A stretch of 64,000 bases of DNA from contig JAJEKV010000130.1 of assembly GCA_021234155.1 (NCBI GenBank), forward strand, positions 1,377,455 to 1,441,454, given 5' to 3'. The notes beneath the pieces are model-generated. The model had not been told where the DNA came from and did no database searches. It saw only the letters and a list, made by a program, of their open reading frames with translations. How positions within the stretch are numbered: position 1 is the stretch's first letter; the number at the start of each line of letters is the position of its first letter. Made by a program: the position numbers and the translations under genes. Positions 1 through 64,000 of the stretch are shown piece after piece. Origin of the DNA: Isoetes taiwanensis (lineage: Eukaryota; Streptophyta; Lycopodiopsida; Isoetales; Isoetaceae).

Positions 1-82
1 GGGGTTACGTATTGCTCTGGAGGCTCATTCCTCAAGGTTCGTCCGAGGTACATGACTCTATTCTCCTCAAGTTTCACCGCAG

Positions 83-1405
83 TGTGACGCCCCCACTCAG
101 ACACGTGCTTCCCACCGACAAACAGGAGTTCTCTCCCACACCAGCCTCCTTTGGCCGGAGCACAGGCTCCCCATATATCATCACATTCGCACCCAGTCCC
201 AAAGGGGAAGAGTGAAGGTGTCATTCCCACCGTCTCCCTGTGGCCTACCTAGTCATGAAGCGAAACATACATGTCAAGACTAACATATCTCATCCACCCG
301 TAAGGGTGGTATATCAACATTCCGCAGAGATGGGTCAAGACATCACATAGGGGAATCCTACCTGCCTGCACTAAGGGTGATCGATTTTATCAGTCTCTGT
401 GAGTCTATTGCGTACAGAATTCATGGCAATGGATTTGGCCGTATAAGAACATGGCAAAGGGTCCACTCCATCCGCCCTCCCGTGCACACTTTGCAAGAGT
501 AGGTCGAAAAGTGTTGGGACCTCGATAGCCCGCGCCGGATGCATAGCCACTTAAGGGGCTATTCCCTCGGTCTCATCCTCCTGGGCCTGGGATGAAGGTG
601 TAGGGATCACTCCTCCAGATCTACATGCCGACTAAGGTGACCAGAGGGCCACCGCCTGATTCGATCGAACTCCACCGGAAAGGTACACCACTACTTGAAA
701 TGAGCCCATGCCTTACCCGCACTCGCTGTAAGCCATTAGGACTAGTCACAATGATCCCCTTTTGTGAGGCTTTACACTGTGGGACTGCTCAGAGTCGTAA
801 CATGAACCTCCTTCTGCTGGGCCCTGCCTCACCCCACAACCAGTGTGGCTCTTTGCACACAGCTTATCCAGCAGCGTAGAGGCTACTCTAGAGCATCAAC
901 TATGTTTAGGGCTCTACCCCTTCCCAATACAAGGAGTTCACAGAGATACATCATCTAAATACATTTCATGTAAGAACTAAAGAATCCAGATCTAATCGTA
1001 GAGTTAGGTTCTTTAGTTAGTGTCCTAGATCTACGATCTAGATACATTATGGGCAATTTAATAAATTAACCCTCACTGATTCTATGACTCAGGAAGACGC
1101 TTAAGCTTGGCTAAATTGACCAAATACCCGATCCTCGAGTGGCTCCTCCCGACCTCGAAGCGTCCAACTATCCCCTACCGAAATGAGCTTAATCTGTGAA
1201 CTGATGGCACCGCTGGCTGCTCGGAGGCGGCAAGGTTTTTGGCCTCTGGGGTGCCAAACTGAGCTCTAAAAACCCTATGATCTAAAACTAGTAAGCTAGG
1301 TTTTCCCACCCTAAATAGACATGGGTTTATTAGGGTTTCCACCAATCTAACTTGGCATGTGGGATAACTGGAAAGGCCCCACTTGCCTTTAATGGCTAGG
1401 TGGCA
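83..1405. repeat. left LTR-like copy of gypsy element
   Basis: This block aligns along its length with 11317-12714. Both begin TGTGACG, share the phrase gaagagtgaaggtgtcatt, run through matching stretches such as ggcaatggatttggccg, and end tggca after aggccccacttgcc. In element orientation (minus strand) that gives TG...CA ends. The copy lies beyond integrase, where a 3' LTR is expected. I could not see a polypurine tract just inside its inner edge, nor a target-site duplication shared with the right copy, so it may be a rearranged or independent copy rather than the true partner. Its CTG and CAG words differ from the right copy in the pattern described in the findings. Confidence 0.7.
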
Positions 1406-2559
1406 AAAATGTCAAATACGGAAAGGTGTGTTCTCATTAATGTGCACCCGTGCACACAATATACATGAACACTCCAGCAAGTTGCCCCAGCTACTTAATT
1501 CGGCCATCCGCTATGTGACATTGCCTGGCCTGAGTATGCGGTACGCTGGATTTGGCAAAGATGATACGCCCCGGACCGTATAATCGCGGCCGGGAAACGC
1601 CACATTCTCCCTCTAATTTTGAAATGATGTCAGTCTGCAGATCGTGGGTCTCCCCACCTGGGATCTTCCTAACTGCATCCGCAATCAACGGATGCATACA
1701 ATATAATAGTTATATACATTTACCGTGATTACCCTATGTAATATTTTTAAAAACATTATTACGCTTTCATTACACTATGGAATACTGTCAATTCACAACA
1801 TCATTAAACAAGGTATCCACTATCTCAAGTTAGACAAACATTTCATATCTATAATTATTGTCCTGAGGTACTTTTCATTCCTTGCAACACATTCCAACAA
1901 ACCAGTTGTAAGTCTCGTGAGTTCGACCTCCTTGCTCCCCTGGAGTTTCCACCGCCTCACAGGCCGATACCACGTTAGTACCGTTAATTATTTTAATAAA
2001 TTTTGCCATATGGTGACCACCCCACCCATCTACACATGAATGCATGGCCAATCTCCTGCCGTAGTAAGAGGATGAATCTTCCATAATGGTCAGGAGACTG
2101 CCGCCTATATGCCCATATGCCTACCATGCTCACACCTAGTTGGCTCAACAGGAGGATATCCTCTGCATGGAAGGATGGATTCTCCTATCAAAGCATATAT
2201 GGGGCTAAAGGTGCTTTCCTATCAATGCAGCATTCCTTAATGACCCTTTCTCTCGAGAATGCCTACTCGCGGGAAACGTAGCGTAGGCTTTCTAATCTAC
2301 CTTCCACCTCTCTCGCCCACCGGAAACGCCGTCATGCCTACATTGACATTACACCACGCCCCGAGATCACCGTGAGTGGTCCATTTATTTGGTGAATAAC
2401 GATGCACCCATACCAAGCATAGGTTGCATGCGTAGATTAATCTATACAAGAATTAACCCACACAAATCGACATGCCCTATTTACTTCTTTGAGATGACCT
2501 TGTCGTCTAATCTGTTCCATAAACTGCACGCTTTTTACTAAACTCTTCTTAAGCACCCA
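1406..2559. other. internal gypsy sequence, no recognisable gene
   Basis: The stretch lies between the left LTR copy and the chromodomain remnant, so it would be the 3' part of the element. Short minus-strand frames exist, for example at 1491-1697, but I recognise no domain in them. I see no polypurine tract next to position 1405. Confidence 0.4.
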
Positions 2560-2839
2560 CTGCCTTCCACCGGCAAGTGCTTCCCATTTGACTCAAGTAT
2601 TGGAGGAACTCCTGACCTTTTGTCTCTTTGAAAGCTTTATCAAGAATCACTTCGAACTATTTCACCTGCTCCTCCGGGCCATTTCCAACAACGTGAGTGT
2701 CCAAGACTTCGTCTGGATTGGAGTATGCTTCTTCAACAAACTCACGTGGAAGACTCTTAGCGGAATCTTTAGGTGTGGCCGGCAAATCCAACTTGTAGGA
2801 TTGATTACTCACTCTCTGATTATTCCAAGGGTCCAACAC
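2560..2839 (-). pseudogene. gypsy integrase C-terminus / chromodomain remnant
   Basis: Read on the minus strand, the frame contains LPREFVEEAYSNPDEVLDT followed by HVVGNGPEEQVK. This resembles the P-x-x-I/V-L-D-x-R/H-V-V segment that opens the chromodomain at the C-terminus of chromovirus integrases. After a stop, a neighbouring frame continues with a piece resembling the K-W-E/G-x-L-P-x-E part of the domain. In the family this domain binds modified histones and steers integration into heterochromatin. It lies just downstream of integrase in element order, as expected. At least one stop and one frameshift break it. Confidence 0.55.
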
Positions 2840-3149
2840 CTTTGAGCAAGCTTTGCACTACAATCCCGAAGCTTACCGCTTACCTTTTTATCTTGATTAT
2901 ACATCATTCTAACTTTGAACTCTCCGACCGGATGCTTATTTCAGCGATGCTCTTCTCGATTTACTTGCTGCTTAGCAGATAACCTCGAATCCTCCATAAG
3001 TCACGTGATATCGGTTACAACCGGCCGCTAAACTGCATTTTGACACGGGTTGTGCCAAGTGTCCTGAGTTAGGCAATCGAGAAATATAATTGATCATAAT
3101 GACATTTAGGACGATTCTCGCTGGTGTTATTGTATGCAAACCCACCAAG

Positions 3150-3695
3150 TGAATAAATTCTTCCCACATACTTTGCTTATTCCGCATATAGTTTCGTGAG
3201 CACGTCTCTAAGATCCCCGCTGGTCCGCCTCCGTCCCGCCATCCGTCTCGAGGATGATACGCCGGCTCATGGATAGCTTGGTCTGAATCGCCGCAAAGAG
3301 GTCTTGCCAAAAGGCACTCATGAACTTCGGATCCCTGCTCGAGATAATCTCCCTTGGCATGCCATGAAGCCTCCTCAAGATCTCTTTGTGAAGAGCTTTG
3401 TCAGATCCATAATGATTCCGTGGTCCTCCGCAAGGCACAAAATGTGCCATCTTCGACAACTTGTTTAATTACTACCATCAAGGCATCCTTGCCTCTCATT
3501 GCTCTGGGAGTCCCGGTGATGAAATCCATGCTGATTACTCCCACCAGCGCTTAACCTCCCATCACACGGTTTAATGCCCCTGAATCTGTTGCCTCCGGTC
3601 AATGTACTGCATAGTCGACATTCCTTGATGTAGCGAGCTATTTGCTTCTTCATTCCTCTAACAATAGTTGCCGCGCACTTTGAAACATAAGTCAT
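3150..3695 (-). pseudogene. Ty3/gypsy integrase (zinc-binding plus core) remnant
   Basis: The 3465-3695 minus frame holds an H2C2-type segment with MKKQIARYIKECRLC, then pieces of a core start (HGFHHRDSQSN, out of frame with the usual MDFITGLP). The 3208-3459 frame has MSKMAHFVPC, LHGMPREIISSRDPKF and SAFWQDLFAA, which are standard gypsy integrase core motifs around the second catalytic aspartate, followed by TDGGTE. Integrase inserts the cDNA into host chromosomes. The protein is split over at least two frames. The break after MSMSR coincides with CAG codons that appear altered here, so some of the damage may be artefactual. Confidence 0.85.
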
Positions 3696-3809
3696 GGATC
3701 CCGTATGGCTAGTTATTGGGCTGTTGTGTCATGGAGGATCAACTTCCTTACACCGATGATTCGGCATGCACAACTTGTTTTATGGTATAACAAAGTTGCC
3801 TTCCTTTCC

Positions 3810-4225
3810 TTATAATGCTTGAAGGCCTCCCGCTTTATCCTGCTCTAGCCTCCTTAGAGAGGCTTGTCCATACTTCCCTTCTGAAATCCACATCCATTGG
3901 CAAGGACTCTTCAATCTTCTTACCAAAGTCACCGGAGAGCCGCCGAAATTGCATTGCAATGCACTTAGTTGTCGTGGGATGCCTTGAAAGCGCATCGCTA
4001 CCACATTGAGCTTCCCCGCCAGACTATATATCAAAGTCATATTCTTCGAGGAACTCCATCCATCTCCGCTGCCTCGATTATTAAGGTGTGGTTGCGTGAA
4101 TACATATTGAGGCCTCGATGGTCAGATCCAATTGGAACTTCCTTCCCAAGAGATAGTGCCTCCATATTCTTAATGCCCCGACAACCGCAAGCAATTCCCC
4201 GACGCATGGTATGCTGCCCTGTCAT
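3810..4225 (-). pseudogene. Ty3/gypsy RNase H remnant
   Basis: In minus frames between 4037 and 4225 I can read a segment resembling IWRHYLLGKKFQLDLTIEAS, with an upstream A-L-x-I-V-R-A-I-K segment. This matches the typical gypsy RNase H stretch W-R-H-Y-L-L-G-x-x-F-x-x-x-T-D-H. RNase H degrades the RNA strand during reverse transcription. The segment sits between reverse transcriptase (to the right) and integrase (to the left), the standard Ty3/gypsy order. Several frames are needed to follow it. Confidence 0.65.
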
Positions 4226-4489
4226 TGCTCATCTTTCCTCCGGAATCATACGCCACCACACGCCCTTCTTGCATAAGCACCGCACCGAGCTATCTTACCG
4301 TGATCTCGCTGCTGTGTTTATCTTTCTCCTGTCCGCAAGGTCAAGACAGGGCCGCCGCCGTAGCTTCTTTCAACAATTCAAACCCCTTGGGCTTTTGTGC
4401 CAATGTTTCACCCAAATCTTTCACCTTCCTCGTCAAAGTCAACAAGTAATCTGGCTGCTATCTTAGCAAAGTTCTTCTAACTTCCTGTA

Positions 4490-5110
4490 GCACTGGGCTA
4501 GATCGAAAACTTCTCGACTGCACATTCTTCGGGCGCCTGCCATCAATCAATGCCCAATCTTGGCGGGTCCGTCGGTAGATGCTCTTCTCGGGCCGAGACC
4601 ATCACATGACCAAGGTAGCCTTACCTTCTCCGCTATGGCGGCACTTTTGACAACTTCATGCATAACCGGTGCCTCTTCAACTCTCTAGCACCCTTCTCAA
4701 GTGTTGCACGTGGCCTTCAAGGGATCCTCGCTATACACCAAAATGTCATCAAAGAAAATAATCACAAAGGTGTCCAGAATCCCTTGAAGATATCGCTCAT
4801 GAGCCCTGCGAACGCTAAGGGGGCATTTGATAAGCCGAAGGCATTACCGCGGAATTCATAATGCCCATACCGCTGCTCCTCAAGGCTGGGCCTTGGTGGA
4901 TATCCTCCTCCTTTATCCGATTCGATGATAACCTGACCTTAAGTCGATTTTTGAGAAGATCTTTGCCCCTTGAAGTGATCCATCAAGTCGCCCCATCTTG
5001 AAGCCGTGACACTTGTTCTTAATGGTGTGCTTATTCAACTGCCTATAGTCTATGCACATCCTCAAAGATCCATCCTTCTTGACAAAAAAGAATGGGCGCC
5101 CCAACGGCGA
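4490..5110 (-). pseudogene. Ty3/gypsy reverse transcriptase remnant
   Basis: The 4913-5104 minus frame reads [20 protein letters not shown] and NKHTIKNK, the classic first RT motifs. Further left, other minus frames give FGLSNAPLAFAGLMSDIFKG, then FFDDILVYS around 4732-4762 with the two catalytic aspartates, then KRHRLCMKLSK and YLGHV. Together these cover fingers, palm and thumb of a gypsy reverse transcriptase. The catalytic FFDD motif is visible, but the reading frame shifts several times. Identity as Ty3/gypsy rather than Ty1/copia follows from the motif wording and from integrase lying downstream of RT and RNase H. Confidence 0.9.
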
Positions 5111-5379
5111 GACACTAGGTCTAATGAAACCCAGGGTCGAGCAGCTCCCCGCAACTGCTTCTTCAGTTCCGACAACCCTGCGTTGTCATTCTATATGGAG
5201 CCTTGCTTGTTGGCTTTGTTCCCGGCCTCGAGTGCTATCTCGCACTGACCCCCCCATAAGGAGGGAGCCGCTTGATCTCATCCGGAAAGAGATCGCGGAA
5301 CTCGTGATCAACTTAGCTATTTGCTCCCAACTTGCTGAGCATCTTGTCTTTTTGCTTCCTTCCAATTCCGCTCACTAAT

Positions 5380-5947
5380 CTCAAGCTTGAAGATGTATGC
5401 TACTTGCTCACTCTGATGCACTTGAACAGCCGCTTAGAAGACATACACCCATGATGGGAACAACTTTTTACCTGCTATCTCAATGATCTTGCTGGCGGGT
5501 GTTGGGAAGGTCACCTCCGCTTCCATTAATCAATAATGGCCCCTCACGTCCAAGGTACCTATACCTATTATCAAGTCAGATTTGCCGATGCCCATTACCT
5601 CTGCCCCATCTCGATCTTAACTCCCCGGCAAGTCGATGTCAAAGTTGATTCTTTTTACTCCGGCCCCGCCTTATCGCCCACTTGCTAAGACAACGGGCCT
5701 TGGTTTTGACTTTAATGGTTTCAACTTCAACATTTGAACCATTCGGAGATGCAAAGTTATGGCTACCTAATCTATCGTGACTATAAATGACTTGGCCTTG
5801 GCCTTCCCATCGGGAAATTACTTTATACCCGGGTCGCTTGCTCAGATTCATTGGCGGCAAAGATATGACATCACCCCGAATGTAGCCTTCCCCGTCAGCT
5901 GCCACCATGTCCCAATCTCCCAACTCTCGCTTAGCGGCCAGACTCAT
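5380..5947 (-). pseudogene. possible protease region of gypsy pol
   Basis: The position, directly upstream of RT in element order, is where the retropepsin would sit. A minus frame around 5460-5600 contains a segment like SDLIIGIGTLDVRGHYWL, and the 5639-5947 frame contains GDVISLPPMNLSKRPGYKV. I do not see a clear D-S/T-G active site, so the assignment rests on position only. An unrelated linker is equally possible. Confidence 0.3.
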
Positions 5948-6299
5948 GACAGGCGGGCAGTCATTCTATGGTCATTCGGCTTAAACACCAAGCAAAGCCG
6001 CCTATGCACTGCTCTCTTTCTAAGATGGTCAAAGGATCAGACCGCTTTGGAGTAGTTTGACCTTCCTGCTTGTCTTTGAAAGATACCTCGCCTTCTTCCC
6101 GCCGCCTTGATTGCCACCATATGGGCTCTATCGGGTCCCGGTCGGCCGCCCCTGCTGAAATCAGTCACCACTTTATCTTGGTAATACTGTTGCTCGCCCG
6201 CTATTCCCAGGTCCTGCTCCTTGCAAACTTATTGCCTTGACTCCGTCGATATCGTTCTCGGTCGGTATTGTCTTGCCATGTTTAAGTGATCTCCCTCAT

Positions 6300-7018
6300 C
6301 TCGACCTTCAATGTAGCTTCCAACGCTTCCCACCTAATCCCTCATAATACACAAATTTTAGCCCCATAAATTCCTCCTGTATTTCTAGATCGATTTGTTG
6401 CCTTGTCAGAACCCGAGAACTCACGATCACACCGGACTTCCAGTTCTCTTGGGACGAATGGTTTTTGAAGGCTTTGAAGTAAACTTGAACCTGCAAGCAT
6501 CCCTCGCTTAAGCCATGAGCCTTGGCATAGCCCTTCCACCAAATGCGTTAGTTAAGCCCCTCTGTGTCTGGGCTGTTGCCACTCCCCCGCCTTTATCCTT
6601 ATCCTTCATACCATAGGCACTGTCAGATTCTCATTATCCGGCCAAGCCAAGCCCTCCCGCCTCCATGCCCCGAATTGCTCCCTACCGAGAACTGCCTCGA
6701 GCCTCGGCCTCCAAACATTTCCCAACGCAGTCTACTCCTGCAGTCGAGGTTCTTGTGTCCCTTTGTCGTCCGGTCCGGGGTTCCTCCGCCTTTCGCCCCG
6801 CTTTGACTTGGTTCTGCCTCTTCTTCTTCTCGACCCGAGTCTCGAACTGAAAGCTGAGCCTGGAGGAGTCCGAGCCGGGGACCTTCCTCTCTTGCTCCTC
6901 TTCTTGTCTCTACCACTGCTCTCCGAGCTGATGCTTGCGGCAGTGAGCTTGCTACCCACCGAACTCGCTTCCCGCCAGCGGCTAGCAAAGCCTTTATCCG
7001 CTCGAGGTCCGGCCTCAT
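6300..7018 (-). pseudogene. probable gag region with nucleocapsid-like remnant
   Basis: The 6623-7018 minus frame is rich in Arg, Glu and Gly and ends near a KGHKNLDC segment, which fits the second half of a CCHC zinc knuckle; the first two cysteines are not visible in this frame. The 6308-6496 frame has an aromatic-rich segment that I cannot place. Position upstream of pol in element order supports gag. Gag would form the virus-like particle. The frame is broken and the sequence is unusually rich in CCG/CGG words. Confidence 0.4.
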
Positions 7019-9110
7019 TTATGATATTTCTTCTTCCGGGGTCATTTGTCCAAATTCTTCAAGGTGTTCCTTGCGGGCGTGGCCTGGGCGGGCTCGCTCC
7101 TCCAGAAGTTCCCGTAGTTGTCGCTCTCCCCAAGGCCAGCTCTAGTCGTGACACAAAGTGGTTCATATTCACATGGTTAGTTTTTCCCTGCTTTCTTTGC
7201 ATTACTTATGTTTGTTGGCATGGTTGAGGGACACAAAATATATCAACAAAACATTTATAGTGCAAGAGAATATTATATTTATATTTTATATTACACTAAT
7301 ACAAGAAATTGCAACCATCGCTAATCATTCCTCAAGTGATGCCGGTAAGATGGATTATCCTCCAGAACTTTTTCACTTGGGTGTTCCCACCGAATGGCCC
7401 AAGTTCCTAAGGACATTGGTCGGAGATCCACCTTGTAATGCTCTTGCCAAATCTTCTATTCTGTGGGTGGGAGGTATAAGTCACGTTAACGATGGGGCCT
7501 TGCCCTCGCCACCAGTATGGGCGGGTCAAGACGCCGAGTGCTACCGCCTTCACCGTGATTGCATACTCTTTAAGGGGTAACTGCGGTATGCCTACCGAAC
7601 CGAGAGTGCAATCAGCAACGACACTCCTTCCCTCGCCTAGGTGAACTTAAGTGGATAACCGCTATTCTTCCATCCATCAGAAGCAAAGTGGCGCGGTGTC
7701 ACTGTAGTGACCGCCGCCAAGTAGACGTCCCCCGCCACCTTGCAGAGATCCAGCCTGGTGGTCTCGCTCGAAATCATCAACCTCCACCGTGGTGAGCTCC
7801 TCGTAGTCTCTCGATCAAGGTCAAGCCCTCCTGAGGCCGACCCGCCTCGGGCCTTCCCCGGGAGTGTGCTGCGGACGAGCTTGCCGTTAGGATGTTTGAG
7901 GTCGTGACAGCGTGATCCTCATTTGTTCCTCAAGAGCAAGGAACTTTCCTCCGCTTGTAGCTTGCTCCTCGGCCTTGTCTCGGCCCATAATCCGCCTCAC
8001 AAGCGTCAGAGGCTTGGCTGCCTAAACTTCTGCAAGTGTCGGCTTCCCCTTACTTGAGGGAAGTCAGACTTCCTGGACGATGAAGGTCGCCCAAGTCCGC
8101 TCTAGGGAGTTGGTGCAAGAACTCTTCTGCCCAGACCCCTTTCCAGAGACCGGAGGTTTTGAATGTCGCTTAGGAGCAGAAACTCCCTCACCTTCGACGA
8201 TAATGGGAGCTAGGCTTGTGATACTCCAACCCGAGGTATGCTGACCGAGTCCGGGCCGGGCTCTCGGAAGTCTCTACACTCCCGGCTCGCTTTGTCGCCG
8301 CCTTCCGGCCGGGCTTCCAGCTCTCGACATAGTCCTCCTCTTCTCCGACTCTGCTCATCCGAGCTCCTTCCTTCCTCTCGCCGTGTTCACTGGAGGAGCC
8401 TGTTCGCCACTATGGCTAATGGGTCCGCCCATGGGGGAAATGGAGGTTTCACGGGTGTTCTCGCACGGTGGGTAAGAAAGATTGCTGCAGTGTTGAAAGA
8501 GAAGTACTTGGTCCCTGCTGATGCTAGGGACCATTGGCTCAAAAAAGTGTGCGCTTTTGTTTCAGAGGGTATTTGCCATGTCTCTCGTGACATCGCCCAC
8601 TGCCGCTCGCAGGGACCTGCCTTAGGAAAACAAAATATCCCACACAAGGGAGTTGCACTAGCGCCCGTTCTACCCTAGCTTTTTGGAACTCAGCCAGACT
8701 CCATCACTATAAGCTGACGCTCACCTCCTTCCTCAAGATCCGGAAGATTTGGTCGACGCCGCCTTTGATGAGCCGGCGCTGCACTATCCGGGTGGAAATC
8801 GGTTGCCATTGATTAATTGTAGAAGCGAGGGTAATAAACGGCGTTGCAAGAGGGAAATCGGCTGTGAAGGGCAGTGGAGCAAATTTGTAGGGTGCTATCT
8901 GAGAAATGAGGGGTCTATTTATAGAAAAAGGGGAAACCCTAATTTTTGGATGACTTGAAAATTTCCTAGGATTGGGTAATTCTAACTTATCTGAGGTCAA
9001 AATAGGAGTTTGAGGACTATATGAGATGCTTGAACAAGGCTAGGTTACCTAAAAGATGCTATGCAAGAGGGTTGAAGGTGACTTTGACAAGTCCCGTGAA
9101 GAATGAAGAG
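7019..9110. other. unrecognised part of gypsy 5' region
   Basis: Several short frames occur on both strands (for example 8238-8678 plus, 8387-8647 minus and 8707-9000 minus), and none resembles a family I know. In element order this would be the N-terminal gag part or an insertion. A TATTTATAG word near 8908 resembles one near 10771, and the following bases are loosely alike, so the segment may be partly duplicated. Confidence 0.3.
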
Positions 9111-9372
9111 GTCTCGCCACCTGCGCCCGCTCAAAACTAACTTTTGTTTTGGCACTGCGCGAGCTGTGAGACATCGGTCCCATTTCGATCAAAGGTGTCC
9201 AATTTGGGTAAACTAATGGTGTAAGGGTGATGGGCTCATCAAATTAGGCAGAATCGACCCCTTATTTGGTCAATTTGGAGCTGTTTTGGTCAAGTTTGGG
9301 CGAGGTCTCATGTGCCTTGCGCCGCCTCAATACTAACTTTTTAGTTTTGGACGATCAGCGAAAATGTGAGAC
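9111..9372. repeat. two hairpin modules bounded by GTCTC...GTGAGAC
   Basis: Two related units of 62 and 68 bases (9111-9172 and 9305-9372) begin GTCTC and end GTGAGAC, which are inverted copies of each other. Both hold a CGCCC/CGCCG block, then an A/T-rich part (AAAACTAA, TACTAACTTTTTAGTTTT) that is itself partly self-complementary. A third unit is at 11054. Such units could fold in RNA or extrude as cruciforms. Their place in the long leader of the gypsy element suggests a role in leader structure, but that is inference. Confidence 0.6.
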
Positions 9373-11053
9373 ATCATGTCTCGGCTTTGCAAATGTCCTA
9401 TTTCACCAAATAAAAGCTAAACTTATTAATTTGCTCTAATTAACCAAGTTTATGTCATCAAGGTACACAAAATTGCTCTATATTACAAAATTTTTAATTA
9501 TTTACAACAAAGTTTCTATATGCAAGCTCCCCACGCGGGTCGCAAGACTCATGTCTTGTCGCATTAAGGTTACCCGCTTATGGATAGTGCAGGCTGTTGA
9601 ATCTTCAAATGTTGCACTATCTTTGCCCCAGCCGCCTTTTGCATTGCTAGCAGTCACCGTCCGGTGACTCTAAAGTCCGCTCAGAGGCCCCATCACTTCA
9701 CGCACCAACCTAGCGGTAAGGGGGGCACGGGAATTAGGAGACCGGTCGCTACTGAAGTGTCTAATCTCCCTTAACGCCTTCTCTCCACCTCCTTCCCATC
9801 GCCTTTTCCCGGGTGGCAGCTTGGGAACCTTGGGCCGGGGTGGCGGCTTTAAGGTTTGTCGCTTCTGTTGGTCGCCTCGATGAACCTAACCCTCGTTTCA
9901 TAATATTTGTTGTAGGCCTCTATCTCTTCATGTAGGCTTCAGGCTCTCATCTTCCTCCTCAGATCTTCACCCCGCTTTCGGTGACGAGGGCTCCCGTGTC
10001 GGTTGTTTCTATCCCATGCACTCAGGGGCTTCCTCGCATCGGGGTCTTCTGGCTGGGTTGCCTGTGCCTACCGCTGTACTTCCGCCGTCATTGGTGTGCT
10101 GGAAGAGCTTCCACCCATTAGTTGAAGTCCTCCTCAAGAGTCACGGAGGGTTTGGGGGGTTCGGCTGCCGCCCTGATGATAATGTTGGGGTTCTATTCCT
10201 TGGCGGGCGCCTGCCTCCTTATGCCACCCACGAACTTCGCTTCTCTTCCGCTGCCTTTTGTTCCCTTCCTTCCTTTCTCTTTTGTCTCTCCTTCTCTTCC
10301 TCACAAGGCCAGACTTTCCTGTGGAAGGAACCCTCTGAGGTCTCACTACCGGCTCCAGACTCTATCACTTGCTCATCCCGCCCGAGGATCCTCGTGGGCG
10401 CGCTCCCGAATGGTCTGCTTTGTTCCCGCCTGCCGGATCTCCGCCTATTTTCATACACCCCTGCCCCCTGGGCCCATGGAGTTCTACAAGGATGTGGCCT
10501 CGCCCCGCCCGGCCGTTGAAGACATCAATCAGATCGGACGTGTCTGTTCCTCGTCCGGGCGCGACGACCCTCCTCGCGAGCCTCTCACGAAGCATCTTCC
10601 GACGATCTCACTGGCGCCTGTGGTTTCGGGCCACACGCTTTCCCTAAGGCCCTGCTTGTCTTGGGCCATGCTTTACGGACCGTCAATCGGATAAAAAGCG
10701 CCTGAAAGACTGTCCTGTTGGGAAGAGCTATTTCTAGGCTTGGACGAAAAAATGAGGGGTTCTACATCTATTTATAGCTTGGCGGAATTTTAGGTCAAAC
10801 TGTTGTTCGCTTAATATGCTAAGGCACCAACTTAGCTAAAACTTATACTTATTTCAGACTTTTTTTTCATTTATTGTTTCTTGATACTAATGTTTACTAA
10901 TGTTTAGTTTTACACCAGCCGAAGCCGTGAGATCTCATACATTTCTAGGTTTTTAGTAATTAAAAACATGCTATTCTAACCAATTCCTACCTTAGAATTA
11001 GCCTTACCACATTATTTTTCTCAAATTATCATGTTTTGTGTTCTTGAGATGAT
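9373..11053. other. gypsy leader, no recognisable gene
   Basis: The block between the second and third hairpin modules contains GC-rich stretches with short frames on both strands (10016-10694 plus; 10134-10595 minus, Arg/Lys-rich). I recognise no domain. The 10134-10346 minus frame is basic (for example KRRRDKRERKEGNKRQRKR), which could be a gag-like nucleic-acid-binding segment or chance composition. Confidence 0.3.
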
Positions 11054-11118
11054 GTCTCACGCCTTTGCCCGCCCAAAACTAAAATTTAGTTCACACTGAC
11101 CAAAGCGAAATGTGAGAC
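11054..11118. repeat. third hairpin module, GTCTCAC...GTGAGAC
   Basis: This 65-base unit starts GTCTCAC and ends GTGAGAC (a perfect 7-base inverted pair). Its middle, AAAACTAAAATTTAGTT, is also nearly palindromic. It matches the two units at 9111 and 9305 in order and spacing of parts. Confidence 0.6.
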
Positions 11119-11303
11119 CACCCTCACTTGGAAAATTTTGGCTCATTCTTTTAATCTTGTTAAATCCACCAACTTAATTGTTACTAGCTTAGCATAAACC
11201 ACAAAGGTGAGAAAAAAAATCCACTTTTCGAGGCTTGAGGATCCCATCAAATTAGTACTATCGGGAACATGGTCGTTGCTTGCCTTTGGTCTCCAAGAAC
11301 ATT

Positions 11304-11315
11304 GCTCTGATACCA
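11304..11315 (-). promoter_or_regulatory. primer-binding site for initiator tRNA-Met
   Basis: The plus strand reads gctctgatacca, so the minus strand reads TGGTATCAGAGC. That is the 12-base complement to the 3' end of plant initiator methionine tRNA used by many plant LTR elements. It lies one base inside the inner edge of the right LTR and fixes both the minus orientation of the element and the right LTR as its 5' LTR. Confidence 0.9.
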
Positions 11316-11316
11316 C

Positions 11317-12714
11317 TGTGACGTCCCCCTCACCTGCATACGGTGCTAAACGTGACACAAACAGGGAGTTCTTCCCCCACACCAGCTCCACATGCCGACA
11401 TGTGGCCCTCCACATATCATCGCACCCGTGAACCAGTCCCGTGGGAAGAGTGAAGGTGTCATTCACCCCTCGCCTCCCCGTGGCCTACCTAGTCGCTGGA
11501 AGCGTAAAACATACATGTCGCAAGACACAACATATCCTCCATCCACCCGTATATGGTATATATCATGATATCGCAGACAGCGGGTCATCACATAAGGAAT
11601 CCTACCAAGGCTTAGATTTCAAGGGGTGACCGGACGGGCTTTGGGTTCTAGAGTTCATTGCGTGCATGTAATTCATGGCAATGGATTTGGCCGGGTATAA
11701 GAACATGGCAAGGGGTGTTCAATCCATCCGCCTCCCCTCCCGTGCACACTTTGGGTGAGTAGGGTCAAAGTGTTGACCTCGATCAGAGCTCACGGATGCA
11801 TAGCCGAAGGGCTATTCCTGGGTCTCATCCTCCCAGGCCCTCGATGGGGCAGGTAGGGATTACCCCTCCGTGAGATCTACATGCTGGGACCCACAAAGAC
11901 TATATAGCACTATGGCAGGCCACCCGCACATGGTAATCGACCGGAACAATCCACCGGAAAGAATGTACACCACTGGTCACGGGCCGCTTTTTGATACCAT
12001 GCCTTTGCCCACACCGAACCTCTGTACACCACCAAGCCATTAGGCTTGTCCCTAGTCACAATGATCCCCCTGAGGCTTTACACAATTGTGGGATCGCTCA
12101 AGAGTCAAACATGAACCTTCTTTGCCCGGGCCCCTTCCACCCACAACCGTGTGTGGCTCTTGTACACAAAGCCGGAATTCCTCTATAGTGCTAGAGAGGC
12201 TACCTAGGAGCATCAACCATGTTTTAGGGGCTCACCCCCTTCCCAATACAAGGAGTTCACCGATAGATCATCCAAATATTATCAATGTAAGAACTAAAGA
12301 ACTAGATCTAATCATAGAGTTAGGTTCTTATTAGTGTCCAGATCTAAGATCTAGATATCTATGGGCAATTTAATAGTCTAAAACCCCATTCGTATGACTA
12401 GAAGACGGTTTAAGCACAAACTGACCAAATACCGATCCTTGAGTGGTTTCTCCCACCTGAGTTCAACCATCCCCGCTTGAGCTGAGCGAATTGGGGAACT
12501 GGGATGCATGCCACCGCTACGATGCTCGGGAGGCTGCTTTGGCTCCCCCTCGGGCAGCCAAACCGAGCTCTAAAACCCTAAGGACTTAAAACTAGCAAGC
12601 TAGGGTTTTCCTACCCCAAATAGACATGGGGTTTAGGCTAGGGTTTCCAATTACCCATTTTGGCATGTGGAATAATTGAAAGGCCCCACTTGCCTTTTAA
12701 TGGCCAGGGTGGCA
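11317..12714 (-). repeat. 5' LTR of the gypsy element
   Basis: On the minus strand the LTR runs from TGCCACC (12714) to CGTCACA (11317), giving TG...CA ends and a length of about 1.4 kb. The primer site follows directly. It aligns with 83-1405. It should contain the promoter and polyadenylation signal of the element; I cannot place a TATA box with confidence. Confidence 0.8.
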
Positions 12715-15700
12715 AATCCAGTTGAAAATGTTTGTGTATGGGTGTTGCAAACTTTATTACTGTAATAATGGGATCAACTGCCTATCTTTACGGTAACTTT
12801 TTACTTTACGTTTCTATTTGTTTTTTATCAGATGAAATTCAAAAGCTACACAGTGATGAAAGCCTCTAAAATGAATTCTAGTTTTTCTGATTTGAATTTA
12901 AAATTTTTGTCACACCCTGGGGAGGGTAAGATCCCTCAAGGCCCGAAGAGGCCAAATTTTTTTTTTTTTTTTTTTAACACAATCATTAACATCCACATAT
13001 AATGGCAACCACCTGCCTGGCTGACATTCACATTGACACACTGGCTCACAACCATTTGCTCATCCCTGAACCCCTAGGCCTGCACATTCGCCACTCGGTG
13101 ATGTAGGCAACAGAACCCCAATCTTCAGATTTTGCACGCACGCAAATCAATACCATATAGTATCCCGCTTGAAATCTTATAGTATTTTCGTGAATCTTGT
13201 TAGCACAAAGATAGCAAATTTTGTACTCTGCCACCCCGCCAAACGAGGAAACCTTTACATACTGTAGATTAAGGAACAAAGTAAACAATATGCCTATCCA
13301 ATGCCTGCTCCTTTGAGTCATCACCTCCCCGGGGTGAATATGCACCAAACCAAAGGGGGTTTAAGGGGGATTTTAATCTAGTTCTGTGTTGGACCCAATG
13401 GTTGGTGTTAACTTAATTGTACCGGTAGTTATGTGTTGCCGTTAATGCCTTCAAATGGTTGTTATGTGTTGGTCGTTATGTCAGACTTAATTTCTTATAT
13501 GTTGATGTCAATGGGCTCATTTTAATTAGTTGGGACAGTTGATTATTCACAAAGCACAATGCCTACTGACTCATGTGCGAGTTTGGGTGCATTGGACATA
13601 CGTAGGGGGTAGCGGTTACGCTTTGGGGATTAACTCATAAATGAGCACCCCTGCCAACTTTGCCTTTATGGTGGGGCTTACTGATTGCCTGGCCCCGGGT
13701 CGAGGGAAAGATCTCCGTCACTCTGGCTGTACAAAATAGGGTTCCCGCCAATAGCTTTCACTCCGACCTCCGTATGAATCAGGCCTTGAGGAGGATCATC
13801 AGATGTCATTTTTCGCGGAAATTATTTGGAAATGGCGTAGGGTAAAGAATGATTCGCCCGAAGCGCCTTCTACGAGAAAAAAAAAAAAGGTTAGTTTAGG
13901 GTTTCTTGATATCCTTTCTTTCTTTAAGCCAAAAACTTAGTTCTTTCTTAATTTTCCTCTTGCATTTCAAGATGAAAGTGGCTACCTCACCGGTCGAGGT
14001 TAAGCTAAGCTCGAGGGCTATGTAATGAGGCGAGGATCCCAGACAATAACTTGGGATGAATGCCCTCGAAGATTTCCTGCGTATGGTCGAGCTTACCGAA
14101 GGAGGGAAAATCAAACTACACAAAGCCCGACTGAGCTTGCAAAGACCGGTTAGGGATTTGGCGTCGAAAGGTGTATGCAGTTTGGGATCAAGAACAAGGA
14201 AGCAAAGGGTTTATTTTGCAAAGAGCTTTTGCATGGCGTAAAAGCAAGACACGTACCAAAATATTTGTTAATCGGGGCAAGTTTGCATTTTACGAGTATG
14301 AACCAGCCAGAAAATGTTTAAAATCTGAGGATGTAGTGGGTCGACATGCTTAAAGAATATAAATGTGGGACTTGAAGCATTGCAAGATAGGGGCGGTACA
14401 TTTAAACTGAATTAAAAGCATGTCTTCTAGAGTCGCTGAGTCGCACAATGAGGTATGTAGGGTTGATGGCATGATTTCGCTTATGAAGATGCTTGCATGG
14501 CACTAGGGGATATTCAAAGAGCAAAAAGTTGCATTGTAGATTTCAGTTCTTTATTTCCGGAAGAAAGATGGAGCCCGAATGAACTTGCAAAAGGGGGTGA
14601 TGGTATGGGTTTATCTCTTTAACTATGGTAAGGAAAAAAGCATGATAGAGAAGAGGAGTGCCTTTCGGATCACGGGCACAAGACCTTGAGTTGCGCCTTG
14701 TCTTCTTGCCGACAACTCAACAAAGATTTTGAACGCCATTTCTAACTTGAACGGACTTGGATCTAGTACCTTCACAAGTCTTTGATCAAACCATGTGCGG
14801 TGAATGGACGGTTGTAGATGGGAAGGATGGATGCAAGGCCTGCATGCTTTCTTTTGACACAGTTTAGCTGGTGACATTAGATTGTGGACACTCATACCAT
14901 CTACTATGCTTCCAATTGTGCTTGGGAGAATTTGTGTTGTATAGTATGCAAGGCAACTATACCTACGTGGATTTACTAACACGTGGGATATGCAGATCAT
15001 ATCCCCATCCTTAAGAAGTTTCAGGGACAATGGCGGGGGGATGCATTCACGGTTTCAAGTGATTATGAAACTCCGACCAATGATGATAACAACATGAAAA
15101 GAAGGCCTATAACGAGCCATGACCAGTCCAATTTGGAAAAGGTAATTGCATTTTACATAATTGAATTAGAATGTAGAAGAATGTAAATTCTTTTAATTAA
15201 CATTTGTGCATTGTAGGAGCAAAAAAGAAGAGGAAGGTCACAGAGAACAAGTCGAGATTACATTAAAAACATGTTTGTTTGTTGTGTATGGATTCATGTG
15301 TAGAAGATGTTAATTGCTTTATTGATTTTGCAGATCCAAAGATCCCCAAAAACACCAAGAGTCCAAAGAAGGCCACTAACACCAAGAAATCCAAAGAAGG
15401 CCACCGCAATTTAAATGAATACAATACCGCTGATGGTCTTGCGATGATCGAGAAAGCAACACATTAGCTCAATCCCAAAAGCGAGTACCACAACATGCCC
15501 GAGAAGATGGGGTTGCTAAAGTATTAGATTTTGATGATGCCATGCCCACGCATTAAGTGTAAAGAAAGGGAAAAAGCATGCCTAGGAAGTGGAAGACTCC
15601 AAATAAGGAACTGATGGTATGAACCAATTACCATTACCATTACTAATGATATTGGTAAATTCTTGAATGCTTACTATTTTTTATTTTATTTTTTCGCCTT

Positions 15701-16840
15701 CCTTTACTACATCCCGGTTACAAAGCGTGTGGAAAAGAAGACCAAAAAAAGGAAGGAAAGTTAGAGCCGAGGGGAAAATTTGGATCATCAAAACGCGAGC
15801 TTTTGGGCGCATACTTTTGAACAAGAGCAGCGGAGGTTTGCCCCCGAGGCACAGAGGTAGCAGCTAGTGGTTTGGTTAACCGAGTTTGAACAAGAACAAA
15901 GCCGGGGTTTATTGAGCAATGAAGTTGAGGACGCGCATAAACAATCGTGTCTTGGTATAGAGCATTCAAATTTTGGTGCTAGTTGTGACTTCAGGTTTGT
16001 CAACCATGTCACGTATCCTGGTCTAGTTCAATACCGGTTGCTCGGGTGTTGTTAGCACTGCACATGCGGTTCCTTTGGTGCTAGCAGAGGTTTGTTGGGA
16101 TGCTTTTTTGTGCATAGAGTTAATCTATATGTAATCCACAAATAGATCAGACAAGCACAAAAGGATACCTCGCAGTTGATGAGGCTATTCGGGGGTTTGC
16201 AATGAAATACTAGGTGGTAAAGAAGTTGCTAAAGAAGGTGAGTCGGACACACGTACGGTGCTACAAATGTAAGAAGATCATATTACAAAAAGTGGTTCTT
16301 GCCGAGAAAGAACTGATGTTGGAGATGAAGAGGCAATGAAAGAAGATATGGATGTTGGAGAAAGTGAAGAAGCCGATGAAAATGAAGATGGTGATGAGAG
16401 TGAAGATGATGTGGACAGAAACACTTGGCCAATACTATGCTGCGGTAGTGAAGAAGAAGATGCATTAAATAATAGATGGGCAGGTTTGTTAATATTAGGT
16501 GTTAATATTTGGTGTTAATATTCGGTGACATGGGATGTATTCGAAGGTACGTTCGGTATGTATCATTTTGGAAACTTAAGTTATTCCTACAAAGAAATGT
16601 GTTATGTAATGACCAGTTTTGCAAGTTAACAAACCGCGGTTAACTTCATATATATTTTAACTTATATACCAGGTGGAAGAGATGTTGAATGTTCTTACAC
16701 TCTTCATCGATATTTTCAATGCTTTGCAATGTGATATTTGATATGAAATACAAACAGATTTTTGATATTTGTGCACACGCCTGGAACTTGATTGATTTTC
16801 CCGTGTTTTCTTGAATTCGGTCTTCGGCCCCCTCTGTTCC
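12715..16840. other. long stretch with no assignable gene
   Basis: I find no recognisable domain here. A run of about 18 T bases lies near 12958-12975, just after TGTCACACCCTGG, a phrase that often starts plant gypsy LTRs; one LTR edge is possible but unproven. Frames worth noting are a Lys-rich piece at 15331-15466 (DPKIPKNTKSPKKATNTKKS), a plus frame at 15867-16055, and an acidic piece at 16336-16430 rich in Glu and Asp. The 14623-15030 minus frame (135 codons) matches nothing I know. Pieces of an old transposon are the likeliest content. Confidence 0.35.
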
Positions 16841-17050
16841 AAATTCATGTAAATTCAAATTCATATAGCTCAAATTCATCTAAGTTTCAAATTCATCCCA
16901 GAAGTTCAAATTCATCTAAGTTCAAAATTCATCTAAGTTTAAAATTCATCTAAGTTCAAAAATTCATCTAAGTTTAAAATTCATCTAAGTTCAAATACAT
17001 CTAAGTTCAAATACATCTCATCTAAGTTCAAATTCATCTAAGTTCAAAAA
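16841..17050. repeat. AT-rich minisatellite, unit about 18 bases
   Basis: About eleven tandem copies of a unit close to AAATTCATCTAAGTTCA are visible, with small changes (TTTAAAATTCATCTAAG, AAATACATCTAAG) and one partial copy. The array sits just left of a second short array. Confidence 0.85.
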
Positions 17051-17181
17051 GCGCAAGGAAATATTCGCAATGAATATTCCCAAGGTAAGACCCTTATGGA
17101 ATCTAGAACTCAGAAACTTGTAAGGGAATATTCCATGGGTACCTTTGTCAAGGAAATATTCCCCTGAATATTCCAGGTATT

Positions 17182-17272
17182 ACCCCAAGCACCCCCAAGC
17201 ATCTCGAAAGCACCCCAAGCACCTCAAAGCACCCCCAAGCACCTCGAGAAAGCACCCCAAGCATCCCAGGAT
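17182..17272. repeat. AAGCACCCC short tandem array
   Basis: The sequence repeats CCCCAAGCA and AAAGCACCCCAAGCACCT about six times. Directly to its left (17055-17180) are several GAATATTC palindromes. Two related words, taagcaccc and aagcacccc, recur at 21121-21143 on the far side of the transposase-like pseudogene, in the same orientation. The two sites could be subterminal repeats of that element, but they are not inverted. Confidence 0.7.
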
Positions 17273-17409
17273 ATCTTAGTACAAAGAAATGATCATCTTC
17301 GGTACAACAAATTTGATTTGAGATACAAGGGGATATGGAGACAAGGTAAATTTTTGTATTACGGATCAATTCTTTACAAGTTACATTCATCATTTTTACA
17401 AGTTACAAG

Positions 17410-17765
17410 TTAAGAAATCATCTAAGATTTCTTGAAGTCCTTTTAGCCGCAGATTTTTGGAAACTTCGACATCACATTTGTTCCATCGAGTCCGCTTTTG
17501 GACTTACTTTTAGCACCGGATTTTTGGCAACCGCAGACATCACATCAGCTTCTGAATCGTGATTCTTGATGTACTTTTAGCACAATTTCTTAGAAACTAG
17601 CGGACATCACATTTGTTGCCGAAACCCTTTTTGGACTCCTACTTTAGCACCAGTTTCTTTCGCAACCGCAGACATCACATCGCCTTTCTGCATTCTTGGA
17701 TGTACTTTTAGCACCAGATTCTTGAAACCGTGAGACATCACATTTGCTTCGAAGTCCGGCCGGAG
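17410..17765 (-). repeat. coding-type tandem repeat, about 65-base unit
   Basis: About five units share CTTTTAGCACC, then GATTTTTGG or a variant, then CGCAGACATCACAT. Read on the minus strand they give a repeated peptide of about 22 residues with a CDVCGC-type cysteine motif and a basic SGAKSTSK or SGAKSKSK motif, some units being broken by stops. The array follows the end of the transposase-like frame (17644-17931) and extends it. It may be a repeated C-terminal tail of that protein or a later expansion of its last exon. Confidence 0.6.
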
Positions 17766-20640
17766 GTAAACAATTAATTATTTGCTCGTATGCTTCTTCG
17801 GACAACTTATACATGTTTTCCTCGTCGACAACATCTTTGCAATTCAACTTTGACAGCAATAACAAGATGAGAATAGTTGCGATTAATGCGGCTTGTTTAC
17901 CGTAGTTCATATTTTTTTTGTCGGACCTCAACTCATAGTACTTCCAGCCAATGATGTGCTCTCTTACACTGAATTTTGCACCCCAGCCATCTACAAAAAG
18001 CCGTTTCTACTATATGCATGGCCTCAAGCACTTTTTACTAGCCAAAATCATACTTGTTTTTTGTACAGGTTCGCTAACAATGGCAAAGTTGTCACCCTCG
18101 CTCTATGAGGCTAGCTTTCCAATCGATTGTCACCCCTCAAACCGCACATGCTCAATTATATCTTCGATCCACCTCCTTTGGTTTGAGTTCGAGAATAGAC
18201 AAAGGCACACGTTTCTTATCAAATTCACACAACTCTTACATAGACCCTTCCAAAGATGCATCACAAAACATGAAAGTTTTTGTGTGCCATCATAACAGCC
18301 CTTTCTTTACAAAAGGTCTGATCATGTGAACTTTTTTTCGTCCTTTTAAAGTGTCAGTGTCATACGATAGACCTGTCTACTTCTCAAGTCCGATAAGCCA
18401 AAAGTTCCTACAAAAGCATGCAAAATGAGAACACCTTTTTGAATAGTAAAAAATGTGGCGAGAAGAAATGTGTGTAAATTGATAGAATTATAGTCTTTAC
18501 TTTCCCTTTTCACTAAAGTACCTACTCAGTAGAAAAAGTCTGACATCTTCTGCATTTCTTAGTGGTGTGGAATTTCTTTTCAAAGATCTCACTTGTAAGA
18601 ACTCTTTTGATCCTTTGCCCGCACCATCGTGCTTTCGCCTTTTCCATGAGCTGAGGGGCAAAGAAGTGCCAAGTTATCTTGATGCCTCTCATCCGAAAAA
18701 ATACCGCCTAAATAATAAAATGCTCTTGGCGATTTGGTGAAAGCACACATCCATCCGGCCGAAAACATGGTTATCAACTTCTATATTTCCAGCTTTAAAG
18801 AGCATCACTATGCCTTTGCAAACAATCTTGCACAAATAAGCAATCATGGTCCCTATCATGGAGATGTAGAAATTTGTTTTCCTTCACAATCTTCCCGTCA
18901 CCAACAACCAGGTTTGCCTTCTCACCATCTTTTGCATGTCTATATGTTATGTGCACTAGAAGCGTGCCCGGTCATTTTCTCAATGGAGGGTTTGTATTTC
19001 TGCTTCCGTATCTTAAAGGTATAGTTTCTGCAAAATCAATGACATGTACCATTGTACCCGGAGGGAATGTTTGCAAGCGGTCTTTGAACTTTTCAGCCTG
19101 CCATCTAGCGGTGTAGTTGTGAGGAATAAAGCGCTTAATAACACTCTTGGCATGCACAAAAACTCTTCTTGCGGAAGTGGGATTTGTAAACTAGCTTCAT
19201 AACATCCTTGGTTTTGGCTGTCCCACCTTTTTAATGAAGGTCTCCTGCACCTAAACAATGTACAAGCAAGGAAGAGCACATGTCAACCACAAACAATGGC
19301 ATATATGTTGCTAATAAAAAGTGAGTCACCTTTTCAAAGTTCTTCCATTCCACCTTTGCCATGTGGCTGGCCTCTAAAGGACAAAGTTGGAACTTTTAAT
19401 TCCACAATCTGCACATGACATCCTAAGGCATGCATCTTTGTACAACTCCACATTCTCATTCTTTTCACATAAGAAACTTTTCCACAAAACGCTTGTGTTT
19501 GCAAAGACATGGTTCCTTGCTTGACAAGTGGGACCAACACCACATACCTTACATTGACAAATCACATTGTTCACCATGCACATTCTTGTCCCTTCTAATG
19601 CTATTCGAGCACCTTACACATACTCCATTCTCATGTGATAGATGCAACAACAAGTCTCTCTTTCGTTTAACCTCCTCACAAACTTTGGCTTCAAAGCTTC
19701 AAAAAGTCTCAATCCAATGCAAATCTCTGGATGTGCTTTTTTGAACCTTTCAAAGAATGTGACCTGCAAGTACCACAATATTTAGCAAGATGAATATGAA
19801 TATACTAGGATTACTTACTCATTTTTTCTGAATTGAATATGAATCCTAAGATTACTTACTTGTGGTTCTTCCAGAAAATGAATTGCATGCATCGAGTAAG
19901 GCTTCTGTTCCTTTCTTCCATTGGGTGTTCTTCTCAACTTGATAACTTGTCTCTTGTTAGGAGACACCCGAGTGTTATTTGTCCAAAACTGAACTATGTT
20001 TTCTCTATCTTCATCACTCAACCTGTCAGATCTTTCCTTACGTTTGAACATACTCCAAGGGCCTCCAGTTTCTGCTAGATTTCTCTTATCAATAGCTGCA
20101 TAAACTGTTTTTCTTCTCAAGTTTAAGACCTCACAAACCTTGCTTCTGCTGCACCCTTCTTTCAAAGCCATCATGATAGTGGATGATCTTGCATTGCAAA
20201 TGTCCCCTTTCTTTTTTTTTTTTTTGTTGGTGGCCAGAGTGTCTTTAACACTCTCAACAACATGTTTCATTGCAGTAACCTCTTTCTTTCCTAGCATCTT
20301 GAATTCTGGTAGTGCTTCAGCAGCTCGTGCAATGACCTCCTCTCTGTCCTTAGGAATCATGTTTTTGCATCTTTTTTCTATGAATTCGACTATGATCCTG
20401 GCTTCTAACCTGTTTCACCCTCAAAGAAAGCCTTCTTTTCTTTTTTGCTCTGCTAAAGAATTCAATCTAATCTTTTCGGCTCTCCTTCTCCTTTGGTCTC
20501 TTCTCTCTTTGGTGACCATAATTTTTTCTTGTTGTACTTTGCCGGGGACATGCAACAACCTACGGTTTCTTGTGCTTTGGAGAACATGGGGAATTTTGTG
20601 TAGAAACATGCCTCCCTTGCTTAATTGGCGTCTGCAGGCG
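17644..20640 (-). pseudogene. transposase-like gene of the DFAE(N)/HGKG type, broken
   Basis: Minus-strand pieces appear in this order. A basic N-terminus (20421-20609, KERRDQRRRRAEKIRL) comes first. A 181-codon frame (19815-20360) has a helix-turn-helix-like SRSKVCEVLNLRRKTVYAAI and ends at a GTAAGT donor. A piece at about 19553-19772 has LRLFEALKPKFVRRL and ETCCCIYH. A cysteine cluster (19374-19583) has CADCG. DFAE follows FPPGTMVHVI (18972-19157). HDCLFVQDCL lies near 18810-18860, then a segment with HGKGE (18589-18777) and GWKYYEL with a hydrophobic C-terminal part (17760-17990). I recall this motif order from repeated 'uncharacterized' proteins in invertebrates and some plants; the conserved acidic residues suggest a DDE/DDD nuclease, which is inference. 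Stops and frameshifts interrupt it. Confidence 0.6.
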
Positions 20641-21032
20641 GGGGTGAAGTCTCATATACCTTGTTTTCCCCTTGCAAGCTGTGATGGACTCTCAATTTCT
20701 GGCCTTCCCCCATCAATGGAATCATCATATTGACTTCCAAGAGATTTGTTTGGCGGTAGTAATTCAAATCCACTCCCAAAGATTCTCACTGCCAAATCCA
20801 AATCCTGCCCCCAGAAATTTAGCTTCATACTCTGCAACAAGAGAATCAAAGTCCATGCCATGCAACAAAATGCACTCTCACGGAAAAGAAGGAGTGAAGA
20901 AAAATTCCAGGCAAGAACCAAGCAAAAGACATGGTTACCCCGCCCATTTTTGCCAAGAATGACTCCCCGCTGCTTTTCGAAATCAAAATGGAGCTCCCCT
21001 CCCTTCCCGAGCAGCAGGAGATCCGGCGCCAC
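20641..21032 (-). other. possible 5' exon region of the transposase-like gene
   Basis: A 126-codon minus frame (20652-21032) lies directly upstream of the pseudogene and contains GFELLPPNKSLGSQYDDSID. It ends in a stop just before the next basic piece. It could be a first exon or 5' leader; I recognise no domain. Confidence 0.3.
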
Positions 21033-21888
21033 TAATTTCGTCTAATTATGATTAAGAAAAAATTAAAGAAAATGTTAACTACCCGTCAAAAAACAGCGAT
21101 GCCAAATTTTTAAAAACACCCTAAGCACCCACAAAGCACCCCGATGTCGCGACATGAATTTCTATAACTTTTATTATGTATGTTCTAACAGTTTGGAGCA
21201 ACTCTTTGTTGTTTGAGGTGTAACAGTTTTGAAGAAAATTCATTTCTAGCTTTCTACTGAAATATTGATGTAACTTGAGGGATTTTTTCCATAACACGCG
21301 GGAAGCAATGGTGATTGTCCTGCATTTAATTATCTTGTTTTTTAAAATGGGAAGGTGTTGGTATGTGTGCCGGAAGGCCGCATATGCAGACGCATCGGCG
21401 TTCCCTTCTCCCCTGCGGGACGCAAATGCAACAAACTCTCCCTTTGACGGCAATGCAAGCCGCATTGCTTAGGGTTTTAGGTTTAGCGGCAAATTGGTCT
21501 TCTTGCTATGTTCTTCATTGCTTTAGAAAGGAGGAAATGCGCCATAGCCACTCCACAAACCGGCCATATCCGTGGAGCCCCGGCTGAGCTCGGCTGTAGA
21601 TGGACCCTATATTCGAAGTCATTACCTTCCCCATATTCGAAGTCGTCTTCTCCAGCAAAGCTTCACATCACCTTCATAGAGCAGCTCGCTTCAGCATCTT
21701 CCTACATTTTTTTAGGTTCTCCATTTTGTTGGCCTTTCTCTGGGCAGCAGTGGTATAAGAAAATATTCATTGGAGCCTAGCTGAGCTCGGCTGCCAGAGG
21801 ATCCCCATGTTCGAAGTCATTTCTTTCGGCAAATCTTCACATCATTTTCATACAGCAGCTCACTTCAACATTTTAATGTCTTACAATT
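21033..21888. other. no assignable gene
   Basis: The stretch carries a TGTCGCGACA palindrome (21145-21154), a block near 21345-21400 with the wording gggaaggtgttgg...gccgcatatgcag that recurs in altered form near 60650 and 62190, and a partial early copy (about 21710-21760) of the segment duplicated at 21889 and 23507. The recurring block may mark a small mobile element. Confidence 0.35.
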
Positions 21889-22678
21889 TTTTGAGTTCTC
21901 GATTTCGTTGATCTTTCTATTTGCAGCAGTGGTATAAGAAACTGCTGAAGAATCTTCTTTGTTTCTTGATATATTTGTGCCCAACAGGTACGTTTGCATA
22001 CTAGCATGAATACAATCTGCTTGATGCCAAAAAGTGGAAGCCGGCTATGTTGGAGCTGGCCGTTCTGTTCAGAGATGGTATTTTCGGCCTGTTGAATAAG
22101 ATTTCAAACATTTCTGGCTTTTGTGGCTTCGAATCATATATGCATCTCACTTTTGATAAGCTGCTATCACTGAACGAGTGATGATGGCAATGCACAAAAG
22201 GACTTTTTCCTTAGTCCGTAGATTTTTGGTAAAACATTTGGTTGCTTCTATAGACTGGCAGATTAAGACCTCTCATCATTCATCTATTCACTATTTCAAG
22301 GTAATTAATCAGAAGACTAATCTATTGCAGATTCATTACATATTCGTCTGGCCTTTTGAGACCATTTTTGTGTGCATATGTGCAGAGCTTTAGGAATTTG
22401 CACTCCAACCAGGCAAACGAAGAGGAGGTATAATCTCGGCTCTATATTTTGTAAGGAACTTGAGTGGAGGTATTGTGTGATCCATCAGCAACTTTAGCTT
22501 CTGCTTTGCATTTTCGAATGAGCTTGGACGCCTTATTTTTGCTTGACTGTTTTGCATAAACTTTGTGAGTAGGGCTTCATTACCTAAGCACTTAAGTCAT
22601 CTTTTTTCCATAGCCCAAAGAAAAAGCAGCCCAAAGAGGCACCATGGATTTTTGTTTCTGCCGCAAGTTTTGAAGCAA
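21889..22678 (+). repeat. direct duplication copy A with exon-like pieces
   Basis: This segment is repeated nearly in full at 23507-24294. It holds exon-like sequence: TTTGCAG precedes a frame reading QWYKKLLKNLLCFLIYLCPT (about 21927-21987), closed by a GT donor. A second piece (about 22008-22112) reads EYNLLDAKKWKPAMLELAVL and then FRDGIFGLLNK. I cannot name the gene. Its position upstream of a Helitron 3' end suggests gene fragments captured by that Helitron. In this copy CTG and CAG words look normal, whereas in copy B many are changed. Confidence 0.65.
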
Positions 22679-22689
22679 TTATAGATTAG

Positions 22690-23100
22690 GCTACCCATCC
22701 GACTTGGTCGGGTCTTTGGCACGCCGTTGTTGGCTTCCCACCCGACTTGGTTGTGTTTGGCTCCCCACTCGACTCGGTGGTGTTTGGTTCGGTTAGTTGG
22801 CTGCCCACCCGACTTGGTGGCTCTGTCGGTTAGTTTGGCTACCCAACCGACTTGGTGGTGTTTGGCCCCCGCATCCGACTTGGTGGTGGTTGGCTGCCCA
22901 CCGACCGGGTGCCCACTTCGACTTGATGGCTCGCCGGCCACCCATCCGACTTGGCGAGGACTTGGATCGCCGTTGTTGTCTCCCCACCGAGCTTGGTCAA
23001 GTCGTGTGGTCTAATCGATCATCTTGGCTACCCACACGACTTGGTGGTGTTTGGCTGGGTGGTTGGCTGGTCGTTTTGGCTGGGTGGTTGGCTGGTCGTG
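22690..23100. repeat. GC-rich minisatellite (CCGACTTGGTGG)
   Basis: About ten to twelve imperfect copies of a unit near GGCTGCCCACCCGACTTGG followed by TGGTGTTT occur, with unit length about 30-35 bases. The array ends in GGCTGGGTGGTTGGCTGGTCG doublets. It separates the two copies of the exon-bearing duplication. Confidence 0.8.
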
Positions 23101-23506
23101 CTGCTGACGTGTCAGGTCCCCTGTTATCAGCCATAGCCCCCCCTATCAGCCATGGCGGCGCGACGGGGCCTAGAGTCGCCGGTCCGTCCCCGCGAAGGCA
23201 AACGCTGGACCGGGCGAGGGCAAGGGCGCATTGCTGACGTGGAAACCATCTCGGCACGCCATCCAACACCCGTGATGACATGTCAGGCCCCCGTTATCAG
23301 CCAAAACCCCCAAGTATCAGCCCGAGGCATGCGCTGATGGGCCTAGAAACGCCGGGCGGTCGGAACGAAGTCTTTAACCAATGGGCGGGGCGCATTGCCG
23401 ACGTGGAAACCATCTCGCACGCATGGCCCAAGGCCGATGGATGATGTGTCACCCCGTTATCAGCCAAGTACCCCGTTATCAGCCGAGTATGCATACCGGG
23501 CCTAGA
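23100..23506. repeat. three-copy tandem repeat with GTTATCAGCC
   Basis: Three units of about 130-180 bases each carry a GCTGACGTG or GATGACATG phrase, a TGTCAGG or TGTCACC phrase, and two TATCAGCC boxes about 20 bases apart, then GGGCCTAGA. Units start near 23101, 23268 and 23440. GTGGAAACCATCTCG is shared between the first two junctions. The unit looks like a satellite rather than a gene. Confidence 0.75.
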
Positions 23507-24294
23507 GTTCTCGATTTCGTTGATCTTTCTATTTGCGGCGAAGTGGTATAAGAAACTGGCCAAGAATCTTCTTTGTTTCTTGATATATTTGTGCCCAACA
23601 GTACGCGTTTGCATACTAGCATGAATACACCGCTTGATGCCAAAAGTGGAAGCCGGCTATGTTGGAGCCGGGCCGTTCGTTCGAGAGATGGTATTTTCTA
23701 CTGTTGAATAAGATTTCAAACATTTCGGCTTTTGTGGCTTCGAATCATATATGCATCTCACTTTTGATAAGCCGCTATCAATGAACGAAAGTGATGATGG
23801 CAATGCACAAAAGGACTTTTTCCTTAGTCCATAGATTTTTGGTAAAACATTTGGTTGCTTCTATAGATCGGGCGATTAAGACCTCTCATCATTCATCTAT
23901 TCACTATTTCAAGGTAATTAATCGTAAGACTAATCTATTGCATTCATTACATATTCGTCCGGCCTTTTGAGACCATTTTTGTGTGCATATGTGCGAGCTT
24001 TAGGAATTTGCACTCCAACCAGGCAAACGAAGAGGAGGTATAATCTCGGCTCTATATTTTGTAAGGAACTTGAATGGAGGTATTGTGTGATCCATCGAAA
24101 CTTTAGCTTCGCTTTGCATTTTCGAATGAGCTTGGATGCCTTATTTTTACTTGATTTGTTTTGCATAAACTTTGTGAGTAGGGCTTCATTACCTAAGCAC
24201 TTAAGTCATCTTTTTCCATAGCCCAAAGAAAAAGCAGCCCAAAGAGGCACCATGGATTTTGTTTCTCACAAGAAGTTTTGAAGCAATTATAGAT
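23507..24294 (+). repeat. direct duplication copy B
   Basis: This is the second copy of 21889-22678, matching from agttctcgatttcgttgatc to agttttgaagcaattataga. It has the same exon-like pieces, but with many changes at CTG and CAG (for example agctgctatc to agccgctatc, and gactggcaga to gatcgggcga) that break the frames. Away from these words the two copies agree closely. Confidence 0.8.
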
Positions 24295-24990
24295 TTCTTT
24301 GTATGTTTTAAATCTTCTTTGATTTATGGGAATCAATTTGCTTAATGATGTTGACGGGATGGGTTGTCACAGAAGGGTACAAAACCAACAAGGAATTTGG
24401 GCCGCCATTAAAGACCCACTATCCATGTCTCAATAAGGCTCCAATGCAGTTTCATGGTTCAATGGAGGTAAGTGTCAGATCCTTGAATAACATTTAGATG
24501 TCCACATAGTGCATGTATAGGTGTTTTTATTCAAGGCTTATCATGTTTCTTTGCCCTTTATTGACCTTCGCAATACACCTTTTGTACATCGGGAACTTGA
24601 AAATCCTAAGCCAAGTTGGTGATTATGAGCTTACCCAATTTCTATTAAAATATAAAATAGTATGCCAAACGCCGCAAAATGAGCTTTAAATCGAGCGACA
24701 GATGATCCTAGAGTTCTTTGGATTATGTTCTTCATGATGGGGATCTATTGAGGCTTACGAACATATATTTTATAGTTTTAGATTGCACCAAAAATATTTT
24801 CTATTTGTGTATAGCAGAATTGTTTTGTTTAATATTTGGTTAAAGGCAATTTGTTGATATAACTGGCAATTGTTAAACCAAGAACGAAACATGTTTTTTT
24901 ACGAGTTTGTTCGTACTTTAATGGTGATATTTGTTCTCTATTGCACCTACAGCATATATTGCCATAAATGCAATCCACACGTCCAATAAT
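24295..24990. other. Helitron 3' internal region, no gene
   Basis: The stretch runs between copy B and the Helitron terminus. It is AT-rich with no notable open frame. It may include intron or 3' flank sequence of the captured gene. Confidence 0.4.
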
Positions 24991-25019
24991 GCCCGGCATC
25001 GCCGGGCACACGTTTCTAG
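24991..25019 (+). mobile_element. Helitron 3' terminus (element to the left)
   Basis: GCCCGGC-ATC-GCCGGGC forms a perfect 7-base-pair hairpin with a 3-base loop; eight bases later comes CTAG, followed by T. This is the diagnostic 3' end of plant Helitrons, which insert between A and T. The element must extend leftwards over the duplicated exon segments. I could not find a matching 5' end upstream, so its length is unknown. Confidence 0.85.
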
Positions 25020-25757
25020 TTCATTATTAAAATCATATTCAACATAAGCATCAGCCAGAAAAATGTTAAGAGAAAAAGTATGCATATGGCCTTCACCTAC
25101 AACAAATAAATAGATGAAAGCATTTGAAAGTCTAACAACAGAAAATGCAAGAAAGGAAAATTAACTTCACCTCAAATGTCTCTTTGGATGTTATATTTCC
25201 GAAATGCATATAATGTATAGAGAATAGACATTTTTGAATAATGGAGCCCTTGCTCAATAAAGGACACAATACCACTCTTCAATTGCTGAAAAGGCATCGC
25301 GAACATGGCAAAGTGGAAACCATCCGAAACAATTGGTGGCTCTGGCTATGGTCGATGTACATTCAAGCACAAATTTTACTTTGTTTTATTTTTCTATGTA
25401 CGTCCAAGATTGATGTTGTCTATTTCTGTTCTCATATGAGTAACCAGGCAATGATTAATTCATGTTCTATTATATGTCAATAAGCACACATGATTCAAGC
25501 ACTACTAGACTATTCTTTGTAGGTTACAGGATAACCTGGCCTGCAAGGAAATCAATTTTCAGTTAAAATAGGATGCTCTTTTAACTATAATCTTATTCCA
25601 AGCTCTCTAAGCTATTGGTTTTACATATTTGTTTATGGTTTTATAACTTCAGCATGTGCCTTAGCTTTCTAGAGGCATTAATAGATCCAATCACAGAAAA
25701 CCAAGGTTTCTATGTATCTCTTCCTTTGCTTATATTTTTGAAGTTATTTTTGTCGAA
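25020..25757. other. AT-rich spacer between two Helitrons
   Basis: No gene, repeat or terminus is recognised. The 25241-25483 plus frame (80 codons) has no family resemblance. This may be host flank sequence. Confidence 0.4.
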
Positions 25758-25900
25758 TCTTCTTTATATTATAATGTTATGCCGTAAGTAGTGCATCGAG
25801 CCCTAATTTGAATGGCCGAGATCATCTGGATGCATCCGAAAGCCTAGATTTATTGCACGACTTACCAACACTGTGATTGGTCATGCTTCGATCTCTTAAG

Positions 25901-26080
25901 GGGAAAGGGTAAATGAAAAGGGGGAAAAGGAAAAGGGAAGTGGAAAGAGAGAATGTGAAGGGCAAAAAGGCATGGGGAAAAGGAAAAAGGGTAAAAGGAA
26001 AAGGGTGGGGATAAGAGAAGAGAAAGAGGCATGGAAAACGAAAAAGAGAAAGGAAACCTGGGAAAAGGGCACGAGGGAAG
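25901..26080 (+). repeat. polypurine array, left part
   Basis: This is an almost pure G/A stretch built from AAAGGG, GGGAAAA and GGCATGGGGAAAAGG words. It resumes at 35798 after the CACTA element. The open frames over it on either strand are composition artefacts. Confidence 0.85.
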
Positions 26081-26640
26081 CACTACTACAGAACGGGCTA
26101 TTAGCGACGTCGTTAGCGACGTCACATTGACGTATTAGAGACGTCCGACGTCGCATGAGGACGTCTTGCAAATGTTGCACGGACGTTGCAAATGACGTCG
26201 CCTAGGATTCGTCGCAGGGCGACGTCACGTCGCAGGTGAAACGTCATGTTTGCGACGTCTGGGACGTCGCTGTGACGTTGTTAATACGTCGCTAGGACGT
26301 TCTAATCTCGTTCTATTTACGTTACCCATGAAACGTTGTTTTCGACGTGCGTGCAACATATTTGCAACGTCCAGAACGTCCTTCACACGTCGTCGTAATG
26401 TCTTTAAGACGTCTTCAAGACGTTGTTAATACGTCGCTAGGACGTTCTAATCTCGTTCTATTTACGTTACCCATGAAACGTTGTTTTCGACGTGCGTGCA
26501 ACATATTTGCAACGTCCATAACATCCTTCACACGTCGTCGTAACGTCTTTAAGACGTTGTTCTTTACGTTACAAACACGTTGTTTTGACGTTTCAAATGG
26601 CATTTTCATTGTGACATCGTATTTAGCATGTTTTTGTTGC
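26081..26640. repeat. CACTA left terminal and subterminal repeats
   Basis: CACTACTACAG is followed by about thirty ACGTC/GACGT/ACGTT words in both orientations. A segment of about 95 bases starting cgttgttaatacgtcgctag occurs twice (about 26275 and 26423), a tandem duplication with a period near 148. In En/Spm such motifs bind the TNPA-type protein and are CG-methylation targets. Confidence 0.8.
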
Positions 26641-26816
26641 GACGTGTAACAATTTTAATAAAAAAAAAATGTAAGAAGCTTGAAAGTCATTTTCTTAAGA
26701 ATATTGAATAAGAAGAAACAAAAATAGAATAAAATAGAGTATATATTTATGTGTCATGAAACAAGAAGAGTAAGAAAAAATCGTGTCAAAAAGAAGTCAC
26801 TATGTGATGCCTATAT

Positions 26817-28990
26817 CTAATCATCTGGAACATCACACTCACCATCAGAACTATCATAGCGATCATTCTCTGTTGATGCATCATCATCATCATCATCATC
26901 TGCTGTACGATTGTCAGTGTTATCATCATCATGATCCCTATCCTCATCAGTATCATCCTCATCATCCTCATCCTGGAATTGATCTTGCAAAGCAGCAGAT
27001 GATTGACCTTGGTGATGCATTACATCATCAGCAAGGGCCCCATCTAGTTCTCGAATGGCTTCCTAGAATTTTTATAATCATTAAATTAAAGTTCATCTAG
27101 AAAGATACAAATATGAAAATAACACATATAATAATAAACCACATAAATAAATAAAATATTTACTTACATTAGGATTCACTCTTGGCAAAGTACCACCATT
27201 TTCACTTAGCCTTCGAAATAGCTCAGTAGCTCCAAACTCACTTGCCACGTTGATGTGTTCATTGTTGGGTTTAAAACCATAAATTGTCTCCTATATCAAG
27301 TATCACGGCAATATATAAATAGGACAATTTCAACTACAAATATAATATGCAAATAAATACTTACGAATCTGAAGATAAATGAAGATCTACCACCAGAACC
27401 CAAATGAGAGGGACGACGAGTACTACCAGTTGCTTTTTCCGTTCGGCTTGAATGTTTTCTATCTGGATCCTTGGCCCGTTGCAATGCAATCTATAGCATT
27501 ATATGGAAGGAAGTTAGATTATTGGTATATAGCAAAAAATGTATTAAAATTACTAGTTATACCTTGAAGTCGCTTGCGCTTATATTTTGAGGTACGGGTA
27601 TCTTTGACCAGTCAAGGAAAGTCTTTTTGTCTTTCTTTATCTTTCGAATAATATACTCTCTTCATATACAACAACCATTAGTAAAAAAAACTAAAATAAG
27701 CAAAAAAAGAAACTAATGAATAAAATTTGGTTACCTCCTCCTCCTAAGGTGACCACCCATCATGGAAGTTATTTGTTTCCAATTAAAATGTTTGTATTTT
27801 CTTATAGCCGGATATTGTTGGCGTAGCGTTTCACGCACATCTTCAATCTCTCGAGGGTTGTAACCGCCAGGCCATTCTCCATCAAGGGAAAAAATGTTTG
27901 AGATCTTTACGTCAACCAAGTTATACAACCGGTTGTAGAATAACTTCCCCCACTCATTGTGGTCAGGGATATTTTCACTACATAAACAAAAAAAAAAGTA
28001 TATGAAAAGTGCATCAACTTTATTCTAACTAAGTTTAAAACTTACTCAGTAAACTTAGGGCCATCCTTCAATTTGTTTGGTGCAGTCTTAACCACCATCT
28101 CTTCCTTATCTCGAACCTCCCGCCTCTTCTGACGATGTGGGTTGTCATTCCTTGGTAGTGCTCTTTTTGATTTACTCCTAATAAAAGAGACAGAAAACAT
28201 CCTTAGAAAATATTAGTGGTAAAGAATATGCTATTCAAATTCAAAAAAAAAAGTAAATCGATAATGCACTATGCATCATAGATTTTTAAGAATGAAGAGA
28301 AAAAGACTAACAAAAAAAATCTTTCATAAAATTGCATGCATTAAAAACAACATAAATAAAATGAATGCTAAGTAAACTCTTACTGCCTAAAGTCTTTTTC
28401 AAGATTCCTTGGGACATGCAAGTGCGAGCTATCCCTCCTACGACTGCCTCTTTCATGTATACTAGCATCGCTGCTACGCCTTGAAGCATCAAATCCTTGA
28501 TTTTGTGGTTGAGAAGCCAAAACATATGCCACAACTTGACTTATCATCTCAGGAGTGAGTGTGGCCAAACAAGCAGGTGGTTGATTGCTTTGTACTGGTG
28601 CTGGTTGATTGCCTTGAAGTGGTGGCTCATTGCCTTCTGGTAGTGGTTGATTGCTTAAAGGTGTTTCTTGATGCCCTGGAAAGTGCATTCTAAAATTTGT
28701 AAAATATGTTACAACACAAATAAATAGCTTAAAAGAATATCATAAAAAACCTGGAGTATGGTCCTCCGATCGATCACTCCTTACTCTCCTAACTGGAGCA
28801 TCGCTTTGAGGTAGTGCTTGATTTCTTTGAGGTCTTGCGTGGCCCCCTAAATTTATATTCCACAATTTTTAAGTATAACAAAAAAGTGGCTAGCAAGAAA
28901 TTCATAAATAAACCTAGAGTATTGTCATCAGATCTATTGTTGCTTGGAGACGGTCTTCTTGAGCTCCCTTTTTGATGTTCTAGACATAAA
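26817..28990 (-). CDS. CACTA Transposase_24 (Ptta/En/Spm) type gene, multi-exon
   Basis: Minus-strand exons can be followed leftwards. A Pro/Gln-rich N-terminal part (28380-28688) reads TPEMISQVVAYVLASQPQNQ and then a Ser/Arg-rich stretch. A basic exon lies near 28050-28170. Another exon (27731-27960) carries YNPREIEDVRETLRQQYPAI and WKQITSMM. A core exon (27365-27489) carries KATGSTRRPSHLGSGGRSSF, which matches the N-R-x-x-x-x-x-H-x-x-G-S-x-S-F signature of Transposase_24. The C-terminus (26817-27020) is very acidic, with DDDDDDD and DEDDEDDTDE runs, ending CDVPDD and a stop. Exons are flanked by AT-rich introns with plausible GT/AG borders. In En/Spm the partner of TNP2 binds the subterminal repeats, the likely role here. 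Exact exon borders and the start are uncertain. Confidence 0.65.
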
Positions 28991-29369
28991 CGAGCATTTT
29001 AACAAAATAATTTTAACAATTTCATGACATGATATGCGAGTAAAATAAAATAAACATAAACATGAATACCACGTTGGTGACGAGCTCCAGCAGCTTGAGC
29101 TTCAAGTGGAAAGAGAAGAGACCATAGGAATGACCCTAAACCTGCTGAGACATGCATGCGTGAAGTTAAAATGCACAAAGAAAGCAACTAAATATTTTGT
29201 GTAAGGTTCATACCAAAGACGAGCATCCCCATAATAACACTCCATAATGAACAATGATTGGAGCCGTAGAGTATCGAACCCGCTACAAGCAACACAATGA
29301 AGCCGCCCATCTAATTTACAAGGAATGCTTGATGTAAAAACAGAAAAGATGCCTTGCAAAGGAATACAA
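28991..29369 (-). other. possible 5' exons of the second CACTA gene
   Basis: A minus frame around 29078-29150 contains LEAQAAGARHQRG and is followed by a possible donor. It may be an upstream exon or leader of the Transposase_24-type gene. I see no domain. Confidence 0.3.
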
Positions 29370-31614
29370 ATTCAATATTATATCAGAATATAATGAGTAA
29401 AGAGAATATTAAAGAGAATATTATATCAGAAGGGTTTGCTCTCTGCTTCAATTCTGTGTCAGATACAGAAGTTGGACTTTTCTTACCTTTGTAAATTGAA
29501 TTGGGAACTACAAAATATTGCTTAATACAAGAATTGGCCTCCTTCTCAAAAGACAGTACCTTGAACTCCAAACTGAATCTAAGGCCAATCGAGAACAATT
29601 AGCTTGTTATATGTAGACTGACCTGTTTACAGGGAGGGCTTCACATCCAAATCCACAAATCAGGAAAACCTATTTTCCTTATGGAAAGAAGTAAAGGGCA
29701 TGAATATTAAAAGTGAAAGGCATGCAGGCAGAAGACTTAGATTTAGTATCATGCCGTGCTGCAGTGGAATCGGTGGCCACAGCTTGCTGGTACTCCTCCC
29801 AGAGTTTACCGTAGTGGCTATAGATGCAGATGTTGGTTTGAGAAATCTGGACCTTCTTCTTGGTCTTGAAAACAGGGTAAACTATACTGCATTGCAAGTC
29901 TTAAATGGTGAATGCAGAAGGGACCAGGCACTTATTCGAGATAAGAGATGGACGAACTTTGAGCTTGGTTTTTTCGCAGAAGGGGGTGGGTCGTCAAAAT
30001 CAATCAAAGCAGTGGCTGGGATCGACAAGCATGGATTGGCTGGGATGGACAAGCATGGATTCGACAGCCATTCGGAAAAGGTAACCAGAGGTTCGGCTAT
30101 GGCAGGAAATGAAAGCAAGAGCTTGGTCTGTTCAGAATGGGCCTGTTCAGAAACCGTGAATGGGTCTGTTACTTTTGGGCTATCTTGGGAAATCGGTGCT
30201 TCTATCTTCGTAAACGGGATAGTTTTCATCCAACAAAAATCGGCCCAGCTCAAACAAATCGGTGACAGACCCAAAACAAATCGGTGACAGCTCAAACAAC
30301 ATTCTGCATATTCAAGAATACCTTTGGTGGTGCTTTGGAGGTTTGTCCAGTAGCTCCAGGTAAATCGAGAATGGCTTCTGGCCCTGTAATGAAATACACG
30401 CATACAAGCTCGAACCAGAATAGTTACAGTAAAAAAGTTTAGAAGAAACAGTTTGAAACTTACAAACAGTGCACTATATTGCAGAGAAGAGGTCGGAGAG
30501 GAGGACAGTCCGTCGGAGTAGCGGCGACGAGGCCCCAAACAATCTTCCCGCTTCTTTTAGAACCTACAATCTGTTCTTTCGTATTTTCGACCATTACAAA
30601 GGTGGAAACAAAGGTTATTTTCGACCTCATTTTTCGGTGCTATTAGAAGGTTGGTGCCCAAAGGTTGGTTAGTTATTAAAATATTAAACTAAGCAATGTT
30701 ATGTTATAAATATGACAATATTAAATATGGGCATGAATTTATGGGGCTTTCCTTTGTAATCTATGGAAGCTGGGGATTGCAGGCACGGATTTTTTGTCCC
30801 ACGGCTGCAACGGATTCATAGAAAGGATCGTGGTCAACACGGCAACGACCGTGGTAAAAAATGGTGTTACTGAAAATGGTGTTCAAACAATTAAATTATT
30901 GATTAATTTAAGTATTTCTAGAGAATATTCCCGTGTCATTCGTTTACGTGTTCGTGTTCCGTTTCCGTTTTTTGAAATTTATGGAGTCGTTGCGTTTCCT
31001 GTGGTCGTGTTCTGTAACTATGATCTGCACCCTTCATTATCTTCTCCATCTATCTTCTATCTCCGTTCAAATATCAACCCGAAATTACCAGAACCAACAT
31101 TGCAAAACATAGAAAATAAATTATGGCATACCTCTCGTACACAAAATGAGGCACACCTCTCATACCCGAAAAAAGCCCAAGATACATGGTTATTCTTATA
31201 CTTCTTGGTAAGAGTATACTAGGGGCGATTATAGATTATGGCTGAGATTGCTTTGCCTGGGGGGTGCAATCATCCCAAAATGCATGTGATTGTGCACAAG
31301 GTTATTGTTAAATATAAAATTGTTCCTAAAATTGCTAAATGTATTTTATTCTCCATGGTCAAGGGCATTCTCATAGTGTCAAACTTCTATATGATCTTTC
31401 TAGAACTTACCTAGATGCATGGGGTATGACGGGATGCATGGGGTATGAAAGTGACAATATCCTTGAATCAAGAACATATATCCTTCACAAATGCATACAC
31501 TACAATTGTTCATAAACACATACACTTCAACTAAAAGCATAGACTCCTATAAGAAAAAAAGCATCTGTGCAAATATTATTATCTTCTCCATCTATCTTCT
31601 ATCTCCGTCAAATA
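29370..31614. other. captured block inside the CACTA element
   Basis: The block lies between the 3' end of TNP2 and the 5' end of the second gene. It contains a MinD fragment (29808-29966, plus) and a 218-codon minus frame (29882-30538), which overlaps the MinD fragment antisense and is probably a shadow for part of its length. A frame at 30794-31222 has no family resemblance. A duplicated phrase, ttatcttctccatctatctt and onwards, occurs at about 31038-31078 and 31580-31620. CACTA elements are known to carry transduplicated host sequence between their genes. Confidence 0.5.
29808..29966 (+). pseudogene. minD: MinD fragment captured by CACTA
   Basis: Fifty-three codons read VVAIDADVGLRNLDLLLGLE, then NRVNYT, VLNGECRRDQALIRDKRW and NFEL. 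This is the segment just after the Walker A motif in plant plastid MinD, the ATPase that positions the plastid division ring, including the DxDxGLRNLD motif. The upstream P-loop (KGGVGKT) and everything after the NFEL region are absent, so the fragment cannot be functional. The flanking codons (an upstream Cys/Gly-rich piece and a downstream GIDKHGLAGMDKHG piece) do not look like MinD. It runs opposite to the transposon genes. The frame is open through 29700-30287, suggesting recent capture. Confidence 0.9.
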
Positions 31615-34600
31615 TCAACTATCATTTCCATCAGTGTCATAAGCTGATTCCGAGTTATCTCCTGCCAATCCATCAGTGTCTTCTACAGGCTCGTCCTCGG
31701 GCAAAGTTGCATGTTCAAAAGTATCAGAGGGTTCCTCATCGACTCTCATGCTTTCTTCCACTGTGACTCCTTGAAAAATACGACGAGACCTCGGTGAAGA
31801 TTGTATGACAAACCACCAATCACTATCACTCCGATCAGGCATGAAGAAAACCTGCAAAATAATTGTCATTTAGATTGCTATTTAGAAGCGAATCCATAGC
31901 ACTTGAACCAACCTGTTCACAATTCTCAGGAAAAACAAGTGTTTCAGAGCCACGATATAATTTTGTGGAGTTAATAGCAAAGAAACCACTGATGTCATTT
32001 CTTACAGTTGGTCTTGGGCCTCTAAGTTGCAGATCAAACCAATCGACATCAAACACAATGGTCTTAAAGTCACCACCGACATCAACTTCCATGATGGTTT
32101 TCAATGTGCCAACCCAGTCAACCTGTGCTTGAGCTCGATTACGATCTGCTACACTTGATTGGAACTCCATCTCAAATGATGTCATAATTCCACAATCAAA
32201 CGTCTTTCTGTTCTTGTCAACATTGTGTACTCGATAGTGGGTACCATTCCACCACATAGAGGAATAAGATTGGAACTGCACATAACAAGAAAATAAGTAA
32301 CTAGCTCCCATTGGTAAATGATATTTAGACGATGTAACTATATTTATACATACCTGCTTCATAACCCCTTGTGCATATGACCTTTCAACTGAGGTAACCA
32401 ATTCACCTTCATTAATCGCGTCATGCATTGCATTGCGTACCCAATCTTGTGTCATCCTATCTGGAAAGCATTCATATCCAACTGGAAATGGACCTCGTCG
32501 ATTTAATTGTCTCCACGATTTTCTTTTTTGCTCTCTTTCTTTCTTTTCATCCTCATATCGGGCAAGCCATTTCTCCATCTCCTTGGCATTGTAAAGCAAA
32601 AAATTATTTATTTTAGCTTGAGCTTCTGGAGTAAATACCTTCTGGATGCCATTACCCTCAGTCACGATACCCACATTCTTCTCCTCTTCTTCATCTTTCC
32701 ATAGTCGAGGAGCTCCTGGATGCAAGTCAATGATGAACTCTGTCATATAAAATAAAGATTCTCGTGCTAACCACCCTTCAGCCATGCTGCCCTCTGGACG
32801 TGCCCTCTGCCGCACCATATCTTTTAAGACCTTCATAAACCTTTCCACAAAGAACATCCACCTGGCATGGACGGTCCCTGCAAGTTCAATCTCTTCCACA
32901 AGATGCACTAAAAGATGAGGCTGGATGTCCAGAAAGCTTGTAGGAAATTCTTTCTCTAACAAACAACATGCCTCAACCATCTTCACCTTCATCTCGTCTA
33001 TCTCATGCCTTGGGATCTGCTTTTGTGAAATCCATCTACAAGATTTTTAGCAATAAATTTTAGAAATGGTTCATAGAATCACATAAGTAAAACAAATATA
33101 TGCAATTGCATTTACCTTATAACCTTTGATAGTGTACATATCGCTTCTAAAGGGCCTGTACTTAAAGCACCCCTCAAAGACAATGGCATAAAGAACTACA
33201 TATTGAACACAGTAAAAGGAAATGTCAAACATAATGCTTGTCATACATCATAATTAAAGAAATACTTACATGAAGAAGCTTGTGCCAATCGTGAGACTTG
33301 AGACCTGTAAGCTCCCCAGTGGATGAAAATGCTCCGTGTAAGGAGTGCATGAAACCAGTTGGGGTGCGAAGGATTTTGAGATCTTCAAGGACTCCCCTTT
33401 GATCAACCTTACTAAGAACCCAAGCCGCATTTGGAGCATAGCCTTCATTATCGAGCCATGCTTTCTTCTTTGTATTTGTCAACTTGAGATCCATCCTTGC
33501 ACTTGCCGTGTCTTTCTCACCAAATAAATGCCTCCATAAAGAGTTTCCCACATTCTTGAAAATGTGCATCGGATCAAGAAGGTGCTGAATCAAAAGGCCA
33601 GTCCAATACGGGAGTTCATAAAACACTGATTTCCTTCTCATCCCATGAATTTCCTTTCCATTTGCTTTATCCCAACGTTTGCCCCATCTCTGAATAGTTA
33701 ATCTTTTAGGGGGAGGTGTATTGTCCTGCTTGCCATTAAAATGTACACGATCTTGTCGAAGGGGATGTGTAAGCGGCAGATATTTTCTAAAACCCTCATA
33801 CACCACCTTATTTAGATGTGGAGAGCGACGAGAAGCTAGATTTTCTCCACATATCATGCATGCATTATGGCCCGATACAGTAAAACCTGAACACTCTGCT
33901 AGTCCAGGATAGTCATGCATAGTCCATAGTAGGATACCTCGAAGTGTAAAAGACTCCTCTTTATGTGCATCATAAACATGAATCCCCACGTTCCATAAGC
34001 TTAACAACTCATCCACCACGATCTTGAGGTATACATCCAAGTTGCTTGGTTTCTTTTTCCCAGGAATCAATAAGGACAATATGATATGCCCGCTCTTCAT
34101 TAGTAACCATGGAGGTATATTGTAGTTTACTAGCAATACAGGCCATGTAGACCATGATGTGGACTGCCTTCCAAAAGGGTTCACTCCATCGGTAGCCAAC
34201 CCCAAGCGAACATTGCGTGGTTCATTCCCAAATTCAGGCCATGTCTTATCTACATGCTTCCATGCAACACTATCACTTGGAAGTCGTATTATGTCATCAG
34301 TAGATGCATTTGTCGCTGTGAAGTCCATGAGGCTAGCTAATGATTTGCACCGAAACATCATCTTCAGCCTTGGAAGCAATGGGAAATGGCGAACCATCTT
34401 CTCAGGTACATTCTTACCTTGCATATCATTTTTGTACCTAGAGGCATTGCACACCATACAATGCGTAGTTTTGCTAAATGTTTCAGGAGGATAGAAGATC
34501 ATGCAATCATTTGGACATGCATGAATGCTCTTGTAACCAAGGCCAGTTGCCTGAATAATCTTCTTCACATCATCTCGATGATTGGGTAAACTATTCCCTT

Positions 34601-35516
34601 CTGGAAGGATCTTCTCGTGCAATAACCTACATAACCAATATGATAAATGACCAATTAATAATTGTTGCTAATACCATGAAGACAAGTCCAACATATAACG
34701 ATTATTGATAAGATAGTAAAGAAAAGCCCGTACTAATCAACAAACAAATTAGTTAAGTTGCATACCTTAAGAGGTCAGACACACTTGTGTTGCTCCATCC
34801 ATACTTCGTTTGTAAATTGAGAATTAACAAGCAAGCAGACAATCTTGATGTTTGAGAGCCTGGAAATAGATTTGTCTCTGCCTCCACCATCATGGGATCA
34901 TTACCATAATAGTCATGTGTCTGTCCTCCATCACCAACATCTTCCTCGTATTCTAAATCATCCAAATCGACATCGGGATTAAGAGCTTCTAACATATCCA
35001 TCATTGGGTCCTCGCCACGAAACTCTGAAGAAGAGGGAGCACCCTCTAGTGTTTCTTGTTCTTCTCTCATTGCACTTTCTAAAGCTTTCCTGTGCTTGGG
35101 GTTGAGAACCCGTGGGTCAGGTTGAATGACCTACAAGAGAAGGTAACATAAATTCTATGCTGTAACTAAAATCATACATAAACTAGAGTTTGGATAAGCA
35201 CCTCATGTCCAGCACGAGCATCCGATGTAGTTGGAGCTTCATGTCTTCCCCATTTAATGAGATGATCCGTGATGATTGATCTGAAGCGCCTCTTTTGACC
35301 CACACATCGTTTGCAATCACACATGATCTTATCGGTCTAGTATTCATAGAAAAAGTGATAGTTACTTTGGCATGAATGTACTAACTAAAAGCAATGAATT
35401 CTTACCGGTAAAAGGGGAATCTCATCTTGTGGCTCTCTTCTGCTAACATCCTCTATAATCCTCAAAGTACGTTGTACACGACGATCAGCACGAATCGGAG
35501 CAACGCTATCATCCAT
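31615..35516 (-). CDS. CACTA TNP2 transposase, multi-exon, nearly complete
   Basis: The start is placed at 35516 because MDDSVAPIRADRRVQRTLRI opens a 37-codon exon closed by a GTAAG donor at 35405. Next come an exon with a CDCKRC motif and HLIKWGR (transposase-associated type), an acidic exon (34766-35131), and a large exon (about 33269-34622) with ACPNDCMIFYP, LATDGVNPFG, YNIPPWLLMKSGHIILSLLI, WTMHDYPGL and HLLDPMHIFKNV, the TNP2 catalytic-domain signatures. A DUF4218-like exon (about 32354-33003) has KEFPTSFLDIQPHLLVHLVE, followed by a C-terminal exon with FKTIVFDVDWFDLQLRG and a last one ending at 31615. TNP2 cuts the terminal inverted repeats. I see no obvious inactivating break, though one small exon near 33125-33230 is uncertain. 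Confidence 0.85.
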
Positions 35517-35595
35517 TAATAGAAGGCTCTTCTAGGCGCAAGCCAAGCATACAAAAGAAAATAGGTCTCGGGTTTTTATTAGGGTTTTACTAAAA

Positions 35596-35797
35596 ATAAC
35601 GTATCAGACATGACGTCGCACATAAAACGTACACGACGTCGCACCTTCGACGTGACGTCGCATGTGTTACATTAGACGTTGACCATACAACGTGTCACGT
35701 CGCACATACAACGTGGCGTCGCATGGACTACGTCGGACGTTTCATATGCGACGTCGCGTTGTATAAACGACGTTACACGTTGCCTATACGACGTGGC
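35596..35797. repeat. CACTA right subterminal repeats, terminal repeat missing
   Basis: ACGTCGCACATAAAACGT, CGACGTGACGTCGCATG and similar words are packed upstream of the TNP2 start. The sequence then changes directly to polypurine DNA after acgtggcg, without the expected CTGTAGTAGTG. Confidence 0.75.
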
Positions 35798-37150
35798 GAA
35801 AGGGAAGGAGCATGGGAAAATGGGGAAAAAGAGAAGCGTTGAGGAAAGAGGAAAAAGGAAGGGACCAATGGCATAGGAAAAGGGAAAAAAAAGAGGGAAA
35901 GGGAAGGGAAAAAACGATCAAGAAAAAGGGGAAGAGTGAAAGGTTGGAAAAATGAAGAAAAGGGAAGGGACAAGGGGAACAAGAAAAGGATGGGGAGAGG
36001 GGAAAGGAAAAGGGGCATAGAAAAAGGGAAAGTGAGAAGAAAGAAAAATGAAAGGGAAAAGGGGGAAAGGGGACCTAGGTAAAGGTCACAAGGAAAAAGA
36101 AAGAGGGAAACGAGAAAAGGGAAGGGGGGAAGGGCATGAGAGAAAAGGGGAAGAGGAAAATGGTGAAGAAATGGAAAAAGAAAAAGGAAAAAAAAGGGGT
36201 AAGAGAGGAAGGGTGTGGGAAAAAGAGGAAAATGGGTATAGGAAATAAGAGAATAAAACAAATGTGCAAAAGGCATGGAAAAAGGGAAAAGGAAAAGGAA
36301 AGGAAAGGAAAGGAAGGGAAAAAGTGCGAGGAAAAGGATCGGCAAAGGAGGAAAACGGAAAGAAAAAATCTATCAAGAAAAGGAAAGCGGAAAAAAGGAA
36401 AAGGGAAAGGGAAGCGGGGGAGTGATGGAGGGGAGGGAAAGAGAAAGGACATGAGGAAAGGAAAGAGAAAAGAAAAAGGAAGGGTTGAAAGAAGGAAAAT
36501 TGCACAAGAGGGAAAGGGTGGGAAACGGAGGAAAAGAAGCACGGGAAAAATAGAAAAGAAGAAAAGGGTGGGAAAAAGGGCATGGGAAAAGGGAAATAGA
36601 AAAGAAAAAAAGAATGGAAAATGGGGGAAGAGAGAGAGGCACGGGAAAAGGAAATGAGGAAAATGGAAAAGGGGAAGAAAAAAGGGAACATGGAAAAGGG
36701 AAAGAGGGAAAGGGTGAGGAGATAGAAAAAGGGAAGGTAAAAGGGCATGGAAAAACGGGAGGGAGAAAAGAAAAATGGAAGGAAAAGGGCACACAAAAAA
36801 AAAAAAGGAGGAAAAGAGTGGGAAAAGGAGGAAAAGAGAAGGGAAAATAGGCACGGAAAAGGGGCGAAAGAGTAAAAGGTTGAGAAAAAAGGAAGACATG
36901 GAAAAAAGGTAGGGAAAAGAGAAGGCATAAAAAAAGAGAAAGGGGAAGGGAAAAGGGCAAAGAAAAAAGAGAAGAGGGAAAAGGTGGAGAAAGGAGCAAA
37001 ATGGAAGGGAAAAAGGTTATCGGGAACAGGGAAGGGGGAAGGAAAGGGATGGGAAAACAAAGAAACACGTGAGAAAGAAAAAGGAAAAGAAAAGAAAAAG
37101 TAGAGAAAATAAGAAAAAATGAAATGGGGGATAGAGCAAAAGGGAAAGGG
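35798..37150 (+). repeat. polypurine array, right part
   Basis: About 1.35 kb of almost pure G/A sequence is built from AAAAGGGAAAGGG-type words, interrupted at intervals by GCATGGG. It continues the array at 25901-26080. The long Phe/Ser/Pro-rich minus frames and the Lys/Gly/Arg/Glu-rich plus frames over it are artefacts of composition. Such tracts can form intramolecular triplex DNA. Confidence 0.9.
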
Positions 37151-37200
37151 ATAGGGCTTCTCTCACTGCATCCCAAAGCATTTACAGGCTCTCAACTTAT

Positions 37201-37228
37201 GCCCAGCAACGCTGGGCACCATTACTAG
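37201..37228 (+). mobile_element. Helitron 3' terminus
   Basis: GCCCAGC-AAC-GCTGGGC is followed by seven bases and then CTAG. It is nearly identical to the terminus at 40763-40790, including the TTAT before the hairpin and the TTA before CTAG. Confidence 0.9.
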
Positions 37229-37326
37229 TATATTATAATGTTATTGTGTAAGTGTTGGACCCAGCCCTAATTTGGGCGGTCCAGATTTGATGAAATCAAT
37301 GGAAGAGATGATGCCACGTAAGATTC

Positions 37327-37610
37327 TTGAAAATAACATGGTTTTTTTTTTCTAGGGTTAGCGAGGGCGGCAGTAGCACCTTCGAGCTGCTTTTTAGTGC
37401 CTTAATCTCCAAGATTGTAGCACATAATGGTAGCGTTGGAACAATGGAACAAGAGAATAATATTGGCAGACGCAAGAAACTGGAGGAGAATAAATGGGAT
37501 CATTCTTTTACTAGGGAGCTTCTGCCATATGTAAGATCAGAGCTTGCCAGGCTTTTGTTCCCGGATGGCTCCTGGATCGAACTCGGAATATGATTGAAAG
37601 TCTTGAAGAA
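37327..37610 (+). pseudogene. captured exon fragments, gene unknown
   Basis: A frame preceded by a pyrimidine-rich TTTTTTTTTCTAG acceptor-like site reads STFELLFSALISKIVAHNGS, then RKKLEENKWDHSFTRELLPY and VRSELARLLFPDGSW. The codon pattern looks protein-coding, but I do not recognise the family. A run-on stop follows at about 37593. Confidence 0.45.
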
Positions 37611-38164
37611 CATCTATTTTCCTTTCGAGTGTCACTGGGTCAAAAGCCCTTCTGGAGCAGATAATATCTCAAAAGCTGGCATGGCAGACCTTTTCTTTTA
37701 GACTCCAGAGCAAGCTACACAATAGGTATATTTCTCCACGATTATTCTGCAACTTTTTTGGATCCAACTTTGGTAGATGGTCGTCCTGCAAAACTGTAAC
37801 CTAGCTTCTGGGTGTTATGCTTTGTTTTGAGGTTTGCCATGCAATTCTAAAGGGGATTTTACAAGTCACTACAAAATTTTCTACTGGTAAATATTCACAA
37901 GGTGTTGCATGCTGAAAGTTAGTATAGGTGCATCTTATATCCTACCTAAATCTTTGAGACGTGTTGTCAATCTCTAGATTGTTACATTGGTTCAAATAGC
38001 TAGCCCCTTCATAATATGATCTCGGGTTTTTTACTCAATCCCTTATATTCATATTCCTGAATCTTGCACTGCAATGTTTACAGAATGCAAGATTATAGAT
38101 AAGATGTTATCTTTGAGTGCTAGCCTGAGCAAAAAGAGTCATATCATTTATTGTCTTAAGGGCA

Positions 38165-39275
38165 TGCTAGCCATTGTTCATATGTTCAAATTTTTGTTGT
38201 AGATTTGCAAGTCAATTCCTGTTCTGTGGGAGCAGATTGTTGATCTGGTCTTCGGTTATACACGGACAAAGGTGGACCTGTGACAAACATGGGCAGAATC
38301 GAGAAAAGGATTCGATGTGCATTTTTTCTCCGTGTAAATTGATCTTTAAGCCTTAATTTGTGTTGATTAACCTTTAGAAAAGAGTGCTGCAAAATAAAAC
38401 CCCTTTGGCAATAAACAGAAAAAAGCAGTGGCTTTGAGCGGGCCTTTGGTAATAAGCACTGTTACAAGAAGCATCTGGTCTTGCATTTAGGGATTTCATC
38501 CCTAAAGGGATGCCATGGTTTTGGTTATAATTTTCGTAGTTAATATTTCGTCAGGCCTGGCTATGGCTTGCAAACACTAGAGGAGCTTTGCGATCCAACA
38601 TGGCCCTTTTGGTAGAAATGCCTGCTGGCAGCGTAGCATCTACTTCTGGCCACGAGATAGATGGAAACATAAACCCAGAAATTGATATGGAAGATGGTGA
38701 TGCCAGAGATTTGCCTGCAAAAGATTCCAAAGATCTAGTATTCAAGGAATTGGTGAGCAAATTACTATGGAATATGAGACATTTAGCTTTAATCATAGGA
38801 TATTAGAATGGCCGTGGGGAGACTATATTTAAGGTTCTAATACAGGCACCGTTTATGGCGAGGAGGTATTGATATGGAAGGATCTGTTGCAAATTTGGTT
38901 AAAACAGAACATCTTCTTGAAATTAATGGCTTTGTAGTTTCATATGCTAAGAGATGTTATTCGTTGCTCCGTCATATGCTATAGTATTTTATTCTATTGG
39001 AATTTCAAATCTTTGTTGTAGATTCGCAAATCAATTCCTGTTCTGTGGGAGCAGATTGTTGATCTGGTCTTCGGTTATACACGGACAAAGGTGGACCTGT
39101 GACAAACATGGCTGCAGAATCAGAAAAGTTAGACGTGCATTTTTCTCCAGGTAAATTGATCTTGCGTCTTAATTTGTGTTGACGAACCTTTAGAAAAGAG
39201 TGCTGCAAAATAAAACCCCTTTGGCAATAAACAGAAAAAAGCAGTGGCTTTGAGCACTGCTACAAGAAGCATCTG
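38165..39275 (+). repeat. duplicated captured exon block
   Basis: About 300 bases at 38165-38470 recur at 38990-39275. Each copy has TTTGTTGTAG, then a frame with KSIPVLWEQIVDLVFGYTRTK-like wording (from about 38208 and 39031), then the same downstream sequence (gagtgctgcaaaataaaacc). Between the copies, an exon-like piece at 38552-38751 reads WLWLANTRGALRSNM, ALLVEMPAGSVASTSGHEID and DLVFKEL before a GTGAGC donor. The gene is not identified. An internal duplication of cargo inside a Helitron is the simplest reading. Confidence 0.7.
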
Positions 39276-40762
39276 GTCTTGGTATTTGTGAATTTATGGA
39301 AATGATGAGAACACATGTTCAAACCTGCATTGAAACAATGTGCCATTTTTGTAGATCTTGGGTACTCGATATTGCAGATTTTTTAGATGCAGAAATGCCA
39401 ACCTTAACAACATAGGTACTTCTAGAGACTGTCAGAAAAGTGTTTATTGGGATGATATAGAAAAGTGTTTATTGGGATGATATACACACAGTGTTCTGAT
39501 GAATTGCATTTGTATAATACATGTCATCTAGCAACCATTTAAGTTGGGTTCTTGTGGTATTCTAAGCTTGCAATTCCAGCCAAAACATGTTTTCCATACA
39601 CGTTTTTCATTCTCGGGGAGTTTGCTAAGAAGGAATTTTTCCTTATGCATTGGAATGGGATGACAAAAAGTATTTCTCTGTTGACGTGATCTTGAAGACT
39701 ATTTGGCAAGAATTGTATCCAAAGATAGTTTAATCTATGAATATGTACTTGCAAAGCTGGTTTTAAATTTGTGAATATGTGTTTATAATGAAACGAAAGA
39801 CTGTTGTTAATGCACTAAAATCCATGGTGGGTATTTGCGTGGTTCAAGGTGGGAATTTTTTATCCCATTGTAAGACCATAAGTACCATCAAAGCTACTCA
39901 AATATACCTGAGATTTTCTATCACAAACTAAGCATGGCAAGACAACAAGTTGAGAAGGACCATGGGCATGGCATAATAGTTGCAAATCATTAAGGCATAA
40001 TAGTTGCAAATCATTAAGGCGATATAGAGCAACTCTTTGTTACCACAAATGTATATAAATATTAACAAGATTGTTGATTCATTTAGCAATAAAATACAAA
40101 CAAGTTAGGATTAGTTCTATCACATATCTTAACAATCTTAACAGTAAATAACCTTGAACATATACCTTTAAGAATTGAGGCATTTTCCTTTAGCAATTGA
40201 AGCATACATTTGAAGGCATTTTGCCCAAGAACTTTGAACATTTACTTTTAGAAATTGAAAATTTTGCCTTTAGGAAAAAAGCATATATTTGTAGACATTT
40301 TGTCCTTAGACAATGGAAGTCTATAATATAGTCAATAGTTAATGGCAAAATTGCTTAATCCATAATCTATTGTTAGAGCTAAAGAAAAGAAAAAAAATAA
40401 CTGCTCCTATGCAATATAGGCATGATTGTAAGTTGCCATAACTCAAATAGACTAAAGTATTAACATGGCTATAATAGTACAATTGGAACTTAAGCAAAGG
40501 AGGATATTACTATTGTCTATGATGCATTTGCGGAACGTTGATGACTAGATAAGGGACTTAAGAAAAGGAGAATATTGCTATTGTCTATGATACATTTGAG
40601 GAATGTTGCTAACTAGATAAGAAGGTTTTTTATGAAATACTCCAATAACGTAATAGGTTTCTTATTAGCGATTGAATCAAAGGTTAAATTGAAGCATAGA
40701 AGTAGATGACTAATTGAGCTTGATAATATTTTTGTCTTATTACTTATAGTTTTTTAGCTTAT

Positions 40763-40790
40763 GCCCAGCAACGCTGGGCACTGTTACTAG
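40763..40790 (+). mobile_element. Helitron 3' terminus
   Basis: GCCCAGCAACGCTGGGC (40763-40779) is followed by ACTGTTA and CTAG (40787-40790), then T. Confidence 0.9.
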
Positions 40791-41935
40791 TACTTGTTGA
40801 AGTCCCAAGCCATAGTCGATGATGGTATTCCTTAGCAACTGTATCTTATATGCAAGTTGGAACAGATTCAAGTCACCAAACAAGCCATCTAACGTCATCT
40901 TTATCTAGCAAACTAAATGAACACACACAAAATATTTTCAAATATAGCCTACGTGGTACAACTGCCTTCGATACAACTAATACAATTTGTTCTTCTCTCT
41001 TCTCTTACCTATTTTAAATGTTATCTATTATAGAAATCATTTAATTATGTTCAGCGTTTCAATAACCTACCTGCATTTACAAGCAAAGAATACTAAACTA
41101 TATATTGTTGTACCAATTTTTGAAGTACAAAAAACTTGTCTTTCACATGCACAACACACTGTTCTCTAATAAATCCAGCATAATCTTCTGTTTCTGAAGA
41201 AATGCTGAAGACATTGAAAGCTAGAAGGTTCTACATGCATTGTATCTTCTAGTTTTTGTGCAGTACATTTTCAATGCTTTAGCTATTCTTGTATGCAAAT
41301 TCTAAAGTTAGATAAACCTGTCATGTAAAATAGGTCGTTTATACTAATTTCCAGCTCTATATTTCATTTTTGGCCTTCCTAGTCCTTATTCTACTTTTTG
41401 CTCACATATTGACTGACAGATTGTGGAATGGGCCATTCTTGATCCTGTGATATTTCATTATAATCCTTTTTATATTTCGTGCTACAAAAAACCATCTAAA
41501 TACAAGTGATTGTTCCTTTTATCTATGCTTTTTGCCTTATATTTGGTCTAATCTATTTGTATTGAACTGTGTAATGTTATTTAAAGGTAGTTATGCACAA
41601 TTTATATGGACCTATAATTGTTGGACAGTTTTTAGATTCTCTACTGGACATTAGATGCCTTCTATGATCCTTATCTGGCCTATCATGCTCCATGCAATCC
41701 ATGGTTGTAGTTGCCATTCTCCTACTGCAAATTTTTGTACTGAACTGACTGTGCATTCCATACTGTCCATATATATTTACTATGGTTGTTCCTATTATCT
41801 GATCTAATTCAAATGGGTGACAATTGTCAGGAAGAGTACCACTTAATCAGATCAAAAATTGTGCCAAAACCTATAGTTATGGGACTAGAAAATCTATAGG
41901 AATTTACAACGTCTAAATACTGCAGATGAGCATGT
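40791..41935. other. AT-rich spacer with no gene seen
   Basis: No domain, terminus or array is recognised. The bases just before the polypyrimidine tract (41905-41930) read acaacgtctaaatactgcag and do not match a known transposon end. Confidence 0.4.
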
Positions 41936-43495
41936 TTTCCCTTTCCCTTTCCTCTTCCTTTTCTCTTTTCTTTTCCCTTTCCCTTTTTTCATGCCCTTTT
42001 TTTGTTTCCTTTTCCTCGTCTTTTTCATATGCCCATTTTCTTCCTTTCCCCATCCTCTTCCTCTTTATCCCATGCCCTCCGTTTTCCCATTTCTCTCTCC
42101 CCTTTTTCTTGTACCCATTTTCCTTTCCCTCCCTCCCCCTCCCTTTTAATCTCCCTTCTCTTTTTCTTTCTTTTTTCATCCTTTCTCTCCCTTTTCCTTT
42201 TTCCCGTGCCTTTTTCCCCTTTCCCTTCCCCCTTTCTTTTTTTTCCATAGGCCAGTTGGTCTCCATGGACGCTAAAAATCTATTCTATTCTATTCTATTA
42301 TATTCTTTCCCTTTCCTTTTCTCATGCCTTTTTTCATTCCTTTTTTCCCACCCTTTTTGGTTTGGGATAGTCTTACCACAGTTTTAGGATCGAATCGATC
42401 CCTCCTCCCAGGAATCCACGATTCTGCGATTAGCATATACTACTTGTGATTTTTAGTTTTTTTTTTTTTGGATTGGAGAGGCGGTCAGTCTTCCTCTTTC
42501 CTCCTCCTCATCTACTAGATCCCCTCACATTCCGACCAAGCTAAGGCCCGGTCATGCGTTCGGGTGGGATCGAGGGAAAATCCCACAACAAATTGCCCAA
42601 AAATCCTATAAGGGCCAAGATTTTTCGCGCTGATCTTGTGATGGCAAGGATCCGATCCTCCAGGATCACATCTCTTGGGATCCGATCCTCGGTATCACCC
42701 CTCAGGGATCCCGAAACCGAGGGGTAAGGATATCCAGCGCCACCCTTTACGTCCCCCCACTTTTCCCCCTTTCCTCACCCTCTTCCCATTTTCCTTTTCC
42801 TTTATTCCCCTTTTTATTTTTTCTTTTTCCATGTTTCGTTTTCATTTTGCATTATTTCCCTTTCCTCATCCTTTACCTCTTCCATTTTCCATGCCCTTTT
42901 CCCCTTCCTCTTTCCCATTTTCCTCTCCCTTTTCCTCGTGCCATTTTTTCCTTCCTTTCCCCCTCCTTTTTTGCCTCCCTTTTCCTTTTTCCCTTGCCTT
43001 CCTTTTTCATCTCTTCTCCTTTTCCATGTGACCTTTTTCCCTTTCCTTCCCCCCTTTCTTTTCTATTTCTCTTTCCATTTTTATTCTCCCACACCTTTTT
43101 CCATTCCTTTTTCCTCACCTTTTTTACGTGTTCCTTTTTTTTCCTTTCCCACCCTCTTCTCCTTTGTCCTTTTCCCATTTTCTTATCCCCCTTTTTCGTT
43201 TTCCCTTTCCCTGCTAACCCACACTTTCTTTTTCTTTTCTCACCTTTTCCTCTTCAAAGTTTTTCCCCAAGTGCTCTTTTCCCTCTTCGCTTTTCATTTT
43301 CCTCTCTAGTTTCAATGCCCTTTTTTCCCTTCCTTTTCCTTCCACTTCCTTCTTCGTTTTTCCTTTCCCTTTTTATTTTCTCATGCTTTTTTTTCATCTC
43401 TCCACCATTTTTCTCTTCCCCTTTTTTCCTTCCCTCTTCCTCCTTTCCTCACTGTTTCTTTTCCTTCTTGTTATTTTTTTCGCTGCTTCTTTTTA
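41936..43495 (+). repeat. polypyrimidine tract with a GATCC-rich island
   Basis: Almost pure C/T DNA runs over 41936-42365 and 42755-43495. The words CCCATGCCC and TTTTCCCTTTCCC are the reverse complement of the array in the first Helitron. A short (CTATT)n run lies at about 42278-42310. The island at 42366-42754 is normal sequence with many GGATCCGATCC-type inverted words. The Phe/Pro/Ser-rich frames here are composition artefacts. Confidence 0.9.
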
Positions 43496-43695
43496 ACCAT
43501 ATCTTATACTTGTTGCTGCCCTACATGGATGGTCATCGATGATCGGCGGATGGCCGGAGTTGATGTTGTCTTACCACCGAGGGAGGCGGATATCTTGAAC
43601 GTCCATGTAAGTATTGATGCCCAATTTAGTAACCCTGGACATATATAAACTAGGAGGGCGTTAATGCTACTTGAGTAAAAAAAACGCAGTGTTTT

Positions 43696-43985
43696 TTGGT
43701 CCAAGGACGGTCGCCTCCACCTTGAGTGGAGAGGGACCGGGTATGCCGGCCCAAACTCACCTTCATACCTTTTACTAAGTACAATGTAGATTACAAAATT
43801 GAGGTGTCGCTAGAGTCAAGGTCATATGTCGACTTCACCTTGAGTGGAGGGGACTCTATGTATCAAGGGAGCTGGCCCTCCAAAAGATCTTTATTGAAAT
43901 TGAAACTTATATAAGGGTCATTACTTGGGAAAGGGCATGGTCGCTTCACCTTGAGTGGAGAGGGACTACGCGGTCCCAGCCCAAT
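43696..43985 (+). repeat. three hairpin repeats (CTCCACC..TGA..GTGGAG)
   Basis: Three units spaced about 115 bases apart carry GGTCGCCTCCACCTTGAGTG or close variants, followed by GAGAGGGAC and a GGCCC/GCCC word. CTCCAC and GTGGAG can pair around a 5-base loop. The same unit forms a six-copy array at 55985-56565. Confidence 0.8.
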
Positions 43986-43991
43986 TCTCAT

Positions 43992-44057
43992 TTAGGATTT
44001 AGGATTTAGGGTTTAGGGTTTAGGGTTTTAGGGTTTAGGTTTAGGGTTTAGGGTTTA
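43992..44057 (+). repeat. interstitial telomere-like TTTAGGG repeats
   Basis: About nine units of TTTAGGG occur with small variants (TTTAGGA, TTTTAGGG, TTTAGG). This is the plant telomere motif in a short internal array. Confidence 0.85.
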
Positions 44058-44344
44058 TACTACCATATATTGTATCTATCACGGCTTCAAACTATTGTGC
44101 AAAGATATAGTACTTACCTTTTGTAATTGGCATAGGGACAAAATAGTTTTATGCATTGTAAAAGATGTATGGGGAAGAGACGACTTAGAACGGTTGTTGA
44201 AGACCATCCGATAAGATTTGGTACATTTGAACAACCCACCGATCTGATGCTCGCCATGGATATCGTTGGTATACAATTATTATTTGTTTTTTTTTTTTAA
44301 GAGTATCTCCCAGCACCCAAGTATATATTCAAGATGTTTATGAT

Positions 44345-44870
44345 ATCTAAATATGTAGGTAGATGATGCGGATGTCTCCTCCAAACTAGATGTGGATTTT
44401 GGTTTAATGTTGTCCATAGAGGCATATGAAACCGGCAAAGAACTCGATTCATCAATAATGTGGATGGGTGCCGCTAACGCCGAGTGTTCCCCACGGAAAG
44501 AAACACGAAGGGCTACAATCATGAGAACATTGCATGTGTCACACATTTCCCAAGAACGCTTTGGCCTCACCGCCTCGAAAGGAAATTCCCAAGAACTGCA
44601 AAGATTAGTCCGACCCTTTGTTAGGCACCGCAAGACATTTGGCTTGTGGCCAATAGACTTACCTATCCCTATGGATCAAGAATTTGCTTATTGGGGAAGA
44701 AGATACATCATTATGCGGAGCCGCATTTGTCCAGAAGCTGGATTAGGCCTTATCTCCTAAGACGCCAGATAGAAGTGGAGCGAGACACCCACATTCCATT
44801 AATGCCATATGCGTGTCCCGAAAGCAATGATTGGAAAACTTGGCAAACTTTGACTAAATATGCTTGGCGA
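44345..44870 (+). other. open frame, family not recognised
   Basis: The 44392-44760 frame (122 codons) reads MDFGLMLSIEAYETGKELDS and MRTLHVSHISQERFGLTASK. An overlapping shifted frame continues to 44873 with PYACPESNDWKTWQTLTKYA. It precedes the SET-like piece and may be the N-terminal part of the same captured gene. I cannot name it. Confidence 0.35.
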
Positions 44871-45150
44871 TGAGGATTTATGGAATGAATTCCAATGTCG
44901 CTACGATAGTCAGTGGGGCATGTGATGAGGAGTTGAAGTTTATTGATGGTCGGCCGGGGGTTCATGGCAATATTGCGTGGTTCATCAACAGCTCTATTGA
45001 CAACCGTGGAGCTTATGCAATTGTGAATTTTAGAGTGTCAAGGAGGGGAGGAAGATTTTTTACAAGATGTGTAAAAGGCGATATATCATGGTGTGTGCTA
45101 TTAAAAGCATAAACATTGAGATGAGTTATTCATCAACTATCGCTATGATA
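44870..45150 (+). pseudogene. SET-domain-like remnant
   Basis: A plus frame reads IVSGACDEELKFIDGRPGVH followed by GNIAWFINSS, which resembles the G-N-x-x-x-F-I-N-H/S-S core of SET methyltransferase domains. After a frameshift the next frame gives KMCKRRYIMVCAIKSI, resembling the strand before the SET catalytic tyrosine motif. SET proteins methylate lysines on histones. Only this short core is visible, with one frameshift and no clear post-SET cysteines. It sits next to a decayed CACTA transposase and could be captured cargo. Chance similarity cannot be excluded. Confidence 0.45.
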
Positions 45151-45399
45151 GACCTCTCCCATTTGAGATGGAACAATAGTATTGTTGTACTAAAAAAAGG
45201 AATAAAGAGGATTTTTTTTTTAAATATGTTTTTGTCATTCGTGAGTCTATACAAATGGTTGTATGTATTTTATACTTATTACATTATTTGACATGATGGT
45301 TAATACGTTACTCCCCGCTTAATGAACTCATTCGTGAGCGGTCTCCATCCCGATCCATTAGTTCTAAGTTACGTGCAAAGGGAAACCTATCGCCGTGAA

Positions 45400-48300
45400 T
45401 TTCAAGCCGAGCGCACCAATATGAAGATATTGCATACGCATCAATATGAAGAGGATGAAACTATTGATGAACCCGAACGGTTCTTCGTGACGAAGCCGAT
45501 GCTTGATATGTTGCACGCTTCTTCAAGAATTACCTCGATATTGATTTAGATGATGTCGAGGGATGGTGGTGGAGAGGATATGGTAGAAGATGTGGGATAC
45601 CCTTCGAGGATTGGTCGTGACCGACGATGACCCTATTGTTATCGGGCGTAAACGCAGCTTATTTCCGCGCCTCAACCTCTCGCTTGTCGGCGCGGCTCAA
45701 GCAATTTCAATCTCCAAACCAAGTTCAAGTGGAGCAATGCAAGTGTCTCTCGCTCTATTGAGGTGATATACTTATCAAGTCTTTTCTATCTTACCACCAT
45801 CTCCATCTTTTATCTTACCACTCTTAGATGCGCAGTTATTGCACGAGAAGATCCTTCCAGAAGAACAATATGCCTACCGGCTGCATCTCAAGTTAAGAAA
45901 ATGATTCAAGCGACCGCCTTGGTTATAAAGTCATACATGCATGTCCAAATGATTGTATGATCTTCTATCCCCCGCCGAAAGCATGAGAAGTCCACTCATT
46001 GTCTCGTATGTAATGAACCGAGATACGTGAATGACCTAAAGGGAAAAACGGTACTTTAAGGTTATTCGACACTTTCCAATAATCCCAAGGTATATGCATC
46101 ACCACTTTTTACAAATAGTTGTAAATTCACTTTATTTTCTGTTTTATATGTTGCCTATAATTTATTCTATAGGTTAAAGTTGATGTTCCGCTGCAAGACA
46201 TTGGCTAGCCTAATGGATTCTCACTGGCCACACATGCATCTAGTGATGATGTGATGCGAGTCCCGAAATTTACAAGCAGTAGCTTTGAAGCATGTCGATG
46301 CGACATGGCCTCGACTTTGAAAAAGAACCACGTTAACGCATGCGCTTTGGGCCCGGCCACCGATGGCGAAACCCATATGGTACACAATCGACCGCATGGT
46401 CTACATGGCCAATGATGATAGTGAACTACAACATACCCCCATGGTTGTTGATGAAGAGGGGCACATTATGATGACTTTATTGATACCGGGAAGAAAAAAC
46501 CAAGTAATTTAGATGTGTACCTAAGAATAATTGTGGATGAGTTACTCCCCTTTGTGGAACACGTATTCGTGTCTACGATGCCCATAAAAAAATGACGCTT
46601 TTAATCTTAGAGGTATACTATTGTGGGACTATGCATGACTTTCCGGGCTTGCCGAAAGTGTTCGGGTTTAAGACATCGGGCACTTCCTTGCATGATATGT
46701 GGGGAAAAGTTGCAAAGACCGCCACTCTAAGCATCCAAGAAAGTAGTATACGAGGGTTTTAGGAAGTATTTGCCGCCACGCACTTCTTCGTAAAGCAAAG
46801 TACAATTCGGGTGGCAATCAGACTATACGTAACCACCGCTGCACTACCATACGAGAATGGGGTGAGCGCTGGGATAAGAAGGAAGAGGGGAAAATCCGCA
46901 AGGGGAAATCCAGTGAGGGGGCACCAGAAATGAGGAGGTCGTGAGCCGACCTAGACAAAGGAGGATGAGGAATTATACAAAGGTGGCGAGGAAGCCGCGA
47001 GGAGGAAGTCTTTACCGCCAATATGAAAAGGAAGTCTGCTTTTTATAGACTACCATATTGGACCCACCTATTGATTCAACACCTTTTAGACCCGATGCAT
47101 ATCTTCAAGAACGGGAAACTCTTTATGGAAGCATGTATTTGGTCAAAAAGACACAACAAATGCCGTGATGGACCTTAAGGTAAGTAATACAAAGAAAGAG
47201 GCATGGATCCGAGGTGAAGGGCAACCACTTCCTCCCAAAAATGGGTTATTGCTAGGGCTGACCATCGAAGCTATTTATGATGATTTAAGGGCCCTTAGAA
47301 CACCAACCGGTTATATGCAATCATTGCGAACCGCATTCACAAGTAGTGGGAGCCGACCGGGTTTAAAGTCCCATGACTCGCATAAGTTCTTGCATGTAAG
47401 CAATTGAAGTCCACATATATGCACTACTATAAAATGTAACCCATAACTTATATTTGGTGTTTGATCATGCGCTTCTTCATGCCCCTCGACCTTTAGGGGA
47501 GTTTTAGACAAGGGACCATTGAGGCAATAAGTGCCCTATCAAAGGTCATAAGGTTGTTACCCATGTTGATTTAGTGGTCCCCGCCTATTTTATTTGTGGC
47601 TAAGTTTTTGTTTTGGACCTCATAGGTGGATGTGTAAAAACTATACCAAAAGACTAAATTGAAGAGATGAAAGTGAAAATGGCGAGGCATGTTGCTTGTT
47701 GGAGAAGGAGTTTCCTACGAGCTTTCTTGATAAAACCCATCTTTTGGTACATCTTATTGAGGAAGTGGAGCTCATGAACCGTATATGCCGATGGATGTTT
47801 TTCTTGGAAAGGTTTATGAAGGTATTGAAGGATATGGTGCGCCAAAGAGCACGCCCCGAAGGTAGTATGGCGTAGGGATGGCTTGGCGAAAAGAGTCACT
47901 TTTCTATATGACGAATATATTTCCGCCAGACATCCGTGATGCACCTCGCTTATGGAGTGATGAAGGGGACGAAGATTGTGGGGGTAGTGGCGTAAGGCAA
48001 TGGTATGCGTAAGTCATTTCACCGATATGATCATTATAGGTTAATCAATTTCTTCTTTACAATTCGCACCAATGGCAAAATGGATTGCTCGCTATGAGAA
48101 CGCAAAGGAAGAAATGGAAGAGAAGAGGCATGAATGGAGACGACATAATAGACGAGCCCCGCACTCGATGGATATGAACCCTGCCTCTGACAAGATGGAA
48201 AGAGAATGGGTACTACAGTGCTTTGACCGATGCATATCACAAGGGGGAGTATATTACAGCCTACTAATGGGCATACGACAAGGTGTCATGAAAAGGTAGT

Positions 48301-49060
48301 TGCAACAAATTATGTTGATGTCGAAATCGAAAGTATTTTCTTTTGATGTTATTGTATCTATTGACATTAATGGTGCTTTTGACAAAGATATATCTTACTC
48401 CTCGATATGGTGGCATGGGACCCACTATCGCGGTGAGTTCTCTTGACATACACAGAAGACTTGTGATCATGAGTCATGGCATCATTCACGATGGAGTTTC
48501 AATCAAGTGTTGCCGATCGTAATCGCCGAAGCCACCCGTGATTGGGCCTGAGGTTAAAGACTATAATGGAGGTGGATGTTGGTGGCAATTTTAAGACCTT
48601 CATATTCGATGTCGATTGGTTTGACCTTCAATTAAGGGGCCAGCCTACAAGAAAGTATGATAGAACAAGTGGCTTTTTCATTGCCAACTCTAGCAAGATG
48701 TACCCCGGTAGTGAGACGCTTTGTCCTTCCGCATAACCGTGAACAGTACACACATACACATATCCACTTCAAAATTTAGACCATCAATATCAATCTCACG
48801 CCCAAATTTTTTGACCAGATTTTTTCTTTACCGACGACAAGACCCAACATGGTGGTTTATCATACAAACTACACCGAGGGGACGCCCAATATTCCAAGGT
48901 GTTGTGCTAGAGGAGTCAATAACGCCCCAAGAGCCCTCCGCGCATCAAGGCATTCAAACTCACCCAAAAAACGAGCATCAAGAGGTTGGACCACCAGCCA
49001 TGCAAAGATCTTACACCGTAGCAATTCCACGAAATACGATGTACTTCCGTGCATTTTAAT
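45400..49060 (+). pseudogene. decayed second CACTA TNP2 transposase
   Basis: Plus-strand pieces follow the order of the intact copy at 31615-35516. An acidic piece near 45490-45560 has MLDMLHAF and LDIDLDDVE. IQATALVIKSYMHVQMIV lies at 45901-45960, and NTKKEAWIRGEGQ, LRALRTPTGYMQSL and LKSHDSHKFLHV at 47165-47407. The DUF4218-like part is at about 47654-47940. MAKWIARYENAKEEMEEKRH lies at 48072-48299, KTIMEVDVGGNFKTFIFDVD and WFDLQLRG at 48542-48736, and TWWFIIQTTPRGRPIFQGVV at about 48840-48910. Many frameshifts and stops separate the pieces. It belongs to the same subfamily as the first copy but is clearly diverged. Confidence 0.85.
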
Positions 49061-49847
49061 ACAAATGTTGGTAATGCTAACAATGACGAATTCCTAGTTA
49101 GCACCTAGAGGAGACGATCATTAAATTTATATGTCAAATATTATGCACATCCTCGCAATCCTTCCGATAGGCTATGTCTATTGGTCTTCGTGGTGCAATA
49201 AAACCCATTCAATTCAATTTTTTTTTTTCCCCCTTTGGTATACATTATATCTGAGGAATAAAGAACGGTGGAACATGGGCTCAAAGAAGCCACATAGGCT
49301 CAAGCATTGCCTCTAGACTAGAACATGCCACCTAGGCTCCAATAGAAGATCAAATATATGCCACATAAAGTAGAGAAAAAAATACAACACATGACGCCAC
49401 AATGACATGTTGCCACAATGACATGGAGGCCAAAAAACAGCTTGCACAAGCACTCAAATCTTTGGTAAGGATTTGGATTTCAACTCGTCCAAAGAGTCTT
49501 CAATGGTATCTTAGTTACTTCCGATTTTCTAACCTTAAACCAAAGCCACCACCAAGTTAACCTCGATCATTGCTTAATTTGATGCTATCCACTAGCTTTC
49601 TCATTGTGGATCAATGCTTCTACCTTTCAAACAAATAATAATAATGGTATTTTGTAGGGTGAACAAGTCCAAATACATAGAGTGAAGCATGAGGAGCCTA
49701 CAGACGTTGAACGTAGGCGTTGCATTTCCTTTAGGGCCTAACATGCCACCTAGGTTCAAACAAGCCTCTTAGGCTCAAGCATTGTCTAGGCTCAAACATG
49801 CCCCAAGATCAAACATGTACACAACAAAAATAAAAATAGTTTAAACG
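49061..49847. other. 3' flank of decayed TNP2, no gene
   Basis: The stretch contains clusters of GCCACCTAGGCTC and TAGGCTCAAGCATTG words near 49290-49345 and 49735-49815, a loose direct repeat. I see no terminus of the CACTA type. Confidence 0.4.
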
Positions 49848-49868
49848 ACGCCGCTATAACAAAATACG
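49848..49868. repeat. direct repeat flanking the macrosatellite, left
   Basis: The word CGCCGCTATAACAAAATACG recurs exactly at 54752-54771. Both copies are followed by several GCGACG/CGACGT words, resembling CACTA subterminal repeats. Confidence 0.8.
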
Positions 49869-49935
49869 CGTGATGCGACGTATTGACGCCGCAGATGCGA
49901 CGCATACAAATACTGACGTTAAAAACTCATTTCTT

Positions 49936-52900
49936 AGTTGGGTGAACATGAGTGGTCTTCGCCGTGGAAAATTGGTCCCCGTGGCAATGTCGACGCCCCG
50001 AGTCCATTTGCAGAGATCGAATCGCGGCTCCGGGAGGCAAGATCGCCTGGCCCGGCCCCGTGGCCTTGGGGAGAGGAAATTTGGGGCAAGCAACCGGGAT
50101 TTTAGGGTCTCCTCTTCAAGCGTCAACACCCCACTCCACGCCAAGTCACGGCGCAAGGTCCCCGCCCGAACCGACAAGGAGAGAGCTTCCAAAACGTAAA
50201 CCCCGTGGGCTGCCGTGTTCTAGAAGGGTTTTATGCTTTGGGGGCCGAGACTTGGTCTGTTGCACTTGGGACCGGGTGAGAAGCCGCAGCCGGAATACGA
50301 GCAAGGGGAACCGACGGAGCGAGTTTGGGCCCCCTCCTCCCTCCCGATGTGGCAAGTAGAAGTCGGGGGCTTTTGCAAAGGCAAGACATTCATAAATTCG
50401 TAATTAATGCATTGTACGAAAAATAAATTCTGATTTTTTGCCACCTGGATTCCTAATCCATCTCCAAAGACATAGCCCAATTTTTGAATTTTCTGAGAAG
50501 GTCTAGGTCAAAGGGTTAGCTAAGGTCAAAGGAATGGAGTTTATGGGATCGTTGTACTTGGGGTTGACCTTGGCTCACCGGACCTTATACTTGGTCTAAG
50601 ATTGCATTGAGAATATAAGCATCATAACTATTAGAATGAAGATAAATGATTACGTAAAAGCATCATAACTACTAGAATGAAGATAAATGATTACGTAAAA
50701 GCAAAAAGACTAGTGCGGGTTGGGGGGGGGTTAGATTTGGTTGCTTGTGATGATGGTTGTGTTTCAAAGATCAAGGCATATGGATAGAGAGAATGCCCTT
50801 GTTCAACCGGGGATCGCCTCCCTAAAGCTATTTTGACATGGATTGCATAATTAACTTGTAATGAAATCAATTCGAGCAAGCAACTTCCTGGGATTTTAGG
50901 GTCCCATCTCAAGGCCAACACCCCCACTCCATGTCAAGACACGGCTGAGGTCCCACCAAATCAAATCCCGACAAGGAGAGGGCCTCCAAAACGAAAACCC
51001 CGTGACTTGCCGATTCTAGAAGGGTTTTTGTTTTGGGGGGCTTGAGTCATGGTCTTCCGCCCCTATCTTGGTCCCTGAGGGCAACTTATCGATGTTCTCC
51101 CGATGCTCCATTGGGCGAAGCCAAATCGCAGCTTGTCAAAGGGGAGGTTCAAAGGCCTTAGGGAGAGGAAATCGACTCGAGGGGGATTTTAGGGGGGAAA
51201 TCCGACCCCAAGAGGCAAATTACCTCCAGCAAGTTACTCCCGGTCAAAATGAAAGAGAACCTTCCCCGCCAAGGGCCCCTCGACAAGGAGAGTGACTACG
51301 AAAGTTGATGGAAGGGTTTGTCGCTTTTGCGCTCGGAGGTCATTTGGTCTTCGCCCACGAACTTGGTCCCCGTGGCAATGTCGACGCTCGGAAAGAACAC
51401 CTCCATTACCCGCAGGCCAAATCCGATTCCGGAGAGGGAGGTCGCCTGGTCCGTCCCTGTGGCCTTGGGGAGAGGGAAACTCGGGCAAGCAGCATTTTTG
51501 GTCCGTAAAGATTCAAGGTCCAACACCCCCACTCCCCACGCCAAATCACGACAAGGTCCCGCCATCCGACAAGGAGAGGGCCTCCAAACGAAACCCCGGT
51601 GGGTTGCCGTGTTCTAGAAGGGTTTGCATTTTGGGGGCCGAGACTTGGTCTGTTGCACTTGGGACCTGGCCGAGAAGCAGCAGCCGAGAATACGGAGCAA
51701 GGGGAACTGACGGAGCGGAGTTTGGGCCTGTCCTCCTCCCGATGTGGCAAGTAGAAGTCGGGGGGCGCTTTTGCGTTGGCAAGACATTCATAAATTCGCA
51801 ATTAATGCATTGTAACTAAAATAAATTCTGATTTTTGCCGCCTGGATTCCTAATCCATCTCCAAAGACACAGCCCAATTTTTCAAATTTTCGTGAGAAGG
51901 TCTAGGTCAAAGGGTTAGCATTAGAACGGGCCGGGCAGCCCGCTGCGTGGCAACCGAGCCGGCACCCTTCCCCAAGTCAAACGAGGCCAGGACCTTGCAG
52001 GGATCCCCACAAGAGGGGAGAGTCCCACCCCAAGAGGCGGGATCCAAAAAAAAAGTTCCCTAGGCAGCCCTTTCCTCGGCAAATAGCTCCCCTGGGTCAG
52101 ACGCTAATGACCACCCTCCCGAGCCCGGTTCCCCATCCGGACGCTGATCCTCCGTCAGGGCCCCCTTCGAAGGCCCAAAAAGATTCCGGGATCGGGTCCG
52201 AGAACTTGTCAAACCGCAGGGCGCCCCGAGGTCGGGCCTTGTAGAAACCGGGCAGTTGTCTTGTCGCTCGCACCGGGAGGCTTCCGAAATGGCAAATCGA
52301 CTCGCCAAATCGTCCTAATGGCGAAATTACCCTAGGGAGCAAGTTACAAGGTGGGTTTTGCAAAAGAAAGAAAACACTCACGCCCTCCACGACAAGATCC
52401 CGCATCCACATCCTAGCCAACCGACTACGAGTGTGATGGAAGTGAGCTACTTTGGCGCTTCTTGAGGTCGGGTGGTCTTCGCCATAGAACTTGGTCCCTG
52501 TGGCAATGTCGACGCTTCGAGTCCATTGGCAGAGACAAATCAGCGATTCCCAGAGGGGAGGTCGCCGTCCGCCTCCGTGGCCTTGGGAGAGAGGGCCTCG
52601 GGCAAGCTGCCTTCGGGGATTTTAGGGTCCGGCTCAAGGGCCAACACCCCCACTCCACGCCAAGTCACGGCGCAACATCCCGCTCAACCGGAGAAGGAGG
52701 GCCTCCAAAACGTAAACCCCGGGGGCTGCCGTGTTCTAGAAGGGTTTGCGCTTGGGGCCGAGACTTGGCCTGTTGCACTGGAACCTCGGCCGAAGTCAGC
52801 ACCGAGATTACGGAGCAAGGGAACTGGACGGAGCGGAGTTTGGGCCTGTCCTCCTCCGATGTGGCAAGTAGAAGTCGGGGCGCTTTGCAAAGGGCAAGAC

Positions 52901-54330
52901 ATTCATAAATTCGCAATTAATGCATTGTAACGAAAATAAATTCCAATTTTTGCCGCCTGGATTCTAATCCATCTCCAAAGACACAACCAATTTTCAAATT
53001 TTCGAGAAGGTCTAGGTCAAAGGTTAGCATTAGAACGGTCGGGGAGCCCTCTGTGGGAACCGAAAGGCACCCTTCCCCAAGTCAAACGAGGCCAGACCTT
53101 GCATTTGATCCTCACAAGAGGGGGAGAGTCCTGGACCCCAAGAGGGGATCCAAAAGTTCCCGAGGCAGCCCTTCTGGCAGCTCCCCCCTGGGCCGTAGAC
53201 GCTAAAGACCACCCTCCTGAGTCCGGGGGTCTATCCCACCGCTGGATCCTCCGCTTGGGGCCTCCCGAAGGCCCAAAGATTCCGTATCGGCCCGGGAGAA
53301 CTTGTCAAACCGAATGCCCCGAGGTCGGCGGAAACCGGGCAAAGCTCTTGTCGTCGCACCGGGAGGCTCAAATGGCAAATCGACCATTGCCAAATCGTCC
53401 AATGACGAAAATTACCCTTAGGGAGCAAGTTACAAGGTTGGTTTTGCAAAAGAAAGAAACACTCACCTCCACGAGAGTATCCCGCATCCACATCCCCGCC
53501 AATTGACCACGAGTGTGATGGAAGTGAGCCACTTTGGCTTCTCTGGAGGGTGGGTGGTTTACACCCGAACTTGGTCCCCGTGGCAATGTTTCAAACGTTG
53601 CGGTCCATTGGCAGAGCCAAATCGCTTGTTCAAGAGGGAGGTGGCCGCCTGGCCCGCCCCGTGGCCTTGGGGGAGAGGGGAATTTGGGCAAGCGGCCGAG
53701 GGGGATTTTAGGGTCCGTGCTCAAGCGTCAACACCCCCCACTCCACGTCAAGTCACGGCGCCAAGGTCCCACCCGACCGACAAGGAGAGGGCCTCCAAAA
53801 CGTAAACCCCCCGTGGGCTGCCGTGTTCTAGGGCGGGGTTTGCGCTTTGGGGGCGTAGACTTGGTCCGTTGCACTTGGGACCCATTGCCCGAAGCCGCAG
53901 CCGTAGAATACGGAGCAAGGGGAACCCGACGGAGCGGAGTTTGGGCCTGTCCTCCTCCCGATGTGGCAAGTAGAAGTCGGGGGCTTCCGCTGGCAAGACA
54001 TTCATAAATTCCAAATTAATGCATTGTACGAAAATAAATTCTATTTTTGCCCCGGCCGATCCCTAATCCATCTCCAAAGACATACCTAATTTCAAATTTT
54101 CTAGAAGGTCTAGGTCAAAGGGTTAGCATTAGAACGTCGGGCAGCCCGCTGCGGGCAACCAAGCCGGCACCCCTTCCCCAAGTCACGAGGCCGACCTGTG
54201 ATCCTCACAAGAGGGGAGAGTCCTGACCCAAGAGGCTGGGATCCAAAAAGTTCCCCGAAGTCAGCCCTTCCCCGGCAAATAAGCCCCCAAAGGGTCGCCG
54301 CTAATGACCACCCTTCCCCAAGCATGGTGG
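49936..54330. repeat. GC-rich macrosatellite, unit about 1.1 kb, four copies
   Basis: The phrase TTGGTCCCCGTGGCAATGT or a close variant starts units near 49970, 51363, 52490 and 53570. Each unit then carries, in order, CCGTGGCCTTGGG, GGGATTTTAGGGTC, CACCCCACTCCACG, GACAAGGAGAG, GTGTTCTAGAAGGGTTT, GATGTGGCAAGTAGAAGTCG, AAGACATTCATAAATTC and GAAGGTCTAGGTCAAAG. The last three units also share a second half (AGAACGGTCGGG, CCTTCCCCAAGTCAAACGAG, GTTACAAGG). The first unit is interrupted by other sequence (about 50520-50880) and a partial copy. Frames on both strands recur per unit but are frameshifted between units, so coding is unlikely. Confidence 0.85.
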
Positions 54331-55039
54331 CACCCTTCCCCAAGTCAAACAAGGTGAGGACTTTGAATGGTCACCTCAAGGGGGGAGAGTCCCGCCCCCG
54401 TGAGACGACCCCAAAAGCGTTCTCGAGGCAACCTGTCCTCCCCGCACCGCCCGGGGGGTGTAAGCTAATGAACACCCTCCCCGGCTCAGTTCCCCTATAT
54501 ATCCGACCGTTGAATCCTCCGCTCAAGGATCTAGCTCCGCGGGACCAAAAAATCCAAGATCGGGTCCGGAGAACTGTCAAACCCGCAAGCGCCCCGGGCG
54601 GCAGCCCCCGTGAACGTATTCGACCGGCTCATACAATTTTCGGCTGGTAGTAATAGAATCCTAATGTGATTGGATCGCATGCATGCCTCGGACGTTCAAA
54701 TAAGCCTAGGGACAAACTTTAATGAGCATCACATTAAAGATGCAAAAATAACGCCGCTATAACAAAATACGTCGCGGGGACGCCGATGCGATGCGACGTA
54801 AAACCGTATTTATACGGATGGAAATAACGTCGATCTGCGGCGTGGCGCCGCATCATCGACGGCTACTATTTTTTGAACCAGCGGCGGCCGGCTTTTCGGA
54901 ACTTCTTTTTGCCCTACTTTCTTGAGCTTTTTGGGCGATTTGGCGTTACTACCTGATCGACCTGCAAAACAACTATTCTAAGGTTAGTATATCATATTTT
55001 TTAGATTGAATAGGTTTTGGATTGAATGGTGCATGCCCA
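54331..55039. other. partial satellite tail and second CGCCGC repeat
   Basis: The 54331-54660 part is a diverged partial satellite unit. CGCCGCTATAACAAAATACG is at 54752-54771, followed by about 100 bases rich in CGACG and GCGGCG. An intron-like GGTTAGTATATCATATTTTT follows at about 54982. No gene is assigned. Confidence 0.5.
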
Positions 55040-55845
55040 ACCTTCCTCTTTTTTGGTTTCCTTTCCTTCCTCTTCTTCTTTGTTCTTGATTTTTTTTTTT
55101 CTTCCCATTCTTCCATGCCTCATTCATTCTTCCTCCTTCTTTCTTCCTCATGCTTCATTTCTTCCTCATTCTTCCTCATGCTTCATTTCTTCCTCCTTCT
55201 TCCATGCTTCATTCTTTCCTCATTCTTTCTTCCCATATTTCTTCTTTCCTCATTTTCTTTCTCATCTTTCTCATTCTTTCTTCCTCATTCTTTCTCATTT
55301 CTTTCTTCCTCATGCTTTCTCATTCTTTATTCCTCACTCTTTCTCATTCTTCCTCATTCTTTCTCATTTCCTGCTTTCTCATTTCTTTTCTCATGCTTTC
55401 TCATTTCTTTTCTCATTTCCATTCTTTCTCATGTTTTCTCATTCCCTCATTCTTTCCCCTCCTTCCCTCATTTCTTTCTTCTCTTCCCTTCCTTATTCTT
55501 CATTTTTTTTCATTTCTTATTCTTCATTCTTTTTAATTTCATTTCTTCATTCTTCATTTGTTTCTTATTCTTCACATTTCTTCCTCACTTTCCATTCGAT
55601 CCTTTTCTTTCCCTTCCCTTATTTCTTCCTTCCATTCCTATTCCCTTCCTTCTCTTATTTCCTCTTATTTTTCTTCATTCTTTCTTGTTTCTTCTCTTAT
55701 TTCTTCTCTATTCTATCCTTATTTCTTCCCTTCTATTCTCTTATTTCTTTCTCTTGTTTTATTTCTATCTCTTGTTTTCTATCCCCCCTCCCTTTTTTCC
55801 TTTCTTTCTTCTTGATCTTTTCTTCTTTTTGTTCTTATTCTTCTA
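55040..55845 (+). repeat. polypyrimidine tract (TTCCTCATTCTTTC type)
   Basis: About 800 bases of C/T-rich sequence with regularly spaced A are built from TCATTCTTTCTTCCTCATGC-like words. The composition differs from the 41.9-43.5 kb tract, which has longer C runs. The Ser/Phe/Leu-rich frames over it are artefacts. Confidence 0.9.
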
Positions 55846-55984
55846 ATGCTTTGTTACTACATTGCGACTTTCTATTACGATTTGGACCCGACAGGATCTT
55901 GTACACGCGTCCTTCTTTTGGTAAGTAGTTGATCGCACTTGCATTTTATTTTTATAGTTTTAAGTAGGTTAAAACAATTGATGG

Positions 55985-56565
55985 AGTGGCTTGTTCAAGG
56001 GCACGGGTCGGCTCCACCTAGAGTGGGGAGGACCATCTACCCGGTTCCTGGAAGTCCACTTTCACTACAATCATAAATGTTTCCCTAGTTTAATGAGTGG
56101 CTTGTTCAAGGGCACGGTCGGCTCCACCTAGAATGGAGAGGACCACGTACCCGGGTTCAAGTCCACTTCCAGTTCCACTTGTTATTTTTTTAGGTTTAAA
56201 ATAAAATTGTAGTGGCTTGTTCAAGGGCACGGTCGGCTCCACCTTGCGTGGAGAGGACTAGGTGTCCGGGTCCAAGTCCACTTTTCTTCCGATTCTTAGG
56301 TAGATGTGGCTACGGCAAGGGACATGGTCGGCTCCACCACGAGTGGGGAGGACCAGGTGTTCGGGCCTTAGTTCACGTTTATTGTCAATTTTAGCTAGAG
56401 GTAGCTAGGGCAAGGACATGGTCGGCTCCACCATGAGTGGAGGGACCGGATGTTCTGGCCCTAGTCCCACATTCTTATTTTTTTTAGGTAGAGGTGGCTG
56501 GGGGAAAGGGCATGGTCGGCTCCACCATGAGTGGGGAGGGCCACGTGTTCGGGTCCTAATCATAC
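55985..56565 (+). repeat. six hairpin repeats (GGTCGGCTCCACC..GAGTGG)
   Basis: Units with GGCACGGTCGGCTCCACC or GGCATGGTCGGCTCCACC start near 56003, 56112, 56227, 56322, 56416 and 56509. Each has a 3-6 base loop, then GAGTGGGGAGGACC or similar and a CGGG-x-C/TC word. Spacing is about 95-115 bases. CTCCAC pairs with GTGGAG or GTGGGGAG, so each unit can fold. The same unit occurs three times at 43696-43985. Confidence 0.85.
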
Positions 56566-57194
56566 TCTAGCCTAATCCGACCGATCTAATCTAGTCTATC
56601 TAGCTTATTTCATCACCCAAAAGCCTCCTCTATTATCTAGCCAAATCTAGCTTTTGATCCGGTAAGGGTCTATTTGCACCCATGGTCAGGAGTTTAGTTA
56701 AGTTATTTTTATCGTTAAGTTAAGTTAATGATGGCGGATGATTCCCTTCACACCGTGCTAGTTAAAAAAAAAGGTTAGGCTAACTTAATAATACTAATTC
56801 GCACTAAAGCTTTGGTAAAAAATAACTTAACTAATTAACTAAAGTATTTGAACATGTCTAGTTAAGTTAGCCAAAGGCATAAAAGTTATAAGCACAATTA
56901 ACTAAACTTAAAGTGACCTCTATAGTGCTAATTTCTAATTTAGTTATTTTTTAGTTAATTTTGCTAACTAATCCTAACAAGGTCTTAAGATAAGTTTAGG
57001 TAGTGTTTTTTGGTTAAAAAAAGTTAACTAAATTTCGACTATCTGCTAACTAATTAACTAGTAATAATGAATGTAAATTGACCGTGAGTCCAATACCTAA
57101 TCTAACCTATTTAGTTTTTCTTGTTTCTTCTTCTTTTTTTTTTCTTGCTTTGGGAGGGGATCGGATAAGGTATTAGTCGCCATAGGGCGTGTTA
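56566..57194. other. AT-rich flank, no gene
   Basis: TTAACTAA, TAGTTAA and AGTTAAGTTA words are frequent, giving many short inverted pairs. I see no open frame of note. The stretch ends at the A that precedes the next Helitron. Confidence 0.4.
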
Positions 57195-57237
57195 TCCTAT
57201 ATTATAATGTTATAGGGTGTTGTATCCAGCCCTAAAT

Positions 57238-57435
57238 CGGAGGGCTAAGATTGGACCCTAACATTGGGCCAGCTAAGATTTGTTTTAGATCACGATTAAC
57301 CCTAATCTACCGGTTGTTGTTGAACGAGAAAGGAGGATTTAGGGCTAAGATTGGACCCAACATTGACGGCTAATTGTTTTTAGATCACGACTAACCCTAA
57401 TCTACCTGTTGTTGTTGAACAGAAAGGAGCGGTCT
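57238..57435. repeat. tandem duplication of about 100 bases
   Basis: The phrase GGGCTAAGATTGGACCC through AACCCTAATCTACC and GGTTGTTGTTGAACGAGAAA occurs twice in a row near the Helitron 5' end. Confidence 0.8.
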
Positions 57436-57559
57436 CCTTACCACAGACGAACGCAGATAGCAATGCAGATGGCCGATAGCAAAGGAGATGTTCCTCTGCC
57501 AGAGCCAATAGGTAAGATGCAAAACTTAGGCTAAAAATTTCGTGGTCGCTATGGTCGTC

Positions 57560-57895
57560 CGTTCACTCGAGACGCGTGGTAGCGATGGAGCATCTGTGGA
57601 AATAAGGGTGCCAAAGGAGGCCGTCTTCCAGCTTCACAGATTCATAAAATTCATGAGATCAAAGTTTGTAGCATGTGTAGAATCTTACCTGCACCATTTG
57701 AGATATTTATTATAAGAGGATGCGAGAAGGTGAACTCCTTGAATGATGCATCTGTGGAAATAAAGGTGCCAAAGGAGGCCGTCTTCCAGCTTCACAGATT
57801 CATGAAATTCATGAGATCAAAGTTTGTAGCTTGTGTAGAATCTTACCTGCACCATTTGAGATATTTAGTATAAGAGGATGCGAGAAGGTGAGCTC
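57560..57895 (+). pseudogene. duplicated captured exon, gene unknown
   Basis: Two copies (about 57585-57717 and 57747-57873) read SVEIKVPKEAVFQLHRFMKF and then MRSKFVACVESYLHHLRYL, with few differences. Both end in the same stop, TAAGAGGATGCGAGAAGGTGA. The amino acid sequence is well conserved between the copies, but I cannot name the family. An upstream short exon (about 57468-57512, MADSKGDVPLPEPIG before GTAAG) may belong to the same captured gene. Confidence 0.5.
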
Positions 57896-58339
57896 CTTGA
57901 ATGGTTCTTTACTTCGTAGCTATGCTGATCATTTTATGTGTTTGTATATTTTGCCCTCTGATTAAACTATGGTAGTTGTCTTTGTAGGTGGATTGATCAG
58001 ACCGAAAACAAAAGGTGAAGCAACACTGAACCAACTTATTCCAGACGCTGTGTCTCTTTATTTTAACGGATTCAACAAGAGGGGAAGCAACAGACTGAAC
58101 CAACAGTTTCCAGACACTGTGTTTCTTATTCTAATGGATTCGACATGACTATGGACATTATGAGAAATCCTGAAAACTTCGTTAAGTTCCCTATACACAT
58201 GTATATACAAGTTGGTCTGAATGGAATTCTCCATACTCATGATTTAAGATTTAAATTCAATTTCCATTTATAATCTATTGAATTGAACTGGATTGAATCG
58301 AAAGAAAAGGGTACATTTCTAAGTTTATATTGTGTTGTG

Positions 58340-58645
58340 CAGGGCTTTTTTGATACAATGAATGATTGCTATGCGCAAGGGGCGTTCAATGGGGTGGCTG
58401 TTTGTACCACAAGTTCTAATCTTTGTCAAGATAGAGATTCCTTCTGTGGTGTCAACCCTCTCAATAGACCTCCTTCCGACATTAGTCCTATCAATCTCAG
58501 GCAGCTATTCAACATGTGACCTCTCATAATTCTAATACCATGCCAATATTTTCTCATTCATATGTATCAACTGCAGACTGAGCTGGAACAGTTGAGGCAG
58601 CAGGCTATTGAGTTGCATGAAAAACTAAGGAAAAATAAAAGGTAA
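58340..58645 (+). pseudogene. captured exons with coiled-coil piece
   Basis: After a TTGTGTTGTGCAG acceptor-like site the frame reads FFDTMNDCYAQGAFNGVAVC and NPLNRPPSDISPINLRQLFN. A second piece after CTGCAG reads TELEQLRQQAIELHEKLRKN before GGTAAG, a short coiled coil. These look like exons of one host gene carried by the Helitron; the family is not identified. Confidence 0.5.
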
Positions 58646-59479
58646 GTTGGGTTAGGATGTTGCTAAAACAGAATGACAGTAAATAAATGGTTGTTACACC
58701 TGCATTCCACTGTATGTTATGTAAATGCCGGAACAACATATAATCTGGTAATAAATTGAATCAAAGATGACAATGAAATGCTGCTGCATGTAGACAAGAA
58801 CCATATTTTATAGAAAAATGGAACTACATCAGCTTTTTTGCAACATATTTGGGCCACGTTTGCTGTAACACATTTAACAATATGCTGGAAGCGGAGCCAA
58901 ATGCATCTTTGTGGAGTCTAAATCTAGCAAGGGTATATCTCTTGATTTCTTTATTGTTGGAGTATTATCAACGCTATCCTTATGAGGTATGAGAACAACT
59001 TTTTGCCCAGCTGTTTAAATTATCTACTTATTCTAACTGCATGGATATATGTATACGTTTTTATGGTGTAATTATTTCAGCTTTTTAGCTTTTTTGCTTT
59101 TTTGCTATTTGTATATTGAGTGTGCAATATGCTGTTCCAGACAACATACAGATACAATGAGGGTATGAGGGCATTTTGGGCGTAATGTTCTTAAGTAATG
59201 TTCTCAAGGGCAACAAAAATGTCTGTCCAAATGTATGGCAAATCTTATGCCTCTCTTGATTGGATCGTATTTTCTCGCTGCACAAGCTTCTCCTTCTCCT
59301 TCTCATGGAGGTGTTAAAATTTGACATGTAAATAGATGTTTAAAACAAAACCAATGGATAAATACAACTTACACTCTAGGTAACAAGGAAAGGTCCTTTT
59401 TCAATACTTTCTAAAGGGTAACTATTCTAGAAAAAGGCAATTTCTTTTTTAACCTTAGCTTGGGGTCCCTTTTTAGCTC

Positions 59480-59790
59480 TTGCAAGCTACCCAAAGCACA
59501 AAAAATACCTTTTGAACTTCAAATAGCGTAATACCACCTTTTGCTACCTTCTTCACCTTTTGCCTTTCAAAATATCACCTTTAGCCTTTTCCCCTTCTAG
59601 CAAAAAAAAAAACACCTTTTGAACTTCAAAAAGCATAATACCACGTTTTGCTACCTTTTCCACCCTTAGCCTTTTATATTTTGCTACCTTTTCCACCTTT
59701 AGCCTTTCGCCCTTTGGCCTTTTTCACCTTTACCCTTTTGCCCTTTAGCCATTTCCACCTTTAGCCTTTTCCTCCTTTCACTAGGTTTAA
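59480..59790. repeat. CACCTTTAGCCTTTTGCC tandem repeat
   Basis: A C/T-rich array of about 18-35 base units (TTTTCCACCTTTAGCCTTT, TTTTGCTACCTTTTCCACC, CACCTTTTGAACTTCAAA) lies directly upstream of the RepHel remnant. Confidence 0.75.
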
Positions 59791-59834
59791 AAAGTTCCAT
59801 AGAGGAGCAAGGACTCACAATATTTGATATCATT

Positions 59835-60245
59835 TTGGAGGAGCTTTGTAGCTGCACATTGTGGGTCCTCCGGTCTGCATCAGCTGCTAATCAAATGATG
59901 AGGCTTGCATCCGCAAGAAATAACTACAGGGAGAAGCGTGCTAGAGAGACGCCTCAGGACCGTGAAACTCGATTGGAAAAGCAAAGAGAGTATTACAAGA
60001 AAAAAAGGTTGCAACAGGCTACCAGAGAGACAGAATATGAGCATCAGCAACGATTGGACGAACATGCACAATATGAACGTGAAAGGAGAGCCCACCCATC
60101 TACATACAGAATAGCAAGGACACTTGAAGTCCCACAAGTAGAGCGACATCGTTGTGGGTCATTCAACAGGGAATGCATGCACTGTGGGGCATTTGCATTC
60201 AAGGATGATGGTACAAATTGTTGTCACGATGGACAAATCAAGCTG
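59835..60245 (+). pseudogene. Helitron RepHel N-terminal part
   Basis: The frame carries the repeated basic-acidic N-terminus of plant Helitron proteins (NNYREKRARETPQDRETRLE, KQREYYKKKRLQQATRETEY) and then a zinc-finger-like segment, RECMHCGAFAF ... NCCHDGQIKL, which matches the C-x-x-C-G-A-x-x-F ... C-C-x-x-G-x-I-x-L motif. The rolling-circle replication initiator (HUH) domain that should follow is absent. The frame runs straight into helicase sequence in another frame. Confidence 0.8.
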
Positions 60246-60590
60246 GTCTTTGCAATGACACCCGCCTTCGCGTAATCAAAGTGCACCCAAGAATCATAGA
60301 TGCAGAGATAATCATAGGCACCTACAAAGGAACACGGGTCCTCATACCAATGATAACACTAGAGCCATCAGACAACGACCTCCTCCCCTTCATGCGAAGG
60401 CAATTCTCAGTGTGATTCGCATTTTCGATGACCATAAACAAGTCACAAGGCCAGTCTATGACCTCCGTTGGCATCTATCTACCAACACCAGTTTTCGCCC
60501 ACGGCCAACTCTATGTCGCATTCTCAAGGTGCACCTCACGACAGGAGTGAAGGTAATACATTCACGACACCGCAAATCAAGGAGCGCTGC
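60246..60590 (+). pseudogene. Helitron RepHel C-terminal helicase part
   Basis: One frame reads LCNDTRLRVIKVHPRIIDAE and GTYKGTRVLIPMITLEPSDN, then LPFMRRQFSV. A second frame reads [20 protein letters not shown] and [17 protein letters not shown] before a stop. These are the last motifs of the Pif1-type helicase of Helitrons ([15 protein letters not shown]). The Walker A and B motifs are missing because of the upstream deletion, and one frameshift divides the piece at about 60413. Confidence 0.9.
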
Positions 60591-60600
60591 TTAAAAACAA

Positions 60601-63600
60601 GAGGAGGTTCACTCCAAATCTTCTTTTTTATTTTGTGATAGTGTTGGGTTGCGTGCCAGGGAACGCCGCATGTTACGCCGCATGCGGTGTTCCCTCTCCC
60701 CGGTTGAAGTTTGAATTTCAATTTTTCTTTATGTTTTCCTCCGTTTCTCTGTTTCCCTCTTTCGTTCGATGTCGATACCACTGTTTGACAAGGGGAGGAG
60801 AAAGCGGATCTTTGACAAGGGGAGGAGAAAGCGGCTTGAGATTGCAGGAGGGAAGTCTGGATTGTGTGCTTCATCATTGAAGCAAAAAATTCTCCAGAGC
60901 AAGCTTTTGCGTTAAGGAAGTCTGCATTCTTTATCATTGAAGCAAAATTTTTTCCAGAGCAAGCTTTTGCATTAAGGATAGGAGAACGACTCTAGGCCGG
61001 TAAAGCCAGAAGCCATCATGTCTTAACCAATCTACTGCTACTTCTTTAAACTTTCGATTTGCCGGAACTTCATGTGATGCCCTTCAAATTGGAGGGACGC
61101 ACCCACCATATGGCATGCCACAACAGACATGCCATAGCCCTTTATCTATTCCCCCATAGCCAAGGCTTACTCATTTGAGGAGCTTCTACAGGTGTTGAAA
61201 TCGATCTGAAAGAGAAGTTGACTACCAAGGTCATTTGCCACGGGTATTTATACTCAACTTTTTTAGATGTTTTATTCCAGTAGGCGCATTTGTTTTCCAT
61301 GCCATTGTATTCCAAGACTAACTTTTTATCTAATCTATTGCCCAACAGACTAGACCATCGGAAGAGAGCCAACTGGAGCTCAACCAGTCCAGATACTAAG
61401 TGAAAGAGCAAGTAAGACATTTTTTTTAATAGAGCAAGAGCAATCTGATATATTGGTCCAAATTTTCTTTTGTCTTTTCTGATGTAAAGGCTGAGACGGT
61501 TGATTTAATGGTAAATGAGTCCTCAGTTATGAACATGGTCACGCCTTTTTTGTAGACAAGGCCATAAAGGAAAGCCGTTCATGAATAGAAAAATAGGAAT
61601 CTAACGCTTCATCTACTATCCTTACAAGTACATAATATGGTCTAATCCATATCAGGCTTTGTTTGCAAGCATGGCAGCCATGCGTACAATATCCACAACT
61701 TGGATACGTAAAAAGCTATAGCAGATCGTGTATGTGGTTTTTTTTTCCACAAATTTGACTTCCAGTTCATTGCTTTTCTCTCTGATTTTCTTTGATTATG
61801 AGAACCTTCTCATACCAGATTTGCTCTTGGTGAGAGCTGGGATGTTGATTCCGTTTCCTTTGTTTTTCCTTTGATAAGGCAATGCCTAAGCATGTTAATC
61901 TACAGCAATATATCATGCACATTGCTAGATCATGAATTTATTTTAAGGGCTGGGACTTAGTATATTTTTGGCCAAATTTGATACTGTTTGCAAGCCTTTT
62001 GGGCTTGGAGCCTGGAAGGGCTTGCACTATATGGTCTTTCTAAAATGCAGGATGTGGCTACTCTATACTAGGAAGGAAAATGAGGTCTATAGTTAGTATA
62101 ACAATGTTTCCTTTTGTTTTTTGCACCCTGATGTAATGTTTGATGCAGTGCACCTCAAACTGCATTTGCAACTTTATCTTCTTATTTAAAATGGGAAGGC
62201 TTTGGTTTCTGAGCCTGAAATGCTGCATGTAACACTGCATGCGTCTGGTCTTTCTATCCTACAATATTCAAAATTCAGAATTCGCCCTACCATAATTCAA
62301 ATTTCGAGTGGAACATAGGGCCGATTATGGCAGCGATGGCCCTGGCGCATGCCTCTAGCAGAAATATAAGTTTCTCTGTTTAAAGTCTACTTCGGAAAAA
62401 TGTTTTTGCAATCTTGATGTCTTTTTTATTCATTCAATCAGATTTGAACCAATTTATGCAGATGGCTCAAACCCCCTTGCATCGAGGCCATAGCCAGCAA
62501 TCAGGTTGACGTTATTTATTGCTTGAATTGCAAGGGCCAGAGATTGCTGATCTACAAGCTACCAACATGGTAAGCATGGATAAAACAATCTCTTCGGGAG
62601 TTTTTCTCTCCTTCAACTCATGCTTCGTTATCCTCTAGAAATGCATCAAAATGCTAAAGTATTTGTGTGTTGTGTAAAGCAGGACCAACTTTCGGATTTT
62701 TGGTTCACGTTGAGAAAAATATTTGGTGCTCACATCATGCTTACTTGGCAAGTGTTGTGGATCTTTAGGCTTCATATTTGTTAGTTTGAGGCTTATGATT
62801 TTGCCAAGTATTTTTACTTTTTATGTGGACAGTAGGTAGTTGCTGCAGGAATGTTTATGTTTTGCTTCAATATGCCATTTACTTCATTTTTTCTAGGTGC
62901 ATAACTTTTGTTGATTATCTTTCAGTTATATATATCGTGAAGAATGCACTTGAAAATGCACTATTGTTTCTTCATTTTTCTCCTCATTTTGCTCATTTTC
63001 TTTGGCTATTTTTGTTTCTTTCTCAATCCAGGCTTTGGCTGCCCTTGGTGGTTCTTTGCAGCAGCAGTGTACCAGACTAAAAGTTTCCTTGCAGCGGTAC
63101 GTTGAACAAGTGCAAACCTCTACTTTGTAGAGATTATGGATTTAGACTTTTGAATCTTACAGATTTGTGCACTTTTGAATCTTCAATTTTTAGAGAAAAT
63201 TATTGGTGGGAGCAAGGCTATTTGATGACTTTTTTTGCTACAAGCTGAGCAAGTTTATGTCATGCATCGGATCTATGCATCTTGAACGTTACCTAGCGCA
63301 TTATAGAATTGTAGAGAACTTAGATACCATGTGCATCTTTCACAAGGTATGTAGATTTGAACAATATAGAATTATAGAGCTTAGATACCATGCGCATCTT
63401 TCACAATGTATATAGATTTGAACTAAATATATGTTGAACTATATGACAAACTGATCTGTGTATTGCAACTAATTTGCTTTCCTATGCCTAATTGCATAAG
63501 CTTTTTATTCCTTTTCTCTTTATCCATCCATGAGACAATCTTCAAGGTGTACATTATAATGAAGATTTTATCATCATTCTGGTCTGACATGGAAGGTGCA

Positions 63601-64000
63601 GTTTGGTTAACTTAGCATTCTATTAGAGTTTAGCTTAGTATACTTTGTTACCATGCCTTATATAGCCAAGGCATAATCAGCTTTTATTTTCAAAACTATG
63701 ACTTTGTGGATAGATAAGTGTCCCAGGATTAGTAAGATGACAAATGACGATGATATATTTTATGCAGTTCAATTAGGCACTCATGCACACTTTCTTGCTG
63801 TTGCACATACATGCAGTGCAAGTTCAAACAGGTATATTTTTATCTACCTCTTGAGTTTCATTCTTTCTTTGTGATTGCATCCATCACGTGATATATTCCT
63901 GTGCTATTGGTTTCTGTCATATTGCCATGTGCCAACTTCTTACTGTCTGGTCTAGAATGATTTATCGAGAAATGTATATCCATCATAATGTTGTCTTGGC
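60601..64000 (+). other. exon-like pieces and small duplications, no assigned gene
   Basis: Small tandem duplications are visible: gacaaggggaggagaaagcg twice (60787-60833), a repeat of about 58 bases (60868-60975), and one of about 68 bases at 63305-63420. Exon-like pieces include about 62505-62570 (ELQGPEIADLQATNM before GGTAAGC) and about 63031-63100 after a CCAG acceptor (ALAALGGSLQQQCTRLKVSL, then GGTACG). They could be further Helitron cargo or part of a real host gene running off the window. No hairpin-CTAG Helitron end was found. Confidence 0.35.

Follow-up and report, generated by a model that had tools for sequence, protein, structure and literature searches.

Probable nanopore consensus errors at CAG and CTG, putatively linked to CHG methylation, in one copy of an Isoetes taiwanensis duplication

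The window analysed here is the whole stretch of 64,000 nucleotides of Isoetes taiwanensis DNA taken from contig JAJEKV010000130.1. An LTR-like repeat lies at 80..1407 and its repeat partner at 11314..12716; the original prediction read the two as gypsy LTRs. A frame on the gypsy side, 2972-3400, matched no Pfam family. The duplication that forms the centre of this study comprises copy 1 at 21893..22687 and copy 2 at 23505..24295, both on the plus strand. A Tnp2 relative whose long open frames run to 480 and 403 codons occupies 31835..34667 on the minus strand, its frames 33225-34667 and 31835-33046 carrying the Tnp2 and DUF4218 domains by Pfam, and a broken Tnp2 (CACTA-type) transposase relative lies on the plus strand at 45833..48746. 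The two Tnp2 regions (31766-34626 and 45835-48902) are in inverted orientation and 65-71% alike. Tandem blocks with a unit of approximately 1.1-1.4 kb, some 80% alike and separated by very many short indels, extend over 49952..54602 on the plus strand.

Pfam searches with eight frames returned Tnp2 (PF02992) and DUF4218 (PF13960) above the cut-off, DUF4216, HTH_29 and STPRs below it, and nothing for four of the eight. Among the best 120 of 929 matches to the Tnp2 frame, those with a named source were from plants except for one labelled as a bacterial MAG; in the same set the lowest E-value among named matches belonged to Prunus dulcis (40%) and the most alike were Adiantum (49% over 67%) and Riccia (45% over 79%). 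A 199-codon open frame at 19815-20414 on the minus strand gave a weak helix-turn-helix match (PF13551, under the cut-off). Long purine- or pyrimidine-rich tracts occur at 35793-37156, 41930-43520 and 55030-55880, matching one another at about 61-71% with the first inverted relative to the others; with respect to transcription, two of the three are upstream of the two Tnp2 copies. An interstitial array of the plant telomere type TTTAGGG (43991-44057) comprises about 9.6 units with 91% matches, and an ACGT-rich tandem array at 26210-26660, with two copies of a 145-base unit and a CpG observed/expected ratio (o/e) of 1.64 in that kilobase, may mark one end of a CACTA element. ARAGORN, run with the bacterial code, identified no tRNA in the window.

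The duplication copies are 93.7% identical by BLAST, with ends that are approximate, and 733 of 782 columns match in the alignment of 21893-22663 with 23505-24271. The eight short words from which the original prediction argued each occur once, on the plus strand, as pairs at 21922/23534, 22063/23676, 22159/23770 and 22253/23866. That the sister copies differ mainly at CTG and CAG (together CWG throughout this analysis) is borne out by the complete alignment tabulated by trinucleotide, the check originally suggested: 21 of the 25 CWG words of copy 1 are broken in copy 2, compared with a background of 103/769 for all triplets, 6/90 for ATG/CAT, TTG/CAA and GTG/CAC pooled and 0/19 for TAG/CTA, with the same result across five alignment scorings. 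As adjacent triplets are not independent, Fisher tests on triplets are rough, and we preferred to group adjacent differences into events and to place these at random. Twenty of the 30 events fall at a CWG of copy 1; in 20,000 random placements the mean was 3.36 (sd 1.72) and the maximum 12. Four CWG survive in copy 2, with no clear common context on inspection.

Copy 1 reads cleanly, with 25 CWG and a CpG o/e of 0.50; copy 2 is eroded, with five CWG and a CpG o/e of 0.90, and is the deviant member of the duplication. Its CpG count is 27 vs 15 in copy 1, at a GC content of 0.389 vs 0.390. Length is altered at 16 of the 21 lost CWG sites and a new CpG appears at 15 of them, CpG gain at lost control words being 1/8 and 2/6 for two word sets. 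Three of the ten events away from CWG are one-base contractions of A/T runs, all shorter in copy 2, so that, on small numbers, three of the eight A/T runs of at least five bases in the duplication are contracted there and none is expanded. Contraction of A/T runs is another known nanopore error, and copy 2 thus contains, again on small numbers, the homopolymer-length companion errors found in nanopore consensus sequence.

The prediction that the same pattern would separate the LTR-like repeats also held: only 1/30 anchored CWG sites are kept in one direction (control words 79/147) and 1/15 in the other (79/132), 10 unanchored CWG having been set aside in each. CpG was gained at 12/29 lost CWG one way (control 10/68) and at 2/14 the other (8/53), and this restriction to a single direction counts against the explanation that we favour below. 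Between these repeats, at 3220..3260 on the minus strand, a CGAG divides an integrase-like motif between two reading frames, one giving YHP and the other TDG-G-TE. Provided that the intact motif is YHPQTDGQTE, which we take it to be, the split fits the proposal that a CAG is written there as CGAG.

In the other repeats the effect at CWG is weaker than in the duplication. For the 51-54 kb pair, CWG was kept at 11/39 anchored sites one way and 11/30 the other, against 170/251 and 170/257 for control words. Two pairs involving the 50 kb repeat lost 3/8 and 4/8 CWG, and 8/13 and 2/6 in the other direction, where about 34% of all triplets are lost; the concentration of errors at one motif class that is found in the duplication is therefore little or not at all in excess in these pairs, which counts against the explanation favoured below. 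Two repeats that we took as controls largely retain their CWG: a plus-strand pair at 38185-38496/39004-39295 keeps 11/11 one way and 11/14 the other, and a 158-base tandem pair at 57585..57900, also on the plus strand, keeps 4/4 both ways with 0 indels, giving pooled values of 15/15 and 15/18. The two CWG present in a further control pair, at 26 kb, are both lost; this counts against the trend, on numbers that are too few. The ratio of gap events to substitutions came to 0.91, 1.00 and 0.97 for three affected pairs, whereas four control pairs gave 0.57, 0, 0 and 0.

Against a Markov null, pooled CWG o/e is 0.55 in the affected blocks (27.6 kb) and 0.78 in the blocks taken as normal (20.35 kb, satellite and low-complexity parts excluded), a value that is itself below 1 and to that extent counts against the division. 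Of seven blocks compared, 43600..50000 is the most strongly depleted (CWG o/e 0.27, CpG o/e 0.81), and the 37.2-41.9 kb stretch has a CWG o/e of 0.88 and a CpG o/e of 0.38. The claim that 26-41 and 57-64 kb are normal consequently stands for the pooled values, but not for several single kilobases within the first block (CWG o/e 0.49 at 27, 0.35 at 35 and 0.36 at 40 kb), and depletion is not confined to the blocks originally named, since 13000-21880 has a CWG o/e of 0.58, with CCG/CGG at 1.31, and is perhaps a further affected stretch. An exon-like stretch at 29622-30287, where local CWG o/e is 1.04-1.31, matches plant chloroplast MinD; among the best 120 of 2014 matches, several of the top ones (Araucaria, Physcomitrium and Ceratodon being among those named) show 93% for a quarter of the query length. 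Together with the Tnp2 matches, this assigns the window to a land plant. Over 59 one-kilobase windows (5 of the 64 being excluded as satellite or low-complexity), CWG and CpG were negatively correlated under a mononucleotide null (Spearman -0.48; -0.43 as a partial correlation on GC), although under the Markov null the correlation was weak (-0.25, p 0.05), which counts against a tight relationship. All 16 combinations of bases flanking CWG are depleted, with normalised ratios of 0.35-0.86. Sparing of CCWGG, a possible fingerprint of a bacterially trained caller, was not found in this comparison, its ratio of 0.48 lying in the middle of that range.

Aligned over 784 codons to its intact relative, to which it has about 67% DNA identity, the broken transposase shows 32 frameshifts but only 3 in-frame stops: 21 frameshifts and 0 stops in a first part with 281/431 identical residues, and 11 and 3 in a second part with 210/353. 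These counts come from a home-made aligner, for which three outside relatives (P0001, P0003, P0005) served as a control, each giving 0 frameshifts on the intact copy and 11 on the broken one (with 0, 0 and 1 stops). The excess of frame breaks over stops suggests that indel error is likelier than slow decay. The frameshifts are not enriched at CWG of the intact relative (6/21 against a background of 0.22, and 1/11 against 0.32), in a test limited by the poor ability of a relative only about 67% identical to predict which CWG were lost, nor are they clearly enriched at CpG (10/21 and 7/11; background 0.45). Over 227 columns of conserved residues the broken copy has 62 changes, 2 of them of CWG type, and the relative 0/35, numbers too few to weigh. 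As the breaks cluster neither at CWG nor clearly at CpG, CWG is not established as their cause. The advice not to trust frameshifts in the affected blocks may accordingly rest on a ground wider than error at CWG.

Natural decay of methylated repeats reduces CpG and increases TAG/CTA, and neither was found between the duplication copies; TAG plus CTA number 20 in copy 1 vs 21 in copy 2, so that the extra TAG/CTA expected from CHG decay is not seen there, nor in the 59 windows, where CWG and TAG/CTA correlate at 0.08. The signature of 5-methylcytosine (5mC) deamination or RIP-like decay, consisting of C-to-T and G-to-A changes only, is likewise absent from the lost CWG of the duplication, most of which change length. 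Decay might instead have run in the opposite direction, ancestral CCG/CGG being kept by copy 2 and lost by 5mCpG deamination in copy 1: CTG and CAG are indeed the deamination products of CCG and CGG, and of the two copies it is copy 1 whose CpG o/e is lower. Deamination in copy 1 should, however, also have generated ATG, TTG and GTG with their partners, of which only 6/90 differ, and it does not produce the length changes seen at 16/21 lost sites. Together with the gain of CpG at constant GC and the static TAG/CTA, these length changes argue against C-to-T decay in either direction as the main cause, in agreement with the original judgement that natural decay is unlikely, most changes altering length and sitting at CWG. 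We regard an origin by deamination in copy 1 as very improbable; the indels refute it as the main cause, and a few plain substitutions could still be deamination.

Two other explanations were weighed. Methylation-independent miscalling of k-mers at CWG, by nanopore or another long-read method, could have persisted in repeats after polishing with short reads had corrected copy 1 and the unique blocks; the strongest errors are found in repeats, the A/T-run signature is present, and the locality of the effect suits uneven polishing as well as it suits uneven methylation. Yet the copies as read are only about 94% identical, such that short reads might map to either, ATG, TTG and GTG with their partners differ at few sites (the same 6/90), and the published errors of ONT reads at motifs with a CWG core are, in the passages available, dependent on modification (PMC6591954, PMC10687267). 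We consider miscalling of this kind unlikely. The confinement of strongly context-bound changes to one sister copy would also suit a real process in vivo, so far undescribed, that mutates the CWG of CHG-methylated DNA into CpG forms and small indels. We know of no repair or deamination route, however, that would give loss of T or A, insertion of G and gain of CpG together, and the A/T-run contractions and the frameshift-rich, stop-poor transposase point to read error; such a process appears to us the least credible of the three, with hardly any probability attached to it.

We therefore favour, as very probable, the view that copy 2 carries systematic errors of the nanopore consensus where CHG is methylated, as probably do the other CWG-poor blocks. 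The proposal of methylation-linked basecalling or consensus error is thereby supported in so far as the changes are bound to CWG, create CpG (15/21) and are local; the link to methylation itself we infer from sequence. CHG methylation is usual in plant transposons. A putative pathway would begin with native DNA read on a nanopore instrument, in which CAG and CTG of the affected blocks would be methylated at C on both strands. A basecaller whose knowledge of 5mC came chiefly from human and bacterial training data might then often write CpG at 5mC in an unfamiliar context, which would account for the observed conversion of CTG/CAG to CG, CCG/CGG, CGAG and similar forms; new CpG is the outcome to be expected where a caller associates 5mC with CpG. 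Being systematic, such an error would not be removed by read depth and would reach the consensus. Lack of CHG methylation, or better polishing, may have spared copy 1, the control repeats and the region of the MinD-like exon, and the distribution of affected blocks would follow CHG methylation, uneven polishing or both.

Errors of this general kind have precedents, described here from the passages of each source that were available. In a bacterium, approximately 70% of the consensus errors left by ONT callers under their default models fell at CCWGG, and errors at this motif likewise arose with a human-trained model (PMC6591954). Those Dcm-site errors resemble the present ones in placing 5mC in a CWG core, in being systematic and dependent on training and in surviving into the consensus, and differ in being bacterial and restricted to CCWGG, where here all 16 flanks of CWG are depleted in a plant (PMC6591954). 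Modification errors at GCAGC and GCTGG degraded ONT genomes of Listeria, and amplification restored their quality (PMC10687267); motifs with a CWG core are again miscalled in native DNA, although these are two narrow motifs with the chemistry left open and not the broad CWG context seen here (PMC10687267). Poor ONT accuracy on native plant DNA has been attributed, as we propose here, to modifications or methylation absent from training (PMC7501810, PMC9749173), and species-specific callers raised plant read accuracy (PMC9749173). The available passages of these plant papers contain no error table by context (PMC7501810, PMC9749173), and those of PMC9749173 make no mention of CHG. In the parts of the open-licence literature that we searched, we found no description of a CWG-to-CpG gain in plant ONT assemblies, which is not proof of absence.

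Most of the differences between the sister copies are thus probably artefacts of sequencing, of a type already known in general terms, and neither reading frames nor repeat ages can be relied on within the affected blocks. In such plant assemblies, errors at CWG would make repeats seem more diverged and LTRs older than they are, disrupt reading frames and splice sites, and create false CpG, mimicking stretches that are CpG-rich and CWG-poor. A count of CWG lost between copies, taken with CpG gained, would flag them without recourse to reads. We give an even chance to a further reading, under which CHG methylation leaves a fossil record in plant assemblies from native nanopore DNA, as CAG/CTG eroded into CpG words, and copy 2 belongs to a methylated domain that starts somewhere from 22.7 to 23.5 kb. 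If this is true, CHG methylation would be scorable from finished sequence alone, by comparison of sister copies or in one-kilobase windows.
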